38,772 nt of DNA from Rickettsiales bacterium (GTDB lineage: Bacteria > Pseudomonadota > Alphaproteobacteria > Rickettsiales > JALZUV01), in NCBI GenBank assembly GCA_029252805.1, contig JAQXAR010000045.1, forward strand, positions 1 through 38,772, read 5' to 3'. This document shows, piece by piece, positions 1-38,772 of this stretch. A program made the position numbers and the translations under genes. The notes beneath the pieces are model-generated. The model had not been told where the DNA came from, searched no databases, and was given only the letters and a program-made list of their open reading frames with translations. Within the stretch, counting starts at the first letter, position 1; each line of letters starts with the position of its first letter.

Positions 1-105
1 GAGCATTTTAATCTGTTCTTGAAAGAATGTGAGTGGAGGTTTAATATGGGCACACCAAGTGACTTACTGGCAGACCTGAAAAAGTTGCTCAAAGAATATT
101 ATTAG
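1..105 (+). CDS. IS transposase, C-terminal fragment (partial at window edge)
   Basis: The frame is open from base 1 and stops at TAG 103-105, giving 34 residues that start EHFNLFLKECEWRFN and end in a Leu/Lys-rich helix closing with KEYY. The 'FLKECEWRFN' pattern followed by a short basic helix resembles the C-terminus of DDE transposases of the IS1595 (ISXO2-like) family as I remember it. The catalytic DDE core is not in the window, so the family call is an inference. The identical tail is encoded on the minus strand at the other end of the window. Confidence 0.6.
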   Translation, partial: EHFNLFLKECEWRFNMGTPSDLLADLKKLLKEYY

Positions 106-117
106 GTGTCAGCCCCT
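1..117 (+). mobile_element. Left-end IS copy, 3' terminal part (probably IS1595 family)
   Basis: Bases 8-117 are repeated without a mismatch, in inverted orientation, at 38663-38772. The segment holds the last 34 codons of a transposase, its TAG stop at 103-105, and a short outer tail. The two copies diverge right after AGCCCCT, so the IS terminus is probably base 117 and the element's end reads AGGGGCTGACACC from outside. Family assignment rests on the transposase tail only. The rest of the element lies outside the window, and no target-site duplication can be tested because only one end of each copy is present. Confidence 0.75.
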
Positions 118-125
118 TTGATTTA

Positions 126-563
126 ATTGGCCCACGCCCGCAAAGCACGCCGTTAATCGAAATCGAAATATTATTGACTGCTCGCTATCGGTTAATTTTC
201 AACCGATTCCAGAATGCTGCGGAGTGCCCAGTGCACGACCATGGCGGATTAAGCGGAACTGTTTTACTAAGCAACGAAGTGCTCATACAACGGTATGACA
301 TCATTGGAAACCAACCTCACAGGAGGTTAGGCCCCAATGCGAAATCCCGCATCCCGGCGTATACTCCAGCGACTTTGCTGGAAGAAAACGAAGTGCATTC
401 GTTCCGCCCCTTAAGTCAGGATGCGAAGGATACGTTCGATTTCGCAGCCTACTACCGCAGAAATGGTGCGCGCCTTGGCACACTACAACCGTGGAGAAGC
501 TGGGCGCCCGGATCTTGTGCAACATGCACAAACCGAACGTGCGATATACTTCAGGTGGTATGA
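126..563 (+). pseudogene. Cupin, cysteine-dioxygenase-like, probably 5'-truncated remnant
   Basis: The frame is open from 126, after an in-frame TAA at 123-125, to TGA at 561-563. The only usual start is a TTG at 174, without a clear Shine-Dalgarno. Counting from that TTG, the product has CPVHDHGG (His21, His23) and, about 50 residues later, EVHSF (His75). This is the three-histidine metal set of the cysteine dioxygenase type of cupin, which oxidises thiols such as cysteine to sulfinates. Family members carry a longer N-terminal part before HxH; here only about 35 codons separate it from the IS end, so the gene may have been cut by the IS insertion. The last 30 residues look unlike a cupin and may be out of frame. 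The residue pattern is seen; the function is tentative. Confidence 0.4.
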
Positions 564-568
564 ATTTA

Positions 569-603
569 TAATTAAGGGTGTGCCGGTGGCGCACCCTTAA
601 TTA
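569..603. terminator. Long hairpin, probable bidirectional terminator
   Basis: The arms TAATTAAGGGTGTGCC (569-584) and GGCGCACCCTTAATTA (588-603) pair over 16 positions with one G-T, around a 3-base loop. It lies 3 bases past the minus-strand cysQ stop and just after the plus-strand cupin frame ends, so it can serve convergent transcripts. The A/T outer stem supplies a short U stretch in both directions. Confidence 0.7.
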
Positions 604-606
604 CTT

Positions 607-1389
607 CTAGCGCACGCCGCGCACGATAAACCCACCATTTAAATAACCTTCTTTTCCGTACAGAAACGGCTGACCTTCAAGGTCGGTCATGATGCCGCCT
701 GCGGCCTCAACAAGGCAATGACCGGCAGCCGTATCCCATTCCATAGTGGGCCCGATGCGCACATATAGATCGGCTAACCCTTCGGCAACGAGGCCAAACT
801 TAAGCGCGCTACCGGCGCCGATATGTTCTTTTACTTTCACCCCATTATCATCCAACCATTGGGTGAGTTTGGGTGAGCGATGCGAACGGCTGGTGACAAC
901 ACGCAATCCATCTTCCGGGCGCTCAGCTCTTTCAATTTTTTGCCATTCTTCGCCTTCATGGCGCTTCCATGCGGCTTGGCCTGCCACCGCTTTGTAGATT
1001 TTCTTCTGCGCCGGCACGCCAAGGATACCGATCACCGGTTTGTTCTGTTCAATCAGGGCAATATTGACCGTGAACTCATCTAAGCCTGCGATAAAGCTTT
1101 TTGTTCCATCCACCGGATCGACCAGCCAATAGATCGCATCTTGGGCTAATGCCTCTTGCGTACCTTCTTCAGATACTACCGGGATATCGGGGAATAATGC
1201 TAACAGCGCTTTTTCGATGACCTCATTGGCAGCTTTATCGGCTTTGGTGACCGGGGAATTATCATCTTTTGATTCAATTTCCAGCTCCGTTCGCCAATAA
1301 GGCAGGATGACCTGATGCGCTTTTTCACAAATCTCAACCAACGCATCTAACTGCGCGGCGACGGTTTGGGCTTGCGGAGACAGGCTCAC
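607..1389 (-). CDS. cysQ: 3'(2'),5'-bisphosphate nucleotidase, CysQ/inositol monophosphatase family
   Basis: Predicted Mg-dependent phosphatase that hydrolyses 3'-phosphoadenosine 5'-phosphate (PAP), a by-product of sulfate activation, to AMP; cytosolic. The 260-residue protein shows the whole family signature: SPVTKAD (about 45-51), acidic VSEE (72-75), DPVDGTKSFI (91-100) and WDTAAGHCLVEAAGG (from 218). The 'DGTKSFI' form and 'EFTVNIALI' just after it are typical of CysQ rather than SuhB. The GTG start at 1389 overlaps the stop of the upstream DUF4865 gene by 4 bases (GTGA), so the pair is probably translated in a coupled way. A strong hairpin follows the stop. SuhB-like or histidinol-phosphatase activity is the main alternative. 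Confidence 0.88.
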   Translation of the reverse strand: MSLSPQAQTVAAQLDALVEICEKAHQVILPYWRTELEIESKDDNSPVTKADKAANEVIEKALLALFPDIPVVSEEGTQEALAQDAIYWLVDPVDGTKSFIAGLDEFTVNIALIEQNKPVIGILGVPAQKKIYKAVAGQAAWKRHEGEEWQKIERAERPEDGLRVVTSRSHRSPKLTQWLDDNGVKVKEHIGAGSALKFGLVAEGLADLYVRIGPTMEWDTAAGHCLVEAAGGIMTDLEGQPFLYGKEGYLNGGFIVRGVR

Positions 1390-1955
1390 GCGGCTTCGCT
1401 ATTATGGCGACCTGGCTCGTTCAAATGCAGTACTTCAAAATCTTGCACACAATCCGATTCGGGGCGTGGCGCACTGGCGGCATCCTTCCATAACGAATAA
1501 TGCATCAATTCCCAACGATCTGGATTAAGCGCCGTTAAATGATAATAAAGATTCGGATCTTTCAGTATTTCTTGCTGCTTCAAGCGCTGGTTCTCAATTA
1601 GATCTTCGAGACTCTCTTCAGCCGGCACGAGATCACTTTCGCAGCGTGCGAAGCTTGGTTGCAAAGGCAGCTCCCCGCCAGATTGATGCAGCACAATCCA
1701 ACTACGCATGCGCGGACGACGGAATTCTTTTACAAAGCCTTGAAATAATTCATCAAATAAAAAATCGCGCGCGCCGGGTAGATTCTTCCACACATAGAAA
1801 GGAGCATAGAGCTTATCATCGCGGTTATAGAGAAATGCTTTATGCACCATATCATCCAGCTCTTCAAAAACAGGAGCACGTTGAGCCACACGATCTTCAA
1901 TGACAGAGTCATCCGTATCATGGGGTAGATGGATCGAATATTGCAGTGCTAACAT
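1386..1955 (-). CDS. DUF4865 family protein of unknown function
   Basis: A 189-residue protein beginning MLALQYSIHLP, with D..VIEDRVAQRAPVFEEL, then a central LYAPFYVWKNLPGARDFLFDELFQGFVKEFRRP segment (named here by its ends and spacing). This order matches my memory of DUF4865, a family of about 190 residues with no assigned reaction. No signal peptide or membrane segment is seen. The C-terminus is charged and probably disordered. It sits directly upstream of cysQ with a 4-base stop/start overlap, so the two are co-transcribed. ATG at 1955 follows 'aaaatgagagctt', a modest Shine-Dalgarno (GAGAG). The 81 bp between it and hisI hold nothing recognisable. Confidence 0.7.
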   Translation of the reverse strand: MLALQYSIHLPHDTDDSVIEDRVAQRAPVFEELDDMVHKAFLYNRDDKLYAPFYVWKNLPGARDFLFDELFQGFVKEFRRPRMRSWIVLHQSGGELPLQPSFARCESDLVPAEESLEDLIENQRLKQQEILKDPNLYYHLTALNPDRWELMHYSLWKDAASAPRPESDCVQDFEVLHLNEPGRHNSEAA

Positions 1956-2036
1956 AAGCTCTCATTTTTAGGTTCGAAGCAGTGAAGTTACGCCAGCTTT
2001 TACCTACTTTTCAAGTTTATTCGGCAGTAGAACAAA

Positions 2037-2393
2037 CTATTCCTGTGGTTTGGAAAGAATTGTTACATTCTCTTGTTGAACTTCATGATAAAAACAACTT
2101 TTACGATTAGTATGACAAGCTGGTCCGGTTTGATCGACCCGCAATAATATTGCATCCTTATCGCAATCAAAGCGCAAGCTGATCAACTTTTGCAGATGAC
2201 CCGAGGTCGCGCCCTTGTGCCAAAGTTCTTGACGCGAACGTGAGAAATAATGCACTTCACCCGTTTCTAGCGTTTTATCGATCGACTCTTGGTTCATCCA
2301 AGCCAGCATCAATACTTCGCCCGTATCATGCTGTTGAGCGATGGCGGGAATGAGGCCTTGTTCGTTGAATTTCAGATTCATAAGCTTAGACAT
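2037..2393 (-). CDS. hisI: Phosphoribosyl-AMP cyclohydrolase HisI
   Basis: Third step of histidine biosynthesis: opens the purine ring of phosphoribosyl-AMP; cytosolic zinc/magnesium enzyme. The 118-residue length is typical of the stand-alone form without the HisE domain. Visible hallmarks are [10 protein letters not shown] (25-34), [16 protein letters not shown] (about 49-66), the metal cluster DCDKDA (76-81), and the paired cysteines of [11 protein letters not shown] (Cys93, Cys100) that with Cys77 bind zinc. ATG at 2393 is used; a second ATG four codons in is equally possible. No other his gene is present in the window, so the pathway is scattered in this genome. Confidence 0.93.
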
Positions 2394-2442
2394 AAACTAT
2401 TTTACACTCCTCGTCATTACCCGGATAAACTGGGCTGACGGT

Positions 2443-2889
2443 TTAACTAGCGCCCTCTTTCAGCGCTTGTGATTCGACATAAGCCAGCTGGTCGGCACGC
2501 TCATTATATTCATCGCCTGAATGGCCTTTAACCCAGTTCCAGTCAACTTTATGGGGAGAAAGTGCTTCCTCTAGTTCCAGCCAGAGATCTTTATTTTTGA
2601 CGGGCTTCTTGGCAGCGGTTTTCCAACCTCTGGCTTTCCAGCCCTTCAGCCACTCCATGATCCCTTTCATCACATACGTACTGTCGGTATAGATCGACAA
2701 CTCGCAGGGGTCTTTTAAGGCGCGCGCGCCTTCGATGACGGCCATCATCTCCATCCGGTTATTGGTAGTATCTAGCTCACCGCCGGAAATATCCTTTTCG
2801 TGGTCGCCGTAAATCAGCACGGCACCCCAGCCTCCCGGTCCCGGATTTCCGCTGCATGCACCATCCGTATAAATTTTCACCTGCTTCAT
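2443..2889 (-). CDS. rnhA: Ribonuclease HI
   Basis: Cuts the RNA strand of RNA:DNA hybrids (R-loops, Okazaki primers). The 148-residue protein is full length, with the catalytic DEDD set at Asp9 ([17 protein letters not shown]), Glu47 ([13 protein letters not shown]), Asp69 (IYTDSTYV) and Asp133 (NERADQLA), plus the mobile-loop His123 in [10 protein letters not shown] basic handle ([21 protein letters not shown]) is present, as in E. coli RNase HI. The ATG at 2889 overlaps the thrB stop by 4 bases. The thrB-rnhA order is a known alphaproteobacterial arrangement, often with ispH upstream, which is absent here. Confidence 0.95.
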
Positions 2890-3851
2890 AGGATATACTC
2901 TCTAAAACTTTTCTCTTGGCAATGGAACTTCCATTTCTTGACATATTCCATCGGGTCGTGAGGTTTAACCACCGCGCCATCTATCTGGAAGAACCAATCG
3001 CGCGAGCGCGTTAACAAGCAACGAATAGAGGCACTCTTTGCCAGAAAAGAAAGTGCATCCAACTCCGCATCACTTAAAGGGCGCACCTTATGATAAGCGG
3101 AAATGAGCTGCTGCGCTTTGGCACGGTTAAATTCTGCATTATCGATTCCGTCAAAACACCACGCATTGAAAGTCACCGCAAGATCGTAAGCGAGATAGTC
3201 TTCGCACGCGAAATAAAAATCAATAATGCCGGTCAGTCTATCACCTATGAAAAAGACATTGTCGGGGAAAATATCTGCATGCACCACACCGCGCGGTAAA
3301 TCTAGCGTTGGCCAGCTTTGCATCTGCCCTAATTCATCCGAAATATGATTGACTAGATTCGGCGCTAGCGCACCTAGATGGCCTTTGACCTGATCAAATA
3401 GCGAGGCAAGTCGGTTCGGTGCCAAGTTATTGCGCAAAGTGCGGTCGAAACCTTGGGTCGCCACATGCATCTTCGCCACAAACTCGCCCAGTTCCGCCAA
3501 ATGTTTGGGTTGAATTTCTGTGAGACCGCGCCCTTCAAGAAAGCTCGTAATAGAGACGGAGCGCCCCTGCACCTGACTCAATAACTCACCATCTTTGCGC
3601 ATTTGAGTGCGCGGGCATTCAACCCCCTGATCCTTCATGTAGGACATTAAATGCAGGTAAAAAGGCAGATCTTCTGCCGGAATCCGGCTTTCATAAAGCG
3701 TGAGGATAAAGGTATTTTGGGTCGTCTTTAGCAGGTAATTGCTATTATCAATTCCCTCAACGATCGCCTGCGCAGAAACGAATTCCCCTAACGTATAATC
3801 GTTCAGGAGCTCCTCTATCTGCGAATCCTCTAAATGGGTGTAAACGGCCAT
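2886..3851 (-). CDS. thrB: Homoserine kinase, ThrB of the aminoglycoside-phosphotransferase fold
   Basis: Phosphorylates homoserine to O-phosphohomoserine in threonine biosynthesis. This is the APH-fold ThrB of alphaproteobacteria, not the GHMP-kinase ThrB of E. coli. The frame is open further up to 3902, but the start at 3851 is preferred: it is preceded by AAGAAGGC (good Shine-Dalgarno, close spacing) and gives the usual MAVYT N-terminus, 321 residues. Numbered from there, the catalytic loop is [10 protein letters not shown] (about 189-198) and the metal-binding motif is [18 protein letters not shown] (from about 208). It overlaps rnhA by 4 bases. Confidence 0.92.
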
Positions 3852-3911
3852 GCCTTCTTGTGCCGTGACTCTATCCAAAAAGCTAGCATTAAGATGAATC
3901 AATGTCTTATC

Positions 3912-3924
3912 GGCAAATATTGCC
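3912..3924. promoter_or_regulatory. 13-bp palindrome in the thrB leader
   Basis: GGCAAATATTGCC has arms GGCAA/TTGCC around ATA. It lies about 60 bp upstream of the chosen thrB start, inside the 272-bp gap between thrB and fliF. It could be an operator for thrB or chance in AT-rich DNA. No matching partner site was noticed elsewhere. Confidence 0.22.
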
Positions 3925-4045
3925 TATATGTCACACATAATTCATGAAAATAAAATTTAAACTGGATTTACTGGTTTGTTTCTGGTGAGATAGGTGAAAG
4001 TAATATATTTTCATGTTATTGAAAAATAATAATAAATTTTTCTGC

Positions 4046-4062
4046 TAGGAAAAAAGTTCCTA
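4046..4062. promoter_or_regulatory. Inverted repeat upstream of the fliF operon
   Basis: TAGGAA (4046-4051) and TTCCTA (4057-4062) face each other around AAAAG, directly beside the CtrA-type box. In Caulobacter FlbD represses the fliF promoter by binding near it; this repeat could be such an operator, but I cannot match it to the ftr consensus. The rest of the thrB-fliF gap is AT-rich leader. Confidence 0.25.
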
Positions 4063-4065
4063 TCG

Positions 4066-4081
4066 TTAAGACTTTCTTAAC
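4066..4081 (+). promoter_or_regulatory. CtrA-type binding site in front of the fliF operon
   Basis: TTAAGACTTTCTTAAC matches the full CtrA consensus TTAA-N7-TTAAC exactly. It ends 42 bases before the fliF ATG. In Caulobacter CtrA, the cell-cycle master response regulator, activates the class II fliF operon with the same gene order, so motif, place and gene context agree. With its flanking G it also reads as a GTTAAGA/TCTTAAC palindrome. A downstream -10 cannot be fixed; TAAAAAT at about 4092-4098 is one candidate. Confidence 0.65.
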
Positions 4082-4123
4082 ACTTATGCGGTAAAAATAA
4101 GAGAAGACAGGGGAGTAACCAAT

Positions 4124-5824
4124 ATGGCTGACGCTTTAGCTACCACCGCAGAAGTTGATAACGAAGATGCTGGAGGCGCCACCAGCAGCGTTTCTGATAG
4201 TAGCGTTATCCGGTCTTTGCAGGCGCTTGGCCCTATGCGCCTCGCTTTTATGGCTGGCGTTGCGATTGTACTAATTGGTTTCTTCATCTTCCTTTCCGTA
4301 AGCATGGGCTCGTCTACTATGTCTCCCATTTTTACCAATCTACCGATCGAAGATAGTGGCGAAGTGGTTGCTGAGCTCGAAAAACGCGGTGTGAAATATG
4401 AACTCCGCGCCAATGGCAGCCAAATCATGGTCCCTGCAAATGACGTATTACGCTTACGTATGGCGCTCGCGCAAGAAGGATTGCCCGGCACCGGCTCCGT
4501 CGTCGGTTACGAGATTTTCGACCAAACAGACGCGATGGGAACCTCCAACTTTGTTTTAAACGTCAACATGCTACGTGCACTAGAAGGCGAACTCTCGCGC
4601 ACGATTGGCTCGTTTAAAGGCGTTGATTCTGCCCGTGTTCACTTAGTGGTGCCCAAGCGTGAGCTTTTCACCCGTGATCGCCGCGAACCAACCGCCTCAG
4701 TCGCACTCGACCTTCGTGGAAGCAGCGAACTCAGCAAATCGGAAATCGGTGCGATACGCCATTTGGTGGCGACGGCGGTCCCAGGCTTAAAATCTGCAAA
4801 AATTACGATCGTTGATAGCAAAGGTCGCCTCCTCGCACGTGGGCTCGCAGATGGTGAAGAAGAAGATGCTTTCTCTTCAGATGCCGATGAATATCGCATC
4901 AATTACGAGAAACGCATGCGCCGCACCATTGAAGAGCTACTTGCCAGCTCTGTCGGTGCGAGCAAGGTTCGTGCAGAAGTCACTGCGGATATCGATTTTG
5001 ACCGTATTGTGGTAAAATCTGAAACCTTTGACCCTGAAAGCCAGGTCGCACGCTCTATCCAAGAAAGCAGCGAGACGGAGCGAAGCACGGAGAAAGACCT
5101 CAAAGAAAATGTAACGGTCGGCAATAACTTACCTGACGCTAATGCAGGCGAAGCAGGCATACTCGAAAGCCGTAGCTTAGATCGCTCTGACGCGACGACG
5201 AATTTTGAGATTTCGAAAGAAGTGAAAAACCATATCACAGAGACAGGCACGATTAATCGCCTATCTGTTGCAGTCTTGGTCGATGGCACTTACGCGCTTA
5301 ATGAAGAAGGCGAAACCGTTTACTCTCCACGTAACGAAGCCGCTCTCACGCAAATGGCGCAGTTGGTAAAATCTGCTATCGGGTTTGATGCAAGTCGCGG
5401 CGATACCGTCGAAGTCATCAACATGCCGTTTGATAGCCCTGAAGAACTAGAAGCACCGGAAGAGCCTCTCGGTTGGTTGCGTGATGAACTGCAAGGCATT
5501 GTTCAAACACTCGTGATCGGTCTCGTGGCAATGATGGCAATCTTGATGATCATTAAACCACTTGTGACCCGTGCGATTGAAGCCACTCGCATCGATCCTG
5601 AACTTGAAGCCGCTGAGAAAGCCGCACTGGGTGCTCCAACCTTAGCGGGTCAGCTCACTGACCAGCGCTTCGAAGAAGATGATGATGATGATCTGATTAA
5701 TGTTGATCGCGTACAAGGTCGTATCAAGTCAGCAAGCTTCCGCAAAATTAACGAAATTGTCGATCAACACCCTGACGAAGCGTTGACTATTCTACGTCAA
5801 TGGATTCAAGGCACGGACGATTAA
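4124..5824 (+). CDS. fliF: Flagellar MS-ring protein FliF
   Basis: Forms the inner-membrane MS ring, the base on which rotor and export gate assemble. The 566 residues show a cytoplasmic N-terminus, TM1 at about 39-60 (AFMAGVAIVLIGFFIFL), the ring-building region with 'VLRLRMALAQEGLPGTGSVG..IFD' style sequence, a variable periplasmic stretch, TM2 at about 459-481, and a cytoplasmic tail. The last 30 residues (SFRKINEIVDQHPDEALTIL) are the FliG-binding helix. An acidic run EEDDDDD lies just before it. ATG at 4124 follows CAGGGGAGTAACCAAT, a good Shine-Dalgarno. It is the first gene of the flagellar operon and lies behind a CtrA-type box. Confidence 0.96.
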   Translation: MADALATTAEVDNEDAGGATSSVSDSSVIRSLQALGPMRLAFMAGVAIVLIGFFIFLSVSMGSSTMSPIFTNLPIEDSGEVVAELEKRGVKYELRANGSQIMVPANDVLRLRMALAQEGLPGTGSVVGYEIFDQTDAMGTSNFVLNVNMLRALEGELSRTIGSFKGVDSARVHLVVPKRELFTRDRREPTASVALDLRGSSELSKSEIGAIRHLVATAVPGLKSAKITIVDSKGRLLARGLADGEEEDAFSSDADEYRINYEKRMRRTIEELLASSVGASKVRAEVTADIDFDRIVVKSETFDPESQVARSIQESSETERSTEKDLKENVTVGNNLPDANAGEAGILESRSLDRSDATTNFEISKEVKNHITETGTINRLSVAVLVDGTYALNEEGETVYSPRNEAALTQMAQLVKSAIGFDASRGDTVEVINMPFDSPEELEAPEEPLGWLRDELQGIVQTLVIGLVAMMAILMIIKPLVTRAIEATRIDPELEAAEKAALGAPTLAGQLTDQRFEEDDDDDLINVDRVQGRIKSASFRKINEIVDQHPDEALTILRQWIQGTDD

Positions 5825-5853
5825 GGTAAACTGGAAAGTAATAAGAGATAATT

Positions 5854-6870
5854 ATGGCGAATCCAAAAGATGTTACTAAGTATACTGGCTTAGAAAAAAC
5901 CGCGATTATGATGATGGCGATGGGCGAAGATAATGCCGGCAAGCTATTTTCTTTGATGGAAGATGATGAGATTAAGGAAATCTCTAGCACCATGACAAGC
6001 TTAGGTCCTGTGCCCTCTGAAGTCGTCGAGAAACTCTTCATGGAATTTGCAGACCAGCTTAATGCAACGGGCGGAATTTCGGGTAACCTCGATAGCACCG
6101 AACGCCTACTGCAAAAAGCTCTTGGTAAAGACCGTGTCGATGCCATTATGGATGATATTCGCGGTCCTGCCGGTCGGAACACTTGGGAGAAGCTTGGCAA
6201 TGTCAGCGAAGAAGTACTCGCCACTTACCTCAAGAACGAGTACCCGCAAACTATCTCACTGGTACTGTCTAAAATTCGCCCCGATCATGCCGCTAAGGTG
6301 CTGACCGAGCTGCCTGAAGATTTGGCAATGGATGTCATCACTCGTATGTTGAGTATGGAAGCCGTGAAAAAAGAAGTGCTCGATGGTATTGAGAAAACGC
6401 TACGCGTCGAATTCATGAGTAACCTCGCGAAAACGCAACGCCGTGATAGCCATGAGATGATGGCCGAAATCTTCAATAATTTCGACCGGAATACGGAAAC
6501 TAAATTCATGGGCGACCTTGAAGGCCGCGATGAAGATGCAGCAGAACGTATTCGCGCGCTTATGTTCACGTTCGAAGATCTCATCAAGATCGACGGAAGC
6601 GGTATCCAAGCACTCTTGCGTGGCATTGATAAAGATAAATTGTCGATCGCGCTCAAAGGCGCCTCGGATGAAATTAAAGACCTCTTCTTTGGTAATATGA
6701 GTGAACGTGCCGTGAAAATCCTCAAAGAGGAAATGGAAGGCGCTGGCCCAGTTCGCTTGAAAGATGTGGATGAGAATCAAATGTACATCGTGATGCAAGC
6801 AAAAGACCTCGCTGCTAAAGGTGAAATCATCATTGCTGATGGCGGTGCTGACGATCAACTGGTTTATTAG
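5854..6870 (+). CDS. fliG: Flagellar motor switch protein FliG
   Basis: Rotor protein that joins the MS ring to the C-ring and meets the stator. It is 338 residues, normal for the family. The N-terminal domain ([21 protein letters not shown]) binds FliF. The middle domain has [14 protein letters not shown], where most FliGs have EHPQ, and the C-terminal torque domain runs from about residue 225, with the charged helix [20 protein letters not shown]. The start ATG at 5854 lies 29 bases after fliF, behind GGAAAG/AGAGA. The gene order matches a rotor module. Confidence 0.96.
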
Positions 6871-6891
6871 GATAGGAAACAGGACAAAACG

Positions 6892-7773
6892 ATGAAAATT
6901 ACTCCCTTCACATTTGAACCTTTTGGTGGCGATGAAACGGCCACCTCATCGGCTATTATTGCCGATGGTTTGAATGGGCCAGAAGAAGAAGCGGCAGAAG
7001 AAATAATCATTCCAACTTTTAGCCAAGAGGAACTCGAGGCAGCCAAACAACACGCTTACGATGATGGATTCCTAGCGGGCAAAAAAGAAGGCGTGCGCGA
7101 TGCAGAACACCAAAATCAGCAGCATCTAGAAGTTCTGAATGGCATTGTCGGCCAAGTGAATGAGAAAATTGGGAAGCTGCAAAGTGACTATAGCCAAACA
7201 CTTTCAAAGCGTCAGGTGGAACTTGGGAAACTCGTTATTACCTGTGCCGAAAAACTAGCGGGCGAGGCCTTGCGAAAAGACCCGATCAGCGATATTGCAG
7301 AGATGATTGATGAGTGCCTAAACGGTCTCTTCGACTCACCGGAAATCACCGCAAATGTGCATCCAGAAATCGCGCCGTTACTGCAAGGTAAATTACCAAA
7401 CACGGTCACCGTAAATGCAGATGAGAGCCTCACGCTAAACGACTGCACGCTGAACTGGAAACATGGCCAGGCCATGCGCGATACCGCAAACCTATGGAGC
7501 GAAGTTGAAGGCATTATCAGCCGCCACTTTACCACAACCAGCACGCTCGAAGCAGAGGTCTCTGTTGAAGCAACGTTAGAAACTCAAACCTCCGCACCGC
7601 AGCCTATCACGGCAACCCCATCCGCTGAGATAGTAACCGAGACACCACCGCAAGTGCACGCAAATGCACCGGTAAGAACCATTATCAACTCACCTTCTGC
7701 AACTCCAGAAAGTGAGCCACTAACCGAAACACCACCGACGACCAATGAGATTAAGGGAGAAGACCATGAGTGA
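6892..7773 (+). CDS. fliH: FliH-like flagellar export ATPase regulator
   Basis: Predicted cytoplasmic partner of the export ATPase FliI and of FliN; the Caulobacter counterpart is FlbE. The 293 residues are divided into a short N-terminal stretch, a FliH-type helical part rich in Glu/Gln (EELEAAKQHAYDDGFLAGKKEG, with GxxxG-like spacing at about 45-75), a C-terminal FliH/YscL domain (LVITCAEKLAGEALRKDP onward), and a Pro/Thr/Glu-rich tail of about 80 residues with no homology I recognise. Position between fliG and fliN supports the call, since sequence identity in this family is low. Its end overlaps the chosen fliN start by 8 bases. fliI itself is not in the window. Confidence 0.75.
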   Translation: MKITPFTFEPFGGDETATSSAIIADGLNGPEEEAAEEIIIPTFSQEELEAAKQHAYDDGFLAGKKEGVRDAEHQNQQHLEVLNGIVGQVNEKIGKLQSDYSQTLSKRQVELGKLVITCAEKLAGEALRKDPISDIAEMIDECLNGLFDSPEITANVHPEIAPLLQGKLPNTVTVNADESLTLNDCTLNWKHGQAMRDTANLWSEVEGIISRHFTTTSTLEAEVSVEATLETQTSAPQPITATPSAEIVTETPPQVHANAPVRTIINSPSATPESEPLTETPPTTNEIKGEDHE

Positions 7774-8137
7774 TGAAATGGATATGGGTACGGAGATACC
7801 CGCAGAAGTACTGGCCGAAAAGCCTAGCGCAATGCCCACTGGAAATACCGGTGAAATGGCAGCCGCCTTTGGCGCAAGCACACCTCGCGATGATACGAAC
7901 CTATCGCTAGAAGCAGTTTACGACGTACCGGTTAATATTTCGGTCGTACTCGGCAAAACGACCATGCAGGTACACCAACTGCTCAAACTTGGGCGCGGTG
8001 CCGTGGTTGAGTTGGATCGTAAAGTAGGCGAACCGATCGATATTTTGGTCAATAACCGCTTGGTGGCACGCGGCGAAATCGTCGTAGTAGAAGACCGCAT
8101 CGGTGTGACCATGACGGAAATTATGAAAGCGGATTAG
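7766..8137 (+). CDS. fliN: Flagellar motor switch protein FliN
   Basis: C-ring component that docks CheY-P signals and export cargo. An upstream in-frame ATG exists at 7745, but ATG 7766 is behind AAGGGAGAAG with 5-base spacing and gives a sensible N-terminus (MSDEMDMG), 123 residues. The C-terminal SpoA/FliN domain is complete (about 45-121): VYDVPVNISVVLGK, LLKLGRGAVVELD, EPIDILVNNRLVARGEIVVV and GVTMTEIM. The N-terminal 40 residues are acidic and flexible. The start lies inside the end of fliH, suggesting translational coupling. Confidence 0.95.
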   Translation: MSDEMDMGTEIPAEVLAEKPSAMPTGNTGEMAAAFGASTPRDDTNLSLEAVYDVPVNISVVLGKTTMQVHQLLKLGRGAVVELDRKVGEPIDILVNNRLVARGEIVVVEDRIGVTMTEIMKAD

Positions 8138-8141
8138 ACCT

Positions 8142-9545
8142 ATGCGACTATTGATTATCGGAGATTTAGGCGGACAAATTGGCGAAGCGACCCGTATCGC
8201 TCGTGGGCGTGGGGCGACCGTAAACCAAGTACCAGATCATCACGCGGCACTTGAAGATTTACGCGACGGAAAAGGCGCTGACCTCATCATGATTGAAGCG
8301 AAGAATCATGGTCATATTGCGAGCCTTGTCACCAGCCTCAAATCCGAACGTATCATCGTCACAGTGGTGGCTTGTGGTGTCGATAATGATAAAGACGCAG
8401 CCGTTGCAGCGATTAAATCCGGCGCGAAAGAATATATCCCGCTACCACCGGATGCTGAATTGATCGCCGCCGTCATGGAAGCCATCACCGAGCAAAGCCA
8501 TACCGTCATCCATCAAGCGGATAGCATGAAAGTCTTACTTGGCATGGCTGATCAAATCGCGCCGTCAGAGGCCTCTGTACTGATTACGGGCGAATCGGGA
8601 ACCGGTAAAGAAGTGATCGCACGCTATGTGCAAGCGGGCAGCAAGCGCAGAGATAAGCCGTTTATTTCGGTTAATTGCGCGGCCATTCCTGAGAATCTTT
8701 TAGAATCTGAATTGTTTGGCCATGAAAAAGGTGCCTTTACGGGCGCCGTCAGCCGTCGTGTCGGTAAATTTGAAGAAGCCGATGGCGGAACACTGCTACT
8801 GGATGAAATTTCAGAGATGGATGTGCGCTTGCAAGCCAAGCTCCTACGTGCGATTCAAGAGCGTGAGATCGACCGGGTTGGTGGTACAAAACCCGTCAAA
8901 GTCAATATCCGAATCCTTGCAACCTCTAACCGCGATTTGCAAGAAGCGGTGCGCAAAGGCGACTTCCGCGAAGATCTTTTCTTCCGCCTGAATGTCATTA
9001 ATTTGGAGATTCCGAGTTTACGTGAACGTAAAGAAGATGTGCCGCTATTGGGCAAATTCTTTGCCGAGAAATATGCACATGCTAATGGCATGGATCCACG
9101 TCCTTTGAATGATGCGGCCTTCGAGAAAATGGCTGAATATCACTGGCCGGGTAATGTGCGTGAGCTGGAAAATACCATGCATCGCGCCGTACTGATGGCC
9201 CAAGGGCCTGAGATTGGTGCGGAGGCGATTTTACTTTCCACCAGCCTGCGCCCCCCTGCACCGGTTGAAGCCCCTGCCCCAACACAAGCCGCACCCGAAA
9301 CTCAAGAGGAGGAAAACGATATGTCTACAAGTAGTGACGACACTCGCCCGAATGATCAAGTGGGGCGTACCGTTGCCAGTGTTGAGAAAGAACTGATTCT
9401 TGATACGCTGGATTATTGCCTCGGCAATCGTACGCATGCCGCCAATATTCTCGGTATTTCGATTCGCACCTTGCGCAATAAGCTCAAGCAATATGGCGAT
9501 CAGGGTTCAGAGATTCCTTCCGCACCGGGCACAGGAACCGTTTAG
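8142..9545 (+). CDS. flbD: FlbD-type sigma-54-dependent flagellar regulator with atypical receiver
   Basis: Enhancer-binding protein that activates late and represses early flagellar genes in alphaproteobacteria. The 467 residues give a receiver-like domain (1-115), a AAA+ sigma-54 activation domain with Walker A GESGTGKE (150-157), the sigma-54 contact loop GAFTGA (197-202) and Walker B LLLDE (218-222), an Ala/Pro linker (about 368-405), and a Fis-type HTH (about 413-456). The receiver lacks the usual acidic pair and has Glu52 where the phospho-accepting Asp would be (DLIMIEAKN). Caulobacter FlbD has the same N-terminal style (GAKEYIPLPPD). ATG 8142 follows fliN by 4 bases. It is the fifth gene of the fliF operon, as in Caulobacter. 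Confidence 0.9.
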   Translation: MRLLIIGDLGGQIGEATRIARGRGATVNQVPDHHAALEDLRDGKGADLIMIEAKNHGHIASLVTSLKSERIIVTVVACGVDNDKDAAVAAIKSGAKEYIPLPPDAELIAAVMEAITEQSHTVIHQADSMKVLLGMADQIAPSEASVLITGESGTGKEVIARYVQAGSKRRDKPFISVNCAAIPENLLESELFGHEKGAFTGAVSRRVGKFEEADGGTLLLDEISEMDVRLQAKLLRAIQEREIDRVGGTKPVKVNIRILATSNRDLQEAVRKGDFREDLFFRLNVINLEIPSLRERKEDVPLLGKFFAEKYAHANGMDPRPLNDAAFEKMAEYHWPGNVRELENTMHRAVLMAQGPEIGAEAILLSTSLRPPAPVEAPAPTQAAPETQEEENDMSTSSDDTRPNDQVGRTVASVEKELILDTLDYCLGNRTHAANILGISIRTLRNKLKQYGDQGSEIPSAPGTGTV

Positions 9546-9555
9546 GTCGATTTAG

Positions 9556-11682
9556 GTGGCAAATAACCCCACACGCATGAGCATCTTTAAAGGCCACGCC
9601 AAAACGGTAGGTGGCCGCAGCGATATTTTCTTCGCGATAGGGATTATCGGTATTCTCGTTGTCTTGATGCTACCGATTCCGCCGCAAGCGCTTGACCTGC
9701 TACTGGGCGTCTCGATCACTCTTTCTGTGCTTATTTTGATGACGGTTCTGTTCGTCGATAAACCACTACATCTCAATTCCTTCCCAACCATTTTGCTGAT
9801 TGCCACTATGTTGCGGCTGTCACTAAACATCGCCTCGACAAGGCTGATTCTCTCTAGAGGGCATGAAGGCAGCGGTGCTGCTGGCGGAGTGATTGAGGCC
9901 TTTGGCGGCTTTGTCATGCAAGGTTCCATCATTATTGGTGTGATCATTTTTGGAATTCTCACCATCATTAACTTCATCGTTATCACCAAAGGTTCGGGCC
10001 GTATTGCCGAAGTTTCCGCGCGTTTCAGCTTGGATGCAATGCCCGGTAAGCAGATGGCGATCGATGCGGATTTATCTGCTGGTCTGATCGAAGAACATGA
10101 GGCCAAAACCCGCCGTAAAGAACTCGAAGATGAATCTACTTTCTTTGGTGCGATGGATGGTGCGAGTAAGTTCGTACGCGGTGATGCGATTGCGGGTTTG
10201 CTCATTACCTTCATCAACCTAATCGCGGGTATCTTAATTGGTGTGGCGCAAAATGACCTCGCATTTGGCGAGTCACTCAACACTTATACGATCCTGACGA
10301 TTGGTGATGGTTTGGTGAGCCAAATCCCTGCGCTAATCGTTTCGACTGCCGCCGGTATGTTGGTGACAAAAGCCGGTGTCGCAGGCTCCGCCGATAAAGC
10401 CGTACTCGCACAATTAGGCCGTTTCCCTTCCGCGCTCGGCCTTACCAGTGGCTTGCTTTTCTTGCTCGCATTAATGCCGGGCATTCCGTTCATTCCCTTC
10501 TTCCTTCTTTCTTCTGTGCTCGGTTATGCGGCATGGTATATGTGGAAAAACCCTGCAGAAACAGATGAGTTAGTCGGTGCAGGTGCCGCAGCAGATGGCC
10601 TGACACAAGTGATCGGCAAAGATGGTGAAGTACAAGCCGCCGCGCCCGAAGAGAATATGGCAGATAGCTTGCAAATTGATTCACTTCGTTTGGAACTGGG
10701 TTATGGTTTATTGCCGCTAATCAATTACACGAAAGGCCATCGCCTGACGGAGCAAATCAAAGCATTGCGTAAACAAATGGCGCGCGAATCTGGCTTTATT
10801 ATTCCACCCGTTCGTATTCAGGATAATATGCAACTACCGGCCAATAGCTATGTGGTGAAGGTCAAAGAAATTGAATGTGCACGCGGCTCAATCCGTCCAG
10901 ATATGCTATTGGTGATGGATCCAAGCGGCGGTAAAATTAGCTTGCCCGGCGAAGAAACAACGGAGCCGACTTTCGGCTTACCGGCCATGTGGGTAGCAGA
11001 GAGCCATCGCGAAGAAGCACTGTTCCGCAACTATACGGTGGTTGACCCGCCAACGGTTGTCACCACCCATCTAACCGAGATGGTGAAAGATAATATGGCC
11101 GATTTGCTGTCTTATTCTGAAACACAAAAGCTGCTAGATGACTTACCAACCGGCGAACAGAAGCTAATCGCCGATATTATTCCGGCGGTGATTTCGGTGA
11201 GTGCGGTTCAGCGTGTGTTGCAGAATCTCTTAAGCGAGCAAGTCTCGATTCGCGATCTACCGACCATTATCGAATCCATCGCAGAAGCGGGACGTATCAC
11301 GCAAAATGTGACCATGATTTCCGAACATGTGCGCGCCCGCCTTGCTCGCCAAATCAGCCATACTTACACGTCTGAAGAAGGCTATATTCCGCTGCTTGCC
11401 CTTTCGCCAACGTGGGAACAAGAATTCACAGGAAGCCTCGTTGGCCAAGGCGAAGAACGCACGCTGAGCATGGCGCCCAGTAAAATTCAAGATTTCATCA
11501 CCTCCGTTCGCACAAAGTTCGATCAGTTCGCGATGCAAGGCCAAAGCCCTGTACTGCTAACCAGCCCGACAATCCGCCCTTATGTGCGCTCTATTGTCGA
11601 ACGTTTCCGCCCCTCTACGGTGGTGATGTCGCAAAATGAAATCCACACCAAAGCCAGTATTAAAACCTTAGGTCAATTATGA
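9556..11682 (+). CDS. flhA: Flagellar export gate protein FlhA
   Basis: Major inner-membrane component of the flagellar type III export gate. The 708 residues comprise eight hydrophobic segments in the first ~320 residues, the FHIPEP-family loop with KGSGRIAEVSARFSLDAMPG and KQMAIDADLSAGLI, then a ~350-residue cytoplasmic domain (from SLQIDSLRLELGYGLLPLI) that binds chaperone-substrate complexes. GTG 9556, 10 bases after flbD, is taken as start; an ATG at 9577 (MSIFKGHAK) is possible, and neither has a strong Shine-Dalgarno. Its last base triplet overlaps flhF as ATGA. Confidence 0.96.
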   Translation: MANNPTRMSIFKGHAKTVGGRSDIFFAIGIIGILVVLMLPIPPQALDLLLGVSITLSVLILMTVLFVDKPLHLNSFPTILLIATMLRLSLNIASTRLILSRGHEGSGAAGGVIEAFGGFVMQGSIIIGVIIFGILTIINFIVITKGSGRIAEVSARFSLDAMPGKQMAIDADLSAGLIEEHEAKTRRKELEDESTFFGAMDGASKFVRGDAIAGLLITFINLIAGILIGVAQNDLAFGESLNTYTILTIGDGLVSQIPALIVSTAAGMLVTKAGVAGSADKAVLAQLGRFPSALGLTSGLLFLLALMPGIPFIPFFLLSSVLGYAAWYMWKNPAETDELVGAGAAADGLTQVIGKDGEVQAAAPEENMADSLQIDSLRLELGYGLLPLINYTKGHRLTEQIKALRKQMARESGFIIPPVRIQDNMQLPANSYVVKVKEIECARGSIRPDMLLVMDPSGGKISLPGEETTEPTFGLPAMWVAESHREEALFRNYTVVDPPTVVTTHLTEMVKDNMADLLSYSETQKLLDDLPTGEQKLIADIIPAVISVSAVQRVLQNLLSEQVSIRDLPTIIESIAEAGRITQNVTMISEHVRARLARQISHTYTSEEGYIPLLALSPTWEQEFTGSLVGQGEERTLSMAPSKIQDFITSVRTKFDQFAMQGQSPVLLTSPTIRPYVRSIVERFRPSTVVMSQNEIHTKASIKTLGQL

Positions 11683-12689
11683 GATTACGTACGTTCCATG
11701 CTTCCGATATGCAAACAGCGATGCAGCAAATCCGCGAGGAGCTGGGCGATTCTGCGGTGATTATTTCCACCACGCGCGATGAGAGCAGCAAGCGCGTGTC
11801 TGTCACCGCCGCGATTGATCAAGATGAAGTGCATATTGTGGAAGAAGCACCCACGCGGCAAGCGGCGAATACGGCCATTCCAGATCCCGAGATTACCCTC
11901 GCACGGAGCAATTCAATCCTGGGTGCTTTGGAAAAAGTGATGGAATATCATTCCATCCCATCAGAGCTACAGGCCGAGCTTTTAAATACCGCCCGCATGC
12001 TAGATTTTGAACCGCATGGCGGGGATGAGGCGCTCACCAAACTACTCGCTAAGACGCTAGAGGCTCACTTCCGTTTCCTTCCGCTTCCGGTGAGCCGTGC
12101 TGGATTTCGCCTTATGTTGATTGGGCCAACGGGTGCGGGGAAAACCACGACATTGGCAAAAATTGCCGCACAATTAAGTATGGAAAAACACCCAATCACT
12201 ACCGTTACCTTCGATACGAAACGTGCCGGTGGTATTGAGCAATTCCGCGCCTTCACCGATATCCTCAATATCGATTTAGAAGTGGCGGAAACCGGCGATG
12301 ATTTACGCGAGATTCTCGCAGCACAACCGCGGGAACAAATCGTATTAATCGATAGCTTTGGCTGTAACCCCTATAATGCGAACGACCTCAAAGAGCTTCG
12401 CCCCTTCCTCAACATGCCTAATGTAGAGCCCGTGCTTACCATGCCCGCCGGCATTGATGCTGCCGAAGCCGCAGATATCGGCAAAGCGTTTGAAGTCAGC
12501 AATGCAAAACGCCTACTCATGACACGCTGCGATATTTCACGCCGTTTTGGGGGTGCCTTAAGTGCGGCGCATGTCGGCGATTATGCTTTCTGCAACTATA
12601 GCAGCTCAGACCGAGTCGTGGGTGAATATGGCCCGCTCGGCACCAAGACACTCAGTAATTTACTCATGCAATATCGAACGCAACGTTAA
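11679..12689 (+). CDS. flhF: FlhF, SRP-type GTPase for flagellar placement, with divergent G motifs
   Basis: Polar-flagellum placement GTPase related to Ffh/FtsY. The 336 residues start with the FlhF N-terminal pattern (MRLRTFHASDMQTAMQQIREELGDSAVIISTT), then a linker, helical N domain and G domain. P-loop IGPTGAGKTTT is at 148-158. The G2 region DTKRAGGIEQ (179-188) replaces the usual DTxRxGAxEQ. G3 reads DSFG (225-228) where DTAG is expected, and the TKLD-type G4 is TRCD (282-285). Nucleotide handling may thus be weaker than in canonical FlhF. ATG overlaps the flhA stop by 4 bases, and flhG follows after 9 bases. Confidence 0.88.
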   Translation: MRLRTFHASDMQTAMQQIREELGDSAVIISTTRDESSKRVSVTAAIDQDEVHIVEEAPTRQAANTAIPDPEITLARSNSILGALEKVMEYHSIPSELQAELLNTARMLDFEPHGGDEALTKLLAKTLEAHFRFLPLPVSRAGFRLMLIGPTGAGKTTTLAKIAAQLSMEKHPITTVTFDTKRAGGIEQFRAFTDILNIDLEVAETGDDLREILAAQPREQIVLIDSFGCNPYNANDLKELRPFLNMPNVEPVLTMPAGIDAAEAADIGKAFEVSNAKRLLMTRCDISRRFGGALSAAHVGDYAFCNYSSSDRVVGEYGPLGTKTLSNLLMQYRTQR

Positions 12690-12698
12690 GGACATCAC

Positions 12699-13466
12699 AT
12701 GACGACGAAAAAGAATAATATTATCGCAGTCGCCTCCGGTAAGGGGGGCGTAGGTAAAACGTGGCTCAGCATTACGCTCACGCATTTATTCGCGCGCGCC
12801 GGTCGCCGTGCTTGCTTACTCGATGGTGATGTCGGTCTCGCTAATATTGACGTCCAACTCGGCGTCGCACCGACCAAAGATTTGAGTGATATTTTTACCA
12901 AAGGCAAGCACCTACGCGATATTGCCTACCCGTATGAAGAAGGAGGGTTTGATATTATTCCCGGTCGTTCTGGTTCAGGTGATATGGCTAATTTGCCAGA
13001 TAGTGCGCTGCGAAACCTAAATGATCAGCTGCAAGATATCTCCAATGATTATGACCATATCATTATGGATTTGGGCGCAGGGATTGAGAAAAACGTCCGC
13101 TACCTGGCCGCATTGGCCGATCGTGTCGTGGTCGTTTTAACGGACGAACCAACCTCACTCACTGATGCCTATGCTTTCATCAAGCTTTGCCTTCAACAAG
13201 ATAATACGGCACAGATTCAAGTCGTCATCAACCAAGCATCGACCCGCAAAGAAGGCGAAAAGATCTACGGCGCTATCTTAAACGCCTGCCAGAATTTCCT
13301 CAATTATAAGCCTGAGCTACTTGGTATTATCCGCAAAGATAATAAAGTGCGCGATGCGATCCGTAGCCAAAGCCCGATGTTGAAGAAATCTCCGCAATCG
13401 ACGGCCGCAACCGATGTCGCTGCCATCTCCGTCAAACTCATGCAAAATAAAATGCAGAACGCTTGA
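12699..13466 (+). CDS. flhG: FlhG/FleN, MinD-like ATPase for flagellar number control
   Basis: MinD/ParA-family ATPase that stimulates FlhF and limits flagellum number. The 255 residues carry a deviant Walker A with signature lysine SGKGGVGKTW (13-22), the switch I region DGDVGLANIDVQLG and a Walker B-like IIMDLGAG. The usual start of MinD-like FlhG, with an extra DQAxxLR activator stretch, is missing or very short here (only MTTKKNN before the core). The C-terminus ends in an AISVKLMQN helix, which could bind membrane. RBS 'aaggacatcac' precedes ATG 12699. It sits in the standard flhA-flhF-flhG order. Confidence 0.92.
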   Translation: MTTKKNNIIAVASGKGGVGKTWLSITLTHLFARAGRRACLLDGDVGLANIDVQLGVAPTKDLSDIFTKGKHLRDIAYPYEEGGFDIIPGRSGSGDMANLPDSALRNLNDQLQDISNDYDHIIMDLGAGIEKNVRYLAALADRVVVVLTDEPTSLTDAYAFIKLCLQQDNTAQIQVVINQASTRKEGEKIYGAILNACQNFLNYKPELLGIIRKDNKVRDAIRSQSPMLKKSPQSTAATDVAAISVKLMQNKMQNA

Positions 13467-13473
13467 GGAGTCC

Positions 13474-15753
13474 ATGCCTACCATCATCCCACCCACGGTA
13501 AGTAACAATTCGGCGCTGCTAAAAGGGGTGAGCGCTAACCCGGGGGCGGGCAGTGCAACACAGGTTCCGCCGGGCATTATCGCCCTTCCTGCTGGTACGG
13601 TGCTTCGGGGAAATATTGCGCAAATTGATGGCCGTGGGAATGCCGTTCTCTCAACCGCCAAGGGCGATGTGTCGTTGCAAACCGAACTTCCCATTAAACT
13701 CGGAAGTGAAGTGTCGCTTCGCCTCACCACCGCAACCCAAGGCATCAAAGCGAAGATCCTTTCGATTAACGGAGCCACCCCGCAAGAATTCTCCAGTAAG
13801 TCGGCACAGCCGCGCGGACAAAGCACGCATGTTGACGATATTGTACAAACTGGCAAACAATCAAACATTGTAAAACCGGGAACAACCGCAGCACAATCGA
13901 GCCAAGCACAAACCGCAGCGGCACGCTTAGTTCCCGCCTCCACTGAGGTAAGAATACCAACAGAGGCGCTGACATTACGCGGCGTTTTACTTTCACGTTC
14001 CGATAATTTACCGCAAGTGCTGCAACAACTTCCTACGTCTATTTCCCTTCCCATTCAGCGGTTAGAAGCCGGCGTGACGCTCACCGTAAAGTTAGTTCCA
14101 GAAACGATTCAACTGCCACAACCAACGACGACCAGCACACCCGCTGCCGCGGCGGCCACAGCTACCACACCAACCACCGCTGCTACAACAGCGACTCTAG
14201 CAACAGCCACTCTCCCTGCAAATGCAGCCACCTCTGGTAGCCCAGCCATCACCACTGCGACACCGACAATACCGACGGCAGTGACACCCAATAATGCTGC
14301 ATCCGTGCAAACCACCGCCCTGCCTGCAGCAGCCACACCGAATGCAGCCCTTCTTGGTAACCCCACACCAGCGACCCAAGCAACCGTCGCAACAACAACA
14401 GCAACAGCCTCTGCGACCAGTAGTCCAGCGACAACCGTACCGGCTGCCGCTGCTCCAACAACAACGGCTACTCCTACCACCTCAACCGCAGCGCCAACGG
14501 CGACGGCTGCTACAAGTACAACGGCTCCTGTAGCGACGGCAACAACGACGACCACTCCCGCACAAACTGCGGCCAGCGCAACGCCGAATCAAACAGGGGC
14601 GGCAGCGACCGCCACCCCAACAGCAGCTCCTACGCCTGCAGCAACGGCACAAGTGGCGCTACAGACTCAGGCGACATCGACACAAGTAGCGACACCAACA
14701 ACCACAACGAATGCTCAAGCAACTAGCGTGCCTGCCGCCACCTCAGGCGCAGCGGCTCCCGCCTCACCTGCAGCGACAGCGACGCCGGCTGCTTCTATTG
14801 CTCCAACCACCGCTGCGGTGACAGTTCCCGCGGCGATACCGGTAGCAGCACAATTGGCACAAGGGCAGCTCACCGCCACCGTTATCGGGCAAGAACAATC
14901 CGGTGATACGGTCGTCAAAACAGCATTAGGAGCAATTAAAGTCAGCATTCCTTCTGGCTCTGGCGGACAGGCCAACTTGCCAGTGGGCACGACTCTTACG
15001 CTGCAATTACAGAGCATCAACGCACCCCAAACACTCGGGCAAGCAATTGCGGCACAAATTAGCAGTACGCCGGCGCCCTTAAGTGAACTTTCGATGAATT
15101 GGCGAAGCCTGCAAGAAACGGTCGAGCTCCTCGCGCAAGTGCAACCTGCTATCGCCGCGCAAGTATTGGAAAATGTAATCCCAAAACCTGGCGCAAAAAT
15201 GGCCAGTTCGATGTTATTTTTCCTAAGTGCGTTGCGCGGTGGTGATGTTGGGAAATGGCTCGGCGATGATACGATTAAAATATTAGAGCAAAGTAATCGC
15301 GGCGATTTAATCCGAAAGCTCACAACTGAGTTTGGCACGCTGCGTCAATTTTTTACCGATTCACCAAGCCCCAATTGGCAAGCAGCATTTGTGCCAGTGC
15401 ATGATGGTACAAACTGGCAGCAAGCCCGTATGTTTCTAAAGAAAGAGCCCCAAGGCGCAGAATCCGCTGAAGGGGGTGGCACGCGTTTTATTATGGAAGT
15501 CGAGCTCACCAAAATGGGCCCGATGCAATTTGATGGCTTAGTGCGCAAGCGCGCCAAAGCCGTGAATTTTGACCTGATCATCCGTTCGCGCAATACACTG
15601 GGTGATGCGGACCGCCAAAATATCCGCGATATTTACCAAAGCTCATCCGAACTAACCGGCTTTAAAGGCGGCATTAGTTTTCAAGTAACGAATCCGTTCC
15701 CCGTGCTACCGATGCGAGATATCCTGGCCGACGCACCAGATGTAATGGCCTAA
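13474..15753 (+). CDS. fliK: FliK-like flagellar hook-length control protein with Ala/Thr-rich core
   Basis: The frame is open from 13414, but ATG 13474 follows GAGGAG at 3 bases and avoids a long overlap with flhG; this gives 759 residues. There are three parts: an N-terminal folded part (about 1-210), a very long Ala/Thr/Pro-rich unstructured middle (about 213-453), and a C-terminal part (about 620-759) with MEVELTKMGPMQFDGLVRKRAKAVNFDLIIRSR, resembling the Flg_hook domain that halts hook export. Length and a disordered 'tape-measure' middle fit FliK; identity is low, so the call rests on domain pattern plus position at the end of the flagellar operon. Its last 4 bases overlap the stop of the convergent gene. 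Confidence 0.72.
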   Translation: MPTIIPPTVSNNSALLKGVSANPGAGSATQVPPGIIALPAGTVLRGNIAQIDGRGNAVLSTAKGDVSLQTELPIKLGSEVSLRLTTATQGIKAKILSINGATPQEFSSKSAQPRGQSTHVDDIVQTGKQSNIVKPGTTAAQSSQAQTAAARLVPASTEVRIPTEALTLRGVLLSRSDNLPQVLQQLPTSISLPIQRLEAGVTLTVKLVPETIQLPQPTTTSTPAAAAATATTPTTAATTATLATATLPANAATSGSPAITTATPTIPTAVTPNNAASVQTTALPAAATPNAALLGNPTPATQATVATTTATASATSSPATTVPAAAAPTTTATPTTSTAAPTATAATSTTAPVATATTTTTPAQTAASATPNQTGAAATATPTAAPTPAATAQVALQTQATSTQVATPTTTTNAQATSVPAATSGAAAPASPAATATPAASIAPTTAAVTVPAAIPVAAQLAQGQLTATVIGQEQSGDTVVKTALGAIKVSIPSGSGGQANLPVGTTLTLQLQSINAPQTLGQAIAAQISSTPAPLSELSMNWRSLQETVELLAQVQPAIAAQVLENVIPKPGAKMASSMLFFLSALRGGDVGKWLGDDTIKILEQSNRGDLIRKLTTEFGTLRQFFTDSPSPNWQAAFVPVHDGTNWQQARMFLKKEPQGAESAEGGGTRFIMEVELTKMGPMQFDGLVRKRAKAVNFDLIIRSRNTLGDADRQNIRDIYQSSSELTGFKGGISFQVTNPFPVLPMRDILADAPDVMA
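14110..14835 (+). repeat. Low-complexity Ala/Thr/Pro-coding region inside the FliK-like gene
   Basis: About 240 codons encode almost only Ala, Thr and Pro with some Val, Ser and Gln (runs such as TTAAPTATAATSTTAP). At the DNA level it is a GCN/ACN mosaic without an exact tandem unit, so it is compositional rather than a true satellite. It also opens long shadow frames on the minus strand (Val/Ala-rich) that should not be taken as genes. Confidence 0.85.
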
Positions 15754-18068
15754 TTCCGAAGCGGCTTATTATTTTCTAGCATATGTTCGATACGATCTAG
15801 CGTTGGCTTTAACTTCACTAGTTGCATGAAATGTTCGTGTTCTAAGTCGAGTAAATCTTGCTCGGTTAGTTCGCGCGTTGAGTCATAATCTCCGCCCGTC
15901 ACGACATGCGTTAAGTACCCGACAACCGTTTGATCATGCGGCGTCACTTTGCCCAACGCTGCCATACCTTTGACAGCCATATCGAGCGCTATGCGGCCTG
16001 ATTTACCCGCCAACTTAATGGTAGCTGCCTCTGGCGGAGTATAACCTTCTGCCAATTCTAGCACCAAATTCTTGGCATCGAATAACAAACGATCACGGTT
16101 CATCGTAATGCGTGATTTCTCGTTGAGGATATTCAAATCTTTAGCAAGTTCCGCCGATTCGCTAACTTTGGCCAGAGCGATCGTTTCAAATACCGTTTTC
16201 GTTGCAGGCATTGCACCGCCGAATATGCCTTTTTTCTCACTGTTAAAGGCGCGGAACAGAAGTTCTTTACAGCCCCCCCAGCCCGGAATTACGCCAACAC
16301 CAACTTCGACGAGACCGGTATAGGTTTCAACATGCGCTTGTACTGCATCGCAATGCAGCAAGGTTTCGCAACCGCCACCGAACGCGAAGCCATGAGCTGC
16401 GCCTACGACGGGGAACGGTGCATGTTTCAAGCCCATCACGGCATCTTGCCCTTGACGGACGACATCGGATAATAAGCTCCAACTTGCCGTGTTTGCGGCA
16501 AATAGGAAGAAGCCCAGATTCGCACCAACGGAGAAGTTTGTGCCTTCGCCACCGCCAATCACAAGGCCTTTAAAGCCATCTTTCACAATATCAACCGACT
16601 GCTGCATCATGGATAGAATATCCGGATCCATCGAATTCATTTTCGAAGTATAATCGAGCTGCAATACGCCATCACCAATATCCCAAAGTTGGCATGAACC
16701 ATTCTTTTTGACCGGCGTTTTACCGCGCGTTGCATCGGATAGAAGCAATACGCCTGCCGGTTTAGGAATACCTTTATATTCACCGTCGAGGCCTAGCGCC
16801 GCATCACCTTCATAAAGAGGACGACCCGCTGCTTTTTCGATAATTGCTGGCACGGACATATTATTATCGGCACACCATTGCGCAAAAAACTCGGTACCTA
16901 GCTTGTCGATCAACTCGAATGGCCCGTATTTCCAGTTATAGCCCCAACGCATCGCGCGATCGATCGCTGGAATATCATCGGCAATCTCGCCTAACAAGCT
17001 GGCAGAGTAATGCAGCATCGGCATCAATACCGCGCGCGCATAAGCACCGCCTTCATCTTCATGTTCAACGAGATTCCGCAAGCCACCTTTAGCCGCATTA
17101 ACAGATGCGAGCTTCGGCTTAACGGATGTCGCATATTCGCCGGTTTTCAGGTCGATCGATTCTTTGACGCGTTTGCCATCTTGCTTGTTCAAACGATAGA
17201 ATCCGCCCAGGCCTTTGCGCCCTGTATAGCCATCTTCGATCATTTTTGTGACGAGTTCTGGCGCTTTGTAAAGCTGACAGAAAGCATCGGAATCCGGAAG
17301 GGCATCTTTGAGTTCTTTCGCAATCAGCGGCATCAAATCAATCCCAATTAGATCGAATAGGCCGAACACTCCGGTTTTGGGAATACCAACTGGACGGCTC
17401 ATCACCGCATCGGCCACTTCTACGGAAACGCCCTGCTCCATTGCTTCCAACAGGCCAAGCGTCAGCCAAAATACGCCGATACGGTTGGCGATAAAGCCTG
17501 GCGTATCGTGACAGAACACATAGCCCTTACCGAGGTTTTCATGCGCGAATTTCTTGATGCGTGCAACAGCGGCTGCATCGGTATCGGTGCCCTGAACAAT
17601 CTCCAACAAACGCATATAGCGCACGGGGTTGAAGAAGTGAGTCACCATAAAGTGTTTTTTGAACCCTTCATCCATTGGCTCGACCAGCGAGTGCAGCGGA
17701 ATGGTCGAGGTATTAGACGAAACAATCGCATCAGCGCGGCGGTAAGGCGCAATTTTCTGGTAAACTTGATGTTTAATATCGAGGCGCTCGAGCACGACTT
17801 CGATAATCCAATCGCAGTCCCGCAGCTTCTCTAGATCATCATCGAGGTTACCCGGCGTGATGTTCTTTAATTTCTTAGGGTGAGTAATAAGCGCAGGTTT
17901 CGCCTTTTTAAGCTTCTCAATCGCGCTTGTCGCAAGCGAATTACGGTCTCCTTCTTTCGGCACAATATCCAGCAAGAGCACTTCGACCCCTGCACTCGCA
18001 AGATGTGCGGCAATGCCGCTTCCCATCACGCCTGAACCTAAAACCGCTGCTTTTTTAATCTCTGTCAT
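15750..18068 (-). CDS. fadN: FadN-type 3-hydroxyacyl-CoA dehydrogenase / enoyl-CoA hydratase
   Basis: Beta-oxidation enzyme carrying NAD-dependent 3-hydroxyacyl-CoA dehydrogenase first and an enoyl-CoA hydratase last, the reverse of E. coli FadB; FadN of Bacillus has this order. From ATG 18068 (772 residues): Rossmann motif VLGSGVMGSGIAAHLA (about 9-24), catalytic THFFNPVRYMRLLEIV, C-terminal dehydrogenase part with GYNWKYGPFELIDKLG, and a crotonase domain with oxyanion loop NFSVGANL, HGFAFGGGCE (first Glu) and LVEVGVGVIPGWGG (second Glu). An upstream GTG at 18095 is less likely. No thiolase or acyl-CoA dehydrogenase lies beside it. The stop overlaps the FliK-like stop tail to tail. Confidence 0.88.
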   Translation of the reverse strand: MTEIKKAAVLGSGVMGSGIAAHLASAGVEVLLLDIVPKEGDRNSLATSAIEKLKKAKPALITHPKKLKNITPGNLDDDLEKLRDCDWIIEVVLERLDIKHQVYQKIAPYRRADAIVSSNTSTIPLHSLVEPMDEGFKKHFMVTHFFNPVRYMRLLEIVQGTDTDAAAVARIKKFAHENLGKGYVFCHDTPGFIANRIGVFWLTLGLLEAMEQGVSVEVADAVMSRPVGIPKTGVFGLFDLIGIDLMPLIAKELKDALPDSDAFCQLYKAPELVTKMIEDGYTGRKGLGGFYRLNKQDGKRVKESIDLKTGEYATSVKPKLASVNAAKGGLRNLVEHEDEGGAYARAVLMPMLHYSASLLGEIADDIPAIDRAMRWGYNWKYGPFELIDKLGTEFFAQWCADNNMSVPAIIEKAAGRPLYEGDAALGLDGEYKGIPKPAGVLLLSDATRGKTPVKKNGSCQLWDIGDGVLQLDYTSKMNSMDPDILSMMQQSVDIVKDGFKGLVIGGGEGTNFSVGANLGFFLFAANTASWSLLSDVVRQGQDAVMGLKHAPFPVVGAAHGFAFGGGCETLLHCDAVQAHVETYTGLVEVGVGVIPGWGGCKELLFRAFNSEKKGIFGGAMPATKTVFETIALAKVSESAELAKDLNILNEKSRITMNRDRLLFDAKNLVLELAEGYTPPEAATIKLAGKSGRIALDMAVKGMAALGKVTPHDQTVVGYLTHVVTGGDYDSTRELTEQDLLDLEHEHFMQLVKLKPTLDRIEHMLENNKPLRN

Positions 18069-18158
18069 AAACCGCCCCGTAATTTCTTTACTCACTTATA
18101 TCTAAAGAGAGTTAAAAAAGAATGAAACGGATAATATGTTTTCGACCGTAATTAAGCC

Positions 18159-20435
18159 CTATTTCTGCTCGCCGATTGCATCAGAGGCAGCTACGGCGGC
18201 TAGATTCATGATTTGGCCAACATTGCTGCTCATTTGTACGATTTGTACGGGGTTTTCTAGGCCGGAAAGGATCGGGCCGATCATCACACCATCACCGAGT
18301 TGTTGCAGCATCTTCGTGCTGATATGCGCGCTATGTAGGCCCGGCATAATCAAAATATTGGCCGGTTTGGTCAGGCGACTAAACGGATAAAGTGCGCGCA
18401 TTTCTTCATTCAGTGCCACATCAGCCGTAAGCTCACCTTCATATTCAAAATCAGCATCGCCGCGTTCATCCAGAATTTTCACGGCTTCGCGGATATGTTC
18501 AGCGCGTGCACGCATCGGATTGCCAAAGTTCGAGTAAGCAAGGAAAGCCACACGCGGCTCATGCCCCATTTCACGCACTTTTTTCGCCGCAGAGACGGCA
18601 ATATCGGCCATTTCGACTGCATTAGGCAATTCATTGACCACAGTATCGGCGATAAACACAGTACGATCATGTGTCAGCATCATCGACATGCCGAAGAGGG
18701 TTTCTTCGGCTTTCGTATCAATCACATTCCGGATTTGGTTGAGACATACTGTCGCATTACGCGTACGCCCCGTCACCATCGCATCACCATGGCCCAATGC
18801 CAAAATACATGAAGCAAAGGTGTTGCGATCATTCTTCACCATCCGGGTCACATCGCGCTTGAGGAAGCCTTGACGCTGTAACTTATTATAAAGGTAATCG
18901 ATATATTCATCATTATGTTTGCTGATGGCCGCATTGGCAATCTCAAGTCCTTGACGATTTTCAACGCCTAGACGTTGGAACGCTTGTTCCATTTTATCAG
19001 AACGTCCGACGAGGATACATTTTCCGAAGCCGCTATCACGCCATTGTAGTGCCGCACGGATGACATTTTCATCTTCACCTTCGGCAAAAATAATCGTTTT
19101 CGGACTTTTCTTCACTTTATCGAAAATGCGCGTGAGACTGTTGGCGCTACGATCACGACGACCGGCCAGCACCTTAATATAGTCTTCCATATCCGTAATC
19201 GGACGACGCGCCACACCAGAATCCATTGCCGCTTGGGCCACCGCGACCGGAATCGTCGTAATAAGGCGCGGGTCAAATGGCGTTGGAATAATATAGTTTT
19301 TACCAAATTCGAGCTTCTTACCCTGATAGGCAGAAAGTACTTCTTCGGGCACATCTTCACGGGCGAGCTGCGCAAGTGCATTCGCTGCCGCGATTTTCAT
19401 TTCCTCGTTAATTTCACGCGCATTGACATCGAGCGCACCACGGAAAATGTAAGGGAAGCCCATCACGTTATTAACTTGATTCGGGTAATCTGAGCGACCA
19501 GTACCCACAATCGCATCAGAGCGCGCTTCAGCCACTTCTTCCGGCATAATCTCAGGAATTGGATTTGCCATGGCAAAAATCACTGGGTTGGGCGCCATGG
19601 CTTTCACCATTTCTTGACTCACCACACCTGGCGCTGAAAGGCCGAGAAATACATTGGCACCGGTAAAGGCATCGAGCAGCGTGCGCTTATCTGTTTTAAT
19701 CGCATGCGCCGATTTCCATTGATTCATCGACTTGGTACGGCCTTGATAAACCACCCCGTCGCGATCACATAGAATGACCTGATTATGCGGCACGCCCATA
19801 CGTTTGATCAATTCCAAACATGCAATACCGGCAGAACCTGCACCGTTGACGACAACGGTTAATTCTTCCAATTTCTTGCCCGCTACTTCTGCTGCATTAA
19901 TCAAACCTGCGGCGCAAATAATCGCTGTACCATGTTGGTCATCATGGAAAACCGGAATATCCATCACCTCTTTAAGCTTCTGCTCAATGATGAAACATTC
20001 TGGTGCCGCGATATCTTCGAGGTTAATGCCACCCCAGCTTGGGCCGAGATATTTCACACAATTGACGAATTCATCGACATCGGCCGTATCCACTTCAATA
20101 TCGACCGAATCAATATCAGCAAAACGTTTGAATAAAACGGACTTACCTTCCATCACCGGCTTTGATGCCAATGCGCCAAGATTTCCTAATCCCAAAACAG
20201 CCGTACCATTAGAAATCACCGCTACCATGTTACCTTTTGACGTATATTTATACGCGAGGTCTGGGTCGCGGGCGATCTCTTCACAGGGTGCTGCTACGCC
20301 GGGTGAATAGGCTAATGAGAGGTCACGTTGAGTCATCAAAGGTTTGGTCGGCGTAATCTCAATCTTACCGGGTTTGCCTTCACAGTGAAATGCGAGTGCT
20401 TCTTCTTTGATGTTTTTATCTTTATCCTGCGCCAT
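18159..20435 (-). CDS. maeB: NADP-type malic enzyme fused to a phosphotransacetylase-like domain
   Basis: Decarboxylates malate to pyruvate with NAD(P)H production; the large bacterial form with a regulatory C-terminal domain. The 758 residues show a malic enzyme core (about 1-430): LSLAYSPGVAAPCEEI, VHDDQHGTAI-type FHDDQHGTAIICAAGLINA, and the dinucleotide fold VVNGAGSAGIACLEL. The PTA/PTB-like domain (about 435-758) begins IIFAEGEDENVIRAAL and includes MMLTHDRTVFIADTVVNELP; in MaeB it is not a working transacetylase but an acetyl-CoA sensor. The start ATG 20435 lies 48 bp from the divergent mutS. MaeB versus Dme (NAD) type cannot be settled by eye. Confidence 0.92.
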   Translation of the reverse strand: MAQDKDKNIKEEALAFHCEGKPGKIEITPTKPLMTQRDLSLAYSPGVAAPCEEIARDPDLAYKYTSKGNMVAVISNGTAVLGLGNLGALASKPVMEGKSVLFKRFADIDSVDIEVDTADVDEFVNCVKYLGPSWGGINLEDIAAPECFIIEQKLKEVMDIPVFHDDQHGTAIICAAGLINAAEVAGKKLEELTVVVNGAGSAGIACLELIKRMGVPHNQVILCDRDGVVYQGRTKSMNQWKSAHAIKTDKRTLLDAFTGANVFLGLSAPGVVSQEMVKAMAPNPVIFAMANPIPEIMPEEVAEARSDAIVGTGRSDYPNQVNNVMGFPYIFRGALDVNAREINEEMKIAAANALAQLAREDVPEEVLSAYQGKKLEFGKNYIIPTPFDPRLITTIPVAVAQAAMDSGVARRPITDMEDYIKVLAGRRDRSANSLTRIFDKVKKSPKTIIFAEGEDENVIRAALQWRDSGFGKCILVGRSDKMEQAFQRLGVENRQGLEIANAAISKHNDEYIDYLYNKLQRQGFLKRDVTRMVKNDRNTFASCILALGHGDAMVTGRTRNATVCLNQIRNVIDTKAEETLFGMSMMLTHDRTVFIADTVVNELPNAVEMADIAVSAAKKVREMGHEPRVAFLAYSNFGNPMRARAEHIREAVKILDERGDADFEYEGELTADVALNEEMRALYPFSRLTKPANILIMPGLHSAHISTKMLQQLGDGVMIGPILSGLENPVQIVQMSSNVGQIMNLAAVAASDAIGEQK

Positions 20436-20483
20436 GGGTCGTCTAGTCTTTCGTAAAAATTAAGAGGGTAAGGTCGGTCAAAT

Positions 20484-23195
20484 ATGAATGCCGCTAATGC
20501 TGCAACTTTAGATAGGGTAGATATACCCTCAAAAGCAAGTAAAACTCATGCTGCAACGCAGCATGATAAACTCGCCAAACTAGAACGTGACATCGCCATC
20601 GCGACTCCGGCCATGCAGCAATATTTTCAGCTGAAATTTGATCATCCAGATTGCCTGCTCTTTTACCGTATGGGTGACTTTTACGAACTCTTCTTTGACG
20701 ATGCTGTGACCGCCGCAAAAATACTCGATATTGCACTGACCAAACGCGGCAAACATGGCGAACAAGAAGTCGCCATGTGCGGCGTTCCCGCACATAGCCA
20801 CGAAACCTATTTGGAAAAACTGATCACTAGCGGCGTCAAAGTCGCCATTTGCGAACAGATGGAAGATCCAGCCACGGCCAAAGCAGCCCGCGGATATAAA
20901 GCCGTCGTCCACCGCGACGTCGTCCGCGTCGTCACCCCTGGCACCATCACGGAAGATCGCTTACTGGACGCGCGCAGCAGTAATTACTTGGCCGCACTGG
21001 GCATCGCTGCAGGTGAGAGAACCCTCGGTTGGGTCGATTTATCCAGCGGGCAGTTCGGTTTGCAGAAATTAGAGAGTGGCGCCAAGGTCGAAGAAATGAT
21101 CGCCTGTATTTCTCCACGCGAAATATTATTACCGGAAAGTTTTGGCTTGGAGTTCCCTCTCGAATTAGACGGTACCGCCATTACATTACAGCCCGATAAT
21201 TTATTTAATTCCGAACGCGGAAGTGAACGACTAAAATCGACATTTAAATTGGAAGCTTTAGACAGCCTCGGCGAATTATCACGTAGTGACTTGAGCGCGG
21301 CGGCGGCCTTATTAAATTATGTCGATTTAACACAAAAAGGCACCCTGCCACGCTTGGAAAAACCTCGACAAATTGCGCGTAATGAATGGATGGCCATTGA
21401 CCCTGCAACACGTCGGAATTTAGAGCTGACTCACGCCCTATCTGGCGGGCGCAAGGGAAGCCTCCTAAGCGCTATTGACCGTACTATTACGGCGGGTGGA
21501 GGGCGTTTATTATCGGAGCGTATTGCAACCCCACTTACCGATGTTTCTGCCCTTAATAAACGGCTCGATTATGTGCAATTATTTTTAGACCAACGCGAGC
21601 TTCGAAATAATATTCGCGACGTTTTAAAAACATGCCCCGATTTAGAACGCGCCTTGTCGCGAATTTGTCTCGGACGCGGTGGCCCGCGTGATTTATTAAT
21701 GGTCCGTAGCACGCTCGACGGTATCTTAAAGTTACGCGAAATATTCCTAGCGGGGAATACCTTAAATGAACCCCTATTAAATCAAATCTCAGACGGATTA
21801 AATCCGCATGATGATTTGCGGCAGAAATTAAATCGAGCCCTCCAACTAGAGGTTCCAATGCTAGCACGCGATGGCGGATTTATTGCCAAAGGTTACCACG
21901 CCACCTTGGATGAATTTCGTGTATTGCGTGATGAAAGCAAACGCCTGATGGCCGCACTCCAACAACGTTATGCAGACGAAACAGGCATCACCACCTTAAA
22001 AATTAAATTCAATAATGTGCTCGGTTATTTTGTCGAAATTACGCCGACCCATGAAAGCAAAATGACGGAAACTTTTATTCACCGTCAGACGATGAAAAAT
22101 GCTCTGCGATATTCCAGCAAAGAACTCGCCGAGCTCGAACATAAATTATCCGAAGCAGCCGATAAGGCCGTTAAATTAGAGCTCGAAATATTCGATACAT
22201 TAATTAATGAGGTGATAGATCAATCCGACTCGCTCGCCATTACGGCACGTGGCCTCGCAGGATTAGATGTTGCGTGCGGATTGGCGCAACTCTCCGTCGA
22301 ACAGGAATATAATCGCCCCACTCTCACTCACGGCAATGATTTTAGGATTGAGCAAGGTCGTCATCCCGTTGTTGAACAGTTCCTGCAAAAAGAATCCTAT
22401 ACATTTATCGGCAATGATTGCGACTTGTCAGACACCCAGAAATTATGGCTTTTAACGGGTCCCAATATGGCAGGTAAATCCACCTTTTTACGTCAAAATG
22501 CACTCATTGCTATCATGGCACAAATAGGCAGTTTTATTCCGGCGAAACAGGCGACTATTGGCATAGTTGACCGCCTCTTCTCGCGCGTGGGCGCGGCGGA
22601 TGATTTGGCACGTGGCCGCTCCACTTTCATGGTTGAAATGGTCGAAACCGCCACGATTCTGAATCAAGCGACAGAAAACTCCCTCGTCATTTTGGATGAA
22701 ATTGGTCGCGGAACTGCGACTTATGATGGATTATCGCTCGCCTGGGCCGTGGTCGAACATTTGCATGATAACACGAAATGCCGCGGATTATTTGCCACCC
22801 ATTACCACGAGTTAACCGAGTTAGACAGCACCTTGCCGCAACTTTCCTGCCATTACATGAAAGTACGCGAATGGAAGGGCGATGTGATCTTTTTGCATGA
22901 AGTCGCCGCCGGTGCCGGAGGGCGTTCTTACGGTATCCATGTCGCCCGCCTCGCCGGCCTTCCTGATAGCGTACTGACCCGTGCTGAGGGCTTATTGCAA
23001 CAGCTCGAACAGGAAAAGCATTCTGCTCCAACAGCATTACCGCTGTTTTCTGCACCCATGACGCCCGCTCAAAACGTCAAAAAGGTTAACCCGGCCCTCG
23101 AAAAACTTGAAAGCCTTGACCCTGATGAAATGACGCCAAAACAGGCACATGAAGCACTTTATGCCCTACAAACGCTTTTAACCGACAATTCATAG
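20484..23195 (+). CDS. mutS: DNA mismatch repair protein MutS
   Basis: Recognises mismatches and starts repair with MutL. The 903 residues are full length: mismatch-reading Phe-x-Glu in MGDFYELF (Phe66, Glu68), connector and lever domains, clamp, ATPase with Walker A GPNMAGKST (659-667), the STFMVEM signature, Walker B DEIGRGT (738-744) and the ATHYHEL loop. The C-terminal tail ends in a DPDEMTPKQAHEALYALQTL helix, a MutS dimer/tetramer segment. An N-terminal ~30-residue extension precedes LERDIAIATPAMQQYFQLK. ATG 20484 is behind GAGGGTAAGG. The divergent pairing with a malic enzyme recurs in alphaproteobacteria. Confidence 0.98.
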   Translation: MNAANAATLDRVDIPSKASKTHAATQHDKLAKLERDIAIATPAMQQYFQLKFDHPDCLLFYRMGDFYELFFDDAVTAAKILDIALTKRGKHGEQEVAMCGVPAHSHETYLEKLITSGVKVAICEQMEDPATAKAARGYKAVVHRDVVRVVTPGTITEDRLLDARSSNYLAALGIAAGERTLGWVDLSSGQFGLQKLESGAKVEEMIACISPREILLPESFGLEFPLELDGTAITLQPDNLFNSERGSERLKSTFKLEALDSLGELSRSDLSAAAALLNYVDLTQKGTLPRLEKPRQIARNEWMAIDPATRRNLELTHALSGGRKGSLLSAIDRTITAGGGRLLSERIATPLTDVSALNKRLDYVQLFLDQRELRNNIRDVLKTCPDLERALSRICLGRGGPRDLLMVRSTLDGILKLREIFLAGNTLNEPLLNQISDGLNPHDDLRQKLNRALQLEVPMLARDGGFIAKGYHATLDEFRVLRDESKRLMAALQQRYADETGITTLKIKFNNVLGYFVEITPTHESKMTETFIHRQTMKNALRYSSKELAELEHKLSEAADKAVKLELEIFDTLINEVIDQSDSLAITARGLAGLDVACGLAQLSVEQEYNRPTLTHGNDFRIEQGRHPVVEQFLQKESYTFIGNDCDLSDTQKLWLLTGPNMAGKSTFLRQNALIAIMAQIGSFIPAKQATIGIVDRLFSRVGAADDLARGRSTFMVEMVETATILNQATENSLVILDEIGRGTATYDGLSLAWAVVEHLHDNTKCRGLFATHYHELTELDSTLPQLSCHYMKVREWKGDVIFLHEVAAGAGGRSYGIHVARLAGLPDSVLTRAEGLLQQLEQEKHSAPTALPLFSAPMTPAQNVKKVNPALEKLESLDPDEMTPKQAHEALYALQTLLTDNS

Positions 23196-23206
23196 CAAGA
23201 TCATAA

Positions 23207-23241
23207 CGCCCAAATAGTTAAGTTATGTTTACCTTTGGGCG
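23207..23241. terminator. Possible hairpin after mutS
   Basis: CGCCCAAA (23207-23214) pairs with TTTGGGCG (23234-23241) around a 19-base loop, 12 bases past the mutS stop. There is no clean U-run after it, so termination is uncertain. The loop contains the TTAA-N7-TTACC element listed separately, so it may be regulatory instead. Confidence 0.35.
23218..23233 (+). promoter_or_regulatory. Near-match CtrA box upstream of the pilus-like operon
   Basis: TTAAGTTATGTTTACC has TTAA, seven bases, then TTACC, one base off the TTAA-N7-TTAACC consensus. A half-site GTTAACCC follows at about 23269-23276, nearer the ATPase gene start at 23316. Pilus genes are known CtrA targets in Caulobacter, and a perfect box heads the flagellar operon in this window. 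AT-rich leader DNA gives such matches by chance, so confidence is low. Confidence 0.3.
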
Positions 23242-23315
23242 CTAAAAATCATATAAAAACCAGCGCGTTAACCCTATTGTAAGACTTCTCCGTTAGGCTT
23301 ATCCTAGAGGATAAC

Positions 23316-25532
23316 ATGAGCAACCAATTTGGAAATTTTAACCTGCCGGAGAACCTCCAGCCGGGTCAAGAGAAAGAAGCGTCTGCAGCTTCGGATAAGG
23401 TTGCGCCCAAAACTCCTCCTACCAACCCAGATCAACCTACCCAACCGCCAGCTCCCTCCCCACCCGAAATCGAGATTGACCCTTTGGCAGGTGAATTTGC
23501 GGCTCCCATTGCTGCGGCACCGCCGGCACCTCACCCGACTTCGGAAACTGCTCCCCAACCATCGGATCCTCGCCGCCCCCTTACTCCACCCGAAATTGAA
23601 TTTGACCCTTTAGCCGGTAAATTCTCAGCTCCCATTGCTGCGGCACCACCGCCCTCTCCTACACCCGACCCTTCAGCGGCAGAAGCTCCCCTTGTGGCGA
23701 TGCCGCAGGTTGAGCCGTCACCCGATACAGAGGCCCCTCCATTTGTGGCACCGACAGCAGAAAACACCGCACCAAGCTCCGTATCTGCAGCCGATTTTTC
23801 TCCGGCTCCGGCGGCGGCGGCTTCATTACTCGTAAGCGATGGCGAAGCTCCAACGAAGCGCCCGATGCGAATTGGTGAAAAATTAATGAGCCTTGGGCTC
23901 ATCTCCGATGATCAATTGCAAGTGGCACTGCAAGAACAAAAAACCAGTAAAAAGCTACTCGGGGCGATCCTCGTTGGCCTTGGATTTATTAGTGAGCACG
24001 CGTTAGGTGAAATTCTAGCGGAGGCATCAGGCGCCAAGAAGTTTGACCCTAAACAGAGCATGCTTGACCCGGCACTTGTGACACGCGTTCCCAAGGAAGT
24101 GGCGCTTCGACACAAAGTTATCGCGGTAAGCCTGACAGAGGACACACTACAACTCGCAACTACCGACGTTTACAACGTATTGGCGGTGGATCAAGTACGC
24201 CGCTTCTTCGAAAATGTACAAATTGAGCCAATCTATTGTTCGGAAGCTGAAATCCTTGAGCTGATTGATCAATATTACGATTACGAGCTCTCAATTGACG
24301 GTATTTTACGTGAGATCGAAACCGGTGAGCGCGACCTCGATGACCTAAGCGGAACCGAAGAAGGCTATGTTAACCCGACGGTACGTTTGGTTGATGCCAT
24401 GCTCGTCGATTCGATCAAAGTCGGCGCATCGGACATTCACTTTGAGCCTGAAGGTCAGTTCCTACGCTTACGCTATCGTATCGATGGTGATTTGGTCCAG
24501 GTTCGTAGTTTCCATCGCAACTATTGGCCTGCCATTGCCGTACGTATCAAAATTATGTCCGGCATGAATATCGCGGAAACCCGAATGCCGCAGGATGGTC
24601 GTATCTCTTTCCAGGTGATGGGACGCGAGGTTGATTTCCGTGTTGCCACCCAACCCACCGTGCATGGTGAAAACATCGTGATGCGTTTGTTGGATAAGAC
24701 AAAATCACTCGTGCCATTAGAAGATCTCGGCTTTGCGGATCATAATATCAACCTACTGAAGAAGCTCCTCAAACGTCCGGAAGGGATTATCATTGTGACC
24801 GGCCCGACCGGTAGTGGTAAAACCACGACGCTCTATTCCATTCTTAGTTACATCAACTCGATGGATGTGAATATTATGACGCTGGAAGATCCGGTGGAAT
24901 ATCAGTTACCCCTCATTCGACAAACCAATGTACGCGAAGGAACGATTGATTTTGGTAACGGAATTAAATCCCTCATGCGCCAAGATCCTGACATCATCTT
25001 CATTGGTGAGGTACGTGACGAAGATACCGCACTCATGGCCGTACGTGCCGCACTGACCGGCCACCAAGTCTTTACCACGCTCCACACGAACGATGCGCTG
25101 GGTGCCGTTCCTAGGCTCGGCGATATCGGGGTGCCTGCTCACTTATTGGCAGGCTCGCTGATTTGCACCATGGCACAACGTCTGGCCCGCAAACTTTGCC
25201 AAACGTGCAAGAAACCGAGACTTGCGACACCAGAAGAAGCCCAAATCCTTGGATTCGCGCCCGATAGCCCGCCGACGGTTTACGATGCTGTTGGTTGCAA
25301 ACAATGCCGCAATACAGGGCATAAAGGCCGCACCGCGATCATCGAAGTTCTTCGTGTAGACGAAGGATTGAACGAATTAATTGCCACACATGCCACTCGT
25401 AACGCTATGATGAATTACGCTCTCAATAATGGTTTCGTCACCATGGTTGAGGATGGCATTGATAAAGTGTTGCAAGGCGATATTGATATTGAACAGCTCA
25501 TATCCACGCTCGATATGACGGATAGAATGTAG
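23316..25532 (+). CDS. MshE/PilB/GspE-type secretion ATPase with c-di-GMP-binding MshEN domain
   Basis: Hexameric ATPase driving pilus extension or pseudopilus secretion. The 738 residues begin with a ~175-residue Pro/Ala-rich disordered part with an internal duplication, then MshEN. This has motif I RIGEKLMSLGLISDDQLQVA (185 on, 24 residues), a 5-residue spacer, and motif II LLGAILVGLGFISEHALGEI (214 on), the spacing known for c-di-GMP binding. The core has Walker A GPTGSGKTTT (496-505), the Asp box around LEDPVEYQ (523-530), Walker B with Glu565 (DPDIIFIGEVRDED), HTNDA, and a zinc tetracysteine (Cys628, 631, 661, 664) as in GspE/PilB. It heads a five-gene operon. MshE is the closest functional analogue. 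Confidence 0.88.
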   Translation: MSNQFGNFNLPENLQPGQEKEASAASDKVAPKTPPTNPDQPTQPPAPSPPEIEIDPLAGEFAAPIAAAPPAPHPTSETAPQPSDPRRPLTPPEIEFDPLAGKFSAPIAAAPPPSPTPDPSAAEAPLVAMPQVEPSPDTEAPPFVAPTAENTAPSSVSAADFSPAPAAAASLLVSDGEAPTKRPMRIGEKLMSLGLISDDQLQVALQEQKTSKKLLGAILVGLGFISEHALGEILAEASGAKKFDPKQSMLDPALVTRVPKEVALRHKVIAVSLTEDTLQLATTDVYNVLAVDQVRRFFENVQIEPIYCSEAEILELIDQYYDYELSIDGILREIETGERDLDDLSGTEEGYVNPTVRLVDAMLVDSIKVGASDIHFEPEGQFLRLRYRIDGDLVQVRSFHRNYWPAIAVRIKIMSGMNIAETRMPQDGRISFQVMGREVDFRVATQPTVHGENIVMRLLDKTKSLVPLEDLGFADHNINLLKKLLKRPEGIIIVTGPTGSGKTTTLYSILSYINSMDVNIMTLEDPVEYQLPLIRQTNVREGTIDFGNGIKSLMRQDPDIIFIGEVRDEDTALMAVRAALTGHQVFTTLHTNDALGAVPRLGDIGVPAHLLAGSLICTMAQRLARKLCQTCKKPRLATPEEAQILGFAPDSPPTVYDAVGCKQCRNTGHKGRTAIIEVLRVDEGLNELIATHATRNAMMNYALNNGFVTMVEDGIDKVLQGDIDIEQLISTLDMTDRM
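23460..23657 (+). repeat. Direct duplication of a 24-codon unit in the ATPase N-terminus
   Basis: Two copies, 23460-23531 and 23586-23657, encode PPEIEIDPLAGEFAAPIAAA and PPEIEFDPLAGKFSAPIAAA plus a Pro tail. The DNA is also similar between the copies, so this is a fairly recent internal duplication or is kept under selection. The acidic/hydrophobic 'EIE(I/F)DPLAG' core inside disordered Pro-rich sequence looks like a short docking motif present twice. Confidence 0.85.
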
Positions 25533-25540
25533 GAAAAACA

Positions 25541-26743
25541 ATGGCGACCTATCAATATTCTGCGATGAATCAAGACGGCAAGATCGTCAAAGGCGAAATG
25601 ACTGCCGAGAATGATATTGACCTCGAAGCACGCTTAAGAGACTTACACCTTGATATCGTGAAGTGCAGCTTAGCAAAGCAAAAAGCTGCCAGCTTCTTAA
25701 ATAAAATTACTTACAATGACTTGATCGTACTATGCCTTCATTTAGAGCAGCTAAGTCGCGCCGGTGTCCCGCTTCTAGAGGCAATTTCGGATGTACGTGA
25801 TTCCACCGAATCTGTTCGTTTACGCGATATTATGGCCGGCGTGTTCGAGGAAGTAAAATCCGGATCACTCTTCTCAGAAGCGCTTGGGAGGCACCCACGT
25901 GAATTTGATGAAGTCTTTCTCGGTTTGATTAAAGCAGGGGAGAAGACCGGTGATATGACCGAAGTTTATACTCACCTAGCGGATCACTATAAATGGACCC
26001 ACGACATTAAACGTAAGATTAAAAAAGCACGCGGCTATCCGATGTTCTTGCTCGTGGTCATGAGCGCCGTCATTTTCGTTCTCATGACAACGGTAGTGCC
26101 TAAACTCATCGACTTTATTACCTCGCAAGGGTTCGAAATTCCGATTCATACTCGGGCACTAATCGCCACGTCTGAATTTTGTCAGGACTATTGGTTTATC
26201 ATTATCTGTATTCCTATTTTCAGCTGGATCGGCTTTAAAATTGCCTATCGAGTTTCCGATAATTTTGCCTATAAAGCGGATTCACTCGCGCTAAAAGTCC
26301 CTGTGTTCGGGAATGTCATTCGCAAAATCAATATGGCACGCTTTACTCACTTCTTTGGCGTCATGTTCCGTAGTGGTGTTGATATCTTGGAATCTCTAGA
26401 TTCATCCAGAAATGTAGTGGCCAACCGACTGCTTAAACAAAGTATTGCTGATGTAAAATCTGCCGTTTCAGACGGTAGCACCGTTACCGATGCTTTGCAG
26501 AAGTCTGGCGAATTTCCAACCATGGTGGTTCGGATGTTTAAAGTAGGTGAAAATAGCGGTAATATGAATGATGCACTGGAGAACGTGAACTTCTTCTATA
26601 ATCGTGAAGTTAATGACGCGGTTGACAATATTGTGGGTATGATCCAACCGGCTCTGACCCTCATCATGGGTGTCTTAATTTTCTGGGTAATCTCTGCGGT
26701 CTTTGGGCCGCTTTACGATTCCTTTAGTCAAATGCCATTATAG
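25541..26743 (+). CDS. PilC/GspF/MshG-type inner-membrane platform protein
   Basis: Polytopic platform protein on which the ATPase acts to add or extract pilin subunits. The 400 residues have the normal two T2SSF domains. The first contains NDLIVLCLHLEQLSRAGVPLLEAI and FLGLIKAGEKTGDMTEV; membrane segments lie at about 168-190, 212-236 and 366-392; and the second domain has MARFTHFFGVMFRSGVDILESL and MVVRMFKVGENSGNMNDAL. ATG 25541 follows the ATPase stop by 8 bases behind AGGAAAAACA. Strongly conserved family with no missing part. Confidence 0.93.
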   Translation: MATYQYSAMNQDGKIVKGEMTAENDIDLEARLRDLHLDIVKCSLAKQKAASFLNKITYNDLIVLCLHLEQLSRAGVPLLEAISDVRDSTESVRLRDIMAGVFEEVKSGSLFSEALGRHPREFDEVFLGLIKAGEKTGDMTEVYTHLADHYKWTHDIKRKIKKARGYPMFLLVVMSAVIFVLMTTVVPKLIDFITSQGFEIPIHTRALIATSEFCQDYWFIIICIPIFSWIGFKIAYRVSDNFAYKADSLALKVPVFGNVIRKINMARFTHFFGVMFRSGVDILESLDSSRNVVANRLLKQSIADVKSAVSDGSTVTDALQKSGEFPTMVVRMFKVGENSGNMNDALENVNFFYNREVNDAVDNIVGMIQPALTLIMGVLIFWVISAVFGPLYDSFSQMPL

Positions 26744-26779
26744 TGAAAATTGGAAAAATGATGGGTAAAGAAAAATAGC

Positions 26780-28357
26780 GTGGCACAGAAAAACACAGGA
26801 TTTATCTTCTTTATTGGCGATGAGGGCGCGGTTATTTCCTATGTCGTCGGCAAAAGAGTCGAGAAGAAACTCTTTGTCACTTCTTCCGACGGAGACTCAC
26901 TTGGGAATTTACAAAAGCTCCTCAATAGCGATCCACAAGCCCCTATTTCCCTTTTACTCGATAGTATTGATCAATCTTATCAAACACAAAGTTTCCCTCC
27001 CGTTGCTAAACTCAGCGTTCAGAAACTCGTTGATAAACGGCTAGAGCGCGATTTTTCGCCCGGCGATATCACAAGCTCCCTTCCTTTGGGCAAAGAAAAA
27101 ACAGGACGTAATGATTGGAAATTCTTGTTAATTTCAGTCGTCCCTTCTCCTCAGCTGATGCAGTGGGTGGATTTTGTCTTAGATATCAATAATCCCTTTA
27201 AAGGTATTTTCCTGGTTCCTGTTGAAGCGGAAAACTTTATCCGCCAGCTCTCGAGCAAGAAAAAGTCAGAGCAGAGCGATGCGATGTGGCACATGCTCGT
27301 TCTGCATAATAAGGTCAGTGGATTTCGCCAAATCATCACTCGAAATGGACGCCTTACTTTTACACGCCTAACGCAAGCCTCTTCAACAGAGAGTGTCCCC
27401 CTCGTTATTGCGGGTAATATTGAACAAGAAATTGTGAGTACCATTGAATATTTAAAACGTCTTTCCTTCCGTGATGATGAAGGGCTCGATGTTACGGTGA
27501 TTGCTGCAGAAGAAGTCGTGCATGCCATTGATGAGAAGAAAATTGGGCCGCATAACGAGGCTCTATTTATTACCCCTACCGAAGCGGCAGAAGCGGCCTC
27601 GCTTCCTGCAGAAAACTATACGGATAACCACTTCGTTGATATTATCTTTTCTGCAGCCTTTCATAATAGCAAAAAGAAGGTTCTTCCTCTCCACACGAAA
27701 ATTAGTAAGGTGCTCGGCAGATTACAATCTGGGATAATGGCGGTTAAATATGCAACCTTCCTTTTCGTCGTATTAATCATCTTAGGGATCGCCTTTTATG
27801 CCTATTCTTGGTTCGACTCTTTCTCGTCCGAAGGCCCACTCAATGAGTCCATTCAGCGCACTCAACAACAAGTGAATGTCTTGAAGAAAGGCGATGAACT
27901 ACTCCCTGATGATATTGAAAAAATCGAAGATGCCGTTTCAATTTACGAAACATTTGCAGAGCAAAAATACGTTCCGCTCGATTTTGTTGAACAACTGATC
28001 GATGCGAATAAAAGAGGTGTTTTAATTCGCAAAATAGACTGGAACTCAGACACTGACTTTAAAAAACGCGCGAAGAAACAGGCTGCGTTCGTTTCTATCA
28101 ATGTTGATATTGAGTTCACTAAGAGGTTCCCAACGGCAGAGGCGCGCTTAGGCAAAATAAACGAGTATTTGGATAACCTAAGAGTAAGATTTCCTGAATA
28201 TATTATTACCCATACCAAAATTCCAGGAACCCTAAATGAGGGTGGCGGTATGATTGTCGATTTCACCAACCCTAAAAGTCGGGCACTTGTTTCTACTCCT
28301 ATTATCATGTCACTTCGTTTTTCTGCAGGAGAAAAAGTGAAAGGAGCGCGACGATGA
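26780..28357 (+). CDS. Bitopic assembly protein, PilM-PilN/GspL/MshI-like by position and topology
   Basis: I do not recognise the sequence directly. The 525 residues give a large cytoplasmic domain (about 1-315) with an opening FIFFIGDEGAVISYVVG strand-like stretch, one strong membrane helix at about 320-344 (MAVKYATFLFVVLIILGIAF), a charged coiled-coil of about 50 residues, and a periplasmic domain of about 130 residues. This topology equals GspL, or a PilM-PilN fusion such as MshI. The actin-like ATP motifs of PilM are not evident. GTG 26780 is used; an upstream ATG pair is out of frame. It overlaps the next gene by 4 bases. Function inferred from the operon. Confidence 0.55.
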   Translation: MAQKNTGFIFFIGDEGAVISYVVGKRVEKKLFVTSSDGDSLGNLQKLLNSDPQAPISLLLDSIDQSYQTQSFPPVAKLSVQKLVDKRLERDFSPGDITSSLPLGKEKTGRNDWKFLLISVVPSPQLMQWVDFVLDINNPFKGIFLVPVEAENFIRQLSSKKKSEQSDAMWHMLVLHNKVSGFRQIITRNGRLTFTRLTQASSTESVPLVIAGNIEQEIVSTIEYLKRLSFRDDEGLDVTVIAAEEVVHAIDEKKIGPHNEALFITPTEAAEAASLPAENYTDNHFVDIIFSAAFHNSKKKVLPLHTKISKVLGRLQSGIMAVKYATFLFVVLIILGIAFYAYSWFDSFSSEGPLNESIQRTQQQVNVLKKGDELLPDDIEKIEDAVSIYETFAEQKYVPLDFVEQLIDANKRGVLIRKIDWNSDTDFKKRAKKQAAFVSINVDIEFTKRFPTAEARLGKINEYLDNLRVRFPEYIITHTKIPGTLNEGGGMIVDFTNPKSRALVSTPIIMSLRFSAGEKVKGARR

Positions 28358-29007
28358 ATGATAAACATACACGGCTAAAGAAGTCACTCATTGCGCATGC
28401 AATAAAAGGGGCAGTCATCATCGTTGGGTGTGCTATTGGACTAGGTGCTGCGGCCTATTTTTACCAAAACTCACAAGATAATATTAAAAAACTTACCTCT
28501 CGTGAAAGAGCGTTAAAGAGTCAAATCACGCAACTGAAAGCGCGGCAAACACGAGCCGGAAACACCCTCGAACTTTACCGAAAGCTCGTAAAAGACTCTA
28601 ATCTCAAGTCGTTAGAGTTAAACCGAAAAAATATTTCCGAACTCCTCAAAGCACTCAGTGTGAAATATAAAATCAATAATTTATCAATCAACGTGAACCC
28701 CATTCAGGCGCAAATGAAGGCGCCTTTTATCAAGAAAACAGGAACCGTTATTACCACAACGATTGACCTTCAATTCGATTCCTCCAGCGATGCACATGGG
28801 TTCGCATTCACCGATGAAGTCCTTAAAAGCTTCTCCGGGTATTTGAACCTCAAATCATTTTCTGCCAAACGTGATAAAAACCTCTCCGAGAATGTTATTC
28901 GTGAATTACTTAAAGGCGGGAGAACGAATTTTATTCGAAGCCAAGTTTCATTTGATTGGCTCGGCCTGCGCCCAAAAGCAGAAGTTAAGAAAGAAGGTGC
29001 CAAATGA
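28354..29007 (+). CDS. PilO/GspM/MshJ-like membrane protein (unrecognised sequence)
   Basis: A 217-residue protein with a short basic cytoplasmic N-terminus, one membrane helix at about 17-39 (IKGAVIIVGCAIGLGAAAYF), a coiled-coil (about 43-85, rich in Lys/Gln/Leu heptads), then a mixed alpha/beta periplasmic domain. PilO and GspM share exactly this layout and size. The ATG overlaps the preceding stop (ATGA), and the next ATG overlaps this stop, so the three are coupled. Sequence alone would not name it; position does. Confidence 0.5.
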   Translation: MNDKHTRLKKSLIAHAIKGAVIIVGCAIGLGAAAYFYQNSQDNIKKLTSRERALKSQITQLKARQTRAGNTLELYRKLVKDSNLKSLELNRKNISELLKALSVKYKINNLSINVNPIQAQMKAPFIKKTGTVITTTIDLQFDSSSDAHGFAFTDEVLKSFSGYLNLKSFSAKRDKNLSENVIRELLKGGRTNFIRSQVSFDWLGLRPKAEVKKEGAK

Positions 29008-30050
29008 CTCGATCATTCCTTCTAGCCTTTACCACTCTATGCTTTCTTGCCACTTTCATTGTTGATACTTCTCCTGCCTACAGTCAGGAATTGCTATTGG
29101 AACTTCCTAGCTCCTCTACACGAACGTCGCCCACAAACGCGTTGAAAATTCTATCGCCCAATGAAATATCCGATCTCTACCGAGAATCCCCTTCTTCCAA
29201 TGCTCCTACCGCTGCCCCCAACGCATTACCGCAGAAGACTGAGAAAACGGCTACCCCCGTAACAAAACAAGATAGCTTCAGTCAATTAATCCAAGATCTG
29301 GCCACTGAGAACTTAGATCAATCTCCAGATCGCTTCGATATCAACACCATTTGGTCACGCAAGTCTGCGATGCTTTTACCAGCAGAAGTCAAAACCTTTA
29401 ATGCCGCCATCAGGCGCCATTTAAGGTTAAAAAACCAACCTGTCATTGCGGTAGAAGCACAAGACCCCGAAGCAGTGGTCGCAGAAGCAGTCCCCGCTGG
29501 CAGATACCCCTTTATCGCACTTAGTTCCATTATGTATGCTGGCCCCGATAACTGGGCTGCATGGGTAAATGGCAAACGTTACACGCCTTTGAAAACGGAA
29601 AGCCTCGCTGGAATAACCGTTGAAAGAGTCACGAAAGACACCATTAGTATGCGCTGGAGACAAGCCGCTACATCTCAAACCACAACCACTCAGGATAATG
29701 GGTACGGCATTCAAGAAACGGTGACTAAAGTTTCGGGCCCTACGGCAGACTCACTTCCGGAGAATATTGAAAAGGTCGATGATCGTACTTACATTATCAC
29801 GCTCTCTTCCAATCAGGCCTTCATTACACAAGATTTTGAAATTCATGAAGGGCGCGTTGCGACTAAACGTATTTCTGAGATTTATCAGCAGCAGCTTGCC
29901 CTTAAACAAGCGGCGCTAGATGATCTAGCCGGATTAAGCCGTTCGGAAGCAGCAGAGCCAGATCCATTCTCTATCCAAGAAGAAAAAGATAAAGAGGACA
30001 TTGCAAAATTACTGGAAATCTATAGAAATTCAGAGACCCAAAACCAATAA
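29004..30050 (+). CDS. Exported protein, PilP/GspC/MshK- or GspB-like candidate
   Basis: The 348-residue product starts with a Sec signal peptide (MTRSFLLAFTTLCFLATFIV, cleavage likely near AYSQ, about 28). A Ser/Thr/Pro linker (about 35-80) follows, and at about 160-225 a small beta-like domain with ALSSIMYAGPDNWAAWVNGK, LKTESLAGITVERV, ISMRWR. This 'x-W-x-ING-x...I-G..V..I..D.V.L' rhythm is that of the HR/GspB/PilP domain which contacts the secretin. The C-terminal ~100 residues are charged and helical. Last gene of the operon. Family assignment is inference from pattern plus order; no secretin gene is near. Confidence 0.45.
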   Translation: MTRSFLLAFTTLCFLATFIVDTSPAYSQELLLELPSSSTRTSPTNALKILSPNEISDLYRESPSSNAPTAAPNALPQKTEKTATPVTKQDSFSQLIQDLATENLDQSPDRFDINTIWSRKSAMLLPAEVKTFNAAIRRHLRLKNQPVIAVEAQDPEAVVAEAVPAGRYPFIALSSIMYAGPDNWAAWVNGKRYTPLKTESLAGITVERVTKDTISMRWRQAATSQTTTTQDNGYGIQETVTKVSGPTADSLPENIEKVDDRTYIITLSSNQAFITQDFEIHEGRVATKRISEIYQQQLALKQAALDDLAGLSRSEAAEPDPFSIQEEKDKEDIAKLLEIYRNSETQNQ

Positions 30051-30069
30051 CAATTGAAACCACCTCATC

Positions 30070-30786
30070 ATGAAATCGCCTTTATCCATTGAGAATATTT
30101 CGAAAGCCTATGGCAAACATAAGGTGCTAGATAATCTATCACTGGATTTAAAGTCCGGTGAGATTTTTGGATTGATCGGCCTTAACGGCATCGGCAAAAC
30201 GACGCTAATTAAATGTGTCCTGCAACTCGCGCACGCTGATAGCGGTAATGTCACCCTTTTTGACACACCCGCCATGATTGATAGTTCTCGTCAGAACCTG
30301 GCCTATTTGCCAGAAAAATTCCATCCCTCCAAACATTTACGCGGGTATGAATATCTTGAGCTTTGCTTGGATTATTACGGCCTCAAACTGAATAAGAACG
30401 AAGCCATGCAAACGGCACAAGACCTAGAATTGGATGCAAAGGCGCTCGGCAACCGTATCTCTTCCTACTCCAAAGGGATGGGGCAAAAAATTGGGCTGAT
30501 CGGCGCCTTCCTGTCGAAACGTCCGTTGCTTATTCTGGATGAGCCGATGAGTGGGCTAGACCCAAAAGCGCGCATTGCTTTGAAAAAGAAATTAATCAAC
30601 TACCGCAATGCAGGCAATACGATCTTCTTTAGCTCTCATATTCTGGCTGATATTGATGAAATTTGCGACCGCGTCGCCATTATCCACGATACAAAGATTC
30701 GCTATCTCGGCACCCCAAGCGGCTTTAAAGACCAATACCCGGATACCTCACTCGAAGCATCCTTCCTGAAGGCGATTGCGGCTTAA
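30070..30786 (+). CDS. ABC transporter ATP-binding protein (orphan)
   Basis: Cytosolic ATPase of an ABC exporter or regulator, 238 residues. Walker A is GLNGIGKTT (about 38-46). Walker B with D-loop is LLILDEPMSGLDPKAR, the switch His is in FSSHIL, and the signature is SSYSKGMGQK rather than LSGGQ; 'YSKGM' is common in the CcmA/DrrA/GldA-like subgroup, so this need not mean inactivity. It ends shortly after the ATPase core (only 'LEASFLKAIAA' beyond the usual fold). No permease gene adjoins. The 19-bp gap from the pilus operon and no obvious terminator suggest read-through. Substrate unknown. Confidence 0.88.
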   Translation: MKSPLSIENISKAYGKHKVLDNLSLDLKSGEIFGLIGLNGIGKTTLIKCVLQLAHADSGNVTLFDTPAMIDSSRQNLAYLPEKFHPSKHLRGYEYLELCLDYYGLKLNKNEAMQTAQDLELDAKALGNRISSYSKGMGQKIGLIGAFLSKRPLLILDEPMSGLDPKARIALKKKLINYRNAGNTIFFSSHILADIDEICDRVAIIHDTKIRYLGTPSGFKDQYPDTSLEASFLKAIAA

Positions 30787-30791
30787 CGCGG

Positions 30792-31076
30792 TCACCACGG
30801 ATAATGCCAGTCCGAAACCTCTGGATCGGTAAACCTTCTCGCACCTTCGGCCTCGCCGCAAGCGCGCTGCTGCAAACAGCGATGCACATAATGCGCCGTA
30901 CCTGAGCTTTCCTGCAGCAAGCTAACGAATCTTTCAAATTCCTTTAGGTCTTCTAGGCTGGGTATATAAGTTTTATCACGCTGATAGCGCCAGAGTATTT
31001 CCATCGCGCAATGGAGCAGACTGGTTGCGCCTTGCAGATCGCGTTTACGGAGTTTTCGTCGAGGAAAGAATTTCAT
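30792..31076 (-). CDS. Hypothetical basic protein
   Basis: I do not recognise it. The frame is open to 31121, but ATG 31076 (MKFFPRRKLRKRDLQ) is the more natural start, with AAGGG a few bases upstream; this gives 94 residues. The N-terminus is strongly basic and the rest is helical with three cysteines (LLHCAMEILW, HRCLQQRACGEAEGA) and a C-terminus ending in HYPW. No signal or membrane helix. It is convergent with the ABC gene, 5 bases apart, with no hairpin between. Base use does not look alien, but no family is evident. Confidence 0.5.
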   Translation of the reverse strand: MKFFPRRKLRKRDLQGATSLLHCAMEILWRYQRDKTYIPSLEDLKEFERFVSLLQESSGTAHYVHRCLQQRACGEAEGARRFTDPEVSDWHYPW

Positions 31077-31238
31077 GTGCGGCACCCTTTGGTCGGTTAA
31101 AACAAAGTGGCACCCATGCAAAATCGCACGAGTGCCGGGGTGTTAACAAATCACCGCTAGATGACCGCAACGCTTTTGGCCGAAGCCTATTGCATAACGC
31201 CGCCACCCCGACCTGAATCGAGATGACATTTTAGATAA

Positions 31239-31314
31239 CGGCAGTTGACGCTGCCGCTAGCGGAGAGGTTGTTAAGCCCCAGGCTGGCGAACCAGCTTGC
31301 GCCAAGGATAACAA
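31239..31314. other. Structured intergenic segment, possible small RNA or relic (31122-31456 gap)
   Basis: In the 335-bp gap without a gene, three stem-loops stack within 76 bases. CGGCAG/CTGCCG (31239-31244, 31251-31256) leads into the palindrome CCGCTAGCGG (31254-31263). AGGCTGG/CCAGCTT closes a CGAA loop (31281-31298), framed by TTGTTA/TAACAA (31269-31274, 31309-31314). No tRNA, 4.5S, 6S, tmRNA or RNase P consensus is seen, and neither strand has a terminator-like U-run here. The rest of the gap is unremarkable apart from the XRE leader. Confidence 0.3.
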
Positions 31315-31386
31315 TATTATTTCAGATTGTCACCCCGTTGAATGACGGGAGAAGAATTTCATAGTGTGTTCTGGTTATGTCTATTA

Positions 31387-31451
31387 ATTATCTGATTTTA
31401 AGATAATCTGAAAAACAGATTAAGTAAAGACCTCGCTAACCGGTTGCGAGG
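31387..31451. promoter_or_regulatory. Three stacked palindromes in front of the XRE regulator
   Basis: Site 1 is ATTATCT/AGATAAT (31387-31393, 31401-31407). Site 2 is AATCTG/CAGATT (31405-31410, 31416-31421), overlapping site 1. Site 3 is CCTCGC/GCGAGG (31431-31436, 31446-31451) around the perfect palindrome AACCGGTT (31438-31445). The right arm of site 3 contains the Shine-Dalgarno GAGG of the XRE gene, 5 bases before its ATG. This could be an autoregulatory operator array at DNA level, or a translation-blocking hairpin at site 3. Confidence 0.5.
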
Positions 31452-31456
31452 TAAAA

Positions 31457-31699
31457 ATGCAAAAAACACTGACAAGCAAGCGCCACAAGGCGTTGATAAA
31501 GTTACTTATAGAATCCAGAGAAAAAGCGGGCATGACGCAAACTGCGCTAGCGCAACAACTGGGTGAGTATCAATCTTTCATTGCACGCTTAGAAAGCGGT
31601 CAACGTCGTCTTGATGTTATCGAATTTTTGCGATTAGCGAAGCTGTTAAAGTTTGACGAAATAGAAGTGCTAAAACTGTTAAAACGGCTTGCTGATTAA
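31457..31699 (+). CDS. Small XRE-family HTH transcriptional regulator
   Basis: An 80-residue one-domain repressor-like protein. The HTH is visible at about 19-62: LIESREKAGMTQTALAQQLG (recognition helix 1 and 2), YQSFIARLESGQRRLDVIEF (helices 3 and 4), then a Leu-rich tail (LRLAKLLKFDEIEVLKLLKRL) that may dimerise. ATG 31457 follows GCGAGGTAAAA. It has no partner toxin or phage gene beside it. Palindromes upstream suggest it controls itself. Such proteins usually act as phage-type repressors, antitoxins or restriction controllers; none of these can be chosen here. Confidence 0.85.
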   Translation: MQKTLTSKRHKALIKLLIESREKAGMTQTALAQQLGEYQSFIARLESGQRRLDVIEFLRLAKLLKFDEIEVLKLLKRLAD

Positions 31700-31717
31700 G
31701 ACATAGGAAAGAATTTT

Positions 31718-31776
31718 CATCTTGAGCATAAGCGACGGATCTTAAAATTCTTCAGTCGCGTTGCTCTTCCAGAATG
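31718..31776. repeat. Imperfect inverted-repeat element, dispersed-repeat type
   Basis: CATCTTGAGCATAAGCGAC on the left and GTCGCGTTGCTCTTCCAGAATG on the right (given by its parts GTCGC and GCTC) form a broken hairpin with GAGC/GCTC and GCGAC/GTCGC pairs around GGATCTTAAAATTCTTCA. The wording 'CTTGAGC..A.GCGA.GGATCTT' strongly recalls dispersed intergenic repeats seen in many bacterial genomes. It lies between the XRE stop and the mltG stop. The remaining 31777-31858 holds no gene. Confidence 0.45.
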
Positions 31777-31858
31777 ACAAAAGGAAGAGACTTTCATCGC
31801 ATCGCATAACAGGGTAACGAGAGGAGCGGATGCGGGGTGACGGTGGAGAGAGACGGAA

Positions 31859-32842
31859 CTATTTCTTCGCCTTTGCGCGTTGCGCTTTTTGCCATTTGCG
31901 GTATTTTTTGACGTTCTTTAAATGGCCTTTATTATTCTTGGCAAAATAATGCCCACCAGTGCCGGTGGCGACCATGTAGAGATCATCATGTTGTGCTGGG
32001 TTTAGGACTGCGGCAATGGCTTGCTTGCCAGGATTGCAGATTGGCCCAGGCGGCAGGCCTACATTTAAATAGGTGTTATATTTATTCGGCTTTTTCAGAT
32101 CACGATAGGTCAGCGAGCGCACGCCGGATTGACCGCCATGTATGCCGTAAGAGACGGTCGGGTCGGCTTGCAGCAGCATCCCCTTATGCAGGCGGTTAAT
32201 ATAGAGCCCGGCCACATGGGTACGCTCATGCGCGACGCCGGTTTCTTTCTCTACGATCGAGGCTAAGGTCAACGCCTCTTGTTTCGTTTTAAACGGCAAG
32301 CCTTCCACGCGCGCCGGCCATAATTTTTCAATCACTTCCTGATTCGCTTTTTGCATGCGATCCACGATTGACTGGCGCGTCTCGCCCTTGGTATAGCGAT
32401 AGGTATTGGGCAGCAAGCTTCCCTCTTTCGGGAGACCCTCAAGACTGCCATCTAGTTCGGGTGCTTGATTGATAATTTCGACAATCTCGGCGCTGGTCTT
32501 GCCCTCTGGAATGGTGACTTGGCGCAGGATAATATCGCCATTGCTGAGCTTATCCATCACACCAGCCGGAGTCGTCCCAGCCTCAAATACATATTCGCCT
32601 GCTTGGAACCGTCCGGCGATGCCCTGAATTTGCGCGAGAGCACGAAAGGCATGCGGATATTCAATCACGCCCATTTTTGTCAGCTTATTCGCAATGGCAA
32701 TACCACCGCTACCGCGGGCAATGGTCACTTCAACTTGGGTTTCGAGAGTCGATTGCTTCGGATACATCATAAGCAACCAAAATACCGCAGCAAAACCTGC
32801 TAGAATGCCGAATGAAATAAGGCTGATAATTAATTTACGCAC
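31859..32842 (-). CDS. mltG: Endolytic murein transglycosylase MltG (YceG-like)
   Basis: Cleaves nascent glycan strands and so sets chain length; inner-membrane anchored. A TM anchor follows the N-terminus (KLIISLISFGILAGFAAVFW), then a LysM-like part (TIARGSGGIAIANKLTKMGVI), and the YceG catalytic domain with ALTLASIVEKETG (catalytic Glu), LQADPTVSYGI, YNTYLNVGLPPGPICNPG and DDLYMVATGTGGHYFA. The C-terminus is Lys-rich. The frame is open to a TTG at 32869, which would overlap queH by 25 bases; GTG 32842, just past the queH stop, is preferred but has no strong Shine-Dalgarno. Translation may be coupled to queH. Confidence 0.92.
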   Translation of the reverse strand: MRKLIISLISFGILAGFAAVFWLLMMYPKQSTLETQVEVTIARGSGGIAIANKLTKMGVIEYPHAFRALAQIQGIAGRFQAGEYVFEAGTTPAGVMDKLSNGDIILRQVTIPEGKTSAEIVEIINQAPELDGSLEGLPKEGSLLPNTYRYTKGETRQSIVDRMQKANQEVIEKLWPARVEGLPFKTKQEALTLASIVEKETGVAHERTHVAGLYINRLHKGMLLQADPTVSYGIHGGQSGVRSLTYRDLKKPNKYNTYLNVGLPPGPICNPGKQAIAAVLNPAQHDDLYMVATGTGGHYFAKNNKGHLKNVKKYRKWQKAQRAKAKK

Positions 32843-32844
32843 GT

Positions 32845-33498
32845 TTACTGAATTTTCTGTTCGTACCAAGTTTCGCCAATCGCAATTTTCTCACGATTAT
32901 TCTTCTCACGCCATTCATTCGTATCGCGTAGACTGTAAATACAGCCACAATATTGCTGAGCGTAGAATTCTTCTTCCTTGGCCAGATCATACATACGAGC
33001 ACCACCGCCATCTTTGCGCCAATTATAAGTCCAATAAGTGATATCTTCATACGGTGCGGCTGAGCGGATACCGCTGTCATTAATTTGCTGCATATTCTTC
33101 CAACGTGAGATGCCGAGACTGCTAGTGATCACCTTAAAATCATGTTCATGCGCATAGAGTGCTGTACGCACAAAACGCATATCAAAACACATGGTACAAC
33201 GACGACCGCGCTCCGGATCTTTCTCCATGCCTTTGGCACGATGGAACCAATCCTGCACATCGTAATCCGCATCGACAAATGGAATACCTAATTTTTCCGC
33301 ATAACGAATATTTTCCTGCTTACGGATTTCATATTCTTTTTTCGGATGAATATTGGGATTATAAAAGAAGATTGTCAGTTCAACACCAGACTCATGCATC
33401 TTCTCGATTAACGGACCAGAACAGGGCGCGCAGCAACTATGCAGCAGCACCTTTTTTTCCCCATTTGGGACATCGGAATTATCAGTTTGATTAGCCAT
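32845..33498 (-). CDS. queH: Epoxyqueuosine reductase QueH
   Basis: Final step of queuosine tRNA modification; the iron-sulfur alternative to the cobalamin enzyme QueG. The 217 residues show the family cysteine sets [10 protein letters not shown] (Cys22, 23, 26), [10 protein letters not shown] (Cys101, 104) and QQYCGCIYS (Cys184, 186), with FFYNPNIHP and [10 protein letters not shown] between. Cys22/23, 101 and 104 match the cluster ligands described for QueH (formerly DUF208). ATG 33498. No other que gene is in the window. It sits directly upstream of mltG, an unusual pairing with no shared pathway. Confidence 0.93.
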
Positions 33499-33539
33499 AC
33501 CCTTCTTGTGGATAAAATGGCCGGAAAAGTCAAGTTAGG

Positions 33540-34148
33540 CTACGATACAGAAGGAGAATTATCGGTGGCCTTAGCCAATTTCTTTACCGATTCACGGTCT
33601 TGGAATATATTTGTCTTTTCTAATTCATCAACACGGTGCAAAAGCCTCTGCTGCTCTTCTCTTACTTCGGCACTGGTGTGCATTTTCACAAAATCACCTG
33701 TTCTTGTTTGCACATAACCGCGCTTAAATAATTCATCCTTACCAAAGACGTACTTGGTGGCATTATCCTCTGCACGCTCGCCTTTTTGGAAGTAATTAAT
33801 AATCGGTGCAGTAATCAGACTGGCGATCGTAAAAATTCCGGTTGCAGTATATAATGTACGCTTAAAGTTTTTCTTACCGTCTATATATTTCTTACGTGAC
33901 TGGCTATCATATAAGTCATTTAAGCTGTCAGAAAAACCACCCTCAGCGGGTTTACGAATATTCATTAGAACACCCACAGTGCTGGCAATACCGAAACCAA
34001 TGACACTCGTACTCGCTAGAAAATTGGATAAGTGATCCTTCCAATCCAGCTTAGGTTTCTGAATCTCACGACGACGTTGCTGCACCTCGGCAATGAGTTC
34101 ATGATCCTTCAATTGATCATATTCAGAAATAGGTATAAGTTTAGCCAT
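33540..34148 (-). CDS. Unrecognised two-helix membrane protein
   Basis: A 202-residue protein I cannot place. It has a charged helical N-terminus (about 1-40), a membrane helix at about 42-63 (FLASTSVIGFGIASTVGVLM), a basic loop DSQSRKKYIDGKKNFKR, a second helix at about 99-119 (LYTATGIFTIASLITAPIIN), then a charged coiled-coil-like tail of about 80 residues (EVREEQQRLLHRVDELEK). Both termini would lie in the cytoplasm. It is divergent from the GT2 gene with only 33 bases between, and 41 bases from queH. Codon use looks native. No family name can be given. Confidence 0.65.
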   Translation of the reverse strand: MAKLIPISEYDQLKDHELIAEVQQRRREIQKPKLDWKDHLSNFLASTSVIGFGIASTVGVLMNIRKPAEGGFSDSLNDLYDSQSRKKYIDGKKNFKRTLYTATGIFTIASLITAPIINYFQKGERAEDNATKYVFGKDELFKRGYVQTRTGDFVKMHTSAEVREEQQRLLHRVDELEKTNIFQDRESVKKLAKATDNSPSVS

Positions 34149-34181
34149 AGGAACATCTTAGAGCATGAACATTACAGTTGT

Positions 34182-35036
34182 ATGACGAATACGCCAAAAA
34201 TTGCAGCAATTATAACGATTTACGAACCTCCCGAAAGCTTAGGGCAGCTCCTAGAAGCCGTCCAGTCGCAGGTAGATGAGGTGATTTTCATCGATAATGG
34301 TGAAAATACACCTCTTAAAGGTGCGCATTGGCTTAGTAATCCCGAAAACGGCCTCGCCAAGGCACAAAATATGGGCATCGATAAGGCTAAAGATCTGAAA
34401 TGTAGTTATATTTTACTTCTCGACGATGATAGTGTGCCAGAAGAAAATATGGTAAAAAAGCTACTGAAAGCCGCCAAATCACATAAGAATGCCGCAATTA
34501 TAGGCCCTTACTTGCAAGAAGAAGCGCTCGGGCAAGAGCCTAAATATATTCAAGGCGATGGTGATTATTTCTTCAAACGAGTGGAATTTGATGAACATAC
34601 CCCGGTTTTAGAGAATCTCTACTATGTCGCCGCCTCTGGTAGCCTCATCCCTATCGAGATATTCGATCATATTGGTGAAATGAAAGAAGAGTTCTTCATC
34701 TATTTTGTCGATACGGAATTTTGCCTGCGCGCACGAAAAGCGGGATTTGATGTGATCGCCGTACGCGACGCGAAACTCAATCACCGCTTCGGAAAACGTA
34801 GTAATCACAAGGTCTTGGGTGCATCCGTTAGCACGACCAACCACTCAGCTAAAGCCCGCGGATATATGTTCCGGAATCGACGGCATTTATGGATCAAATA
34901 TTTCGATAGCGATGCAGGTTACGTACTGTTCGACATCTTGCGAGCACAAAGCGAATGGGTGCGCGTTTTGATGTTTGAGAAAGATAAAATGGCCAAACTT
35001 TCCGCGATGGCGCATGGCTTGCTCAAAAGCGCTTGA
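34182..35036 (+). CDS. GT2-family glycosyltransferase, rhamnosyltransferase-like
   Basis: Transfers a sugar from a nucleotide donor, probably to a surface glycan. ATG 34182 (MTNTPKIAAIITIYEPPESL) is chosen over the longer open frame from 34032, since the GT-A fold starts here; 284 residues. Seen: VIFIDNG early in the fold, NGLAKAQNMGIDKA, the acidic DDDSVPE metal/donor site (about 87-93), GSLIPIEIFDHIG, and FFIYFVDTEFCLRARKAGF, the pattern of dTDP-rhamnosyl transferases (WbbL/RfbF). No signal or TM. The sole glycan gene in the window; its substrate is unknown. Confidence 0.85.
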   Translation: MTNTPKIAAIITIYEPPESLGQLLEAVQSQVDEVIFIDNGENTPLKGAHWLSNPENGLAKAQNMGIDKAKDLKCSYILLLDDDSVPEENMVKKLLKAAKSHKNAAIIGPYLQEEALGQEPKYIQGDGDYFFKRVEFDEHTPVLENLYYVAASGSLIPIEIFDHIGEMKEEFFIYFVDTEFCLRARKAGFDVIAVRDAKLNHRFGKRSNHKVLGASVSTTNHSAKARGYMFRNRRHLWIKYFDSDAGYVLFDILRAQSEWVRVLMFEKDKMAKLSAMAHGLLKSA

Positions 35037-35100
35037 AGAGTCTGAATTTATTACGTAGTAATGCAAGCATCATTCACAAACTCATACTGGATAAAACACT

Positions 35101-36222
35101 ATGAAAATCGGCGTTCCTAAAGAGATTAAAACCCATGAATATCGCGCAGGCCTTGCCCCTGGTTCCGTACGTGAACTCGTGTTGCGCGGTCATAGTGTCG
35201 TGGTTGAAACCAATACCGGCGCAGGTATCGGCTTTTCCGATGCCGATTATAAGGCCGCAGGCGCAAGCATTTCTGCCGATGCGGATAGCATTTTCGCCGA
35301 GTGCGACATGATCGTTAAAGTGAAAGAACCGCAACCGGTTGAGACAGCAAAATTGCGCGAAGAACAAATTCTTTACACGTTCCTACATCTGGCACCCGAC
35401 CCAGTACAAACTCAAGGCCTGATCGATTCTAAATGTATCGCTATTGCGTATGAAACCGTCACCGATAACCGCGGCGGGCTTCCGCTATTGGCGCCTATGT
35501 CAGAAGTAGCAGGCAAGCTTTCCGTACAAGTCGGTGCACAGTGCTTGGAAAAGCATAGTGGCGGCTCTGGCATCTTGCTTGGCGGCGTACCGGGCGTTGC
35601 CCCGGCGAATGTTGTTGTCATTGGCGGCGGTATGTCGGGCACAAGCGCAATGCGCGTAGCTGTCGGCATGGGCGCACAAGTGACCGTACTTGATAGATCT
35701 ATCAATCGCTTACGTGAGTTAGATGCTGAATTTGGTACGACCGTTCATGCGGTTTATTCTACCGCTGATTCCATCGAATCTTATGTGACACAGGCTGACC
35801 TTGTGATTGGTGCTGTTTTGGTACCAGGTGCCGCGTCCCCGAAACTCGTCACGCGCGATATGATTTCAAAAATGAAAAAAGGCGCCGCAATTGTGGATAT
35901 CGCCGTCGATCAAGGCGGTTGTGTGGAAACCACAAAAGCAACCACCCATGCAGAGCCAACCTTCCTCGTAGACGGTGTGGTGCATTATTGCGTGGCGAAC
36001 ATGCCGGGCGCCGTTCCGCGCACTTCAGCCATCGCACTGAATAATGCAACGCTACCTTTTGCGATCGCATTGGCCGATAAAGGCGCAAAACGCGCGATGC
36101 AGGAAGATAAACATCTCCTAAATGGTTTGAATGTCTGCCAGGGAAATATCACGTATGAAGCCGTGTCAGAAGCACTTGGCCACCCGTATGTTTCTGCCGA
36201 AGATTGCCTTGCGAAGCTTTAA
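35101..36222 (+). CDS. ald: Alanine dehydrogenase
   Basis: NAD-dependent interconversion of L-alanine with pyruvate and ammonia. The 373 residues match the family end to end: MKIGVPKEIKTHEYRAGLAP (Arg15 pyruvate contact), IVKVKEPQ (catalytic Lys about 75), LHLAPD (His about 96), Rossmann fold VVVIGGGMSGTSAMRVA, DIAVDQGG and VDGVVHYCVANMPGAVPRTS. A short hairpin ATTAC/GTAAT (35050-35062) lies in the 64-bp leader; its role is unknown. It is monocistronic as far as the sequence shows. Native codon use. Confidence 0.96.
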   Translation: MKIGVPKEIKTHEYRAGLAPGSVRELVLRGHSVVVETNTGAGIGFSDADYKAAGASISADADSIFAECDMIVKVKEPQPVETAKLREEQILYTFLHLAPDPVQTQGLIDSKCIAIAYETVTDNRGGLPLLAPMSEVAGKLSVQVGAQCLEKHSGGSGILLGGVPGVAPANVVVIGGGMSGTSAMRVAVGMGAQVTVLDRSINRLRELDAEFGTTVHAVYSTADSIESYVTQADLVIGAVLVPGAASPKLVTRDMISKMKKGAAIVDIAVDQGGCVETTKATTHAEPTFLVDGVVHYCVANMPGAVPRTSAIALNNATLPFAIALADKGAKRAMQEDKHLLNGLNVCQGNITYEAVSEALGHPYVSAEDCLAKL

Positions 36223-36241
36223 GCTGAGCAAGCCACTTTCG

Positions 36242-36430
36242 CTATACACTACAATAGGGCACGACCATTAGTACATCGAGAATTTTAATTCCGATAACCG
36301 AGGCCATCACGACCACGAGTGTACGATTCGTACGTGCTGGGGTGCCGTAAAGGAAGTCTATTGCCTTATAGAAGAGGACTTTCGCTTCTTGAGCAGCATT
36401 ATCAATGGAGTTGTATGTCGTCGTATTCAT
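36242..36430 (-). CDS. Small C-terminally anchored membrane protein
   Basis: A 62-residue frame with a Ala/Lys-rich helical start (SIDNAAQEAKVLFYKAIDFL), a short basic RTNRT linker and a hydrophobic C-terminal helix (TLVVVMASVIGIKILDVLMV). This layout resembles the DUF883/ElaB group of ribosome- or membrane-associated small proteins, but similarity is only of shape. The upstream GATGGGTGT gives a weak Shine-Dalgarno. The frame is co-directional with the ATP12 gene, 17 bases downstream of its stop. Could be spurious. Confidence 0.45.
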   Translation of the reverse strand: MNTTTYNSIDNAAQEAKVLFYKAIDFLYGTPARTNRTLVVVMASVIGIKILDVLMVVPYCSV

Positions 36431-36447
36431 ACACCCATCATAGCATA

Positions 36448-37122
36448 TTAGAGCAGTGAACGCCAGAGAGCCGAGATCGCCAAATCAGCGCGGATGTCTT
36501 CGGCCTTTTCTTTGGCCTCATACTGTTCGCCCCATTTTTGCATATTGAAGGTTTCTTCTAGGCGGGAAAGGTCGAATAACTTCGCATCATCTAGCTCATT
36601 TTGTATGAAATACCAGCCTAAAAGTAACGAGGTGGATGGCTTCACCACTGCGGCAAGTAGCGCTAAATTCCATTGGTCTAACGTATCGAGTAACTCAACA
36701 TGCTTAACCTTATTTTCATCGGCCTGCGCGACGGGCATGATGCTATTAGTCACCTCATAGCGGGTGCCGAATTCCACCTGTGCGCGGTTAAGCCAAGGCT
36801 GCCACTTGAGACGTTGCTCAGCGGATAAGTCCTCATCCATTGCATGATAGAACATGAGATCCGTTTCGCCATATTCTAGCAACTCGACAATCAACTCATT
36901 ACGGCGCGGCAGCGCGATATCAATCGCAAGCGAAGCCATACCGGTGAGGGGTAATTTATTCTTATCAATCTTATCGCCAACGGCGTTCCACTCATCCGCA
37001 ATCAATTGCGCGAGCGCATCATTGGGCAACACGACCTTGTTCTTGGCAGGGGTGTTGAGACCTTTACCATCAAGCAAGACAGCACCATTTTCAACCATGG
37101 CTTCTTTAAAGAACCGCTTCAC
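36448..37122 (-). CDS. ATP12-family F1-ATPase assembly chaperone
   Basis: Chaperone for the F1 alpha subunit during ATP synthase assembly, found in alphaproteobacteria and mitochondria. The 224 residues show the family pattern: LDGKGLNTPAKNKVVLPNDALAQLIADEWNA, LPLTGMASLAIDIA, ELLEYGETDLMFYHA, and the C-terminal LLAAVVKPSTSLLLGWYFI. The ATG at 37122 overlaps the pseudouridine synthase stop by 4 bases. A HAD hydrolase often lies between the two genes in relatives and is absent here. Confidence 0.9.
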   Translation of the reverse strand: MKRFFKEAMVENGAVLLDGKGLNTPAKNKVVLPNDALAQLIADEWNAVGDKIDKNKLPLTGMASLAIDIALPRRNELIVELLEYGETDLMFYHAMDEDLSAEQRLKWQPWLNRAQVEFGTRYEVTNSIMPVAQADENKVKHVELLDTLDQWNLALLAAVVKPSTSLLLGWYFIQNELDDAKLFDLSRLEETFNMQKWGEQYEAKEKAEDIRADLAISALWRSLL

Positions 37123-38063
37123 CAGGGTTTGATCTCTAATAAATTGAAACTCTCCTCAAAATGCGGCGGTACGGGCGCGTCCACAACGATCTCTTTACCG
37201 AAACAACTTTCAGGAATCACAATTTGACGTGAATGAAGATGCATTTTATTGGGCAGCTGCATGCCTTCAGGAAAGGCTTTATCGCCGCCATATTTACCAT
37301 CACCCAAAATCGGGGCTTCGAGATACGCCATATGCACGCGCAGCTGATGTTTGCGGCCTGTATGGGGCGAGAGTTCTACAAAGCTGAGGCGGCGACCAAA
37401 TCTTTCGATAATGCGGTAAGTCGTATGAGCAGGCTTGCCATCTTGTGTCACCGCCATTTTCTCTTCACCGCTATAGACGCGCTTGCCGACAGGGGCCTTC
37501 AACTCGCCAATTTCTTCACCATTAGGGATAGACGGCACACCCGCCAGCAACGCCCAATAGAATTTACGAATTTCGCGAGCAGCGAAGGCTTTCATCAAAA
37601 TATCAGCTGCTTTGGCATGGCGAGCAAGCACGAGCGCGCCGCTTGTATCTTTATCGAGACGGTGAACCAGTTTCGGCGGGCCCTCTGCATCGCCCTGAAG
37701 CAACGGTAATAGACGGTCCAGATGCGTCGTTTGCTTGCTTCCACCCTGGGTTGGCAGGCCTGACGGCTTGTTGACGATCAAAATATTTTCATCGCGGTAC
37801 AGCACGCAGTCATCGAGCCAATCCGGCTTTTTGAGCGGCTTTTGCGCGGTGCGCTCTTTAGGCACATCGGGGAAATCAGGGTGCTTGACGATTTGGCCTT
37901 GCATGACACGCGTTTTCGCTTCCGCACGCTTACCATTGACCTTCACCAATTTTTTACGCAAAAGCTGCTGCAACTCTGCATGGGTCACATACGGGAAATG
38001 CCGTTGAAACCAACGATCCAAGCGCACGCCATCATCTGACGCAAATATAGGGGATTCCTGCAT
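37119..38063 (-). CDS. rluC: RluC/RluD-type 23S rRNA pseudouridine synthase
   Basis: Isomerises uridines in 23S rRNA. From ATG 38063 (MQESPIFASDDGVRLDRWF) the protein has 314 residues: an S4 RNA-binding domain (about 11-70, RLDRWFQRHFPYVTHAELQQ), a lysine-rich link, and the catalytic domain with ILIVNKPSGLPTQGG, LVHRLDKDTSGALVLARHA (catalytic Asp) and TGRKHQLRVHMAYL. The frame runs further to 38099, but ATG 38063 shares one base with the crcB stop (TAATG), a classic coupling. RluC versus RluD specificity is not decided. Confidence 0.9.
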   Translation of the reverse strand: MQESPIFASDDGVRLDRWFQRHFPYVTHAELQQLLRKKLVKVNGKRAEAKTRVMQGQIVKHPDFPDVPKERTAQKPLKKPDWLDDCVLYRDENILIVNKPSGLPTQGGSKQTTHLDRLLPLLQGDAEGPPKLVHRLDKDTSGALVLARHAKAADILMKAFAAREIRKFYWALLAGVPSIPNGEEIGELKAPVGKRVYSGEEKMAVTQDGKPAHTTYRIIERFGRRLSFVELSPHTGRKHQLRVHMAYLEAPILGDGKYGGDKAFPEGMQLPNKMHLHSRQIVIPESCFGKEIVVDAPVPPHFEESFNLLEIKPW

Positions 38064-38446
38064 TATAGCGTTCTTATAAGCATGAAGCCCAAAGCACAAG
38101 CACCAAGGCCAAGTAGCACGGATAAACTCACGTAAGATGCCGCATTTAACGTGTCACCTCGGTTAAACATGGCCAACGCCTCAAACGAAAAGGCCGAAAA
38201 GGTGGTAAACCCGCCTAGCACCCCGGTAATGAGAAACGCTTGCATCGCCGGTTTAGCCTCCAGCCCTTCGCGCATAAAATAACCCGCAATCAGGCCAATC
38301 AGCAACGAACCCAGCACATTCACGGCCAACGTACCGTAAGGAAACCCAACACCCGCAAAGCGCGATACCGCACCTGACATAAGATAACGCGCACAAGCAC
38401 CCAGCGCGCCGCCCGCAGCAATGGGGAGAAGTAAGGCTGTATTCAT
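38063..38446 (-). CDS. crcB: Fluoride exporter CrcB/Fluc
   Basis: Small dual-topology fluoride channel. The 127 residues from ATG 38446 have four membrane helices with the family hallmarks GGALGACARYL, YGTLAVNVLGSLLIGL (Asn in TM2), and TGVLGGFTTFSAFSFE (the Phe box and TTFS). A TTG 9 bases upstream is an alternative start, behind AGGGG. No fluoride riboswitch pattern is seen upstream. It is the first gene of crcB-rluC-atp12, tightly coupled. Confidence 0.93.
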   Translation of the reverse strand: MNTALLLPIAAGGALGACARYLMSGAVSRFAGVGFPYGTLAVNVLGSLLIGLIAGYFMREGLEAKPAMQAFLITGVLGGFTTFSAFSFEALAMFNRGDTLNAASYVSLSVLLGLGACALGFMLIRTL

Positions 38447-38498
38447 GAGGAGCAACCTAGCCCCTGTTAAACCAAGGGTAAAGTCATTGTCACAAAAG

Positions 38499-38521
38499 AT
38501 TAACGCTAGTTAATAATTAAC
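38499..38521. promoter_or_regulatory. Overlapping AT-rich palindromes upstream of crcB
   Basis: ATTAAC-gcta-GTTAAT (38499-38514) and GTTAATAATTAAC (38509-38521) share GTTAAT, giving three TTAAC/GTTAA half-sites in 23 bases. Spacing is N6 rather than the N7 of a CtrA box. It lies 53 bp upstream of the crcB start, within the 216-bp gap before the right IS, which otherwise holds no gene. Confidence 0.35.
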
Positions 38522-38662
38522 CCGCTATACTACGAGGGTATTTTTTCAACTTTGGAACTATTTTATTTATTAAAAACAAAGGTATAGACTGTTTCAGTCC
38601 CTATTCATATAGCTCAAAAGCTTATAGGATTGCTTTATGCAACCACCTTTTTAAAAAAAATT

Positions 38663-38772
38663 AGGGGCTGACACCTAATAATATTCTTTGAGCAACTTTT
38701 TCAGGTCTGCCAGTAAGTCACTTGGTGTGCCCATATTAAACCTCCACTCACATTCTTTCAAGAACAGATTAA
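38663..38772 (-). mobile_element. Right-end IS copy, inverted relative to the left copy
   Basis: Exact reverse complement of bases 8-117. It begins AGGGGCTGACACC at 38663, just after an A-rich run, and continues to the window end. Only the 3' end of the element is present, with the transposase reading leftward into the window. The adjoining base composition differs from that at the left copy, so these are two insertions, or one assembly repeat node met twice. Confidence 0.75.
38675..38772 (-). CDS. IS transposase, C-terminal fragment (partial at window edge)
   Basis: Minus-strand frame identical to codons 4-34 of the left fragment, with its TAG at 38677-38675. It is cut by the window edge, so nothing upstream of NLFLKECEWRFN is visible. 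Confidence 0.6.
   Translation of the reverse strand, partial: NLFLKECEWRFNMGTPSDLLADLKKLLKEYY

Follow-up and report, generated by a model that had tools for sequence, protein, structure and literature searches.

Inner half of a very divergent, predicted retractable type IV pilus in early-branching Rickettsiales relatives

The type IVa pilus known from P. aeruginosa and M. xanthus is made with PilB, C, D, M, N, O, P, Q, T and U; its organisation is multi-locus and its retraction ATPases are PilT and PilU. In type II secretion GspL/PulL has been described as a PilM-PilN fusion (PMC10191384), and in M. xanthus pilin translocation reportedly requires PilGHI (Wu et al. 1998, as cited in PMC3724824). 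Type IV pili have already been reported in basal Rickettsiales, in Mitibacteraceae, Athabascaceae and Deianiraea, and they are currently hypothesised to have served in early attachment to hosts (PMC9352585, PMC10847448). The main texts of these two reports make no mention of PilM or of a secretin, and in the literature we found no description of the alignment complex, of a PilM-PilN fusion or of an ABC partner of the Rickettsiales pilus. The block of genes considered here encodes the inner half of what is predicted to be a retractable type IV pilus, very divergent but otherwise complete, in early-branching Rickettsiales relatives. Since such pili were previously reported in basal Rickettsiales, what is at hand is a known machine in divergent form, and the proposal of an undescribed type IV filament system made in the initial annotation stands for the divergent inner-membrane components and falls as far as a new class of machine is concerned.

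The block lies in the window, by which is meant the whole 38,772-nucleotide stretch analysed, with its genes all on the forward strand. From 23316 to 30050 there are five open and intact reading frames, those of the extension (assembly) ATPase PilB (23316..25532, 738 aa), of a PilC/GspF-type platform protein (25541..26743, 400 aa) and of three further proteins, ORF3 (26780..28357, 525 aa, GTG start), ORF4 (28354..29007, 217 aa) and ORF5 (29004..30050, 348 aa). All five had been described as overlapping by 4 bases or so, which is the case at the ORF3/ORF4 and ORF4/ORF5 junctions only, PilB and PilC being 8 bp apart and PilC and ORF3 36 bp apart. Nor is the set strictly one of five genes, for an ABC transporter ATPase, known by its ABC ATPase family matches (30070..30786), is the last gene of the conserved block. 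The three proteins earlier called divergent and unrecognised are indeed so: ORF3, ORF4 and ORF5 have chance-level scores and no meaningful match in Pfam or NCBIfam, and a Pfam scan of 15–20 aligned homologues of each was likewise without a meaningful match.

The ATPase and platform protein are as clear as first supposed. PilB has T2SSE (2.7e-120) and MshEN (1.3e-15) domains in Pfam and, above the NCBIfam cut-off, the c-di-GMP domain NF053729; its N-terminal ~180 aa are Pro/Ala-rich, an MshE-type c-di-GMP motif, RIGEKLMSLGLISDDQLQVALQEQ, is at residue 185, and its Walker A sequence is GPTGSGKTT, with Walker A intact in all 12 of the motors compared. An MshEN-bearing motor is also a feature of the M. 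xanthus type IVa pilus (PMC11656802), and the solved chains closest to the window PilB are T4aP PilBs. In the ATPase tree the Rickettsiales PilBs form a group of their own (support 94/97), outside both the GspE clade (100/100) and the MshE clade (99/99), and their grouping with reference PilBs is not rejected (p-AU 0.31). The platform protein matches T2SSF (PF00482) in two stretches (2e-50), and its best-scoring model is GspF, yet below the GspF cut-off.

ORF3 is, on its predicted model, PilM joined to PilN in a single chain. The AF2 model (pLDDT 77.8) has an actin-like cytoplasmic domain (~1–306), a membrane helix (~315–333), a coiled coil and a ferredoxin-like periplasmic domain. Its top Foldseek matches are P. 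aeruginosa PilM, and by VIA structural comparison it superposes on PilM with Z 17.3 (rmsd 3.7 over 288 residues) and on EpsL with Z 16.5, the cytoplasmic domain being tied in Z among PilM, FtsA and EpsL. Sequence similarity of that domain to PilM and GspL profiles is negligible (hhalign probability 6–14%), so that the PilM assignment rests on predicted structure. For the C-terminal half a PilN profile matched with a probability of 82% (hhalign, local mode throughout), a score reached by none of 60 shuffles, and the ORF3 profile found PilN weakly in the PDB (E 0.032). Thus the single membrane helix, the PilM/EpsL fold and the PilN-profile C-terminus agree with the earlier view of a bitopic GspL/MshI-like protein. 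With GspL/PulL it shares the order of actin-like domain, one membrane helix and ferredoxin-like domain; unlike GspL/PulL, it is ~100 aa longer, belongs to a system that has PilT and PilU, and shows no significant profile similarity. The GspL Pfam family T2SSL had no match in the genome itself or in 20 ORF3 homologues. A search with the PilM_2 family retrieved mostly MreB- and FtsA-size proteins in nearly all genomes and was uninformative. Among 385 alphaproteobacterial genomes searched across the class with the ORF3 profile, 21 had matches.

For ORF4 the best fold match is PilO, and it may be read as a PilO-like protein. Its predicted N-terminal membrane helix runs into a coiled coil followed by a ferredoxin-like domain (AF2 model, pLDDT 81.6); at E < 0.001 Foldseek matches it to a single chain, PilO in the T4aP machine model, and by VIA it scores Z 11.5 against PilO 2rjz (rmsd 2.3 over 93 residues) and less, Z 7.4, against PulM, in keeping with the PilO/GspM-like character first ascribed to it. 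Its profile match comes from the membrane helix and coiled coil, and PilN-type profiles fit better than PilO-type ones; for the soluble part alone the match was not significant. With ORF3 going to PilM and ORF4 to PilO, the predicted folds are related to those of the alignment complex. At the level of profiles, the putative identity of ORF5 as an exported MshK/PilP-like protein, close to the exported PilP/GspB-like protein envisaged from the start, also holds up. Behind an N-terminal signal segment there is a low-complexity linker and a putative small beta domain (SIMYAGPDNWAAWVNGKRY...). The MshK profile aligns with ORF5 at a probability of 91% over 58 columns across the core motif. None of 60 shuffles reached that score and the reversed profile scored far lower. 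Twelve other reference families were each under 2%, PilP at 1.4%. The ORF5 profile retrieved nothing credible from the PDB, and no lipobox cysteine was seen in the sequence.

That no pilin, secretin or prepilin peptidase is nearby is true of the surroundings of the block; all are present elsewhere in the genome, as the proposed genome search revealed. A secretin is on another contig (C3), its best model being MshL (218 bits, and 220 in a repeat, against a cut-off of 250.2), with a prepilin peptidase, PilD (A24_N + A24), beside it. PilT and PilU are on a further contig (C5), scoring 469 and 408 bits where the pilT_fam cut-off is 319, and eleven prepilin motifs are scattered through the genome, among which no GspG-K-like pseudopilin cluster was seen. 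The block is therefore not the compact five-gene machine it was taken for, but one of at least three loci (the window block, secretin with PilD, and PilT with PilU, plus scattered pilins) of a predicted complete pilus. Could the set be a degraded duplicate of a standard Msh or type II secretion locus located elsewhere? A family search of its own genome found a single PilB/GspE-type motor, that of the window, which rules this out.

Co-occurrence in related genomes, an earlier suggestion, is borne out. Dozens of Rickettsiales-type MAGs have the genes in the order PilB-PilC-ORF3-ORF4-ORF5-ABC ATPase, which is kept in most of 20 loci from relatives and in most of 51 loci from a separate scan (the two sets overlap in some genomes), so the block is not a product of chance; its conserved open frames suggest purifying selection. 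The same block (locus L117) is present in UBA6187, an Athabascaceae MAG to which PMC9352585 refers by name, and in many relatives pilT-pilU is directly downstream. Among 55 genomes, ORF3 was present without a detected secretin in 10 and a secretin without ORF3 in 3, mismatches for which thresholds and genome incompleteness may account. In most loci the ABC ATPase gene follows ORF5 immediately or is transcribed away from PilB, and an ABC-2 permease follows the secretin on its contig and is found in 36 of 37 secretin-bearing genomes. The two are predicted to be partners in one transporter split between two pilus loci. The ABC ATPase, the ABC-2 permease and a third protein, of 253 aa, resemble M. 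xanthus PilGHI in gene kind and in their linkage to T4P genes, though here, unlike there, the ABC genes are divided between two loci.

Predicted folds, profile matches, synteny and the presence of the other components together make it very probable that the block encodes two portions of a retractable type IVa-like pilus, namely its cytoplasmic motor and its inner-membrane alignment complex, with the outer-membrane and accessory parts specified elsewhere in the genome. PilD would cleave the prepilins and PilB, probably gated by c-di-GMP via its MshEN domain, would drive PilC so that pilins are fed into the filament. The cytoplasmic PilM domain of ORF3 would dock the motor and its periplasmic domain would pair with the PilO-like ORF4, with ORF5 bridging the ORF3-ORF4 complex and the MshL-like secretin; PilT and PilU would retract the filament and, by analogy with PilGHI, the ABC transporter would probably aid in handling pilins or pilus proteins. 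The type IVa component list is matched by fold or profile, as are the retraction ATPases and the dispersed loci; what sets this machine apart is PilM and PilN in one chain, PilMN, PilO and a putative PilP that Pfam and NCBIfam miss, a PilB in a separate group and a secretin that is MshL-like, not PilQ-like.

That last feature is one of several that would fit an MSHA-type pilus with scattered genes, along with the MshE-type motif of the motor, the MshK match of ORF5 and the single long chain that MshI likewise forms (479 and 477 aa in two of the MSH loci examined). Such an identity is nevertheless unlikely: the secretin falls short of the MshL cut-off, PilB is outside the MshE clade, MshEN is not exclusive to MSHA, and MSH genes nearly always sit in one locus, which has no prepilin peptidase (PMC6668835), whereas here there are several loci, PilD accompanies the secretin and PilT/PilU adjoin the block in many relatives. 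Very unlikely is a type II secretion system, in which the fused ORF3 would be GspL and short pseudopili would push folded proteins through the secretin. The fusion architecture, the EpsL match of the cytoplasmic domain and the GspF model of the platform protein would accord with it, but PilT, which type II secretion has lost (PMC10191384), is present with PilU, the motor is outside the GspE clade, the prepilin motifs are not clustered in GspG-K fashion and the fold of ORF4 is closer to PilO than to PulM. There is next to no likelihood that the locus is a degenerate, non-functional remnant, as divergent sequences without family matches might hint, given that every frame is open in this genome as in dozens of related ones, that the Walker A motifs are intact and that the other pilus components are in the genome.

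To return to the retractable pilus, it is a bolder and rather doubtful proposition that it constitutes a separate, order-wide type IVa lineage whose PilM-PilN fusion arose independently of GspL and MshI and whose assembly requires a dedicated ABC transporter, split into an ATPase encoded at one pilus locus and a permease and helper at the other, and that this machine could have served the ancestral Rickettsiales for attachment. The inner-membrane half of the Rickettsiales pilus could not be named from family libraries. With PilMN, PilO and a putative PilP identified, the machine looks complete and one can trace where it was kept or lost on the way to an intracellular existence, for which alignments of ORF3–ORF5 are usable as profiles. 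That a split ABC transporter consistently accompanies it points, in a very distant group, to a poorly understood aspect of how pili are made, one for which the genetic evidence comes from M. xanthus.

Five intact genes lie at 23316-30050, where the initial annotation had placed them, and an ABC ATPase gene (30070-30786) is the sixth member of the block. The first two were rightly called clear: they encode PilB, an ATPase of the T2SSE family that also carries MshEN, and PilC, a T2SSF platform protein. The last three, ORF3, ORF4 and ORF5, are as divergent in sequence as had been said, with no credible match in Pfam or NCBIfam, and for their homologues from relatives there was likewise no credible Pfam match. 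Overlaps of 4 bases had been ascribed to them generally but occur at the last two junctions only, with gaps of 8 and 36 bp elsewhere. The Pro/Ala-rich N-terminal part of PilB carries an imperfect duplication (23460-23530, PPEIEIDPLAGEFAAPIAAAPPAP; 23583-23660, PPEIEFDPLAGKFSAPIAAAPPPS), and a small ORF beyond the block (30792-31121, minus strand) recurs on contig C34 with 69% identity (L059:818-1111).

ORF3 (26780-28357) is a PilM-PilN fusion whose AF2 model (pLDDT 77.8) has an actin-like domain, a long membrane-crossing helix and a ferredoxin-like end. The actin-like part was undetected by sequence profiles; by structure, PilM leads both in Foldseek and in VIA-align (Pseudomonas aeruginosa PilM, Z 17.3, rmsd 3.7 over 288 residues), the VIA-align values being tied with those of T. 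thermophilus PilM (16.6), FtsA (16.6) and EpsL (16.5), so that PilM, GspL and FtsA are not told apart by fold alone, and it is context that sets ORF3 apart as PilM. Its C-terminal half matches a PilN profile (probability 82%; in the control run, score 39.1 with a shuffled maximum of 19.5), falling to 31% without the membrane helix. Such a fusion is known from PulL (PMC10191384), and MshI is also one long chain in two of the MSHA-type (MSH) loci compared here; no description of one within a PilT-bearing system was found in open-licence main texts. Two of the genomes searched have open frames that differ from ORF3 and match PilM_2 (G031:C7:571914-572480, frame of ~705 aa, 2.4e-19; G041:C6:317958-318917, frame of ~748 aa, 1.4e-15).

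ORF4 (28354-29007) had been taken as PilO/GspM-like, which its predicted fold (pLDDT 81.6) bears out, PilO being the best match (Z 11.5, rmsd 2.3 over 93 residues), followed by another PilO (9.8) and, lower, PulM (7.4). The small beta domain of ORF5 (29004-30050) matches the MshK profile (probability 91%; score reached by 0/60 shuffles, and a probability of 0.1% for the reversed profile) across the core 'L.SI......AWING.........V..I....V'.

Type IV pili in basal Rickettsiales have already been reported (PMC9352585, PMC10847448); open-licence main texts yielded no description of a named alignment complex in this order. Of 55 genomes from the order, 44 have an ORF3 homologue, as do 21/385 across the class; a separate collection adds 51 loci, most of them labelled as Rickettsiales or Alphaproteobacteria MAGs. 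With few exceptions the order PilB-PilC-ORF3-ORF4-ORF5-ABC is repeated in relatives, and the Athabascaceae MAG UBA6187 (locus L117) has the block too; in some the ABC gene lies upstream of PilB and divergent, and in many the block is followed by pilT and pilU in the opposite direction. Gene order and open frames are preserved despite low identities (ORF3 24-57%, ORF4 15-51%, ORF5 15-38%). Within the genus, where the nearest named relative is a Rickettsiales MAG (JALZUV010000058.1), ORF3 is 57% identical as against 88% for PilB (over tree columns); annotation misses the inner-membrane parts because they evolve fast.

No secretin or pilin had been seen near the block, and a search of the genome (63 contigs, 2.19 Mb, 99% complete) found both a secretin and eleven scattered prepilin motifs. 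Contig C3 carries the secretin (MshL closest), a prepilin peptidase, an ABC-2 permease and a protein of 253 aa for which a single membrane helix is predicted; PilT and PilU are neighbours on contig C5. There is one PilB/GspE-type motor, other T2SSE matches above cut-off being PilT, PilU, a probably VirB11-like ATPase on contig C4, and the ATPases of two Tad-like loci and a third similar one on contig C15. Those loci (L062, contig C13; L063, contig C9) each have a secretin, a CpaF-type ATPase and apparent TadB/TadC genes.

Pilin genes also occur singly and dispersed (L054, L055, L058, L060): at least seven share the near-identical start GFTLLE(L/I)SIVL, mostly followed by VIIGLIIGGITVGQ, which suggests an expanded pilin repertoire. 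Two adjoining genes with prepilin motifs on contig C30 (L057:6906-15294) encode a 346-aa pilin-like protein and a candidate giant adhesin of the pilus tip, 2444 aa long, which has ~20 FG-GAP repeats and matches Lcl_C weakly. A flagellar cluster (4124-13466; FliF, FliG, FlhA, FlhF and FleN-like, judged by eye) makes it probable that the cell bears a flagellum in addition to pili.

The predicted ABC transporter is split over two pilus loci, its ATPase gene in the motor block and its permease gene after the secretin. Among the 55 genomes, 37 have the secretin, and the permease was found in 36 of these and in no other (Fisher 1e-13, shared ancestry not being taken into account). This link is reminiscent of Myxococcus xanthus PilGHI, which are reported to be indispensable for translocating pilin (PMC3724824, citing Wu et al. 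1998). No description of this ABC link was found in open-licence main texts.

What kind of filament is this? An MSH pilus is suggested by the look of the secretin and of the c-di-GMP motif, but the secretin scores under the MshL cut-off and MshEN is found in PilB proteins too (PMC11656802). In the motor tree the Rickettsiales motors branch as a group apart from the clades of MshE, GspE and the reference PilBs, a grouping with PilB not being rejected (p 0.31). A type II secretion system is countered by the presence of PilT and PilU. With motor block, C3 set, PilT/PilU and prepilin motifs, the component set looks complete for a retractable pilus, and we file the system, its function being one we infer, as a divergent type IVa-like pilus with a GspL/MshI-style fusion.
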